Source of the DNA: a virus
IMG/VR virus record: IMGVR_UViG_3300019458_000617
Span: 1-39,341 of that record
Direction: 5' to 3' (one strand)
Length of the DNA stretch: 39,341 nt
The number at the start of each line of letters is the position of its first letter. The stretch's first letter is position 1. Below, in pieces: positions 1 to 39,341 of the stretch. Made by a program: the position numbers and the translations under genes. Under the pieces are notes generated by a model that worked only from the letters and a program-made list of their open reading frames with translations, ran no database searches and had not been told where the DNA came from.

Positions 1-3000
1 ATGCCACGACTTTCGCTTGAGGAGGCAGCCTCACTCGGACTCCTCGGGCCAGATCAACTGGCTGCCCTCGGCAATCCGTTCATGCCCCGGGCTGGCGCCT
101 CGTGGACACCTACGCTCGGTGCTAGGCCAGGGATCGCGTCCTCGTCATGGTTCCGCTACCCATCGCTGTTCTCCCGTCCCAACATCAGCCCGCTCCGCTT
201 CGGCCTCGGCGGTCTTGGCCAAGGCCTGACCCTCTCCCCTGAGAGCCCCGCCCTCGGTCTGGCTGGGCTCGCCGCCCCGGTTGGCCGTTCTGCAGCCACG
301 CGCAGCCCCTCCTACGGAGTCGCAGGCGGCGTGGCGGGCGGCATCGCGGGAGGCCGTGCCGGCATCGGTGCGGAGGGGGGCCAGAACTACCAACCCCGGA
401 TCACCATGCTCCCGGATGGCCGCCGCTTGGTGACATATCAGGATGGCCGACAGGCGGTTCTCCCGCCGCCCGGCCGCACGGGTCAGCGTCCGGTGCCGGT
501 GCTGCCAGAGAACTACGAGGAGCTCCGGACGCTCGGCCTATTGAACCAAGGTGTCGGCACCGCACGAGCGGCCGCGCAGTTGCTCGCCCAGATCAACCAG
601 TCGGGCGCGCCCACGACTCTACCGGCCATCTCCGGTCCCGACGTCGGGGGCATGGAAGTCGGGGCCCTGGAACTGGCGGGGCTCCAGATGGGCCCGCAGC
701 AGCTCGCCGCCCTTGGCGAGCTCGGCATCAATACCGGTCAGCCGACCATGCCTGGGGTCATCCAGCCCTTTGCCGGCACCGTGAATCTTCCGACGGTGGC
801 CAACCCGGCGCTGTCAGATCTTGACCGCCTGCTACTCGACATTGGAGCGTTTGGCCAAGCCCAACCCAAACTGGGGCCTGCCGGCATCCCGCTTACCGGA
901 TTCGGCGAGATCGGTGGCGGTGCCACGCCACTCGATGGCGGGGCCAATGCCGAGGCCATCCTCGGCGATGCCGCCCGCAGCGGCATGTTCAGCCTTACCC
1001 GGCCGGAGGACATCTATCCGAACCTCATGCCGGAGCCGATGATCGGCGCTGGCCGTGGCCGTGACCTCGACCCGCGAGGACTGGGGATCGGACCTCGTAG
1101 CGAGGACATCTTCGGTGATAGCCCAACCACTGGCGGTGGCGTCGACCTGAATGTCACCCCGAGCAACACCCTCGGCCTGCTCCAGAGCGTGCTCGGGGCT
1201 GGCCAAGGTGTACTAGCTGGCGATCCGGTGCAGACCATCAAAGCCCTGCTCCAGTCCGGCACGTCACTGGCCGACATCGGCCGCATCCCCGGGATCGGAC
1301 GGTACCTGGCAGCGGCCGGAGCCCCCGTCAACCTCGTGCAGGCCATCATGCAGGGCAATGTCCCCGGCGCGGTCGCCGCCGCCCCAGGTCTCATAAACAC
1401 GTTCGGCACGCTGGCCCCGGAGAGCTTCGCGCAGGTAGCGAACAGCCTCGGCCTCAGTACATCGCAGTTGGGGGCGCTCGGCGGGATCGGCGGGGTGCTC
1501 GGTGGCGGCTATGGGCTCTACAACGCTGCCCAGAATGGCGACCCGCTCGGGATCACCATGAACGCCTTGCAGTTATACTCGGGCGCGGTCCCGCTCATCA
1601 ATTCCCTAGCGGGAACCTCGATCCCAACTCTCGGTAGCCTAGGCAGTCAGGCGCTCACTTCGCTCTCGCCTGCGTTGGCTGGACAACTCGGGGTGCTGAC
1701 CGGAGGTCCTGGGGTTGGGGCACTCGGCGGAATCGGTGCCACCCTGGCCCCTGCTGTCGCCGGTGAATTGGCCGCCGCTGCGGCTCCATCCGTCGGGGCG
1801 GCCCTGACCGGCGGCACGGTCGCGGGTATTGGCACCGGTGCGGCGGGCGGTGCGGGTCTTGCGGGCGCCGGGGCCGGCCTTGGGGCCGGCGTTGGGGCCG
1901 GCGTTGTAGGCGGCATCGTCGCACTCCCGGCGGTCGCGGCCTACTTGGTTGCCCAGATAGACGAGATGGTTGCTGCGCGGGCGGCCTTTAGCCGAGCGCG
2001 CGCCAACCGGCAGCGGTTCGAGCGCGGTCTTCCGACCATCGCCCAGGACATCACGCGAGGTGCGGATCTCATGTCAACGCTCACGCCGCAGGCATCAGAT
2101 GAGCAGCTTTTGGACACCTACAACAAGCTGATTACCGTCCAACGAAACTGGGAGGGCGGGCCAGCGACCGGCAACCCACGCGCCCCCAGCTTCCCCTCAA
2201 TGATCGGGGGAATGTCCGATGCTGGGCGCACGACTATGGAACAGATTCAGCCGTATCTCGTTCAGGTGGCTTTGGCGCAGCTTCGCGCTCAGGATCTCTT
2301 GGAACAGAGAGGAGTGGCGCTTCCTCCCGGAGCCACTCGCATGACTCCACAAGATGCAGCCAAGATACTTGGTGGGGCCACAAGTGCCTACGATCCAGAA
2401 TCGGGCTCCTTCCTCGGAATGCCGAACTACCTCAGTACAAATCCGTGGATGATCCAGAACTACCTCAAACCCAGCGCGGCAGAGTATTACAAGCGGATCG
2501 CCATATTTGACCCAGAGCTAGGTACGCCAGACTACCGTACAATCTCTGCGTGGTCCCCTGAGGCTCTCTCTGCGTTCCAGGGTCTCCAGCCCGGAGGTAC
2601 GGAAGCGGGAGTCCGCGCATTACTCGGCCTGCCATCGGTGACCTACGGCTGGGCTCCGCCCGTTCAGACCGAGCAATACGGCAGGCTCAACATCCCCACA
2701 TTCGCTCCAGGTCCGAATTACGCCAGAGACTTAGCCGACTGGCAGGCCGCGCAGCAGGCTGCGGCGACACAGGCTGGCCCGACCGCCTTCGACCCGCTAG
2801 GCTTTCTCTCGGCCCTCCAGGGAGGCCAGCGGGTCAACATCCAGGCCGGGCCGGAGACCTTGACCTTCATCCCGTACAAGCCAGATCAAGCCGCGACCTA
2901 CCAGGCCAAAGACTCCGGCTACCAGCAACTCAGTGAGGGGTACTACGTGAAGCCCTCCGGCCAGCAGGCCCTCGAGGTCTACGTCCCGCAGGACACGACC

Positions 3001-4266
3001 CCGGAGGCCCTCGGCAAGGCCCTCTCCGGTTCTCAGAACGCCAGCCAGCAGGCTCTCACGGCCGCGCTCGCCGTTCAACCCGCGCCAGCCGGGCAAGAGG
3101 CCGGGGCGACCCCGGGCGCCGGGCCGGCCGCAGACATCGCCCCGACTCCGGTCCCGGCCGGCACCCAGAGCTCGACCCCGCAGGGTTCCGCCGCCGCCAT
3201 CCCCACCGGGGACTCTACCCCGGTGCCGGGCTCCGGCGGGTTCCAGAAGGGCGGGGTAGTGCCAGAGACGGGCCGCTACCTGGTGCACAAGGGGGAGGTG
3301 GTCATCCCGGCCGACAAGGCCGATACCGAGGCCGAGAGTCAGCGCTTCCTCGAGGACATGCGGAGCAAAGGCGAGCTCCGGCTTGAGGGCGACCGAACAC
3401 TCCAGATGCCACGGATGAGCCCCGGACGGCTCGATCGTGGCTTCGGCCCTGGTCCGGATGGCGGCTCGCAGCCGGACGATGAGGCCAAGGCCGGACCAAA
3501 GAAGTGGTACGTCAACATGCGCGAGGGAACCCCGACCCAGGATCTCGACGGGACAGATCCAAGTGTCCGCCGTCTCGCCTTCACCATGGAGGACGTGCAG
3601 GACGCCCTCGATAACGGGGAAGCGCCGATCATGGTCGGCAAGGGGATCCTGACCGCTCCACCCAGCCTGCAATTCCGCATGCTCCAGAAGGCTCAGGACA
3701 CTCAGAACAAGGACCCGATGAAGGCCCCAGGCATCGTAGCCATGGCGGCCCGCATGAAGCAGGCGCAGGCCCAGCCGACCCCAGAGGGCGACACCTTACC
3801 GTTCTCCGGGATGGGCGATCAGGTTCTTCGGGGCCGTGTCCAGCAGCCGCGGTTTCCTGGCGATAAAGGCCGTGGCGCCGACCAGCGCCTTGAGGACCTC
3901 CCAGGGCGGGATGACTCGCAGCCGATGGGCTCCCGGCTCCCGATGCGGACAGTCCCGATGGGCGGCACCAGCGATCGGATGCCGACCATCCGATTCGCCC
4001 CGAGTCCAGGCAATCCATTCATGACCGGCCCGGCACGCCCGATGACGGTGGCCCAGAACATCGGTCAGGACCAACTGCTCCGAGACCTCGACACGGGTGT
4101 AGCGCGGCCAGGCACCCTCCGCGAAGCCATCGGGACTCAGAAGCGGTATCTGACCCCGCAGGACCTCATGCGCCGGCCGGTGGCTCCGCCGCCGCCAGGC
4201 ACCCTCACACCGCCGGCCCCACAGCCCGGCATACTTGAGCAGGCGATCCGTCGCCTCACCGGATAG
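1..4266 (+). CDS. Large Gly/Ala-rich internal virion protein, tape-measure-like
   Basis: The 1421-residue protein begins with the first base of the window, so a longer 5' end cannot be excluded. Residues ~1-480 are rich in Gly, Pro and Leu. Residues ~480-655 form a long hydrophobic Ala/Gly/Leu stretch like the membrane-active segments of tape-measure and ejection proteins. Residues ~660-1000 are more ordinary and mixed. Around residue 1081 is the motif GGVVPETGRYLVHKGEVVIP, which I know from the C-terminal part of many phage tape-measure-like proteins. The tail is Pro/Arg-rich and probably disordered. It lies directly upstream of a small Lys-rich gene and the portal, so a role in the virion interior or in DNA ejection is likely. 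It ends in TAG. Family assignment rests on composition and the one motif. Confidence 0.8.
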   Translation: MPRLSLEEAASLGLLGPDQLAALGNPFMPRAGASWTPTLGARPGIASSSWFRYPSLFSRPNISPLRFGLGGLGQGLTLSPESPALGLAGLAAPVGRSAATRSPSYGVAGGVAGGIAGGRAGIGAEGGQNYQPRITMLPDGRRLVTYQDGRQAVLPPPGRTGQRPVPVLPENYEELRTLGLLNQGVGTARAAAQLLAQINQSGAPTTLPAISGPDVGGMEVGALELAGLQMGPQQLAALGELGINTGQPTMPGVIQPFAGTVNLPTVANPALSDLDRLLLDIGAFGQAQPKLGPAGIPLTGFGEIGGGATPLDGGANAEAILGDAARSGMFSLTRPEDIYPNLMPEPMIGAGRGRDLDPRGLGIGPRSEDIFGDSPTTGGGVDLNVTPSNTLGLLQSVLGAGQGVLAGDPVQTIKALLQSGTSLADIGRIPGIGRYLAAAGAPVNLVQAIMQGNVPGAVAAAPGLINTFGTLAPESFAQVANSLGLSTSQLGALGGIGGVLGGGYGLYNAAQNGDPLGITMNALQLYSGAVPLINSLAGTSIPTLGSLGSQALTSLSPALAGQLGVLTGGPGVGALGGIGATLAPAVAGELAAAAAPSVGAALTGGTVAGIGTGAAGGAGLAGAGAGLGAGVGAGVVGGIVALPAVAAYLVAQIDEMVAARAAFSRARANRQRFERGLPTIAQDITRGADLMSTLTPQASDEQLLDTYNKLITVQRNWEGGPATGNPRAPSFPSMIGGMSDAGRTTMEQIQPYLVQVALAQLRAQDLLEQRGVALPPGATRMTPQDAAKILGGATSAYDPESGSFLGMPNYLSTNPWMIQNYLKPSAAEYYKRIAIFDPELGTPDYRTISAWSPEALSAFQGLQPGGTEAGVRALLGLPSVTYGWAPPVQTEQYGRLNIPTFAPGPNYARDLADWQAAQQAAATQAGPTAFDPLGFLSALQGGQRVNIQAGPETLTFIPYKPDQAATYQAKDSGYQQLSEGYYVKPSGQQALEVYVPQDTTPEALGKALSGSQNASQQALTAALAVQPAPAGQEAGATPGAGPAADIAPTPVPAGTQSSTPQGSAAAIPTGDSTPVPGSGGFQKGGVVPETGRYLVHKGEVVIPADKADTEAESQRFLEDMRSKGELRLEGDRTLQMPRMSPGRLDRGFGPGPDGGSQPDDEAKAGPKKWYVNMREGTPTQDLDGTDPSVRRLAFTMEDVQDALDNGEAPIMVGKGILTAPPSLQFRMLQKAQDTQNKDPMKAPGIVAMAARMKQAQAQPTPEGDTLPFSGMGDQVLRGRVQQPRFPGDKGRGADQRLEDLPGRDDSQPMGSRLPMRTVPMGGTSDRMPTIRFAPSPGNPFMTGPARPMTVAQNIGQDQLLRDLDTGVARPGTLREAIGTQKRYLTPQDLMRRPVAPPPPGTLTPPAPQPGILEQAIRRLTG
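1870..1905 (+). repeat. 12-bp tandem repeat, three units, in the hydrophobic Ala/Gly segment
   Basis: Three head-to-tail copies of a GGGGCCGGCGTT-like unit (first copy with CTT instead of GTT) encode an alternating Gly-Ala-Gly-Val/Leu run. The repeat keeps frame and lies in the most hydrophobic part of the first gene. It may vary in copy number by slippage. Confidence 0.7.
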
Positions 4267-4276
4267 GAGGAACCCC

Positions 4277-4504
4277 ATGGGAGGCAAGAAGAAGAAAAAG
4301 TCGGATGGCAACAGCAGCATGGGCATCCTGATGATGCCCTCCCCGAAGCAGCAGATCCACTACGCCGCAGAGCACGTGGCGCGTACCGCGGTGGAGAACC
4401 ACCCGAAGCTGAAGAAGATGCGGGATGAGATCACCCGATCGGTCGAGCAAGCCGTCGGGAAGCATCTCGGCACCGGCAAGGCGAAGAAGCAGGACCTCGG
4501 CTAG
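4277..4504 (+). CDS. Small Lys-rich hypothetical protein (75 aa)
   Basis: The start is ATG at 4277, preceded by GGAGG at 4266-4270 that overlaps the stop of the upstream gene. An ATG further upstream in the same frame lies inside the previous gene and has no better ribosome site. The protein opens with a run of five lysines, continues with a short Met-rich stretch, and then has a charged, probably helical second half rich in Lys, Glu and Arg. No domain is recognised. Its position between the tape-measure-like protein and the portal suggests a small virion or DNA-contacting component. It ends in TAG eight bases before the portal start. Confidence 0.75.
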   Translation: MGGKKKKKSDGNSSMGILMMPSPKQQIHYAAEHVARTAVENHPKLKKMRDEITRSVEQAVGKHLGTGKAKKQDLG

Positions 4505-4512
4505 TCCAATAA

Positions 4513-6189
4513 ATGTCACACGACAAGGGCCTGGAGGTGATGGCCGATGCGTCGCTGAAGGGAGGAACCGGGCCATCGCCTGGCGTGGGGGTCCTGAATC
4601 AGAACGCCTCGATGGATCCGCCCAACAACATCGCCCTCGCCGACCAGATCCGCTCGTGGTTCATCGAAGCCTGGGAGCATCCGAAGTGGGTGACATACCG
4701 CCGGGAAGCCGAGGAGGACATGGGCTTCTACATCGGTGGCGACGGGCAGTGGTCCATGAATGGGTCCAGGGAGGCCCTGGCCAAACTCAAGAACGAGAAG
4801 CGCGCAGCCGTGTCCATCAACCACGTGCAGAGCGTGGTGGACGTGCTGACCGGCTTCGAGCGCCAGAACCGCTACGATCTGAAGGCCTCCCCGATGGGCG
4901 AGGAGGACGCCGAGGACGCGAATCTGTTCACCCTGCTGCTCAAGTACGAGCAGGACAAGCTCGATGCCCCGGCCATCATGAGCGAGGCCTTCGAGAACGG
5001 GACCGTCATGGGGGCCGCCTGCGTCTTCATCGGAATCGACTGGTCATTCGACCCGCTCTTCGGGGACATCAGCATCGAGGAACTCATTCCGGGGCACGAT
5101 GTCCTCTGGGATCCGCTGGCCAAGAAGCCGGACCGGTCAGATGCCAGGTACTTCTTCCGGTGGCGCTTCGGGGCCGTGGACGACATCTGTGCGGCCTATC
5201 CGGAACACGACAGCCTCATCCGCAAAGAGCTCGACGCCCTCGATGTCTACCGGCAGACCCAGAGCCCGACGGCGGCGAACGAGATCCTGCATCAGTTCAA
5301 CCGCCGTGATGGCTACGGCTCGACCAATCGCCACCCGCTCGAGGCCCATGGCATGGACCAGATGTTCTATGCTGCGGCCGAGAAGAAGTTGATGGTAGTC
5401 GAATGCTGGTATCGGGACTACGAGGACGTGGTGATCCTGGCCGACAAGACCTCCGGCAAGGTGTGGGAAGTCGAGGTCGAGGAGGGCAGCGGGAAAAGTG
5501 CGTGGGCGGTGGCCAGGGAGACGGCGGCCAAAGACTCAGACAACATGACCGCCATCCGCCGCAAGCGCCGCACCGTGCGGATGGCGCTCTGTGTGCCGGC
5601 CACCTACCGCATCCTTGAGGAAGCCGATACCCCCTATGACAACGACGCCCAACACTTCCCCTTCTCCGTCTACATCGCCAAGGAGAAGCTCGACACCATC
5701 TACGGTATCGTCCGCAATTTGAAGGACCCGCAGCGGATCGAGAATCGCCGGGAGAGCCAAGCGATGGACGTGCTCGCCCGCTTCGGGGCCATGCGCCGAA
5801 TGGCCACCGAGAACACCATCGTCGACACCCGGAACCTCGACGACATGTGGTCGACCAAGACCATCTGGGTGAAGCCGGGAGCCCAGCCGCCCGGGTGGGA
5901 TGTTCCCCCGATGGGCGAGCTCCTGAAGGCCCTGTTCACCAGCGGCGACCGCGGCAAGCTCTCCGTCCGTGAGGTATCCGGCATCAACACCGACCTCCTG
6001 GGGATCAAGGGCGACGACGCCTCCGGCATTGCCATCGCCCGCCGGCAGGCCCAGGGCCAGACCATCTCGACTGTTTACTTCGACAACTTCCGTCAGATGA
6101 AGCGGAACTTCGGCCGTCGCCTCGCGAAGCGGATCCAACAGGTCTACTCCTACGAGAAGACCGTGCGGCTGACTGATCCGATGGGCTAG
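4513..6189 (+). CDS. Portal protein, P22-like, N-terminal 558 residues up to an in-frame amber
   Basis: The translation resembles P22-type portals. It has an early basic/aromatic region (FYIGGDGQW, then the INHVQSVVDVLTGFERQNR stretch), a middle part on a dodecamer-wing-like fold (PGHDVLWDPLAKKPDRSDARY), and a region where Ser/Arg and Gln repeats precede the stem. The frame stops at TAG 6187-6189. The same frame then stays open to 6750 and encodes what looks like the C-terminal portal domain, so the intact protein would be 745 residues, close to the P22 portal length. The ATG at 4513 has no clear Shine-Dalgarno sequence. An in-frame ATG at 4540 sits just behind GGAGG (4533-4537) and is an alternative. 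Portal subunits form the ring through which DNA is packaged and ejected. Confidence 0.88.
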   Translation: MSHDKGLEVMADASLKGGTGPSPGVGVLNQNASMDPPNNIALADQIRSWFIEAWEHPKWVTYRREAEEDMGFYIGGDGQWSMNGSREALAKLKNEKRAAVSINHVQSVVDVLTGFERQNRYDLKASPMGEEDAEDANLFTLLLKYEQDKLDAPAIMSEAFENGTVMGAACVFIGIDWSFDPLFGDISIEELIPGHDVLWDPLAKKPDRSDARYFFRWRFGAVDDICAAYPEHDSLIRKELDALDVYRQTQSPTAANEILHQFNRRDGYGSTNRHPLEAHGMDQMFYAAAEKKLMVVECWYRDYEDVVILADKTSGKVWEVEVEEGSGKSAWAVARETAAKDSDNMTAIRRKRRTVRMALCVPATYRILEEADTPYDNDAQHFPFSVYIAKEKLDTIYGIVRNLKDPQRIENRRESQAMDVLARFGAMRRMATENTIVDTRNLDDMWSTKTIWVKPGAQPPGWDVPPMGELLKALFTSGDRGKLSVREVSGINTDLLGIKGDDASGIAIARRQAQGQTISTVYFDNFRQMKRNFGRRLAKRIQQVYSYEKTVRLTDPMG

Positions 6190-6750
6190 GGGTCGATCAT
6201 CCTCAAGGTCAATCCGGTCGAGAACAAACGTCGGGACGACAAAGGCCGCCTCCAGGAGGCCGGCAGTCTCGGGATGGAGCAGGAGGCCGCCGAGATCACG
6301 CAGGGTCCGCTCAGCAAGAACAAGCCGAAGGTGCTCCGGGATGTCTCGAGCCTCGACTACGACATCCTCATCTCGGAGACTCCAGCTACCCCGTCCATGC
6401 GCGCGATGGCGCTGCTGGCCCTGCTCGAGATCATCGGCAAGGTGCCGGCGATCGCCCCGGCAGTCATGGACATCATCATCGACCTGTCGGACATCCCGGA
6501 CCGGGATCGGGTCAAGCATCGGGTCATCAACCTCATGCGGGCCCAGGGGTTGCTACCCCCCGAGGAGACCATGAACGCGCCGGCAGCGCCGCCGGCACCA
6601 GGGGGCCCGCCCATGAGGCCAGGACCTGCGGCCGCGCCGCCCACCGGGGGCGCGCAGGGTCCGCCGCCAGGCCAGCCGCCAGCCGGCCCGCTGCCCATGG
6701 CCGGCCCCGGCGGAACCTCGAGCGCGCCGCCCCCCATGCCGACGACGTGA
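6190..6750 (+). CDS. Portal protein C-terminal part, in frame after the amber codon
   Basis: This stretch is in the same frame as the portal and continues directly after TAG 6187-6189. It contains a segment (YDILISETPATPSMRAMALL, then a helical ALLEIIGKVP region) that matches the conserved C-terminal part of P22-like portals, where a Tyr-Asp beta strand is followed by a Ser/Thr-Pro turn and helices. The last ~50 residues are Pro/Ala/Gly-rich. An independent start at ATG 6274 is possible, but its nearest AGGAGG (6254-6259) is 14 bases away, too far for normal initiation. It is therefore either read through, the result of a single-base change or error, or a broken gene. It ends TGA 6748-6750, overlapping the next start (GTGA). 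Confidence 0.75.
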   Translation, partial: GSIILKVNPVENKRRDDKGRLQEAGSLGMEQEAAEITQGPLSKNKPKVLRDVSSLDYDILISETPATPSMRAMALLALLEIIGKVPAIAPAVMDIIIDLSDIPDRDRVKHRVINLMRAQGLLPPEETMNAPAAPPAPGGPPMRPGPAAAPPTGGAQGPPPGQPPAGPLPMAGPGGTSSAPPPMPTT

Positions 6751-7061
6751 GCGACCTCATCCCCGAGGAGCTCATCGAGCTCTTGGAGTCGGCCCGGACC
6801 GGCAAGTGGCACGGCCGCATCGAGCTCCACCTCCAGGAGGGCGAAGTCCAGTCCATTACCCAGGTGCGGACCATCCGGATCCGGAAAAAAACCACGATAG
6901 CGGGCGTCATCTGCCCGAATCCTGGATGCGGAAAGCGCATGGAACCACAGGACTACAGCAACCTGTTCGTCTGTGTGTGTGGTACCAAGCGGACTAGGAA
7001 TCAGTTGGCGCGCCCAACGGGTAGTGGTGTAAGACCGGTTGACTTCAACCCCTTGCGGTAG
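6747..7061 (+). CDS. DUF2292-like small protein with C-terminal zinc ribbon (104 aa)
   Basis: Translation probably starts at GTG 6747, which overlaps the TGA of the portal frame, implying coupling. Residues ~7-48 (ELIELLESARTGKWHGRIEL, then a beta hairpin EGEV-Q-IT and RIRKK) fit the DUF2292 pattern of a short helix followed by a basic beta hairpin. Residues 56-78 carry Cys56, Cys61, Cys76 and Cys78, a probable zinc site. DUF2292 proteins are small and uncharacterised. A zinc-binding tail and a basic end suggest nucleic-acid contact, but no function is established. The stop TAG 7059-7061 lies between the -35 and -10 elements of a candidate promoter, at the end of the spacer. Confidence 0.75.
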   Translation: MSDLIPEELIELLESARTGKWHGRIELHLQEGEVQSITQVRTIRIRKKTTIAGVICPNPGCGKRMEPQDYSNLFVCVCGTKRTRNQLARPTGSGVRPVDFNPLR

Positions 7062-7067
7062 TGTAAG
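7039..7067 (+). promoter_or_regulatory. Candidate sigma70-type promoter at the end of the DUF2292-like gene
   Basis: TTGACT (7039-7044, five of six matches to the -35 consensus) is separated by 17 bases from TGTAAG (7062-7067, four of six matches to -10). Initiation would fall near 7075, in the non-coding leader ahead of the scaffold gene. The immediate downstream sequence runs into a strong terminator-like hairpin about 55 bases later. The motif is seen directly; promoter activity is inferred. Confidence 0.5.
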
Positions 7068-7126
7068 CTAACAATCGCGATGCAATAGCCGTCAAGCAGA
7101 GACTTCGGGCCAAGCCGAACCACGGA

Positions 7127-7172
7127 CGGCCGGTCGAGCGCTCTTCGGAGCCTCACCGGCCGGTTTGTTTTT
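7127..7172 (+). terminator. Strong rho-independent terminator-like hairpin with UUCG loop
   Basis: CGGCCGGT (7127-7134) pairs perfectly with ACCGGCCG (7155-7162). Inside, GAG/CTC and GCTC/GAGC extend the stem around a TTCG tetraloop, with single-base bulges. It is followed by the T-rich tract TTTGTTTTT (7164-7172). It lies about 66 bases after the stop of the DUF2292-like gene and before the scaffold gene, so it can end portal-region transcripts, or act on a transcript begun at the 7039 promoter. Confidence 0.75.
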
Positions 7173-7382
7173 GACGCCAAGGAAAGCAATGGAAATCGGC
7201 AAGACGATGCTTCGGACGGTCTACCAAGAGCATTTGGAGACCGGCCCGTTTCGGGTCTCCCTGCCCGGCCATCAGGGGCGTTCCGAGCCGCCATGCTCGG
7301 GGGGGCCGTCGGCCCTTGGATCCGACGACTCGGGTGCCACCCCGCTGGGGAACCCCCAGGACAAGGCCAGAGGAGAGACCGC
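7173..7382 (+). other. Untranslated leader of the scaffold-capsid genes with a second hairpin
   Basis: No convincing gene is seen in these 210 bases. A hairpin occurs at 7236-7260, with GGAGA pairing with TCTCC and an inner CCCG/CGGG stem around TTT, and no T tract. A short frame beginning at ATG 7190 (AAGG upstream) runs past the scaffold start, but it is low complexity and in the wrong frame, so I do not call it. Together with the upstream terminator, this is a candidate attenuation or anti-termination leader. Confidence 0.4.
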
Positions 7383-8435
7383 ATGCCAGCCGCAGTGAAG
7401 GCCGACAAACCAAACGTGCGTACCGCCACCGCCGAGGCCGCCGACGCGAAGGCCGAAGTCATCGAGGTAGAGATTCCTGAGGGGCTCGATCTGAAGCTCC
7501 CTGGCGACGAGGTTGTCGCCGAGGAGGCCGAGACCACCGGGGAACCCGAGACCACGCCCGAGCCGAAGCGCGCCGAGAAGAAACAGGACCGCCTCCCCGC
7601 CTCCACCCGTGAAGAGCGCAACAAGCGCAAGGAGCTCGCCAAGAAGTACGACGAGGCCACCGCCGAGCGGGATCGCCTCGAGGCTGAGCTCCGAGCGCGG
7701 CGCGGACAGCCGCAGATCGGGATGTCCAAGGAGCACCGCGAGGCTCTCATCGAACGCGGCAACAAGGCCGATTCGATGGGTCAGCTGGTGGAGATCTTCC
7801 TCGATGAGCAGGGCAAGCGGGACCAGTTTTGGGCCGCCGCCCTCGACGAGGAGCGTTTCAACCGGCACCTCCAGGTCTCCGAGACGATCGCCAGGAAGGA
7901 CTTCGATGCTCAGCATGGCCGCGGTGCCTACGACCGCGTGCTGCGCGAGGCCGGTATCAAGGACGCCATCGCCCTCGAGGCGAATGGGCAGTTCCGCGAT
8001 CCCAGCATCGCGCGGGCCATCTACACCAAGCAGGACCCCGGTCTCGAAGCCCTCGAGCTCGCGCTCGGGAAGCTCGAGAAGGATGGCCGGCTGGACGCCG
8101 CGCTTCGCAGCGCGTCGAAGGCTCCCACAGCGGATCCCGACACGGAGGTAGAGGTAGAGGAGGAACCCGAGCCGAAGTCGCGGGCTCGGAGAGCCGAGTC
8201 CGAGGAGGACCCGGCGGCGGACAAGCGGGCGGGCGCACGCGAGGTGATCGACCAGGTACGCGGGAACTCTTCGAGGCCACGGGGCCTCCATGCCGTGAAG
8301 CCCTCCCCGCCTCCGCGGCGCGGACTGACCATGGCGGACATCGACGGGATGTCCGACGCGAATCGGTCGGCGCTGTTCAAGGTGAATCCAGGGCTCCGCG
8401 AGCGATGGCTCGGTGGGGAACCGGAAGCGCAGTAG
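7383..8435 (+). CDS. Capsid scaffolding protein (350 aa)
   Basis: The start is ATG 7383 with AGGAG at 7371-7375, seven bases upstream. An in-frame ATG at 7293 lies in the leader and has no ribosome site. The protein is highly charged and probably mostly helical. An acidic N-terminus (residues ~20-70) is followed by a coiled-coil-like Lys/Glu/Arg segment (~72-115), a helical core (~120-240), a second acidic linker and a basic C-terminus. Basic C-termini often bind coat protein in podovirus scaffolds. Its size, composition and location between portal and major capsid genes fit a scaffolding protein. Sequence identity to known scaffolds is not obvious, so the call rests on synteny and composition. 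Confidence 0.8.
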   Translation: MPAAVKADKPNVRTATAEAADAKAEVIEVEIPEGLDLKLPGDEVVAEEAETTGEPETTPEPKRAEKKQDRLPASTREERNKRKELAKKYDEATAERDRLEAELRARRGQPQIGMSKEHREALIERGNKADSMGQLVEIFLDEQGKRDQFWAAALDEERFNRHLQVSETIARKDFDAQHGRGAYDRVLREAGIKDAIALEANGQFRDPSIARAIYTKQDPGLEALELALGKLEKDGRLDAALRSASKAPTADPDTEVEVEEEPEPKSRARRAESEEDPAADKRAGAREVIDQVRGNSSRPRGLHAVKPSPPPRRGLTMADIDGMSDANRSALFKVNPGLRERWLGGEPEAQ

Positions 8436-8465
8436 CACTAGGAGTCCAGAGGAGATCAAACGACT

Positions 8466-9443
8466 ATGGCCGATACAGAGTTCCTAACTGGAGCCGCCGA
8501 GACGGTCAAGCGGTGGGCCAAGGAGCTGTGGACCGAGGCCCCGGAGCTCATCTACTGGGGCCAGTTCATGCAGGAATCCGCGAATGCGATCATCCAGGTC
8601 AAGCGCGACTTCGAAGGGCAGGCTGGGGATGAGCTGACGTTCACCCTGCTCCGCAAGCTGATCGGTGCGGGCGTCACCGGAGACGCCGTGCTGGAAGGCA
8701 ACGAAGAGCAGATGAACCACTACTCCGACTCGATCGTCCTCGACCAGCGCCGCAACGCCGTGCGCCTCAAGGGGCGGCTATCCGAGCGGCGTACCGCGTT
8801 CAACCAGCGAAACAGCGCGAAGGACGTGCTCAAGACTTGGCTGGCGGAGACGATCGACGACGACATCTTCACCCAGTTCGACACCAACCCGACCTCGGTG
8901 ATCTTCGGGGCCGGGGCCACCAGCACCGCGACCATCCTCAACACCAGCACCATGACGCTCGCCCTGATCGACCAGGCCGTCGCGAGAGCCAAGAAGGCCT
9001 CGCCCAAGATCTGGCCGGTACGGGTGGAGGGCCGCGACTACTACGTCGTCTGCATGCATACCGACGTGGAGTTCGACCTCCGGCAGTCCAACGCCTGGCA
9101 GAACTTCCAGCAGAACGCCGGCCCGCGGGACTACGGGGACAACGCGATTTTCGTGGGCGGGATGTCCGTCTACGGGGGCGCGGTACTGCACAGCCATACC
9201 AAGATTCCCATCGCCACCGACTGGGGGGCCGGGGCGAGTGACACCGGAGCCTCCAATTTCTTCCTCGGCCGACAGGCTGGCCTCTTCGGCTGGGGTGCCC
9301 GACCGGAGTGGTGGGAGAAGGAGTTCGACTACAACAACCGCGTCGGGTTCGCCATCGGCGCCATCTGGGACTTCACCAAGGCGGTGTTCAATGCGACGGA
9401 TCACGGGTTCATCGCCATCCGGACTTACCGGACAAACAACTAG
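8466..9443 (+). CDS. Major capsid protein, N4-gp56 family (325 aa)
   Basis: The translation fits the N4-gp56 (DUF4043) major capsid family. An N-terminal helical segment (VKRWAKELWTEAPELIYWGQ) is followed by an E-loop-like stretch (QAGDELTFTLLRKL), a Tyr-Ser-Asp/His and Arg-rich region (LDQRRNAVRLKGRLSERRTA) and a conserved WEKEFDYNNRVGFAIGAIWD stretch near the C-terminus. The start is ATG 8466 with AGAGGAG about ten bases upstream. It follows the scaffold gene and ends in TAG. The protein forms the HK97-fold shell. No protease is visible nearby, so processing is uncertain. Confidence 0.92.
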   Translation: MADTEFLTGAAETVKRWAKELWTEAPELIYWGQFMQESANAIIQVKRDFEGQAGDELTFTLLRKLIGAGVTGDAVLEGNEEQMNHYSDSIVLDQRRNAVRLKGRLSERRTAFNQRNSAKDVLKTWLAETIDDDIFTQFDTNPTSVIFGAGATSTATILNTSTMTLALIDQAVARAKKASPKIWPVRVEGRDYYVVCMHTDVEFDLRQSNAWQNFQQNAGPRDYGDNAIFVGGMSVYGGAVLHSHTKIPIATDWGAGASDTGASNFFLGRQAGLFGWGARPEWWEKEFDYNNRVGFAIGAIWDFTKAVFNATDHGFIAIRTYRTNN

Positions 9444-9477
9444 GGGCGGCGAGAGCCGACAAGGAGGCATGACACCC

Positions 9478-10413
9478 ATGAACAAGCGCTTCCGCGGGAT
9501 CCTCGCCGCCATCGTGGCGATCACCATGGCCGGTGTCCTGGCCTGGCCGATCGTCATGGCGGCCCAGACGAGAGAGTCGGGACAGCCCGGCTACTACTAC
9601 TTCTTTCAGATCGTGAACGAGAACGACCAGCCCTTCACCGATGCGGGGTTCGTCAACTGCTCGATCTACCGGTACGGCGCCAACGGGTCGATCAATACGA
9701 TCGTCCACAGCGCTGCGTCGTTGGCGAACGGGACCGGTCTCGCCGGTCCGCTGTACAGCAATTCCAACGGGATCATCCACTGGTACTCTGGCACCACGAC
9801 CCCAGTGGACGTCGTCTGCTTCACCAAGGGTGGTGACTCGGGCCGCAAGGTCCGTATGGCGATCACCGACCACCGGCTCCGGATCAGCACGACCGGGGCG
9901 CAGAAAGTGGTGCGCTTCCCCTTCAGCACCAACACCGGGGTCACCGCGACCGGCCTCTACATTCCGCAGGGTGCGGTAGTCCAGAGTGTTGCGGTCAACG
10001 TGGCCACGCCGGGCGCGACCGTCGGGCATATCGACGTAGGCTTCGGCGGCAACCACGCCTTCGCGGTGCGCAACGCACTCGCCGATCGGCTCCAGCTGGG
10101 GCCGAACACCACCACCGCCGCCGCTGGCTTCAACACGTTCCTGGACCCGACGGGCACGGTCGGCGCGACGTGGCCTGGCATCGGTGGTGTCCAGTCCGTT
10201 CCCAGGACCCACATGGGCGTGCTGCTCAAGCACATCAACATCGCCACGGGTGGCGCGAACTCCGGCACCTACAACGGCGGGGTCATGGTCCACACCACAG
10301 GTGGCCTCGAGCTCACCTACGATACCTCCAACGTGGGCAGCATGGGCGGACACGTGTACGTGTTCTTCCAGTTGATCCACGTGGGCAGCACGGTACACGG
10401 GCCGGGGTACTAG
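9478..10413 (+). CDS. Probable capsid decoration or fibre protein with N-terminal export signal
   Basis: I chose ATG 9478, which has AAGGAGG at 9461-9467. The in-frame ATG at 9469 is too close to that site. Residues 1-28 look like a Sec signal peptide or anchor: a basic start (MNKRFR), a hydrophobic core (GILAAIVAITMAGVLAWPIV) and then MAAQ. The remaining ~280 residues are Gly/Thr/Asn-rich, strongly beta-predicted, and contain 11 His. Cys are few. It directly follows the major capsid gene, where decoration proteins and head fibres are often encoded. An export signal in such a protein is unusual. Function is inferred only from position and composition. Confidence 0.7.
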   Translation: MNKRFRGILAAIVAITMAGVLAWPIVMAAQTRESGQPGYYYFFQIVNENDQPFTDAGFVNCSIYRYGANGSINTIVHSAASLANGTGLAGPLYSNSNGIIHWYSGTTTPVDVVCFTKGGDSGRKVRMAITDHRLRISTTGAQKVVRFPFSTNTGVTATGLYIPQGAVVQSVAVNVATPGATVGHIDVGFGGNHAFAVRNALADRLQLGPNTTTAAAGFNTFLDPTGTVGATWPGIGGVQSVPRTHMGVLLKHINIATGGANSGTYNGGVMVHTTGGLELTYDTSNVGSMGGHVYVFFQLIHVGSTVHGPGY

Positions 10414-10433
10414 GCCCGTTCAGTGAGTACACC

Positions 10434-10465
10434 GGGGGTGGGGTCGCCATCGGGGCCCCACCCCC
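10434..10465 (+). terminator. Perfect 10-bp GC hairpin after the capsid genes
   Basis: GGGGGTGGGG (10434-10443) pairs with CCCCACCCCC (10456-10465) around a 12-base loop, 20 bases after the preceding stop codon. The hairpin is very stable but is not followed by a run of T (only a short ATTCCCC follows), so termination may be partial or of another kind. It separates the capsid genes from the envelope-modification cassette. Confidence 0.6.
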
Positions 10466-10487
10466 ATTCCCCTGTTCAGGAGGCGAC

Positions 10488-11150
10488 GTGACCGGACGGT
10501 TCCTCGGCATCGCGGTCGACAACGACTCTGGGTCCATGTTCCACAATCTATTTGCCCGCCAGGCAGGCAGCGAGCAGATCGCCAGTCCCTTTGCCCTCGC
10601 GGTCCTGGCCGGGCTCTTCTGGCGTTTCCTGCCGCCCAAGGCGCTGGAGGTAGGAGCCGGCATCGGGACCATGACCGCCCTGCTGTGCTGGCGCGGGGTC
10701 GAGATCGACTATGTGGAAGACAGCGTATGGTGCCGGGAGCGGCTCCGCGCGATGCTGCCCTACCGGGGCATCCAAGAACTCCGGACGGCGTCATTGGTGC
10801 CCACCTATCCGTTGGCCGTGATCGACGGCGACCAGTTGCCCGCCGGGCAAGTCGTCCCGATGCTTCTCCGCGGGGCGTGGATCTTCGTCGAGGGCAACCG
10901 CCGCCGATGGCGGGCGGATTTGGCCCACTACTGCCGCATCACCAGACGCGGGGTCGCCGCAGTCCATCTCCGTCCTTTCGACCGGAGCAAGGGGGTCTGG
11001 CTGATCCAGTTGGACCCGACGGTCGGCTGGCGCCTGCGGTTCGCCCTCGAGCGCGGCTGGCAGGCCGTGCTGACCGGCGCCTCCCGCGCCTGGTCCTGGC
11101 TGACCGGCTCCACCTACTACCGCGGCAAGCGCCGCCAGGTGCCCGCATGA
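10488..11150 (+). CDS. Rossmann-fold, SAM methyltransferase-like protein (220 aa)
   Basis: The preferred start is GTG 10488, four bases after AGGAGG (10478-10483). The frame extends upstream, but that stretch overlaps the previous gene. Residues 54-60 show a motif-I-like E-x-G-x-G-x-G (ALEVGAGIGTMT). Next come an acidic end of strand 2 (DYVED) and a motif-IV-like segment (LAVIDGDQLP). A hydrophobic strand (GAWIFVEGNRRRW) follows, and the C-terminus is basic. This is the layout of class I SAM-dependent methyltransferases. The substrate is unknown. Its stop overlaps the next start (ATGA), pairing it with a polysaccharide-polymerase-like membrane protein, so it may modify sugars or lipids of the host envelope, which is speculation. 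Confidence 0.65.
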   Translation: MTGRFLGIAVDNDSGSMFHNLFARQAGSEQIASPFALAVLAGLFWRFLPPKALEVGAGIGTMTALLCWRGVEIDYVEDSVWCRERLRAMLPYRGIQELRTASLVPTYPLAVIDGDQLPAGQVVPMLLRGAWIFVEGNRRRWRADLAHYCRITRRGVAAVHLRPFDRSKGVWLIQLDPTVGWRLRFALERGWQAVLTGASRAWSWLTGSTYYRGKRRQVPA

Positions 11151-12385
11151 TCCGCTTCCTCGACCGTCTCGCCTCGCCGATCCCAGCCCAGCGCATCCCG
11201 TGGATCTGGGTGTTCCTCGCTATCGCTATCGCCGCTCCATTCCCGGCCTTCGGCTGGTCGCTGCCGGAGCGCGCGGTCCCGATCATGTGGCTCATGCTCG
11301 GTGGCTTCGCCGCCCTCTGTGCGCTGGTCTGTCGGGTGAGCATCCCCTTCGCCGCCATCCTGGCTTGGTCGGTGGTCCGCGCCGGCTACCACGGCTTCCC
11401 TGAGCGCAGCCTCAAGGTGCTGGCCCTGATGCTGATGGCGGCCATGCTCTACGTGCTCGCCCGTGAGGCCTCTGACGCCATGTCCCGCACGGTTGCCGTG
11501 GCCTTCTGTATCGGGGCCGGCTGGGAGGGCCTGCTTGGGTTAGTCAATGCCTTCGGGGTATATCCGTGGATGGCGGTGGTGATGGCCGAGCACGTGGGCA
11601 AGCCGATGGGGTTCCTGACCCACCCGAACTACTGGGGCAGTTTCATGGCCTTGAGCCTCCCGATCGTCTGGTCGGTGGCGGGCATCCCGGCGGCCACGCT
11701 GGTCTACCTGCTCATCCTGAAGACCGTGTCCGCCGGCCCGGTCATCTCGGCAACCGCCGGGATCCTCATCATGGCCTGGCCGTTATTCGGAGCCCGGGTC
11801 CGCGGCGCCGTGGCCGTGGCCGGTACCACCGGAGTCCTCGGCACGATGATCCTCCACGAGTTCCGCCTGAGCGGGCGGTGGGAAGTCTGGATGAAGGCGC
11901 TGCCCGAGTATCTCCGGTGGCCCGTACTCGGGCAGGGGATCGGCCAGTGGCGGACCTGGGCCGAGGACTGGGATGCGGTGCACTACGCCCCCCAAGCCGG
12001 GAAGACCTTCCTCGTCACGCTCCAGGCCCACAACGAGCCCTTCCAGCTGCTCTTCGAGCTCGGCCTCATCGGCTTCGCCTTCGGATTGCTGTGGGCTGGG
12101 CAGGCCGGCCTCGCGGCCGTGCGCGTGTGGCGCGCGGCTCCAGTCGCCATGATCCCGGCCCCCTGGTACGCCTGGGGCCGCGCCCCGCTCGAGCGCGCGT
12201 GGATCGCCGTGGTGGCGATCGCGCTCGTCAACAGCCTAGGGAGCCCAGTCTTTCACTTGCCGGGGCAGGCCGCCCTGGTCATCTTCGCCTTGGCCCGTCT
12301 GCAAGCGGATGCTGAGGCCCTGACGCCGATGGCGCAGGAAACCATCACCGAGAGGAGCGAGGACCATGCCAGTCGTAGCCAGTAA
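11147..12385 (+). CDS. O-antigen ligase/polymerase-like multi-spanning membrane protein (412 aa)
   Basis: The start is ATG 11147, overlapping the methyltransferase-like gene's stop. The protein has about ten hydrophobic segments and three blocks typical of the Wzy/WaaL (O-antigen ligase) superfamily. They are a THPNYWGSFMAL block near residue 155, an SGRWEVWMKALPEY block followed by LGQGIGQW near 242, and an AHNEPFQLLFELGLIGF block near 294. Such proteins polymerise or ligate surface glycans in the inner membrane, acting in the periplasm. In a phage, this suggests alteration of host surface polysaccharide, for example to block superinfection or release virions from decoy receptors. It lies inside the capsid-tail operon, which is odd, and its GC is like its neighbours. 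Family membership is likely; exact role is inferred. Confidence 0.78.
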   Translation: MIRFLDRLASPIPAQRIPWIWVFLAIAIAAPFPAFGWSLPERAVPIMWLMLGGFAALCALVCRVSIPFAAILAWSVVRAGYHGFPERSLKVLALMLMAAMLYVLAREASDAMSRTVAVAFCIGAGWEGLLGLVNAFGVYPWMAVVMAEHVGKPMGFLTHPNYWGSFMALSLPIVWSVAGIPAATLVYLLILKTVSAGPVISATAGILIMAWPLFGARVRGAVAVAGTTGVLGTMILHEFRLSGRWEVWMKALPEYLRWPVLGQGIGQWRTWAEDWDAVHYAPQAGKTFLVTLQAHNEPFQLLFELGLIGFAFGLLWAGQAGLAAVRVWRAAPVAMIPAPWYAWGRAPLERAWIAVVAIALVNSLGSPVFHLPGQAALVIFALARLQADAEALTPMAQETITERSEDHASRSQ

Positions 12386-12878
12386 GGCCCCCCTGATGCA
12401 GGAGATCGAACTCAGCGAAAACATCATGCGGCCGGAGGCCCCGATCGTGAAGTGCCGGATCGTCTACATGGGCAACAACCGGAATAGGTCGGTATGCCTG
12501 CCCGGCCAGCTCCAGATCCAGCACATCCAGACCGGTACCGATAAGGACGGCGAGCCGGTCAGCGAGACGATCAAGTCCGCGATCGACGAAGGCATGCAGA
12601 CCTACGACTTCTCAAGCCACGACTCCCGCGGGCGGCTGATCGAGGCACGACTGATGCCGGACACAGCCGGCAAGGAACTCGCCGGCAAGCCGTTCGCCTA
12701 CTCCGAGCACCTCGGTCACATCCGGCACTTCTATCTCGAGAAGACCGCCGACGGGGCCAAGGAGTTCAAGGTCCTCGCGGAGAAGAAGGATCAGCACGTC
12801 ATCCAGGACTACGTCCGGCAGTTCATCAGCCGCCAGCAACGGGACGAGAAGGACCTCGCCGAGGTCGCGAGCTCGTAG
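12366..12878 (+). CDS. Hypothetical virion-region protein (170 aa)
   Basis: The start is ATG 12366, with GAGAGGAG nearby upstream, overlapping the end of the previous gene by 20 bases. The protein is soluble-looking and moderately charged, with beta-rich first half and a helical, charged C-terminus (QDYVRQFISRQQRDEKDLAE). No recognised domain is seen. It sits after the envelope cassette and before the head-tail adaptor, so it could be a small head-completion component. I do not assign a function. Confidence 0.7.
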   Translation: MPVVASKAPLMQEIELSENIMRPEAPIVKCRIVYMGNNRNRSVCLPGQLQIQHIQTGTDKDGEPVSETIKSAIDEGMQTYDFSSHDSRGRLIEARLMPDTAGKELAGKPFAYSEHLGHIRHFYLEKTADGAKEFKVLAEKKDQHVIQDYVRQFISRQQRDEKDLAEVASS

Positions 12879-12917
12879 GACCACCATCCACCAACCACTG
12901 AGAGGGGGGACTGAGCC

Positions 12918-13175
12918 ATGAAGGATAAGGGAGGAAGCGAGGGGGCGAAGTGCCCGGAACCGGTCGATCCGATGTTCGCGCCCTCTGGGGAGCCACAGGT
13001 CCTGAATCGGGAAGGGGCAGGGGCCATGACCGGCAACAGCGACGAGGGCGGCAAGGCGCTCGCCGAGTTCGCCGGTCTGGGCAAGGGCACCAAATCCTCG
13101 AGCGTCATGGGCTCTGGCAAAGCCACCATCACCGCAGAAGGCGGACCGGGCGGAGGCTACACCACCAAGCAGTAG
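12918..13175 (+). CDS. Small Gly/Lys-rich hypothetical protein (85 aa)
   Basis: The start ATG 12918 follows GAGAGGGGGG and the string CTGAGCC. The 85-residue product is Gly/Lys/Ser-rich, lacks hydrophobic stretches and is probably disordered. Nothing identifies its function. It ends TAG at 13175. The 80 bases that follow contain a weak GC-rich inverted repeat but no clear terminator. Confidence 0.6.
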   Translation: MKDKGGSEGAKCPEPVDPMFAPSGEPQVLNREGAGAMTGNSDEGGKALAEFAGLGKGTKSSSVMGSGKATITAEGGPGGGYTTKQ

Positions 13176-13255
13176 GAAGCTGAGGTTCTGCTAGCGCGGT
13201 AGCGGTCTCGGGGGCGAGTGGGGCGCCCTCTCACGCTTGATGGGAGGGCTGAGCC

Positions 13256-14125
13256 ATCTCGAATTTTGACTCGTTTTCGGATGTGGTCGCGGACGTGCTC
13301 GAGCGGGGCGATGAGCTCACGGACGGCACGAGCGATTGGGATGCCGCCACGCGGCGGGCCATTGTCCGTGCGTTCCACTTTTTCCACAACAGCCATCCGT
13401 TTTGGTGGAACGAGTCCGCCTCGCCCGGCGTCTTCCTGACCGTCGCCCCGATCACCAACCGCACCATCACGCTCGCCGCGGCCGGGACCAGCGTGGCTGC
13501 GACCCTCTCCTCGGCTGTCACCGCCGACCTCGTCGGCTACAAGATCATCCCGAGCGGGAAGGATTACTCCCTGCGGATCACCGTGCATGGCGGGGGCACG
13601 GCCGCCATCACCGTCGACGCCGCCACGGAGGCCCTCGCCGCCGGCACCGTCATCACCATCGTTAAGGACGAGTACGACCTCGTCTCGACCCTGGGGATGT
13701 TCGTCGACGGCCTCTGGACCGGGGACGGCGACTTCATCACCCTCCGGAGCGAGGACTATCTGCGGCGGAACTATTCGGACCCTCCTCAGCAGCAGTGGCC
13801 GCCCGACTGCTTCAGTCGGCTGACCAAGCGGAAGATCCGCCTCTCTGGGTATCCAGACGCCGTGCACCGAATCGAGTACCCCTATACCACGATGCCGGCC
13901 GACCCGTCTGGATCGGGTGACCTCGTGATCGACCAAAACTTCCGCTGGGTGCTGGCCGACGGCGGGCTCTACTTCCTGCACCTGTTCAAATCCGACAAGC
14001 GCGCGGAGGCCGCCCGCACCCTCTTCGAGCAGGGCATCGGGCAGGCCATCGTCTACCACCACCGGATGAAGGTCGGGCTCAACAATACCGGGCAGGAAGC
14101 GACCGTGGGGCCCTACGCGCTATGA
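13256..14125 (+). CDS. Probable head-tail adaptor protein with possible ATC start
   Basis: The frame opens after TGA 13250-13252. The best-placed codon behind GGGAGGG (13242-13248) is ATC 13256, and the local string CTGAGCCAT is the same as before the ATG of the upstream gene. Starting there yields an N-terminus SNFDSFSDVVADVLERGDEL. Without it, the first usual start is GTG 13283, which has no ribosome site. The 289-residue product has a helical N-terminal region (ATRRAIVRAFHFF) like podovirus connector/adaptor proteins, a beta-rich insert (~60-130) and a helical C-terminus. Its place before the nozzle protein fits an adaptor. The ATC start could be genuine, a mutation or an error. Confidence 0.72.
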   Translation: MSNFDSFSDVVADVLERGDELTDGTSDWDAATRRAIVRAFHFFHNSHPFWWNESASPGVFLTVAPITNRTITLAAAGTSVAATLSSAVTADLVGYKIIPSGKDYSLRITVHGGGTAAITVDAATEALAAGTVITIVKDEYDLVSTLGMFVDGLWTGDGDFITLRSEDYLRRNYSDPPQQQWPPDCFSRLTKRKIRLSGYPDAVHRIEYPYTTMPADPSGSGDLVIDQNFRWVLADGGLYFLHLFKSDKRAEAARTLFEQGIGQAIVYHHRMKVGLNNTGQEATVGPYAL

Positions 14126-14152
14126 AGCAGTGGCGGTCCAGATAGGTCCCCT

Positions 14153-15727
14153 ATGGCCTACGACGGAGTGACAGTAGTAGAGGTCGTCGCGGGTAGGGAG
14201 GCACTCTGGGGAATCAGAAACAGGAATCTGATTCCACTCGGAGGCCTCATCGAGTTTCGGAACGCGACCCTCGAGGACTACACCTGGCGCACCGGTGGCG
14301 GCGCGTCGAAGCTGGGGTCTGCCTTCGATGCGGCCCGGACGGGCAAGGTGGCGTTCAACTTCTGGCCGGATGCCGACACCGAGCGCAACGTGGTGATTGA
14401 CGACGCAGGCCAGATCTGGAAGGACAACGGCTCCGGCGGGGGCTGGACTCTGCTCCACACCTTGGCGACCACGTCGGGGTTCCACCCATTCCTAGTACCT
14501 GGGGCTGCGGAATCCAGCGGGAGCAATCGCAAATTGTTCTATTTCGACGGGCGGAATGACCCGCGGTATCTCGATGGCGATGGGGCGGCCATGACAGCGC
14601 TGGCCTCACCAGCCGCCGACTGGACTGCGGGGAATGTCAACCGGCAGCCGAGCTTCGCTGTTCCGCACCAGGGTTATATGTGGGCGGGAGGCAACCCGAA
14701 CGCGCCCAACCGGATCTATCGGTCGACCTTGGCCGATCAGACCTCCTTCGGCGGAAGCCCGTACAGTCTGCCGGTGTTCCCGGGCTTGCGGCAACGGCTC
14801 GTGGGTGGGCTCTCCTACAAGGGCGTGCTGCTGCTCTGGGCCTACCCCTCGGGACTCTACGCCGTCGATACCTCGGATCCCTCGGACGCCAACTGGCGCG
14901 TGATCCAGGTCGGCTCGCCCGGCGCGGCCGGCCCGATGAACATGTCGCCGATCGAGGACGACATCATGTGGGTGTCACCCGACGGCTCCTGGCACCTGGT
15001 CTCTGCGACCACCGCCACCGGGTCCGTCCGGGCCGAGGATCTCACCTCCCGCAAGCTCGGTTCCTACGTGCGCGAGCAGGTCAACCTCGGGCAGCTGGTC
15101 GATGCCCAGATGCTCTACTACTCCAACAAGCAGGAGATCATGCTGGCGTGCGCCGGCCAAGGCCAGACGGCCAAAACCCGGCGGCTACACATGGACCTCA
15201 ACAAGCGCTCGGAGGTGGGCGAGCGCTGGCTCTGGTGGGACCGTGACCAGAACGAGGCCATTTTCCTCCGCAAGATTGACGAAGTGATGACGCCGGCCAT
15301 GGTCGACAACGTCGGCCAATTGTGGCTGCTCGATCGCTCCGCCCGGAACAAGGACGGGTCCGGCTACCAGTTCTCCTGGTTCCTCAAGCCCTCAGATTTC
15401 TCCGAGGTCATCCCGGGCTGGCAGGGTCGCCGGAAGAACCTCCGCTTCATCCAACTCGAATACGATGCCCGTTCGGCTGCGACCCACACGATCGAGGTCT
15501 ACTCCGACGGCAACCTGATCCAGACCATGACCTTCAGCCTGACGGGATCTGGGGCGACCCTTCCCGCCATCCTGCCCTTCACGCTCGGCACGGAGACCCT
15601 GCTCGTGACCCAGCGCAAGCGCATGACCGGCCAAGCCGTGCGCCTCGGGATCCGCGGGTATACCAACGTCGCAAATGCCGATGTATCGATCAGCCGAATC
15701 CTCATCGGTCTCGAAGTGGCTGAGTAG
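14153..15727 (+). CDS. Tail nozzle / DNA stabilisation protein, P22 gp10-like (524 aa)
   Basis: ATG 14153 is the start. The protein is strongly beta-rich with repeated aromatic turns (for example GGGASKLGSAFDAA, FYFDGRNDPRYLDGDG, GLYAVDTS, WLLDRSA), as expected of a propeller-like nozzle such as the P22 stabilisation protein or podovirus tail tubular proteins. The C-terminal ~150 residues form a separate beta region. It follows the adaptor gene and precedes tail fibre genes, which is the usual order. The assignment is by fold-like pattern and synteny, not by a sequence search. It ends in TAG at 15727, just before the HNH gene on the other strand. Confidence 0.72.
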   Translation: MAYDGVTVVEVVAGREALWGIRNRNLIPLGGLIEFRNATLEDYTWRTGGGASKLGSAFDAARTGKVAFNFWPDADTERNVVIDDAGQIWKDNGSGGGWTLLHTLATTSGFHPFLVPGAAESSGSNRKLFYFDGRNDPRYLDGDGAAMTALASPAADWTAGNVNRQPSFAVPHQGYMWAGGNPNAPNRIYRSTLADQTSFGGSPYSLPVFPGLRQRLVGGLSYKGVLLLWAYPSGLYAVDTSDPSDANWRVIQVGSPGAAGPMNMSPIEDDIMWVSPDGSWHLVSATTATGSVRAEDLTSRKLGSYVREQVNLGQLVDAQMLYYSNKQEIMLACAGQGQTAKTRRLHMDLNKRSEVGERWLWWDRDQNEAIFLRKIDEVMTPAMVDNVGQLWLLDRSARNKDGSGYQFSWFLKPSDFSEVIPGWQGRRKNLRFIQLEYDARSAATHTIEVYSDGNLIQTMTFSLTGSGATLPAILPFTLGTETLLVTQRKRMTGQAVRLGIRGYTNVANADVSISRILIGLEVAE

Positions 15728-15740
15728 AATCATGAACTTA

Positions 15741-16388
15741 CTACGGCTCCTTGAGTACCAAACCACGCACGATACGCAGGATGTGTGTCTTGTTCGTGCC
15801 GTAGTCCGTCGCGATGACCTGGAGCGTCTCGCCTCTGGCGCGGCGTTCCCGGATGACTCTGGCATGCGCGAGCGTAAACCGTTTCTGCGAGATCGCCAAC
15901 GGCCCGGCCACCTTCCTCCACCGAGCCCCGCCGAGCACGGACCGAATCGTGCCGATCAGGACTCCGTGTCGTTTCGCCAGCCGGGCATGTGGTTCGCGCT
16001 TGACGGCGTACTGTTCGCGGATAGCCTGAACTGTTTCTGGTGTCAGGAGGCGCTGCCCGCCGCGCATGCGATCTTTGGCGGCCGCATCGAACATATTGTC
16101 TTGATGAGTCCCGAGTCTCAGGTGGGCAGGGTTCACGCAATGGCGGACATCGCAGGTATGAAGCACATGCAATCCAGTCGGGATCGGTCCGTTAACGAAC
16201 TCCCAGGACAGGCGATGCGCCGATTCCGAGCGCCAAGCCAGGCCGCGATCAGAGAGCACATGGACGGAGAAGCCCCCATAGCGCGTAGTGGCCAGTTGCT
16301 TTCCGAGCCACAGCCAGCATCCACTCTCGGTCTTGCTTACCTTTCTCCAGAATCGTTCGGCGTTGCCATAGAGAAGGAGTGAATTCAT
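15741..16388 (-). CDS. Free-standing HNH homing endonuclease with two C-terminal HTH-like repeats (215 aa)
   Basis: On the minus strand the protein has the usual W-L-W-x-G start region (GCWLWLGKQ), a conserved AHRLSWEFVNGPIP block, and an HNH core (residues ~74-95, HVLHTCD...HCVNPAHLRLG) with the catalytic/zinc-type His and Cys. Two helix-turn-helix-like repeats follow (~115-160 and ~165-213), typical of DNA-recognition tails of phage homing enzymes. The start ATG is at 16388-16386 and overlaps by two bases the ATG of the divergent gene at 16387. Its ribosome site is weak. Such genes spread by cutting cognate phage DNA next to their insertion site. GC is a little lower than its neighbours. 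Confidence 0.88.
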   Translation of the reverse strand: MNSLLLYGNAERFWRKVSKTESGCWLWLGKQLATTRYGGFSVHVLSDRGLAWRSESAHRLSWEFVNGPIPTGLHVLHTCDVRHCVNPAHLRLGTHQDNMFDAAAKDRMRGGQRLLTPETVQAIREQYAVKREPHARLAKRHGVLIGTIRSVLGGARWRKVAGPLAISQKRFTLAHARVIRERRARGETLQVIATDYGTNKTHILRIVRGLVLKEP

Positions 16389-16635
16389 GAGTCGCTTTTC
16401 TCGCTTAGCGTTAAAGATAGCAGTAACTATCTTAACGCCAGTTATGTTCGCAGCGCCATGGATTCTTGTTGAAATGAACAGCGCTGCCTATGCTGTTGGA
16501 AATTGTTCGGTTTTTCGAAGCTGGAACACTGGAGATAGCGTGACGGCTGGGGATCTAAACAGTTCGTTTACGACTGCCGCAGTCACGAATAGCACACTCA
16601 GTTGCGTCGATGATTTTTCCGCTACTGTCAGCCAG
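16387..16635 (+). other. AT-rich island at the 5' end of the fibre gene
   Basis: Counting G+C per 60 bases gives 24, 29, 29 and 29 for the four lines 16381-16620, then 40 for 16621-16680. The break is sharp and falls inside the fibre coding sequence. The island abuts the HNH gene. It encodes the signal peptide and the first conserved fibre motif. It is probably a recombined or co-converted segment. Confidence 0.6.
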
Positions 16636-17763
16636 ATGCAGTCGACGGCGGACCCCTACGCCTCGGGTACCGAGAGCCAGGCGACCAGCGCGGCAGGGGA
16701 GCTCGAGCGCTTGCGGTTCATGTTCAAGCAGGTGTTCGGCCTGACTCAGTGGTACCGACACGACCAAGCCCCGACCTTCAGCGTGAGCCACATCAATGTC
16801 TCGGCGCTCCACCTGACCTCGACCGCAGTGGCCGGCGGGACCGACAGGCAGCAAACCGCCATCTTGGCACGCTTCCCGGTGCTGACCGGACCGGACCACT
16901 GGACTGGCATCTTCTGGCCGCACAACACCGCCCACATGGCGTTTTCCTTCCGGGACTACCAGCATGCCAATGGCGGGGTCCAGGGTGGCATCGAGCTATA
17001 TCGCTTCCACGCCGAGGCCTTGACCCTCCATCACACGGTGACACTTCGATTCCGGCACTCAGCCCTCAACGGGAGCTTCCAGCATGTCACCGCCTTGGCG
17101 ATCGACTCCCTCGACCGGATCGTGGTCGGCCACAGCGGCGTGGCCCTGATCCTCCACGGAGCCAGCCTCTCCGGGCAGGGCGGGACCTCCAAGGCGCTGT
17201 TCTTGAGCGCCCAGGGCCATGTCTACGTCAACACGATCGCCTCGAGCAGCGGCGGCGGGGCCTCGACCTTCAACCTGACTCCACTGAACGCGATCCTTGC
17301 GCACCATGCGTTCGCCTTCCCGATCATCGCCAAGCACCAGGGCGGGGTCAGCAGTCAATTCGCGCTGATGTATTCCGACATCAATCACCAGTGGGCGCAC
17401 TGGGTGGCCTCGATGCCGACCGGGGCGACGAGCATGACGCTCGACCTCTTCAGCAGCCAGGGCACCAGGACCACCGGGTCGATCGGGTGGCATGTGCAGA
17501 CCTGGACGGTGGGCATCGGGGAGGACCCCAACACCGCCGCGAGCCATGTCTACATCTTCTATCCGGTCTCCGTCCAGGGGACGGCCGGCAAACTCACGAA
17601 GCAAACCGAGACCCTGACCAATAGCCTTGAGACCGGGAAGCTCATCTACATCAGCATCCGGCGGACCAATACCGGGAGCGCGGCCACCGGCAACCAGGTC
17701 AACACGTTTACCTATGCTACCGAGCACACGGCCTTCCGCTATGGTGTCCTGAGGTTCCAGTGA
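16387..17763 (+). CDS. Exported tail-fibre-like protein, His-rich (458 aa)
   Basis: AAGGAG (16374-16379) sits seven bases before ATG 16387. Residues 1-35 form a Sec signal (basic start, hydrophobic IAVTILTPVMFAAPWILV, AYA cleavage-like site). Residues ~38-60 carry the FRSWNTGDSVTAGDLNSSF pattern known from phage tail fibre N-terminal regions, followed by a short coiled-coil-like segment and a LR.MFKQVFG stretch. The rest is beta-rich with ~23 His. The first ~235 bases are AT-rich (about 46% GC against ~67% after 16621), so the N-terminus looks imported. A role as fibre or adhesin is likely; export as well as virion assembly needs explaining. It ends overlapping the next gene (TGATG). Confidence 0.72.
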   Translation: MSRFSRLALKIAVTILTPVMFAAPWILVEMNSAAYAVGNCSVFRSWNTGDSVTAGDLNSSFTTAAVTNSTLSCVDDFSATVSQMQSTADPYASGTESQATSAAGELERLRFMFKQVFGLTQWYRHDQAPTFSVSHINVSALHLTSTAVAGGTDRQQTAILARFPVLTGPDHWTGIFWPHNTAHMAFSFRDYQHANGGVQGGIELYRFHAEALTLHHTVTLRFRHSALNGSFQHVTALAIDSLDRIVVGHSGVALILHGASLSGQGGTSKALFLSAQGHVYVNTIASSSGGGASTFNLTPLNAILAHHAFAFPIIAKHQGGVSSQFALMYSDINHQWAHWVASMPTGATSMTLDLFSSQGTRTTGSIGWHVQTWTVGIGEDPNTAASHVYIFYPVSVQGTAGKLTKQTETLTNSLETGKLIYISIRRTNTGSAATGNQVNTFTYATEHTAFRYGVLRFQ

Positions 17764-18506
17764 TGACCCCACGCCGCTGGCTGTCGCTGCTCCTGATCGC
17801 TGTCACGCTCATGGTCTCGCTCCCGTCACCGGCCCATGCCAGATCCCTCGACTTCGATGGGTCAAACGGGACGATTTCATTCAAGCAGTTCGGCAGTCTG
17901 AGCGGGGCGACACGTCTCACGTGGACGGCCTGGATCAACATTGACAATGTTGCTGTCCGCACGTATTTCATGCAGGACTTCGCCAGCACAGCATTCAACA
18001 TTGGGATCGACAGCGCAGTAGGGAACGCAGGCCTTCGCTTCGACACCCATAGCAATGGTGGGCTCCTCAGCATCGCAGCGACTCCGCCTGTCGGAGTCTG
18101 GACTCATGTCGCCGTGCGGTTTGATGGCACTGCGGCCGGCGGTGCACGGGCTCGGTTCTATCTCGATGGGCTGCTTCAGACGATCACGGCAGAGAACACC
18201 GGTGTCAACATGGGAACGGTAGCCGACACCACGATCTTCCAGTTGGGGGCGACGATCACCTCGACGTTCAACGGCAGGATGTATAACGTCAAGATCTTCC
18301 TCGATGCGTTGACCGAGGAACAGATCCAAGCCGAGATGCAATGTTACCGGCCACAAGCGACCAGCCTGTTCTTCTGGGCCCCGCTCGATGGGGGAGACAA
18401 GGTGATTGCGGACCTCGCCTTCGGGCGGCTCAACTCGGATATCACGAGTGGGATCTCGGTCAGCGAGTCCACCCCGCCACTCGACTACTGCGGTGCCGGA
18501 GGCTAG
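17763..18506 (+). CDS. Exported LamG/concanavalin-like protein (247 aa)
   Basis: The start is ATG 17763 overlapping the upstream TGA, with GTG 17760 as an alternative. Residues 1-26 are a clear Sec signal (MTPRRWLSLLLIAVTLMVSL, then AHA before the mature start). The mature part fits a LamG-type concanavalin sandwich: an LDFDGSNGTISF strand, a TWTAWINID strand, WTHVAVRFDG and RFYLDGLLQT blocks, and a C-terminal strand region with MYNVKIF. LamG domains often bind sugars. Together with the preceding fibre it forms a translationally coupled pair, suggesting receptor or host-surface binding. It ends in TAG, with GGAGG for the next gene overlapping its 3' end. Confidence 0.75.
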   Translation: MTPRRWLSLLLIAVTLMVSLPSPAHARSLDFDGSNGTISFKQFGSLSGATRLTWTAWINIDNVAVRTYFMQDFASTAFNIGIDSAVGNAGLRFDTHSNGGLLSIAATPPVGVWTHVAVRFDGTAAGGARARFYLDGLLQTITAENTGVNMGTVADTTIFQLGATITSTFNGRMYNVKIFLDALTEEQIQAEMQCYRPQATSLFFWAPLDGGDKVIADLAFGRLNSDITSGISVSESTPPLDYCGAGG

Positions 18507-18510
18507 GCCC

Positions 18511-20004
18511 ATGAGCGACTTCTTAGATTTCGACTTCCGCAGCTATGACCTCGGCGGCAGCGGCGGCTTAGACACCAGTTTCCTCGATCAGTACAGCAGC
18601 CCGGGTTACTCATTCGAGACGCCAGATTCTGCGGTGTCTTTCGATTTCCAGATGCCAGAGTTCGTCCTCCAGGGTGGGGGCTGGGATCAGGCCTCCTGGT
18701 TGCGCGAGCAGCCGGAGTACCGGCTCGGAACTGGCGGGTCTCTCGGCATGCCGGGTACCTACGATGCGCTCTTCCAGCCGACGGGCCAGCGGATCACCGG
18801 CTATGACCCATCGACAGGGGTCTATTTCGACACGACCGGCAACCCGGTCACCCCACAGGCCGGCGGCCCCACCACCGGGCCGCTCACGGCCGGTGGGCAG
18901 GTGACCCAGGCGCAGGATCCAGAGGCCATGCTGAGGCAAGGGGCTTATAGCCAGAGCCCCTACAGCACCGGTGCCGGATACGGCGGGGTACCAGCCACCG
19001 GCTCTGGGCAGCCCGGGGGGGCCGGAACCGGCGGCGGTGGCGGGTGGATGGACATGGTCGGCGGCTTCCTCAAGAGTCCGCTTGGAGGTCTCCTGAGCTC
19101 CGCAGCCGTGGGGGCTGCCGGGCTTGGCGCAGGCCGAGCGCTAGCCGGCGGTACCCCGCGCGCCCCGCAGCCGACGCTCGCGCCTGGAAGTCCGATCAAT
19201 GCCGCCGGTCAGAACACCCTGGCCCAGATGTTCGCCGACCAAGCTGCCCGTGAGGCCGGCTACCAGGCCGCGCAGGCACCCGGCTACGAGTCGATCCGCA
19301 ACCAGGCCATGACCCTGATCCCTGGGCAACTCAACCCGGTGACGGTGGAAAACTACAACGACCCCGTCCAGGCCGCGCTCCGCTCCGAGCTCATGTCCAC
19401 CCTCCAGGGCGGCGCCAGCCCGCTGGTCGAAGAGCGGCTCCGCAAGGAGTGGGAGACCCTCCAGAACACCATGTTCCGTCGGCTCGGCCCGGACTGGGAG
19501 CTCTCCAGCGCAGGGCAGGAGACCCTCCAGGCCTTCAACCGCAATGCCAACATCGCGCGGGATGAGAGCAAGCGGGGCGCGGTCGCCGCCTACTCCCCGC
19601 TCGAACAGGAGCGGGCTCGCTTCAGCTACCAGGCTCCGGTCGAGAAGGCCCGGGCCCTCGGCGGCGAGCAGCGCGCCTACGTGGACACCCTGTCGCGGTC
19701 GAGCGCGCTTGGCCGCATGGACCCCTACCAGCTGCAAGCTGGCCTTGGCGGGAATCCCGACCAATACCGCTTGCCGATGACCCAGTTGGGTTTCCAGGGT
19801 CAAACCGCAGGCTTCGGGGCTCAGAACCAGGAGCGGCGCGACATTATGTCGGGTGTCGGCAGTGTGGCGGGCACCGTTGCGGGCCAGATTGGCAACCTCG
19901 GCCAGTCAGATCGGATCGCCAGGGCCATCCGAGAAATGAACGGTGGGGCGCTGCCGAACACCAGCGGTGGGGGCGTGCTCGGTCAACGGCCATGGGGGAC
20001 ATAA
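18511..20004 (+). CDS. Internal virion / ejection-type protein, Gly-rich then helical (497 aa)
   Basis: ATG 18511 lies eight bases after GGAGG (18498-18502). An upstream in-frame start overlaps the previous gene and is rejected. Residues 1-200 are Gly/Pro/Ser/Tyr-rich with acidic start (SDFLDFDFRSYDL). Residues ~205-225 form a hydrophobic patch (GGFLKSPLGGLLSSAAVGAA). The C-terminal half is helical and charged, with several Arg/Glu-rich blocks (ERLRKEWETLQNT). The pattern matches podovirus ejection proteins that leave the head and enter the host cell envelope. Function is inferred. It overlaps the next gene (TAATG). Confidence 0.65.
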   Translation: MSDFLDFDFRSYDLGGSGGLDTSFLDQYSSPGYSFETPDSAVSFDFQMPEFVLQGGGWDQASWLREQPEYRLGTGGSLGMPGTYDALFQPTGQRITGYDPSTGVYFDTTGNPVTPQAGGPTTGPLTAGGQVTQAQDPEAMLRQGAYSQSPYSTGAGYGGVPATGSGQPGGAGTGGGGGWMDMVGGFLKSPLGGLLSSAAVGAAGLGAGRALAGGTPRAPQPTLAPGSPINAAGQNTLAQMFADQAAREAGYQAAQAPGYESIRNQAMTLIPGQLNPVTVENYNDPVQAALRSELMSTLQGGASPLVEERLRKEWETLQNTMFRRLGPDWELSSAGQETLQAFNRNANIARDESKRGAVAAYSPLEQERARFSYQAPVEKARALGGEQRAYVDTLSRSSALGRMDPYQLQAGLGGNPDQYRLPMTQLGFQGQTAGFGAQNQERRDIMSGVGSVAGTVAGQIGNLGQSDRIARAIREMNGGALPNTSGGGVLGQRPWGT

Positions 20005-21584
20005 TGGGCGGCATCGGGCCCTACTTCAGCACGTTCAACGAAGCGTACCTGAACTCCAGGGAGCTCGGTCGGCGGGAGGGCGAGTCGGCTCTACGCGAGG
20101 CCCTTACCCTCGAGGACATGCGACGACAGGCCCAGGAGGGGCAGGACATGGGCATGCTCGCGAGCGCCTACCAGGCGCGTCGCCGCGCGCTTGAGGCAGG
20201 TCCACCGCCGAGCCCCACGCCTGCGGCCGGCATGCCGATACCCACGCCCACGCTGGCACCGGACCAAGTCAATGGGCTCGAGGGGGCCGGGGCGCCGCTG
20301 AGCCCGGTTCAGCCACCGGTACCAATGGGGCCGAGCGCGATGCCGGGCGCCCCTGCTGGGGAGGCACCGCGCCGTGAAAGCCTGCTCTCCGCACTCGCCC
20401 CGGACGTGGCTGGTCGCTTGCTCCGCTCCGGAGCCGGCCGCAGCGCCATCAAGGACCTCGAGGCGGCGCAGATCGAGCAGGAGCAACAGGACAACCGCAT
20501 GAAGGCAGACAAGATCCTCGACGAGGCCACCAAGGCCATGAAGGCCGGAGACTCGCTGGCGTACTACGACCATGCAGCCAAGGCCATGCGAGTACTCGGA
20601 CACTACCAGGCTGCGGCCCAGTACACCGAGCACGCGATGAATCTCCGCAGCGACGACAAGGAAAGCAAGGCAGCGAACGAGGACCTCGGACGGTGGCTCA
20701 AGGCCAACACCGCCTATACCAACGATCAGTCACCGGAGAACTATGCGGCCCTCCTCAACGAACTCGGCCAGGCCAACAGCAAGGGCTCGAGGGCGCTCCG
20801 GGGCCAGATTATCGACAACGTCATCAAGAAGACCGTCAACCAGAACCCCCAGGTCACGGGCTTCAGCCGGGCCATTTCCGGGGCCTATCGCGACACGTTT
20901 GCGGCCGGCAAGGAGCCGGATGCCGAAAAGATCTTCCGGGCTGCTGCCTCTGCGGATCCGCAGGGGTTCAACGCCTACGTCTACGACGCGCTGGCGAACC
21001 AGAAGAACCTGCCCGAAGTGGTACTGAAGAAGATCCTCCGGTGGGACGTGACCGACGCCAAGGAGGTTCCGAAGGATGTGTACGGATTCGCTTTCGCGGA
21101 GACCCAGGCGAGATTCCCAACTCTCCGCAAGGACGACCCGAAATTCATGGAGTCCTGGTGGCAGGCCATCGTCAAGAAAACCAAGGAGACCGAGACCGCC
21201 AAGGCCAAGCCCGATGACATCGAGAAGGGCATCCGGGCCGACGTGTCCGAGCTCCGGCGGCGCCTGAGCGATGTCCGGCTTGACCTCAAGCGCAACCCTG
21301 GCATGGCCGATGATGACCCGGAGAGGTACCGCTCGCTCCGGCAGGAGGAGCAGCAGGCCGTCCAAGATCTCGGATACCACGAACAGCGGCTCCGGAAGGT
21401 GACTGGCCAGCCGGAGCCCAAGCCGGAGCCGGTCCAGATCCCAGTGAATCCGCCGAACCCGAAGCTCAAGCCGGGGACCGACAAGTACAACCAGCAAGCC
21501 AAGGCCGAGATCGCCAGGCTCAAGCAAGCTGGGTATAACCGCGACCAGATCAAGGCCATGATGGCCAAGGGCGGATGGCAATAA
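20004..21584 (+). CDS. Internal virion / ejection-type protein, long helical (526 aa)
   Basis: I prefer ATG 20004 in a TAATG overlap with GGGGGA just upstream; the in-frame ATG 19992 would give four more residues. The protein is acidic/basic and mostly helical. It has an early FSTFNEAYLNSRELGRREGE helix, a Pro-rich linker (~65-115), a long charged helical region (~115-400), and a coiled-coil stretch with ELRRRLSDVRLDLKR. The C-terminus is a Pro-rich linker followed by a 40-residue module (DKYNQQAKAEIARLKQAGYN, then GGWQ). That module recurs in the next gene. No enzymatic motif is visible. Ejected structural protein is the best guess from synteny. Confidence 0.65.
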   Translation: MGGIGPYFSTFNEAYLNSRELGRREGESALREALTLEDMRRQAQEGQDMGMLASAYQARRRALEAGPPPSPTPAAGMPIPTPTLAPDQVNGLEGAGAPLSPVQPPVPMGPSAMPGAPAGEAPRRESLLSALAPDVAGRLLRSGAGRSAIKDLEAAQIEQEQQDNRMKADKILDEATKAMKAGDSLAYYDHAAKAMRVLGHYQAAAQYTEHAMNLRSDDKESKAANEDLGRWLKANTAYTNDQSPENYAALLNELGQANSKGSRALRGQIIDNVIKKTVNQNPQVTGFSRAISGAYRDTFAAGKEPDAEKIFRAAASADPQGFNAYVYDALANQKNLPEVVLKKILRWDVTDAKEVPKDVYGFAFAETQARFPTLRKDDPKFMESWWQAIVKKTKETETAKAKPDDIEKGIRADVSELRRRLSDVRLDLKRNPGMADDDPERYRSLRQEEQQAVQDLGYHEQRLRKVTGQPEPKPEPVQIPVNPPNPKLKPGTDKYNQQAKAEIARLKQAGYNRDQIKAMMAKGGWQ

Positions 21585-21817
21585 TGCAACATCGGCGGCA
21601 GCTCTTCGAGGGCAAAGCGCAACCGCCAGCTGTGCCTGTAAAATCAGAGCCTGAGCCGGCGAAGATTAAGATTCCGGTTTCAGCACCGCCCGCCAAGTAT
21701 CAGCCGACGCATGACAAATACCAGAAGGCCATGGCGGCGGAATGGGGCAGACTGAAGGCGGCCGGCTACAGCCGGGATCAAATCATGGAGGCCATGCAAG
21801 GGAGAGGCTGGAAGTGA
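21584..21817 (+). CDS. Small protein paralogous to the C-terminus of the upstream gene (77 aa)
   Basis: ATG 21584 overlaps the upstream TAA (TAATG). The in-frame ATG 21575 lies inside the previous gene. The last ~40 residues align with the end of the preceding protein: DKYQKAMAAEWGRLKAAGYS against DKYNQQAKAEIARLKQAGYN, followed by RDQI and GRGW/GGW endings. The Lys/Pro-rich linker before the module is also similar (EPEPAKIKIPV). This is a partial duplication. It could be a small ligand or partner of the same surface as the module in the large protein. Function is unknown. It ends just before an HNH gene on the minus strand. Confidence 0.75.
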   Translation: MQHRRQLFEGKAQPPAVPVKSEPEPAKIKIPVSAPPAKYQPTHDKYQKAMAAEWGRLKAAGYSRDQIMEAMQGRGWK

Positions 21818-21819
21818 AA

Positions 21820-22131
21820 TTAGCGTGTTGGGTGACGAGCGAGGTGGCACGGTCGGCACAGCCAGATCACGTCCAGCGGCCGACCGTAGTCCTCGTGATG
21901 CTTCTGGCTCTTCTCACTTCCGCAGTCTTCGCACGGATTGCGGATCAAAAGCCCCCTGCGTTGATAGGTATTTGCGTAGGATCGACAGTTGGCCTTCTGC
22001 TTAGCCAGCGAAGACAGATCGCGGTGCTTCGGCCGGGTTGCTCGCATGTTGGCGGCATGACATGAGAGACAAAGACGCTGGCCTGGTCGGCGGGGGTTTG
22101 GGCAGCGGCTACAACTCGGCACGTGAAACAT
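21820..22131 (-). CDS. HNH endonuclease, small Cys/His type (103 aa)
   Basis: Minus strand. I take ATG at 22131-22129 as start; a GTG at 22188 would add 19 residues. Two Cys pairs (CSRC, CLSC) at the N-terminus suggest a zinc finger. A PCEDCG...KHHEDYGRPLDVIWLC..CH..H core follows, typical of small phage HNH homing endonucleases. It occupies the gap between the 77-residue paralogue and a coiled-coil gene, two bases after the former's stop. Neither candidate start has a good ribosome site. The enzyme would nick or cut DNA at cognate phage sites. No homing intron is evident around it. Confidence 0.85.
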   Translation of the reverse strand: MFHVPSCSRCPNPRRPGQRLCLSCHAANMRATRPKHRDLSSLAKQKANCRSYANTYQRRGLLIRNPCEDCGSEKSQKHHEDYGRPLDVIWLCRPCHLARHPTR

Positions 22132-22170
22132 CGTAACATAAGTGCCCGCGGGCAAAGGGGGGAACAAGAG

Positions 22171-22236
22171 ATGGAAGAGCTCACGCAAGCAGATCTGGAC
22201 AATCGGAAGGCAGCCGCCAAGGGGGAGTCGAGATGA
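22171..22236 (+). CDS. Possible 21-residue protein upstream of the coiled-coil gene
   Basis: ATG 22171 follows a GGGGGG-containing ribosome-site-like stretch and encodes 21 residues rich in Ala, Lys, Glu and Gln. Its TGA (22234-22236) overlaps the next ATG (22233), the same coupling seen in true gene pairs here. It could be a real tiny gene, or a leader peptide that couples translation, or a remnant left after HNH insertion. No homology is claimed. Confidence 0.35.
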   Translation: MEELTQADLDNRKAAAKGESR

Positions 22237-22817
22237 GTGAGATCACCAGACAGGACATCGCGGACCTGGAAGCCGCCGGGCCGGTCATCCGTGCGCTCGC
22301 GCGCCTGGAGCCGGTCATTCGCAAGGCGCAGGCCTTGCAGGCCAGGATGCAGGAGGTGTCGGCGCTCGAGGCCAAGATCGCCGGTCTGAGCCAGAGCCTC
22401 GCCGACCAGCGCGCGGCCGCCGAGAAACTCCTCAGTGCGGAGCTCGAGGCGCGGTCGGAGATGGAGAAAGCCGAGTCTGCCCGGCGCTTGGAGGTGGTCG
22501 ACGCAAAGATCGCCGCCGCGGAGCAACGGGTGCAGAGCCTCCGACAGGATGAGGGCCGGCTGCGGGAGGAGATGACCCAGACCAAGGCGCGCCTGGAGGG
22601 CGAGCTCGCGACACTACGGGAGCAGGCCCGGAAGGCCCGTGAGGACTCGGCCATGGTGATCGGCGAGGCTCGGCAGACCCTTGCGGCGGCCCGGGCCACC
22701 ATCGCCAAGGAGCGCGAGGCCGCGGAGGTCGAGCACCGGGAGATCGCGGCTGCGGTCGATGCGCTGAAGGCCGAGCGGGCGCGGATCGCCCGCGAGCTCA
22801 AGGCCGTCATCGGCTGA
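22233..22817 (+). CDS. Coiled-coil protein (194 aa)
   Basis: The start is ATG 22233, preceded by GGGGGAG. Almost the entire sequence is Ala, Glu, Arg, Lys and Leu with long heptad-like patterns, so it should form an extended coiled coil. No Cys or Pro-rich segments break it until the end. It is placed among fibre and virion genes, suggesting a structural rod, tail or capsid-bound component, but no function is certain. A low-complexity coiled coil cannot be placed in a family from sequence alone. Confidence 0.7.
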   Translation: MSEITRQDIADLEAAGPVIRALARLEPVIRKAQALQARMQEVSALEAKIAGLSQSLADQRAAAEKLLSAELEARSEMEKAESARRLEVVDAKIAAAEQRVQSLRQDEGRLREEMTQTKARLEGELATLREQARKAREDSAMVIGEARQTLAAARATIAKEREAAEVEHREIAAAVDALKAERARIARELKAVIG

Positions 22818-22830
22818 ACCCAGTCCGGCC

Positions 22831-23145
22831 ATGTTCACAGCCGGGACGCCGGTTAACGCCCCCGCGGGCGGGGCGGTGCTCGTCACGAGCCAGATCGTCA
22901 CCACCGCCCGTCAGTACACGGTGCGGGTGATGGTGGCGACCGCTGAGCCGTTCTGGGCGACGATCACCCACCGCCGGCCGGCCGGGGGTGCGGTATCGCA
23001 GATCTTCCTGCCGGTGAATTCCCTCTTCGGGCCGGAGAACGTGGGTACCTACTACATGGATGCCGGCGATTATGTCGAGGTGGCAGTCCGAAATGGGGCC
23101 GAGCCGGCCGGCGGGACGGTCCAGGCCACCGTGGAAATCCTATGA
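22831..23145 (+). CDS. Small beta-rich virion-like protein (104 aa)
   Basis: ATG 22831 is the start, with no good ribosome site visible; it is 13 bases after the coiled-coil gene. The sequence is rich in Val, Thr and Gly in alternating hydrophobic runs (VRVMVATAEPFWATITHRR), as in a beta sandwich. The C-terminus GTVQATVEIL overlaps the next gene's ATG (ATGA). It probably assembles with, or precedes, the repeat fibre. No family is recognised. Confidence 0.65.
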   Translation: MFTAGTPVNAPAGGAVLVTSQIVTTARQYTVRVMVATAEPFWATITHRRPAGGAVSQIFLPVNSLFGPENVGTYYMDAGDYVEVAVRNGAEPAGGTVQATVEIL

Positions 23146-24977
23146 AGCGGGCCGCGATCCTCTGCGCCCTGCTCGCCCTGCTCTTGGTGCCGTGGCTGGT
23201 CCAGGCCCAGCAACCGGCCCAGCGGGTCATCATCATGGACCCGACCGGGACGCACGCCGCGTCGGTCAGCGGCGGGAACCTGGCCACCTCTGGGAGCGCC
23301 AGCGTCACCGTAGACACGATCAGCCACATCACCTCTGCGGTGCACGTGGCCGGGATCGCCAACACCGTCTTGGTGAACTGCGTGACGGGGTGCTCGGCCT
23401 CGAGCTCGACGCATACCGCGGTCAGCCAGACGGCCGCCCCGTGGACGATCGCCCACATCGCGGCCGTGGTCCACGTCCAGATCAGCGGGCGCCCCGGGAT
23501 CGCCGCCCACCAGGCCGGGACGTGGACGGTCGACGTGAACAGCGGATCCGTCACGGTCAGCGGGACGGTGGCGGCGACTCAGTCCGGGGCCTACAATGTC
23601 GGCGCCGCGCAGTCCGGGACATGGATGATTGCTGCGGCCCATATCGTCGGTGGATCCGGCCATCTCGCGGTGACCATGGCGGGTGGCGGCCACCTGGCTG
23701 TGACGCAGGCCGCGAGCCCCTGGTCAGTCTCCTGCACAAACTGCTCCGGCGGTTCCGGCGATGCAGTGAACGTCTTCCATCAGTCCACGATTCGCCACAT
23801 CTCCAGCACGACCCACGTCTTCCTGGTGGGCATGAGCCGGGAGGCCCATCTCGCCGCTGCCCAGAGCGGCGCATGGAACGTGACCGCGCAAGCCGCAGCC
23901 GGCCATCACTTCGCGGTGACCATGCCGCAGCACGTGGCGGTCACCTTCGCAGGCGGGGGCCACGTAGCCATCACCCAGGCCGCCAGCCTATCGGTCTCCT
24001 GCTCGAACTGCGCGGGCGGCTCGAGCGATGCGGTCAACGTCTTCCACCAGTCGACGATCCGGCATATCTCCAGTGTGACCCACGTCGCGGTCACGGGGTT
24101 CTCCCGGGAAGCCCACCTGGCCGTCGCGCAATCCGGCGTCTGGAATGTGACCGCCCACCAAGGAGGAGCCTGGACAAACCTGAACGTCGGGCACATCGCC
24201 GCGATGCTCCACGTCGCCATCGTGGACCTCCCGCGTTGGGCCCACATGGCGGTTGCCCAGTCCGGGGCGAACCCGTGGAACGTCACCGCGCATCAGGGCG
24301 GGGCCTGGGTGAACATCAACATCGGCCACCAGTCGACGGTGCGCCATGTGGTGATTCTCGACTGGCAGCGGTGGGCGCATCTGGCCGCCGCGCAGTCCGG
24401 AGCCTGGAACGTGACTGCGCATCAGGGAGGCCAGTGGAACATCGCCCACGTCAACACGGTGACGCATGTAGTGGGCAACATGGTCCTGCGAAATGTCGCC
24501 GGCACCGCCGTTACGGTCACCGGCACCGCGTTGGATGTCAACTGCACCGGCTGCTCGTCCGCGTCCACGGTCAATGTTGGCCACATCTCAGGAGCGGTCC
24601 ACATCGCCGGGATCTCCAACGTCAGTTCAACCGCCATGATGGCCTGCCATTCCAGAGGCGCCTTCAGTCTGACAGCCAATGGGGTCATCGCTGGCGCAAA
24701 CTCAGGCCAGCGAATCTTCATTTGCGGAATCCTAGCGATCAGTGCGGTCGCCGAGAACATTTCAATCGTTGAGGGATCCGGAAGCGCCTGCGGCACTGGG
24801 ACCGTCGCCATTATTGGCGCGACATCAGGGGCATTGCCAGTCGCAGCGGGGGGCGGGTTCAGTGCGATCCAGGCCTTCCCGTGGATCGCCACGACGACGG
24901 CCGGAAACGCAGTCTGTCTGATTAAGTCCGGTGTCGGCACGGTCGCGGGTGTCATCACCTACAGGGGGGCGCCATAA
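23142..24977 (+). CDS. Exported His-rich beta-repeat fibre (611 aa)
   Basis: ATG 23142 overlaps the upstream stop. Residues 1-24 form a Sec signal (MKRAAILCALLALLLVPWLV then QAQ). Residues ~50-490 are repeats built from strands ending in Gln-Ser-Gly-x-Trp-Asn-Val-Thr and from an H-x5-H-V motif, as in HIAAVVHV, HISSVTHV and HQSTVRHV. There are 36 His, about 6% of residues. Four Cys pairs occur (NCVTGC, SCTNC, SCSNC, NCTGC). The last ~110 residues (FICGILAISAVAENISIVEG and following) form a separate beta domain I have seen ending similar phage proteins. Overall it suggests a long adhesive fibre or needle, possibly metal-bound or disulfide-locked. It ends in TAA inside a TAATG overlap. Confidence 0.72.
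   Translation: MKRAAILCALLALLLVPWLVQAQQPAQRVIIMDPTGTHAASVSGGNLATSGSASVTVDTISHITSAVHVAGIANTVLVNCVTGCSASSSTHTAVSQTAAPWTIAHIAAVVHVQISGRPGIAAHQAGTWTVDVNSGSVTVSGTVAATQSGAYNVGAAQSGTWMIAAAHIVGGSGHLAVTMAGGGHLAVTQAASPWSVSCTNCSGGSGDAVNVFHQSTIRHISSTTHVFLVGMSREAHLAAAQSGAWNVTAQAAAGHHFAVTMPQHVAVTFAGGGHVAITQAASLSVSCSNCAGGSSDAVNVFHQSTIRHISSVTHVAVTGFSREAHLAVAQSGVWNVTAHQGGAWTNLNVGHIAAMLHVAIVDLPRWAHMAVAQSGANPWNVTAHQGGAWVNINIGHQSTVRHVVILDWQRWAHLAAAQSGAWNVTAHQGGQWNIAHVNTVTHVVGNMVLRNVAGTAVTVTGTALDVNCTGCSSASTVNVGHISGAVHIAGISNVSSTAMMACHSRGAFSLTANGVIAGANSGQRIFICGILAISAVAENISIVEGSGSACGTGTVAIIGATSGALPVAAGGGFSAIQAFPWIATTTAGNAVCLIKSGVGTVAGVITYRGAP
23730..24480 (+). repeat. Four degenerate protein-level repeats in the His-rich fibre
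   Basis: Two close copies start at the SCTNC and SCSNC motifs (around 23730 and 23998) and share GDAVNVFHQSTIRHISS-like stretches. Two shorter copies follow with RWAHMAVAQSG/RWAHLAAAQSG and VTAHQGG. They are similar in protein and partly in DNA. The modules suggest growth by duplication. Confidence 0.65.
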
Positions 24978-26107
24978 TGCTGATCCTCGCGCGTCGTCGT
25001 TATCCTGCGGTGCATGCGCAGCGGCTTGATCGGTGGCTCGGGGCCGAGCGGGTCGCACAGATCAGCGACAGCATGAAGGGCTGGTATGGCCCCCCGATTC
25101 ATCTGTTGGACTGCCCGGGGAGCGTGAGGGTCGGGGCTGACGGTGATTTCGTCGGGCCGTTTGAGCGGGGTGTGTTCATGTCCGCGTTGGATGCCCTGGC
25201 GGCTGCGTATAAGCGAGCAGCACGGAATCCGCAGAGCACCGTGTATGCGGGGTTCTCCAGCATTTCTGATGCGCTGTCCCGGGCCTCGCAGGGATTCGTC
25301 CAGTATCCAGCCGGCATGTTCAATAAGGTCGGTCCAACCGGGGTCGTAGGCGTGACCTCCAGCCTGCACAAGCTGGGCCCGCAGCCTGCGGCCGGAGTTG
25401 CTTCGTCGGGGGCCCCCGGAGGGATCGCGCTGGTCGATAGCGACACAGGCGGGATGCAATTCGCCAATCCGGCTGCTGGAAGCCTGCGTTTGACCGGGGC
25501 CGATGTCACGTGCAGTGTCATCAACAACACCCTGTTGCTCTACGACCGAATCTTCGGGGTCGCCAAGACCATGAACAGCACGGCGACCGAGGCCGTGACC
25601 GGGGTCCCGACACGCTATCAGTCCACGACCGCGACCAACGAAGATTACATCGGCGGGAACTTCGGATTTGTGGAGGTTGGCCTGACTGCCCTCGCGGCCA
25701 CCGCCCACAACTGGACGGTGTGTACCTATCTCGATCAGGGGAATGCCGCATCGACCTTGCCATCGCTCACCGGCAATGCCAGCGCTATCACCCACCGCCT
25801 AGACCATCCGGCCCAGCAATGGTTCGCCCCACTAGAGTCCAATGATGTCGGGATCAAGGCGTGGACGCAGATGCAGTGTTCGGCTCTGGTCGCGACGGGA
25901 CTCATCAACTTCGTCATTGGGCACCCAATCGGGTTCATGGCCTTCCCGGTCATCAACTCGATGATGCCATTCGACTGGCTCACCAACAGAGATCAGGCCC
26001 CCAGGATCTTCGCTGATGCCTATCTGGCATTTCTGGAGATTATGAAGCCTGCCACCACCGCGACGACATACACGGGCCGGATTGCCGCAACCAGCACCGC
26101 ATCATGA
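24977..26107 (+). CDS. Conserved phage virion protein of unknown function (376 aa)
   Basis: The start is ATG 24977 in a TAATG overlap. The protein contains blocks I recall from unannotated phage virion proteins, including NNTLLLYDRIFGVAKTMNST, AHNWTVCTYLDQ and GNASAITHRLDHPAQQWFAP. The middle is Gly/Ala/Thr-rich and probably beta. There are no catalytic or membrane motifs. It follows the His-rich fibre and precedes three tiny genes, so it may be a fibre-attachment or minor head protein. The family has no known function to my knowledge. It ends overlapping the next gene (ATGA). Confidence 0.75.
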   Translation: MLILARRRYPAVHAQRLDRWLGAERVAQISDSMKGWYGPPIHLLDCPGSVRVGADGDFVGPFERGVFMSALDALAAAYKRAARNPQSTVYAGFSSISDALSRASQGFVQYPAGMFNKVGPTGVVGVTSSLHKLGPQPAAGVASSGAPGGIALVDSDTGGMQFANPAAGSLRLTGADVTCSVINNTLLLYDRIFGVAKTMNSTATEAVTGVPTRYQSTTATNEDYIGGNFGFVEVGLTALAATAHNWTVCTYLDQGNAASTLPSLTGNASAITHRLDHPAQQWFAPLESNDVGIKAWTQMQCSALVATGLINFVIGHPIGFMAFPVINSMMPFDWLTNRDQAPRIFADAYLAFLEIMKPATTATTYTGRIAATSTAS

Positions 26108-26298
26108 GCCTCCAGCGGACGCTCCGGTGGAAGAGCGGCGGGCTTTCGAGGACGGATGCGAGCGGTTTCTGGCAGCCCCCGCCAACCCTCGACAGCGCCG
26201 ATCCGCAGATTCCGAATCTCCCGCTCGAATCGGCGGCAGCTGCTCCACCCAGCGGCCCTCCGGCCGGCTCGTTAGCGTTGCTGGGCGTGGGCCTATGA
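26104..26298 (+). CDS. Small Pro/Ala-rich hypothetical protein (64 aa)
   Basis: ATG 26104 overlaps the preceding stop (ATGA), and its own stop overlaps the next start (ATGA). The 64-residue sequence starts with MSLQRTLRWKSGGL, then is Pro/Ser/Ala-rich, and ends with a short hydrophobic run. No function is visible. Tight coupling on both sides suggests it is expressed. Confidence 0.6.
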   Translation: MSLQRTLRWKSGGLSRTDASGFWQPPPTLDSADPQIPNLPLESAAAAPPSGPPAGSLALLGVGL

Positions 26299-26546
26299 AT
26301 CGAACCCTGCTGGCGTGCGCGCTGGTGGCCGTACTCGAGCAGCCGATTGGGCAGTCCATGGACGGCTTCGTCATCCGGTACACGATCAACTACTGCCATG
26401 ACTACGCCGAGCCCATCCAGATCATCGAGGAGGTCCTCAACGGCCGGACCGAGAAGACTGTGGGGCAGCCGCGGAGCAACTCCTATGCGATCCCGCCGAA
26501 GCCAGACGAGCCGGCCACCCCGCCGCCCACGCCGACTTACCCATGA
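26295..26546 (+). CDS. Small hypothetical protein with hydrophobic start and Pro-rich end (83 aa)
   Basis: The start is ATG 26295, overlapping the upstream stop; an upstream in-frame ATG at 26082 lies in other genes and is rejected. It begins MNRTLLACALVAVLEQPIGQ, which could be a short signal or buried helix. The middle includes IRYTINYCHDYAEPIQIIEE, and the end is Pro/Thr-rich. Nothing establishes a role. Stop and next start overlap (ATGA). Confidence 0.6.
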   Translation: MNRTLLACALVAVLEQPIGQSMDGFVIRYTINYCHDYAEPIQIIEEVLNGRTEKTVGQPRSNSYAIPPKPDEPATPPPTPTYP

Positions 26547-26779
26547 GGATCAAACCGCTCCGGCATGACGATGTTATCTCCCTTGAGCGGGTGGTGGTGT
26601 TGGAGCCAGCCGACGAGGACGAGGATATGGCCACCGCGAGTGGCGAACTCGATCACGGCACCTACGCCATCGACAGCCTCGGGCGGGTATGGAGACAGGT
26701 CGAGACCGTGAGCGGGTTGATGCGGGAGTTCACCGAGTCGGACGGCGTCAAAAGACGCCGGGCCAAGCGGGCCAGCTGA
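26543..26779 (+). CDS. Small charged hypothetical protein (78 aa)
   Basis: ATG 26543 overlaps the preceding stop. The product is acidic in the middle (EPADEDEDMATASGELDHG) and basic at the end (KRRRAKRAS). A short beta-like YAIDSLGRVWRQVE segment may fold. Stop TGA overlaps the ATG of the giant gene (TGATG), so it probably couples to it. No family is recognised. Confidence 0.6.
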   Translation: MRIKPLRHDDVISLERVVVLEPADEDEDMATASGELDHGTYAIDSLGRVWRQVETVSGLMREFTESDGVKRRRAKRAS

Positions 26780-29700
26780 TGAGCCTCGAGAGTTTACTCG
26801 ACGAAGCATTCCCGGCCTTGAAGGCCGAGACCCCCACCGCGCCCCCGGTGGCGAAGACCACTGGCGGCGGGGTGAACGCGCTTGTCGACGAGGCCTTCGG
26901 GGACGCACCGGCTCCGCAGCCGGAGCCGCCAGGGTTTCTCTCGCGCGCCGCCTCGGCTGTGACCTCGGCTGTCACAGGGTTGCTCCCAGGTGGGCCGACC
27001 GTCGGCTTCAAAGCTGCGGGGCCAGCCATCGCGCCGGACGCGGCGACACCACCGAAGAGCATGGCTCTGCCACAGGTGCCGAGCGATGAGGACCTGAAGG
27101 CCACCCGGTCTTCAGCGGCAATCCCAGAGCCCAAGGCCCCGGCCCCCCCACCGGTGCCCATCAAGATCGGGCCGGTGGCTGGGTTCGGGCCCGCCGTTGA
27201 GGAGGTTCGCCGGGCACCACTGCTCGAGCAGGTCGGTGGCCCACAACGCTCCGAGGTCTTCAAGTCAGAGCCGGTGAAGCCAGCCGGGATGCTCGCCCGC
27301 GGGGCTGCTGCGGCTGGCGTGGTCAACCCGGAAGCGGCCGACCAGCGCCGGATGGAGGCGGAATTCGCCGCCACCTCGGTCATGCGGAAGCCGGAGGGCA
27401 TGTCTGAAGAGCGATGGCAGGTGCGGCAGGCGCTTGAGACCCTGAACCGCACCACCGCGGCGCTGCCGCGGGCGACCGCTGATCGACTAACCTTCGGAAT
27501 GCTGCCGGCCCTGCTGGACACGTTCGGGATCGAGTCGCCCAAGACCCGGGCTCCAAGAAGTCAGCCGGAGGCACTGGCGGCTGGGGCGGGCGAGCTCGCC
27601 GGATTCATCCTGGGCCCGGCCCGAGCGTCCCATGCGATGCTCGAGTCCAACATCCTGAAGTGGATCGGTCCGAAGGCCGGGGACGCCGTCGGCACCATTC
27701 TCGCCAAGAATGTCGCTACCCAGGCGGCGAATCTCGGCGTGGCCAGCGGGATCGCCCATCTCGGTGAGGAAGCCCAAGCAGACACCTTAGCCGACGCCTA
27801 TCGGGAGATGGGCCAGCACGTCAAGGGTGGAGCCATGCTCGGCGCCGCCTTCGGGGTGACCGGTGGTGTGATTCCTGGGAACCAACTCCTCCCGCGGGCG
27901 GCGCGCCTTGGGGTGGGACTCACCGCGATCGACGCCGCACAGGGTACCCGTCTGCTGGACGAACGGGTTCTGTCCCAGAAGGCGTTCGACTACGGACTGA
28001 ACATCGCCTTCCTGTGGCGGGGGCAGGATCCACGGGCGATGAAGCAGCTCCTCGAGGCCGAGGCCAAAGCTCGGAACACTACCCCGGAAGGCCTCCTCAA
28101 GAGCGTCCTCGACAAGGCGATGGAGCGCGCGGCCAAGGCGACCCCAGAGGACCGGACCACGCTTGAGGCCGACCTGAAGAATCTCTTCGCCCAGGAGGTA
28201 GGCGATGTAGCCACCGGGACCACGGCGACAGAGCTCCGGTCTGCACGTGATGTCGCCGAGCAGAAGACCGGTGGAACCATCGAGGCACGGATCCGGCTGG
28301 TTCCGCCAGCCCCACGTCCGACACCGCTGCTCGGCCCGCCGGTCATCCTAGGGCCAACTGGCCGGCCATTAGAGCGCCCAGAGACACCCGCGCCGGAGCC
28401 CGGAGCCATGCCGACGGCCCAGGAGCTGGCCGCCGCGCGGGCACGGGGGATCGTATCACCGGAGGTGCCAGCGCCCCAACCAGCCCCCGCAGCGGCCCCG
28501 GTCAAGGCGGAAATCGGCGGGGCGACGAAGCTGGGCGACCTCACTTTCCGGGACTACGTCCAGGCCGCCGGCCGGAAGTGGCCACTCACCTCGCGCGACC
28601 CGGACTTCGCCCGTCTCCGGTTCGAGTTCGACGATCTGCGGAAGGGGCTCTACGAGGCCAAACCCGGGATCGGCGGGCAGTGGGTGATCGTCAACCGGAA
28701 GACTGGCGAGGAGGTCGACCATCTGGTCGGCGGGGCCAAGGCGCAGCTGGAGGCCAATCGGCTTAATGCCGTCGTCACCCTGGACAAATGGCGCGAGGCC
28801 GGTCTGCCGACAGGGGCCCCGCACGCGCCAGCCGCGCAACAGACCGCCCCCGTCGAATTCCAGGGGCTCCAAGAGACAGGCCGTGGCAAGCCGCCGATGG
28901 AGCTCTGGGGGCTCACGCAGGACATTCCCGGGTATCCGAAGGGATCAACGGTCGGTCGGTCAACCCTTGAGGCGCTCGGCTTCACGGTGCCACGCATCCC
29001 GGCTGGAGCCCAAATCGGAGTCCGACCAAGTGACCTGTCCGCGAAGAAGGCCCCAGAGCCGACGGTAGAGGGGGCAGCAGCCGCGCAGCAGCAAGCCGAG
29101 CAGGCCATCCTCGAGGGGCCGAAGCCGAGCGCCGAGCCACCCAAGGACGCGCCAGTCCAGGCCCCGCCACCGGCGGCGGCGGCCGTCGGCAAAAGTCAAG
29201 ATCTCAGAGTCCCGGCGGGGAGCCGGTATCGGGTCAAATACGAGCTCGTGGACGCGACGGATCTCATCCCGTCCCACGATCCGAAGAGCTTCGCGCGAGA
29301 CCCGCGCTATCCAGAAGGAGTCCAGAACCGGCCTTACCATTCCGACAAGAGCGAGCAGGCGAAGGTCATCCGACAGAGCCAGGATTTTGAGCCGGACTTC
29401 CTCTTGAGCGAGCGGCCCACTTCACAGGGCAGCCCCATCCTCGCGCCCGATTCCAACGTGGTGCTATCCGGGAACAGCCGAAGCATGACCATGATGCGAT
29501 TGGCTGGCACCGAGGCGTTCCGGCCCTACCGGGAGCGCCTGCGCGAGCGGGCGGTTCAGTTCGGTTTCCGCCCTGAGGATATCGACCGTGTCCCGAATCC
29601 CGTATTGGTGCGCCGCCTGGTGGGGAGCGACACCACGCCGGAATTCTACCGGCGGTTCGCCAAGGAGGCGAACGAGAGTTTCACGCAGGCCCTCAACCCA

Positions 29701-32700
29701 CAGGCCCAGGCCGTGAGCCAGGGGCAAGCCGTGAAGCCGGAGACGATGGAGTGGATCGCCGGGCAGGTCGATGCCCTCGGCGAGACTGCCACGCTCCGCG
29801 AGTTCCTCCGCTCCGGTCTGGACCGGGAGATCATCCGGCGCTTCATCCAGGATGGCGTCTTCACCGAGCGTGATCTGAACCGCTACATCGACCCGCGCAC
29901 AACGCAACTGAACGAGGACGGCAAGCGCCTCGTCGAGCGCGCTGTCCTCGGCAACGCGATCCCAGATCCGGACCTACTGAACCAGATTCCCTCTGCGGTC
30001 AGCGCCAAGATCGAGCGGAGTCTCGGGGCGCTGGCGAAAATCAAAGGCCGTGGCGGGGAATGGGATCTCGGTAAGGACCTCGAGGATGCTGTCCGCGTCG
30101 TCATCGAAGTCCAGGCGACAGGGTCGGGATCGGTCGGCGGGTTGCGTCAACAGGGCTCGCTGCTCGAGGGGGCGGGGCCGAGCACCAAAGCCGATACCCT
30201 AGCCGATGCGCTCCTGCGCCTCAAGCCGAACGAGTTCCGGGCGGCAATCAACCGATACGCTGATGCCGCCCAGCGAGATGTGCGCGGGCAGGAGACGCTC
30301 GGGTTCGCCAGGCCAGCGTCGCCGGCCGCTGCGTTCCGTGAGGCGTTTCAGGGCGGGCCGGAGCCCGGACCACAGCGCCCGCGGCTGCGCGCCGCTGAGG
30401 AGTCGGCCCAGTACAGCACGGCCAAGCCCGAGGGGACACCCTACGACACCCCGGAAGTGGTGGCCCTCCGGGCCGAGCAGGCGGCGGTGCCGGCCACCGA
30501 CCATTACATCCAGTCTCGGCCTGCGGAACGCGAGGGGCTCTGGAGACGGGTTGCCGCGAAACTCCGCCAGACCACCACGGACAACGTGCCGGTCCAGCAG
30601 GGCAAGCAGATCTGGATTGTCATGGGTCCCCCGGCGGCCGGGAAGAGCAAGGTATTGGTCAACCGCATCTCCGCGCGGGAAGGGGCGGCGATCATCGACT
30701 CCGATATCGCGAAGTTGGAGATCCCGGAGTCTGGGCGTGGTCGCTACAACGGCGCGGTGCACCAGGAATCCGTGGCCATCATGGAGCGGGCGCTCGTGGA
30801 GGCGATGGAGGCCGGCGACAATATCGTGCTCCCGGTGGTCGGCAAGGGATGGAAGACGCTAGCGGATAACTACATTGCGGCCGCACGGGACCATGGCTAC
30901 CGTATCAACCTGCGGCTGATGGACCTCCCGGTCGAGGAAGCCGCCCGGCGAGCGGTGAGCCGTGTCACCGAGCAGGTTCGCCGTGGCGGCGATGTGCAGT
31001 TCGTGGACCCAGGGTACGTCTTGGAGATTGGTGAGCGGCCACGCGAGAACTATGCTAGGCTGGTATCCGAAGGGAGGGTTGATAGCAATGAAGCCTTCAG
31101 CAACGATGTCCCCTTCGGATCCACGCCACGCCGTCTCTCCGACGCCGACCTCGGCATTACCCGTCCCCAAGATGGGCAGCGAGGAGTACTTCCGCCTGAT
31201 GGGGGAATTTCTCCAGGAGCGGAAGGCCCAAGTTCCGAACGAGTGGCCGGAGGACGCGACCGACGCCTGGGGCGATCACTACTCGGCTCTGAAGGAGGGC
31301 CGACCGGCGTCGGACCAACCGAACGCCCAGCCGTAACCCGCCCGGAGGCGGCTCCGCCTCCCGACTACGATCTTCCTCCAGTCAGCCTAGCCGAAGCGGC
31401 TGAAGCTGGCGGTGCGCGCGGCATGGCCCGCACCGCCGGTGGGATCGCCATGCGTCTGCTCAGGGGCGTCGAAGAGCCGGCTAAATCCGAAGAGTTGTCG
31501 GTCCTCGCCGACGGGGCGACCATCTACGGCAAGGTCAAAGCCCGCAAGGGCGCGACGACCGCCGACCGTGACGCCGCCCAAATGGCGCTCTTCGACCTCG
31601 AGGAGACGGCCAAGCAGCCAACCGAGACCGTGGGCAAGACCATTCGTGGTGAAGATGCCGGCGCCGGTGTCAGGACCGTCCAGCGCTTCATCGACCCGAT
31701 CAAGGACAAGGGTTTCGTCGACCTCCGCGGCGAGAAGGTCGAGTCGGCCCAGGATCTGGCCGTCCTCGGCCAGACGCTCCGGGACCCGCGCTACGAGACA
31801 CTCCGGGTGTTCTACACCAAGGGCAACGAGGTCGTCGGAATGGAGGCAGTGACGAGCCGGCTCCCAGGTACCGCGATGTTCATGGAGGGACCGGCGAAAG
31901 GGAGCGCCACAGAACTGCGGGAGCGCCGCAGCCGGTGGGCTTATGAGGTGCGGGAGCGCATGCGCCGCCTCGAGGCCGACGGGTACTACCTCATGCACAA
32001 TCATCCGTCCGGACGACCGGAGCCGAGCCGGGCAGATCTAGATCTCACCCAGGACATCGCCAGTCGCGTGCCTGGCTTCAAGACGCACGTGGTCATCAAC
32101 TCGGGTCAGTATGGGTTGATCGAGATGAAACCAGCGAGCGAGCAGCGCAACACGTTGATCGCAGTTGAGGCCATCAAGGAACTCCCTGGTCGCGGCCGGG
32201 CGAAGGACGACGAGTTCCTCTCCCGAGTGCGGCACACCATCACCAACCCGGAGCAACTAGCCTTTTTCGGCAAGACCCTCCAAGTCCCCGAGAACGCCGT
32301 GGCTTTGATCTACCGCGACTCGTCAGGCTACGTGCGGGCGGTGCAGGAAATGCCGCGCGGGCTGTTCATGCGGCCCAAGGAAATGGCCGACTTTCTCCGC
32401 GGCCAGCAGCGGGCCTTCGGGGCCCGTGACGTGATGGCGTGGTTCAAGCCTGACGAGGCTACCCTGAAGCAGGCCAGGGAATACATCGCCAGCGGCGTAC
32501 TGATGGACGCGATGGCCCCCGGCTGGGCGGCCCGGGAGAGCCTGAAGACCACCGCGCCCTTCGCTCGCACCCTCGAGACGACGGGGATCGTGCGCGGGAT
32601 CCGTGTCCAAGAGGCAGGGGCCCCCTACGGCGACTTCGACAGGCTCCCCGAGGAGACCCGACGGAAGTTGGTCGAGTACGGCCGCGGGGTGCTGGCCGAC

Positions 32701-35085
32701 GGGAAGACCGACTTCGCCTCATGGGCCAAGGCCATCAGAGACCGGGTCGGCGAAGGCGTCTCGGGTTCGCTGCCTGGTGCGTGGGCCGCACTCATGCAGG
32801 AGGCGGCGCGGACTCAGCGTCCGATGCCCGGCGAGCAACAGGCCGGCGGTAAGCCGCCAGCGCCGCCGAAGGACATTCCACAGAGCGCCAAGCCGCTCGA
32901 CCCGGCCCCGGGGCTGACCGAACCCCAGTTGAAACTCGGGGTACACAAGGATGTGCTGGCCGCAGCCGAGGACCTGTTCAAGGCTGGCAAGTTGATCCGG
33001 GACCCGAAGATGCTGCTCTCGGACCAGATCCTCGACGCCATCCGCGAGGGGAAGCTTCGGATCGAGGACATGGCGAGTACGCTGGACCGGCACGGGATGA
33101 CCTTCAGCGAGTTCGGTCAGTCGATGTTCCGGCCGGCGATCACCGATGCCGCGCGCCGACTGGCCGCGTTGTCGACCCTCCAGAAGCGTATCCGCGACCT
33201 CGAGGTCGAGCTCGGCGGGCCAGAGCCACCAGGCGGCAAGAAGGGTGGTCCGGGCGGCAAGAAGGGTGGTCCAGAGCTGGAGGAGCGGATCAAGACTCTT
33301 GGCGATCTGCTGGATGCCGCCAAGGCGATCGACCCGGCCGCCGTCAAGGCGCTGTCTTGGTGGCGCCGGGCCGACAACATCCGCCGCGGTCTGCTCGTTA
33401 CCCAGCTGGCCACCAGCGTCCGGAACTTCAGCACCCAGGTCGGTCGACTCGGGATTGACGTGCTTGACCAAGGACTCCAGGGGGCGCTCCAGCGGGCGTT
33501 CGGCAAGGAAGTCACGGCCCATCCGGCCGACTCCTTCCGGGCCCTCATGGAAGCCCTGTCGCAGGTCAGGCCGTCGAAGCATAAGGCAGTGCGGGATCGG
33601 GTTGACGCCATTCTTGAGGGGCTCCCGCGCGAACAGGAGCGGCTCTTCAACAACTACGCCTCAGACCTGACCCGGGCCGCGAAATTACAGGGTGCAGAGC
33701 GGGCGGTGGACAAGGTCCTCACGGGTGGCGAGCAGGCCGTCGAGCTTTTGAATACGGTCAACCGGTTCCAGGAGTACGTGGTCCGCCGGTCGGTGTTCCA
33801 GGCTGAGCTCGCCGGCCGCCTGCGTGCCCGCGGCATCGACATCGAGCAGGCGATCAAGGACCCGGACATGCGGCGGGCGATCCCGGTGTCGGACATCCGT
33901 GCCGCCATCCAGAAGGCCCTGGAGATTACTTTCGCGGAAAATCCGGCCTATGGATCGCCTGGGTATCATTTCGTGAAATGGGTAAACCAGACGCCGGGGC
34001 TCACGTTCATGACGCCGTTCCCGCGCTTCATGGTGAACAGCCTAAAGTTCTTCTATGAGTTCAGCCCGCTCGGGTTCACCAAGCTCCTGTCCAAGATTGA
34101 GCGCCAGAAGTTCCGGCAGGGCGACATGCAGACCATCAGCCGGGCCACGCTCGGGATGGCGCTGCTCGGGACAGCCTACCTCATCCGATCGATGCAGGAG
34201 GATGACACCAAGTGGTACGAGGTCAGGTTGCCCGGCATGGAACGCACGCTCGACACGCGGGCCTACAACCCGTTCGCGGCCTATCTCTTCGTCGCCGACC
34301 TGATCCACCGGTCAGCGCAGGGACGGCTCTTCGGGGGCGGGCTGACGGCCGAAGCGGTAAAGACTTTCTTCGGCGCCAACGTCCGCGGTGGCACGGGCCT
34401 CCAGGCCGTCGATCAGCTGGTGGACGGCCTCAGAGACATCGGCGACACCCGGGCCCTCACCAAATACCTCCAGGGCGCCGGAGGGCACCTAGTCGCTGGC
34501 CTGCTGACCCCGCTCCAACAGTTGACCGACGTGTATGCCCAGTTCGACCCAGAAAGCCAGGTCGTTCGGGACTCCAAGTCAGAGCCCTTCCTCGGGCCGA
34601 TCAAGCAGCGTTTCCCCTCTACCGTGGTAGAGCAATTGGGTGGTGAGCTCCCAGAGCCGAAAGCCAGCCCAACAGCCGCAGAGCCGGTCAAACGGGAGTC
34701 GCCGGGCCTACGGCAGGTTTTCGGTCTCACCCTCGGCAAGGAGAAGAACGACCTCGAGAAGGAACTCGATCGCCTCCAGATCCCCTACCGAGAGGTGTTG
34801 CCGAGCCAGGGCGACCCGCGACTGGACAACATCCTCGCGAAGCACATGGGGGCCGAGGCCGAGGAAGTCGGAGGCCGCATCGTCAACTCGGCCAGGTACC
34901 AGAGGCTCGGCGACATCGGCAAGCGGCTAGAACTCAAGCACTATCTAAGCCGGCTTCGGAAGAAGGCGAAGGTCAAGGCGCTCCAGGATCGGGACTATCG
35001 CGAGATCTCTCAGGAGGTCAAGGCTGGGACCTCCAAGGAAAGGCTGGCAGAGATGGCTCGAGAAGAGCGCGCAGGACTCCGATGA
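26779..35085 (+). CDS. Giant polyvalent ejection protein: ParB-like, Zeta-like, JAB-like and virion domains (2768 aa)
   Basis: Start ATG 26779 overlaps the upstream stop. Repeated LLDEAFPAL/LVDEAFGDA motifs open the N-terminal linker. Residues ~812-1170 resemble the DdrB/ParB-like polyvalent-protein domain (LIPSHDPKSF, LSGNSRSMTMMRL). A Zeta-toxin/kinase-like region follows, with Walker A GPPAAGKS at 1283-1290 and a downstream IIDSD stretch. A RadC/JAB-like metallopeptidase site lies at HNHPSGRPEPSRAD (1740-1753). From ~2190 the sequence is virion-like (RGLLVTQLATSVRNFSTQVG, then a hydrophobic GMALLGTAYLIRSM stretch). Such polyvalent proteins are thought to enter the host with DNA and act against host defences or replication. 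Residues ~1437-1520 coincide with a nested ORF and have atypical composition. Confidence 0.88.
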   Translation: MSLESLLDEAFPALKAETPTAPPVAKTTGGGVNALVDEAFGDAPAPQPEPPGFLSRAASAVTSAVTGLLPGGPTVGFKAAGPAIAPDAATPPKSMALPQVPSDEDLKATRSSAAIPEPKAPAPPPVPIKIGPVAGFGPAVEEVRRAPLLEQVGGPQRSEVFKSEPVKPAGMLARGAAAAGVVNPEAADQRRMEAEFAATSVMRKPEGMSEERWQVRQALETLNRTTAALPRATADRLTFGMLPALLDTFGIESPKTRAPRSQPEALAAGAGELAGFILGPARASHAMLESNILKWIGPKAGDAVGTILAKNVATQAANLGVASGIAHLGEEAQADTLADAYREMGQHVKGGAMLGAAFGVTGGVIPGNQLLPRAARLGVGLTAIDAAQGTRLLDERVLSQKAFDYGLNIAFLWRGQDPRAMKQLLEAEAKARNTTPEGLLKSVLDKAMERAAKATPEDRTTLEADLKNLFAQEVGDVATGTTATELRSARDVAEQKTGGTIEARIRLVPPAPRPTPLLGPPVILGPTGRPLERPETPAPEPGAMPTAQELAAARARGIVSPEVPAPQPAPAAAPVKAEIGGATKLGDLTFRDYVQAAGRKWPLTSRDPDFARLRFEFDDLRKGLYEAKPGIGGQWVIVNRKTGEEVDHLVGGAKAQLEANRLNAVVTLDKWREAGLPTGAPHAPAAQQTAPVEFQGLQETGRGKPPMELWGLTQDIPGYPKGSTVGRSTLEALGFTVPRIPAGAQIGVRPSDLSAKKAPEPTVEGAAAAQQQAEQAILEGPKPSAEPPKDAPVQAPPPAAAAVGKSQDLRVPAGSRYRVKYELVDATDLIPSHDPKSFARDPRYPEGVQNRPYHSDKSEQAKVIRQSQDFEPDFLLSERPTSQGSPILAPDSNVVLSGNSRSMTMMRLAGTEAFRPYRERLRERAVQFGFRPEDIDRVPNPVLVRRLVGSDTTPEFYRRFAKEANESFTQALNPQAQAVSQGQAVKPETMEWIAGQVDALGETATLREFLRSGLDREIIRRFIQDGVFTERDLNRYIDPRTTQLNEDGKRLVERAVLGNAIPDPDLLNQIPSAVSAKIERSLGALAKIKGRGGEWDLGKDLEDAVRVVIEVQATGSGSVGGLRQQGSLLEGAGPSTKADTLADALLRLKPNEFRAAINRYADAAQRDVRGQETLGFARPASPAAAFREAFQGGPEPGPQRPRLRAAEESAQYSTAKPEGTPYDTPEVVALRAEQAAVPATDHYIQSRPAEREGLWRRVAAKLRQTTTDNVPVQQGKQIWIVMGPPAAGKSKVLVNRISAREGAAIIDSDIAKLEIPESGRGRYNGAVHQESVAIMERALVEAMEAGDNIVLPVVGKGWKTLADNYIAAARDHGYRINLRLMDLPVEEAARRAVSRVTEQVRRGGDVQFVDPGYVLEIGERPRENYARLVSEGRVDSNEAFSNDVPFGSTPRRLSDADLGITRPQDGQRGVLPPDGGISPGAEGPSSERVAGGRDRRLGRSLLGSEGGPTGVGPTERPAVTRPEAAPPPDYDLPPVSLAEAAEAGGARGMARTAGGIAMRLLRGVEEPAKSEELSVLADGATIYGKVKARKGATTADRDAAQMALFDLEETAKQPTETVGKTIRGEDAGAGVRTVQRFIDPIKDKGFVDLRGEKVESAQDLAVLGQTLRDPRYETLRVFYTKGNEVVGMEAVTSRLPGTAMFMEGPAKGSATELRERRSRWAYEVRERMRRLEADGYYLMHNHPSGRPEPSRADLDLTQDIASRVPGFKTHVVINSGQYGLIEMKPASEQRNTLIAVEAIKELPGRGRAKDDEFLSRVRHTITNPEQLAFFGKTLQVPENAVALIYRDSSGYVRAVQEMPRGLFMRPKEMADFLRGQQRAFGARDVMAWFKPDEATLKQAREYIASGVLMDAMAPGWAARESLKTTAPFARTLETTGIVRGIRVQEAGAPYGDFDRLPEETRRKLVEYGRGVLADGKTDFASWAKAIRDRVGEGVSGSLPGAWAALMQEAARTQRPMPGEQQAGGKPPAPPKDIPQSAKPLDPAPGLTEPQLKLGVHKDVLAAAEDLFKAGKLIRDPKMLLSDQILDAIREGKLRIEDMASTLDRHGMTFSEFGQSMFRPAITDAARRLAALSTLQKRIRDLEVELGGPEPPGGKKGGPGGKKGGPELEERIKTLGDLLDAAKAIDPAAVKALSWWRRADNIRRGLLVTQLATSVRNFSTQVGRLGIDVLDQGLQGALQRAFGKEVTAHPADSFRALMEALSQVRPSKHKAVRDRVDAILEGLPREQERLFNNYASDLTRAAKLQGAERAVDKVLTGGEQAVELLNTVNRFQEYVVRRSVFQAELAGRLRARGIDIEQAIKDPDMRRAIPVSDIRAAIQKALEITFAENPAYGSPGYHFVKWVNQTPGLTFMTPFPRFMVNSLKFFYEFSPLGFTKLLSKIERQKFRQGDMQTISRATLGMALLGTAYLIRSMQEDDTKWYEVRLPGMERTLDTRAYNPFAAYLFVADLIHRSAQGRLFGGGLTAEAVKTFFGANVRGGTGLQAVDQLVDGLRDIGDTRALTKYLQGAGGHLVAGLLTPLQQLTDVYAQFDPESQVVRDSKSEPFLGPIKQRFPSTVVEQLGGELPEPKASPTAAEPVKRESPGLRQVFGLTLGKEKNDLEKELDRLQIPYREVLPSQGDPRLDNILAKHMGAEAEEVGGRIVNSARYQRLGDIGKRLELKHYLSRLRKKAKVKALQDRDYREISQEVKAGTSKERLAEMAREERAGLR
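31088..31336 (+). CDS. Nested ORF in another frame inside the polyvalent gene (82 aa)
   Basis: ATG 31088 is preceded by GGGAGGG (31072-31078) with nine-base spacing, one of the best ribosome sites in the window. The frame (+1 relative to the giant gene) ends TAA 31336. It encodes a normal-looking small acidic protein with helical MGSEEYFRLMGEFLQERKAQ and DATDAWGDHYSALKEG stretches. From ~31160 onward its codons show the high third-position GC typical of this genome. The giant gene's own frame there has many A/T third positions and a Gly/Arg/Pro-rich translation. It lies between the Zeta-like and JAB-like domains. It may be a real overlapping gene, or a segment displaced by two compensating indels. 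No homology is claimed. Confidence 0.6.
   Translation: MKPSATMSPSDPRHAVSPTPTSALPVPKMGSEEYFRLMGEFLQERKAQVPNEWPEDATDAWGDHYSALKEGRPASDQPNAQP
33229..33270 (+). repeat. Two 21-bp tandem repeats encoding PGGKKGG
   Basis: Two units of CCA/CCG-GGC-GGC-AAG-AAG-GGT-GGT lie in frame in a linker of the polyvalent protein, differing by one base. They make a flexible Lys/Gly linker just after the region of the JAB-like domain and before the virion-like C-terminal part. They probably mark a domain junction. Confidence 0.7.
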
Positions 35086-35363
35086 CCTACAACGGCAGCA
35101 ATGGTGGCCCCTGGTGGATCCGGCTACTCGTGTCGAGCGCAGCCCCCACGGTACTGCTGGCCGCCGTTCTCGGACTGATCCCTGGGGTGCGGTCGGCCCT
35201 CGACCAGCGCGAGAGCTTTGCTGCGCACCGGATCGAGACCCGTCGGCTGATCGAAGTCTACGAGCTCACATGTCGAGGGGTTTGGCGAGGCGAGGCCGCC
35301 CGTCAGGAGGATTGCAGTCGTGCCGCCCGGGGGCTGCTCCGGGAGCAACAGGACAACCCATGA
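35082..35363 (+). CDS. Single-pass membrane protein, spanin- or holin-like (93 aa)
   Basis: ATG 35082 overlaps the giant gene's stop (ATGA). Residues ~12-34 are a hydrophobic span (WIRLLVSSAAPTVLLAAVLG), followed by a charged, probably helical region with several Arg and Glu. This is the usual layout of an i-spanin or small holin. The next gene is a lytic transglycosylase, overlapping by ATGA, which supports a lysis role. Two Cys occur in the helical part. The exact class cannot be told. Confidence 0.65.
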   Translation: MTYNGSNGGPWWIRLLVSSAAPTVLLAAVLGLIPGVRSALDQRESFAAHRIETRRLIEVYELTCRGVWRGEAARQEDCSRAARGLLREQQDNP

Positions 35364-35827
35364 ATCCACGGGATCGGTTCGACTCTCTCATTGCGTTCTA
35401 CTGCGAGAATGGCCGGAAGGGCGACGGCCCGTTCATCCCGCGTGACCCTACGGTCCCGTTCGACATCATCAAGCGGCAGTTGCTTCAGGAATCGAACGCT
35501 GATCCGGACGCGGTGAGCCGGGTGGGGGCGAAGGGCCTCGCCCAGGCCATGGACGCGACCTTCGCCGAGTGGGTACGGAACGAATTCGGCGGCGACCCGC
35601 CACCGCGCCGGCACATCTCCGCCTTCGACCCCGAGGACGCTATCCATTTCCAATGCGATTTCATGGGCTGGCTGCTGGGGATGTTCAAGGGCGATACCCG
35701 CAAGGCGCTGGCCGCCTACAACGCCGGCCCCGGGCGCGTGGGCCGGCTCGTCAAGGAGCACGGCGCGCAGTGGGAGGCGCATCTCCCGGATGAAACCATC
35801 GACTATCTACGGAAAATACTCGGGTAA
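35360..35827 (+). CDS. Lytic transglycosylase, SLT-like (155 aa)
   Basis: ATG 35360 overlaps the upstream stop. An earlier in-frame start is inside that gene and is rejected. The protein has the SLT pattern: catalytic Glu44 in QLLQESNADP, then GAKGLAQAM (residues ~56-64), a helical block, and the terminal AAYNAGPGRV motif near residue 120. It would cleave peptidoglycan, either for virion entry or in lysis. It lacks a signal peptide, so a virion location or delivery through a membrane partner is required. The ORF ends TAA at 35827, just before a promoter. Confidence 0.85.
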   Translation: MNPRDRFDSLIAFYCENGRKGDGPFIPRDPTVPFDIIKRQLLQESNADPDAVSRVGAKGLAQAMDATFAEWVRNEFGGDPPPRRHISAFDPEDAIHFQCDFMGWLLGMFKGDTRKALAAYNAGPGRVGRLVKEHGAQWEAHLPDETIDYLRKILG

Positions 35828-35843
35828 ATAACCGGTTGACTGA

Positions 35844-35872
35844 TTGACAGCCCGGAAATGACCGTCTATGGT
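35844..35872 (+). promoter_or_regulatory. Candidate strong promoter for the terminal small-gene block
   Basis: TTGACA (35844-35849) is a perfect -35 hexamer, separated by 17 bases from TATGGT (35867-35872), which matches four of six -10 positions. A second TTGACT lies eight bases upstream. Initiation near 35879 would fall three bases before the ATG of the first small gene. The elements are seen; activity is inferred. Confidence 0.6.
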
Positions 35873-35881
35873 AACCAGGCG

Positions 35882-36007
35882 ATGGCCGCGCCCAAGAAGG
35901 CCAAGTGCCCCCGTTGCAAAAAGCCAGCGCTCGCCTTCATCGCCAAGGAAAACCGATGGCGGTGCGAATCTCCATGGTGCGGATGGTTCGATCGCCCAGC
36001 GCGGTGA
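35882..36007 (+). CDS. 41-residue zinc-ribbon protein
   Basis: ATG 35882 follows the candidate promoter by ten bases, so the mRNA could be nearly leaderless. The product has Cys9, Cys12 (CPRC) and Cys28, Cys33 (CESPWC), a probable zinc ribbon, and basic N-terminus (MAAPKKAK). It is too short to be caught by a usual length cut but has normal composition. It stops six bases before the next gene. It may bind nucleic acid or a protein partner. Confidence 0.55.
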   Translation: MAAPKKAKCPRCKKPALAFIAKENRWRCESPWCGWFDRPAR

Positions 36008-36013
36008 CGGTCG

Positions 36014-36172
36014 ATGAGGCGTGGCACCCGGCAGGAAGATCTGGTAGCCCGCCGCCAGCAGTTCCTCCCATCGGCCTTCGACCGAGACCAGTCGGACGAG
36101 CAGGTAATCCTCGCCTGTTTGGTAGTCGTATGCGGATTGATCGGAGGACTGATCCTGATGCTCTGGCGCTAG
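36014..36172 (+). CDS. 52-residue single-pass membrane protein
   Basis: ATG 36014 follows the zinc-ribbon gene's stop by six bases. Residues 1-30 are hydrophilic and contain Arg and Asp/Glu, and residues 31-51 are a hydrophobic span (VILACLVVVCGLIGGLILML) ending in Trp-Arg. It probably sits in the inner membrane with N-terminal side inside. It could be a small holin-like, exclusion or regulator protein. Function is unknown. Confidence 0.5.
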   Translation: MRRGTRQEDLVARRQQFLPSAFDRDQSDEQVILACLVVVCGLIGGLILMLWR

Positions 36173-36199
36173 CGCATGCCCCTGGCGCACTAGGGTATC

Positions 36200-36472
36200 A
36201 TGCGCCGCACCACGCTCTCGGGACTGTTCCGTCTCGGCGAGAAACTTCCGCAACGGCCGCTCCGTGTGCCGCCGAACCAGAGATTCATTACCGCAGCCCC
36301 ATCCAGATGCCCGAAGTGCTCCGGCAAGGCTATCGAGGTGCCACAGTGTCGAGCGTGCGGGGAGCCGACGCTTGGGCTCCCGCGCTGCCGGGCCTGCGAT
36401 ACCGATGAACACCACGATCGGCGCGTCTACTGCCGAAACTGCGGCTGGGATTCATATTTCATAAGGGGGTAA
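36200..36472 (+). CDS. Zinc-ribbon protein with four CxxC pairs (90 aa)
   Basis: The start is ATG 36200. The protein has four Cys pairs at 37/40 (CPKC), 50/53 (CRAC), 63/66 (CRAC) and 78/81 (CRNC), so two zinc ribbons are likely. The N-terminal 35 residues are basic. The stop TAA is followed by AAGGGGG for the next gene. Such small zinc-ribbon proteins in phages often bind nucleic acid or RNA polymerase, but this is a general inference and no partner is known here. Confidence 0.65.
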   Translation: MRRTTLSGLFRLGEKLPQRPLRVPPNQRFITAAPSRCPKCSGKAIEVPQCRACGEPTLGLPRCRACDTDEHHDRRVYCRNCGWDSYFIRG

Positions 36473-36478
36473 TCGCCA

Positions 36479-38230
36479 ATGTTCATCCGGACGCACAAGG
36501 TGAAGTCCGCCACCACCGAGCTCACGATCTGCCCGATTGGAGATGTGCAATGGGCCGGCGACGAGGAGGACATCGCCTACGACCTACTCGAGGAGCACAT
36601 CGACTTGTGCCTCGCCTCGCCAAACCCGCTTTTTATTGGGACGGGCGACTACTCTGATTTCGCCTCTCCCTCCATGCGGAAGGCTCTCGAGAACGTCAAC
36701 TACGATACCGCCAGGAGAGTGATCGTCGACAAGTCGAAGGCGCTGGTCGATGACCTCTACCAGCGGTTGCTGAAGAGGACGAGAGGCAAATGGGGCGGGA
36801 TCACGCAGGGCCACCACCACCATCTAGTCAAGATGGAAGAGACCCGCAAGGGCGAGGTCATCACGGAGGATTCCGATGTATACCTCGCCAAGCTGCTCGG
36901 GGCTCCGTGGCTCGATGAAATGGGCGTGGTCAAGATTGTCTTCCCGGGGGGCGGAGTGTTCCGGCTGCTGGTCTTCCATGGCAGCGGCAATAGCGTCTTC
37001 CCCTGGGGGCCGCTCATTAAACAGTACCGGCTGATGCCACACTTCCACGTCGACCTGATCCTGATGGGCCACCAGTGTCTGCCAACTCGGGCCCGCATCC
37101 TCACGCGCTCAGGGTTTCGGCGACATGACGAGGTAGCTGTCGGGGATGAGGTGCTGGCCTACGACCTCGGCGCCGGCACGAGCAAATGGACGCGCCTGCA
37201 AGGTGTGATGGTGTACCGCAACGCACCCATGCTGACGGCGAGATCAAAGTCCCTGTGGCTGGAAATGACTCCAGGACACCAGTTGGTAGTGCGGTCTCCT
37301 GCTGGCGTTGAGCGGCTCGCGCCACTTGACGAGGTGAAGCATTGGGAGCGCCTCATCACCACGGCCGTCGCCGAGCCAGGGCCCAGCGCAATGACCACGC
37401 GCGAGGCGGCCATTCTCGGGTGGCTGGTCACGGATGGCCACATGGGCATCCGATGGCGGTCACCGAATTTCCAGATCGGCCAGAGGAACCCGGTTCACGT
37501 CGAAGCCCTCCGCGCCCTTCTTGGCGCTGACGCGACAGAGCACCCGCGCGCCTCCGGCATGCGCTATTTCTATCTGCGCGCGCCGCTCGCGAGAGCCCTC
37601 ATGGCCTACCTGCCCAGCAAGGCGCAGCTGCCGAGCCTCGTCACGCAGTTATCTCGATCATCCCGCCAGGCAATGCTGGCGGCGATGCTCGCCGCAGAGG
37701 GCGATGGGGTACGAACATTCAGCCATCAACCGGGCCCGGTCCTCGATGCCTTTTTAATCCTAGCGGCGCTGGAAGGCCATCGGGTCGGAAGACTGAAGTC
37801 GAGCCCGTCCGGCTTCCCATCGAGGACCAGCACGCGCCGACGAGCGCGCATTCTCTCACGCCACGCCGGAGCCCAGACCGTCTCGTATCTCGCGGTGGCG
37901 CCAGCAGAACCCGGAGACGCATGGTGTCCAACGACGGCGTTCGGCACGTGGGTCACAGAACTCGACGGTCAGGTATTCATTACCGGGAACACCAAGAAGG
38001 CCGTCGGCGAGGTGGATCGACTTGAGTTCCCGGCCGAGAACGACGACATCCACCACATGACGATCAAGATGGTCGGGACCGGCGGGTGGATGAAGGGGTA
38101 TATCAACGGTCGTCGAACCTACGTGAGTACGGCCGGGCTCGGGCCTGTTGCCCTCGGTCAGCCGCTTATCCATCTCCGCCCGCGGATCAGAAAGGGGCGA
38201 TGGGATCCGAGGATGACCGTCGAATCTTGA
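36479..38230 (+). CDS. Calcineurin-like metallophosphoesterase split by an intein (583 aa unspliced)
   Basis: ATG 36479 follows AGGGGG. The host protein (residues 1-199 and 505-583) has a phosphoesterase layout: CPIGDVQW, TGDYSDF, QGHHHH, VFHGSGN and ILMGHQ, then TKKAVGEVDR. A 305-residue intein starts at Cys200 and ends at Asn504. Splicing would join LMGHQ to TKK, inside the terminal metal-binding motif of the enzyme, and leave a ~278-residue protein. Phage proteins of this kind act on DNA ends or nucleotides, but the substrate is unknown. Unlike standard enzymes, the first motif has Gln in place of His (DVQ), and the last His of GHxH appears as Thr after splicing. Confidence 0.8.
   Translation: MFIRTHKVKSATTELTICPIGDVQWAGDEEDIAYDLLEEHIDLCLASPNPLFIGTGDYSDFASPSMRKALENVNYDTARRVIVDKSKALVDDLYQRLLKRTRGKWGGITQGHHHHLVKMEETRKGEVITEDSDVYLAKLLGAPWLDEMGVVKIVFPGGGVFRLLVFHGSGNSVFPWGPLIKQYRLMPHFHVDLILMGHQCLPTRARILTRSGFRRHDEVAVGDEVLAYDLGAGTSKWTRLQGVMVYRNAPMLTARSKSLWLEMTPGHQLVVRSPAGVERLAPLDEVKHWERLITTAVAEPGPSAMTTREAAILGWLVTDGHMGIRWRSPNFQIGQRNPVHVEALRALLGADATEHPRASGMRYFYLRAPLARALMAYLPSKAQLPSLVTQLSRSSRQAMLAAMLAAEGDGVRTFSHQPGPVLDAFLILAALEGHRVGRLKSSPSGFPSRTSTRRRARILSRHAGAQTVSYLAVAPAEPGDAWCPTTAFGTWVTELDGQVFITGNTKKAVGEVDRLEFPAENDDIHHMTIKMVGTGGWMKGYINGRRTYVSTAGLGPVALGQPLIHLRPRIRKGRWDPRMTVES
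37076..37990 (+). mobile_element. Intein with LAGLIDADG-type homing endonuclease region
   Basis: The intein begins at Cys200 with a standard start (CLPTRARILTRSGF, then VGDEVLAYD) and a TPGHQLVV block-B-like site. LAGLIDADG-like motifs are seen in AILGWLVTDGHMG and LAAMLAAEGDG. The end has WCPTTAFGTWVTELDGQVFI and then TGN, with Thr as the next residue. The insertion is in the active-site motif of the host enzyme, a common choice for inteins because precise loss or splicing is required. At about 305 residues it is on the small side for a DOD intein. No splicing test was possible. Confidence 0.88.
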
Positions 38231-38541
38231 GCCGCAGCGGGCCGTGGGTCCAAGCAAAGCAGAAGGCTGGGCTCTGTTGCTGGAGCGAAGCCTGCCTCGC
38301 ACCGGCCAACGGGCACTACCTATGTCCACCACACTTGAAGCGTGCAATACAGGGACAGAATAAACGCCGCGACCTCCGAAGGAAGCTTGGGTTCTGTATC
38401 TACTGTCTCTTCCCGAGCGAGCCAGGATACACACGGTGTACGAAGCATTTACGTGAGACTCGGGATGGACAAGCCGCGAGTCGTGCCCGTCGGGCCGCAC
38501 AGCGCGGATGGAAGTTGGTCAAGGTGAAAGTGCTCGACTAG
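38200..38541 (+). CDS. Small double zinc-finger protein (113 aa)
   Basis: I use ATG 38200, inside the end of the previous gene. TTG 38227, overlapping its stop, is an alternative. Two Cys/His groups are visible: Cys26/27, Cys32, Cys42 and His45, then Cys66, Cys69, Cys80 and His83, each with CxxxxH-like spacing typical of small phage zinc fingers. The C-terminus is Arg/Lys-rich. Nucleic-acid binding is the natural guess. The first group resembles the finger parts of HNH proteins, but no HNH catalytic core is present. Confidence 0.55.
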   Translation: MGSEDDRRILSRSGPWVQAKQKAGLCCWSEACLAPANGHYLCPPHLKRAIQGQNKRRDLRRKLGFCIYCLFPSEPGYTRCTKHLRETRDGQAASRARRAAQRGWKLVKVKVLD

Positions 38542-38571
38542 GCCAGTTGGCAAACCTCAAAAGGGGGTCAA

Positions 38572-38910
38572 ATGCGTCTCTATTTAGCAGGGCCGATGAG
38601 GGGGCTCCCGGACTTCAATTTCCCGGCCTTCAAGGCCGCTACCGCGAAGCTCCGAGCTGAAGGCCACGTGGTCTTCAACCCGGCTGAGCGGGATGAGCAG
38701 ATGTATGGGGCCGACTTCGTGAGGGGTACGACCGGCGACCCGAAGGAGATCCCGCAGTTCTCCCTGCGCGACGCCATGAAGGCCGACTGTTCGTGGATCT
38801 GCGACCACGGCGAGGCCATCTACCTACTGCCTGGCTGGGAGAAGTCGAAGGGCGCGACGGCCGAGCGGGCTCTCGGAGTCGCGCTCGGGCTCCTGATCGT
38901 CGAACTATGA
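38572..38910 (+). CDS. DUF4406 protein, nucleoside deoxyribosyltransferase-like (112 aa)
   Basis: AAAGGGGG stands ahead of ATG 38572. The N-terminus LAGPMRGLPDFNFPAF is the signature of DUF4406, a small Rossmann-like family related to nucleoside 2-deoxyribosyltransferases. A helix with LRAEGHVVFNPAE follows, then an Asp-rich segment. The C-terminal LLPGWEKSKGATAERALGVALGL block also fits. Its TGA overlaps the next start (ATGA). A role in nucleotide or modified-base metabolism is plausible, but the family is largely uncharacterised. Confidence 0.85.
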   Translation: MRLYLAGPMRGLPDFNFPAFKAATAKLRAEGHVVFNPAERDEQMYGADFVRGTTGDPKEIPQFSLRDAMKADCSWICDHGEAIYLLPGWEKSKGATAERALGVALGLLIVEL

Positions 38911-39341
38911 GCGACAGCAAGAAGACGAATCCCAAAGATGCGGCGGCCACAACTAAGCTCGATCTCAGCCTCTTCCCGGATTCCGCGATTGCCTATGGCG
39001 CGCTCGCCTTCACGGAGGGCGACCTGAAGTATGGCGGCTACAACTGGAGAGCAGATGGCGTCATGTCCAGCGTTTACGTAGCGGCCGCCAAGCGCCATCT
39101 CGCCAAGTGGTTCAACGGCGAGAATGTCGACCCGAAGACACACATCCCGCATCTGGCAAGCGCGATTGCGTGCCTCGCTGTTCTGATCGATGCGGTTGAG
39201 ACCGGCAACCTGAACGACGATAGACCGCCTTCGCAGGACCAGAAGATCTTTGCTGAGTGTGAGGAGATCGTGACTTACCTCCAGACGATCTTACCGCGGC
39301 AGGCCCAGCGGCACCGAGCGCACCAGTCCACAACCGGTTGA
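38907..39341 (+). CDS. DUF5664-like, dATP/dGTP diphosphohydrolase N-terminal domain (144 aa)
   Basis: ATG 38907 overlaps the DUF4406 stop. An earlier in-frame ATG at 38793 lies inside that gene and is rejected. The sequence has the family's opening (TNPKDAAATTKLDLSLFPDS, then AFTEGDLKYGGYNWRA) and a helical block (HLAKWFNGENVDPKTHIPH, then LASAIACLAVLIDA). In InterPro terms this family is named for dATP/dGTP diphosphohydrolase activity. Pairing with a nucleoside-transferase-like gene suggests adjustment of dNTP pools. It ends TGA on the last base of the window, so an extra downstream gene cannot be seen. Confidence 0.75.
   Translation: MSDSKKTNPKDAAATTKLDLSLFPDSAIAYGALAFTEGDLKYGGYNWRADGVMSSVYVAAAKRHLAKWFNGENVDPKTHIPHLASAIACLAVLIDAVETGNLNDDRPPSQDQKIFAECEEIVTYLQTILPRQAQRHRAHQSTTG

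Follow-up and report, generated by a model that had tools for sequence, protein, structure and literature searches.

A gene nested out of frame at the end of the zeta-like kinase domain of a phage polyvalent protein gene: a putative antitoxin partner with counterparts in other viruses

Introduction

A conserved gene can lie wholly inside another one, as Rz1 lies within Rz of phage lambda, where it is read in the +1 frame. The nested gene described here differs from Rz1/Rz in function and family; its outer protein is a conflict effector, and whether such a gene is nested within or only overlaps its neighbour varies from lineage to lineage.

AvrRxo1:Arc1 consists of a kinase with the zeta fold and a small helical antitoxin encoded downstream of it (PMC4938570). 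Like this pair, the phage locus combines a zeta-fold kinase with a small gene read right after it, and the helical products are similar in size. It differs in that the partner overlaps the kinase gene or sits wholly inside it, and in that the phage kinase is one domain of a polyvalent protein. The epsilon/zeta and PezAT systems have the kinase domain in common with the phage locus; in sequence and in structure, the phage domain comes closest to 1gvn and 2p5t. However, the classical antitoxin is encoded upstream and belongs to another family, whereas the phage partner lies downstream, overlaps the kinase in the +1 frame, and matches no antitoxin family of the epsilon/PezA type or any other. In the Rpn system, the product of an internal gene neutralises the toxin (PMC10327210). 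The phage locus is likewise intragenic, its small product being made from an internal start, but the small Rpn protein is an in-frame C-terminal piece of the toxin, whereas the phage product is read in the +1 frame and is unrelated to the kinase.

Zeta-like kinases and RelA/SpoT domains are both listed among the domains of polyvalent proteins (PMC5512222), and the large protein studied here is of that kind, combining ParB-like, zeta-like and JAB domains in one phage product. In a text search of that paper, zeta was named once, and neither a nested gene nor an antitoxin for zeta was mentioned.

Results

The outer gene and its zeta-like kinase domain

The window, which is the whole stretch of 39,341 nucleotides analysed (IMG/VR virus record IMGVR_UViG_3300019458_000617), carries a large gene with the following domains:

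26689 to 35085, plus strand: large polyvalent gene, 2798 aa, with ddrB-ParB, zeta kinase and RadC/JAB domains (Pfam)
29215 to 29619, plus strand: ddrB-like ParB domain in the large frame (Pfam PF18763, E 2.9e-19)
30589 to 31173, plus strand: zeta-toxin-like kinase domain in the large frame (Pfam PF06414, E 3.8e-9; Walker A GPPAAGKS, DSD)
31945 to 32064, plus strand: RadC-like JAB motif region in the large frame, downstream of the exchanged block described below (Pfam PF04002, E 3.9e-7)

With several conflict-related domains (ddrB-ParB, Zeta_toxin and RadC/JAB) in one phage protein, the product fits what Iyer et al. 2017 (PMC5512222) call a polyvalent protein. Judging from this family and from the late structural neighbourhood of the gene, it is probably delivered by the virion. 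The listed start is probably too early, and the true start is probably ATG 26779 (MSLESLLDE...), because this codon shares an ATGA with the stop codon of the ORF before it and because homology to a related phage, G004, points to it. In the G004 ORF, periodicity is that of a wrong frame over roughly the first 110 residues. Directly downstream of the polyvalent gene lies an ORF with a Transglycosylase SLT domain (35114-35827; PF01464, E 4.6e-18), and the record begins with a 1421-residue ORF (1-4266) that has no Pfam or PHROG match.

The Zeta_toxin match of the kinase domain is above the Pfam cut-off, and both the Walker A motif and the catalytic Asp are present. At profile level, the zeta family is related to the zeta toxin of pSM19035 (1gvn, E 1e-9) and to PezT. 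When the zeta segment was modelled with AlphaFold2, pLDDT was about 90 over residues 11-200 and the model was confident until about residue 200 (position 31170); the large-frame reading of the stretch that follows reached a pLDDT of only 41-53. In a Foldseek search, the best match of the zeta model was the 1gvn zeta (E 8.2e-9), with PezT and AvrRxo1 also found and AvrRxo1-ORF1:ORF2 complexes at ranks 7 and 10-12. The predicted zeta fold stops where the coding signal of a second, smaller frame starts.

A second gene begins within the last part of the zeta domain

The features of this smaller frame are as follows:

31072 to 31078, plus strand: Shine-Dalgarno (SD) site GGGAGGG of the nested gene (-11.8 kcal/mol with the anti-SD)
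31088 to 31336, plus strand: nested gene, 82 aa (MKPSATMSPSDP...SDQPNAQP), in the +1 frame of the 26689-35085 gene; putative zeta partner/antitoxin
31088 to 31168, plus strand: double-coding overlap, with the zeta-domain C-terminus in frame 0 and the small-protein N-terminus in the +1 frame (codon tests)
31169 to 31333, plus strand: small-frame-only codon use (codon tests); the large-frame reading is a Gly/Arg/Pro-rich disordered linker (AlphaFold2 pLDDT 41-53)

The nested frame is open from ATG 31088 to the TAA at 31334-31336. GGGAGGG is separated from the ATG by nine bases, as the initial annotation of this DNA had reported together with the 82-residue frame, and the site ranks strongest among those of the 35 out-of-frame ATGs of the large gene.

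That annotation had also stated that the small frame carries the codon pattern of the genome while the large frame is abnormal there, and had proposed codon-position GC and synonymous-site analysis as checks. Both bore it out. Within the nested stretch, GC by codon position is 0.78/0.65/0.52 in the large frame and 0.65/0.52/0.79 in the small frame. In sliding windows, third-position GC of the large gene is high throughout except in this stretch (GC3 ~0.5), where the +1 frame takes the normal pattern. Under a codon model trained on the main genes of the window, the small frame scored +0.16 over the ORF and the large frame -0.11; another forward frame outscored a gene's own frame in 0 of 2469 82-codon windows of the main genes. 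The synonymous-codon test over the last 55 codons gave z = -5.04 for the large frame and z = +0.82 for the small frame, the lowest value in 48 other windows of the large gene being -2.37.

Over the first 27 codons of the nested ORF the large frame is the normal one, and its codon use is also normal in both flanks of the nested stretch. Those first codons are normal in the large frame because the end of zeta is encoded there. The part that belongs to the small gene alone is thus about 31169-31333, with true double coding at 31088-31168.

Openness of the +1 frame was rejected as evidence for the nested gene in the window, as the frame would be open by chance with P = 0.53 given the large-frame protein (synonymous shuffling); the corresponding values in several AT-richer lineages were 0.0005-0.02. 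The weight of the window case is thus on codon use, the ribosome site and comparison. Taken together, these strongly support the view, already put forward in the initial annotation, that a genuine second gene, with a start of its own, is nested in another frame of the polyvalent gene.

The kinase domain and the nested gene were exchanged as a unit

When the zeta-JAB segment of the large gene was used as a search query, no close viral relative was retrieved. Two relatives, G003 and G004, were located via the major head protein and the ParB part. The large protein of G004 is the same protein as that of the window, with 49-61% identity by segment, except for one block:

29743 to 31336, plus strand: exchanged block, containing zeta and the nested gene in this phage and a RelA/SpoT domain in G004

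Protein homology between G004 and the window breaks at 29742 and returns at 31321, and DNA homology returns at about 31358, i.e., homology returns at the stop of the nested gene. Between the breakpoints G004 has a RelA/SpoT domain (PF04607, E 6.5e-11; about aa 1110-1381 of the ORF at 7217-15463 of locus L014), and no nested-gene signal was seen in this replaced slot. By this comparison, zeta and the small gene were swapped together, in an exchange of effector domains inside one polyvalent gene. The initial annotation had tied the small gene to the neighbouring Zeta-like or JAB-like domain. The link to zeta is supported, as the ORF follows zeta in about 20 lineages with varied flanks and was replaced together with it in G004. 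That the JAB part was kept in G004 without them argues against a link to JAB.

In the other relative, G003, the polyvalent ORF has at least 4365 residues (L018 1-13104, open at the start of the locus; 4889 aa in the record) and its JAB region in common with the window. Before the JAB part, GC is mildly shifted in G003, and no convincing ORF was seen there.

The same +1 ORF recurs after zeta in divergent viruses

IMG/VR was scanned with a zeta alignment, yielding 80 loci, which together with the window and haloviruses make up 22 lineages at 60% zeta identity. The same SD-led +1 ORF, starting inside the end of the zeta domain, is found in about 20 divergent viral lineages, including bacterial and archaeal viruses and, among the latter, cultured haloviruses. 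Downstream of zeta, 79 of 81 loci, belonging to 20 of 21 lineages, have a +1 frame that stays open for at least 55 codons; for the +2 frame the counts are 14 of 81 loci and 6 of 21 lineages. The nested ATG is often within codons of the conserved zeta motif DG[YFH], where GAT GGC is read as ATG GCx. The +1 ATG has an SD of -5 kcal/mol or stronger before it in 19 of 19 usable representatives of the lineages versus 39% of controls scored under the same best-of-several rule (p = 5e-8), so that an SD and an ATG of its own accompany the ORF in the window and in all of these representatives. The coding GC signature rotates to the +1 frame in nearly every GC-rich lineage, L020 being the exception.

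By locus, 76 were called nested, 14 overlapping and 8 absent; at least five of the overlapping calls are doubtful (L072, L074, L178, L179 and L089) and the loci are redundant, so lineage counts are safer. No such ORF was found at the zeta-like genes of cyanophage PSS2, a Bacteroides phage and L105-L107, and the small partner is therefore common but not obligatory for zeta-like genes. In the deposited annotations of the published haloviruses examined, the nested gene is unlisted, because gene callers discard ORFs inside another gene.

Substitutions in relatives follow the nested frame

When the cultured haloviruses HVTV-1 and HCTV-5 are compared, the zeta domain has 4, 5 and 40 differences at large-frame codon positions 1, 2 and 3. 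The counts for the 32-codon nested core are 9, 1 and 1, so that 9 of 11 fall on nested-frame third positions; after the core they are 19, 17 and 34, with the large-frame third position leading again. The halovirus nested ORF lies at L003 2126-2263. The patterns of the nested core and zeta differ with p = 1.2e-6 (Fisher). The nested peptide is identical at 30 of 32 residues, compared with 21 of 32 in the large-frame reading.

The marine lineage L029 flips in the same way: by nested-frame position, substitution rates over the final third of the nested ORF are 0.094, 0.118 and 0.265; zeta has rates of 0.144, 0.106 and 0.348 by large-frame position, and the first third of the nested ORF shows the zeta-frame pattern. 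In L025 and L057 both frames appear constrained. As judged from these substitution patterns, purifying selection acts on the nested frame in relatives, and the coding signal in the alternative frame thus appears both in the codon tests of the window and in the substitution and GC patterns of relatives.

Overlapping and free-standing forms

The small gene is not always confined to the kinase gene. The zeta ORF of L195-L197 stops short, so that the folding, helical part of the small protein (FDYDAAEDRGEAMAKTAVH...) lies beyond its end; the homologous stretch of L025-type phages is wholly contained in the outer gene. Only partial overlap is seen in L184/L185, where the helical part again falls outside zeta, and in the L056/L071/L087/L088 group. 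In L104, a Rhodospirillaceae MAG, a small gene overlaps the end of zeta and a second, free-standing copy follows 27 bases downstream, the tandem copies having a dN/dS of 0.33. These overlapping forms and the free L104 copy indicate that the small gene exists in its own right. The L104 copies are at 2001-2204 and 2232-2435, the second without zeta overlap, and lie beside a transporter-like ORF. A scan with the free-standing copy yielded no more copies.

The best-sampled small family was predicted by AlphaFold2 to form a helical hairpin (pLDDT > 90, residues 31-60) with a disordered N-terminal half, which is the part overlapping zeta. Foldseek gave no match for the hairpin model. The small proteins matched no Pfam or PADLOC family, and their PHROG matches were sub-threshold only. 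The Arc1 motif KExFD(x25-27)(Y/L)ExxYY was present in 0 of 78 small ORFs and was also absent from that of the window. Divergence between lineages is strong and an alignment of the whole set contains no conserved block; we do not claim that the small proteins form one sequence family.

The initial annotation had proposed a search for the 82-residue sequence in related phages, especially as a free-standing gene. No significant sequence relative was found in phages, plasmids, viral contigs, genomes or the relatives' records, and the best phmmer match to other small ORFs was weak (E 0.027, 77-sequence set); a free-standing copy of the same kind of gene does occur, in L104. What the protein of the window has in common with the other small ORFs is position, phase and start, and its case rests on the codon evidence, the ribosome site, position, phase and exchange as a unit.

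Discussion

We favour, on balance, the reading that the nested ORF is a real, separately initiated, overlapping downstream partner of the phage zeta-like kinase and, by analogy with AvrRxo1:Arc1 (PMC4938570) and Rpn (PMC10327210), most likely a co-translated antitoxin, the function being the part that we infer. The kinase and its overlapping downstream partner gene behave as one cassette. In this phage, the frame of the polyvalent gene has run over the partner gene, leaving the partner fully nested, and its out-of-frame reading, predicted to be disordered, would link the zeta part flexibly to the JAB part. We propose that: the partner would be translated from the same late mRNA by internal initiation, next to the nascent kinase; the helical partner, acting as an antitoxin or immunity chaperone, could bind and silence the kinase in the producing cell during synthesis and packaging; and the partner would stay in that cell, while the virion would deliver the kinase without it. 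More tentatively, bacterial and archaeal tailed viruses might share unannotated out-of-frame antitoxins that are nested in, or overlap the end of, virion-delivered zeta kinases, the antidote being produced alongside the toxin through internal initiation and left behind at injection.

If the small protein is the antidote of a packaged kinase, this would explain how the toxin can be produced in bulk without killing the phage's factory. It would also provide a positional rule (an SD and ATG inside the end of zeta, +1 frame) for finding hidden partners of other polyvalent effectors. The locus further illustrates that domain shuffling can make a neighbouring gene a linker of a larger protein. Nested genes and intragenic antitoxins are known kinds, and the statement in the initial annotation that genes inside a single large effector are rarely described was too narrow in view of the Rpn intragenic antitoxins and nested phage genes. 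In the literature searched, the coverage of which was incomplete, no description was found of an unannotated out-of-frame partner of phage zeta kinases that recurs across bacterial and haloarchaeal viruses.

The small gene could instead be real and separate, yet no antitoxin: an assembly, packaging or injection chaperone, or some other late protein, that happens to follow zeta. We consider this unlikely, while regarding it as the most serious alternative. In its favour, the large gene lies in a late structural region, where it adjoins the transglycosylase ORF in the window and MuF/head-assembly genes in the haloviruses; the small proteins are very diverse without any antitoxin family match; and some zeta-like genes have no such ORF. 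On the other hand, the linkage to zeta is tight across very different large genes, the ORF was replaced together with zeta in G004, and the best structural precedent with the same gene order is a toxin-antitoxin pair (PMC4938570).

It is very improbable that the ORF is instead the product of a +1 frameshift, with slippage near the end of zeta giving the kinase an alternative C-terminus. Several loci do have a +1 frame that is already open before the ATG (from 30962 in the window), but every lineage representative has an SD before the ATG, the free-standing L104 copy lies outside the zeta gene, and a common slippery site was not seen by eye in the upstream sequences inspected.

As for an assembly error or decay, in which two compensating indels would displace the large frame over about 250 bases, the abnormal large-frame codon pattern exactly in the nested stretch speaks for such an artefact, but the comparative data refute it and we give it almost no credence. 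The same out-of-register stretch follows zeta in complete genomes of cultured haloviruses and in about 20 other lineages; the large-frame flanks are normal; the zeta fold ends and the homologous downstream part restarts without lost residues; and in other lineages the stretch is a gene of its own with its own stop. The initial annotation had named two indels, or homologues with stops in the small frame, as findings that would speak against a nested gene; both were tested and neither holds. A chance open frame in GC-rich DNA, which the 53% of synonymous randomisations with an open +1 frame in the window would allow, is just as hard to credit, since the signal is one of codon use, with a large-frame z of -5.0 and a frame reversal in 0 of 2469 windows of the main genes, and is accompanied by the substitution pattern in relatives.
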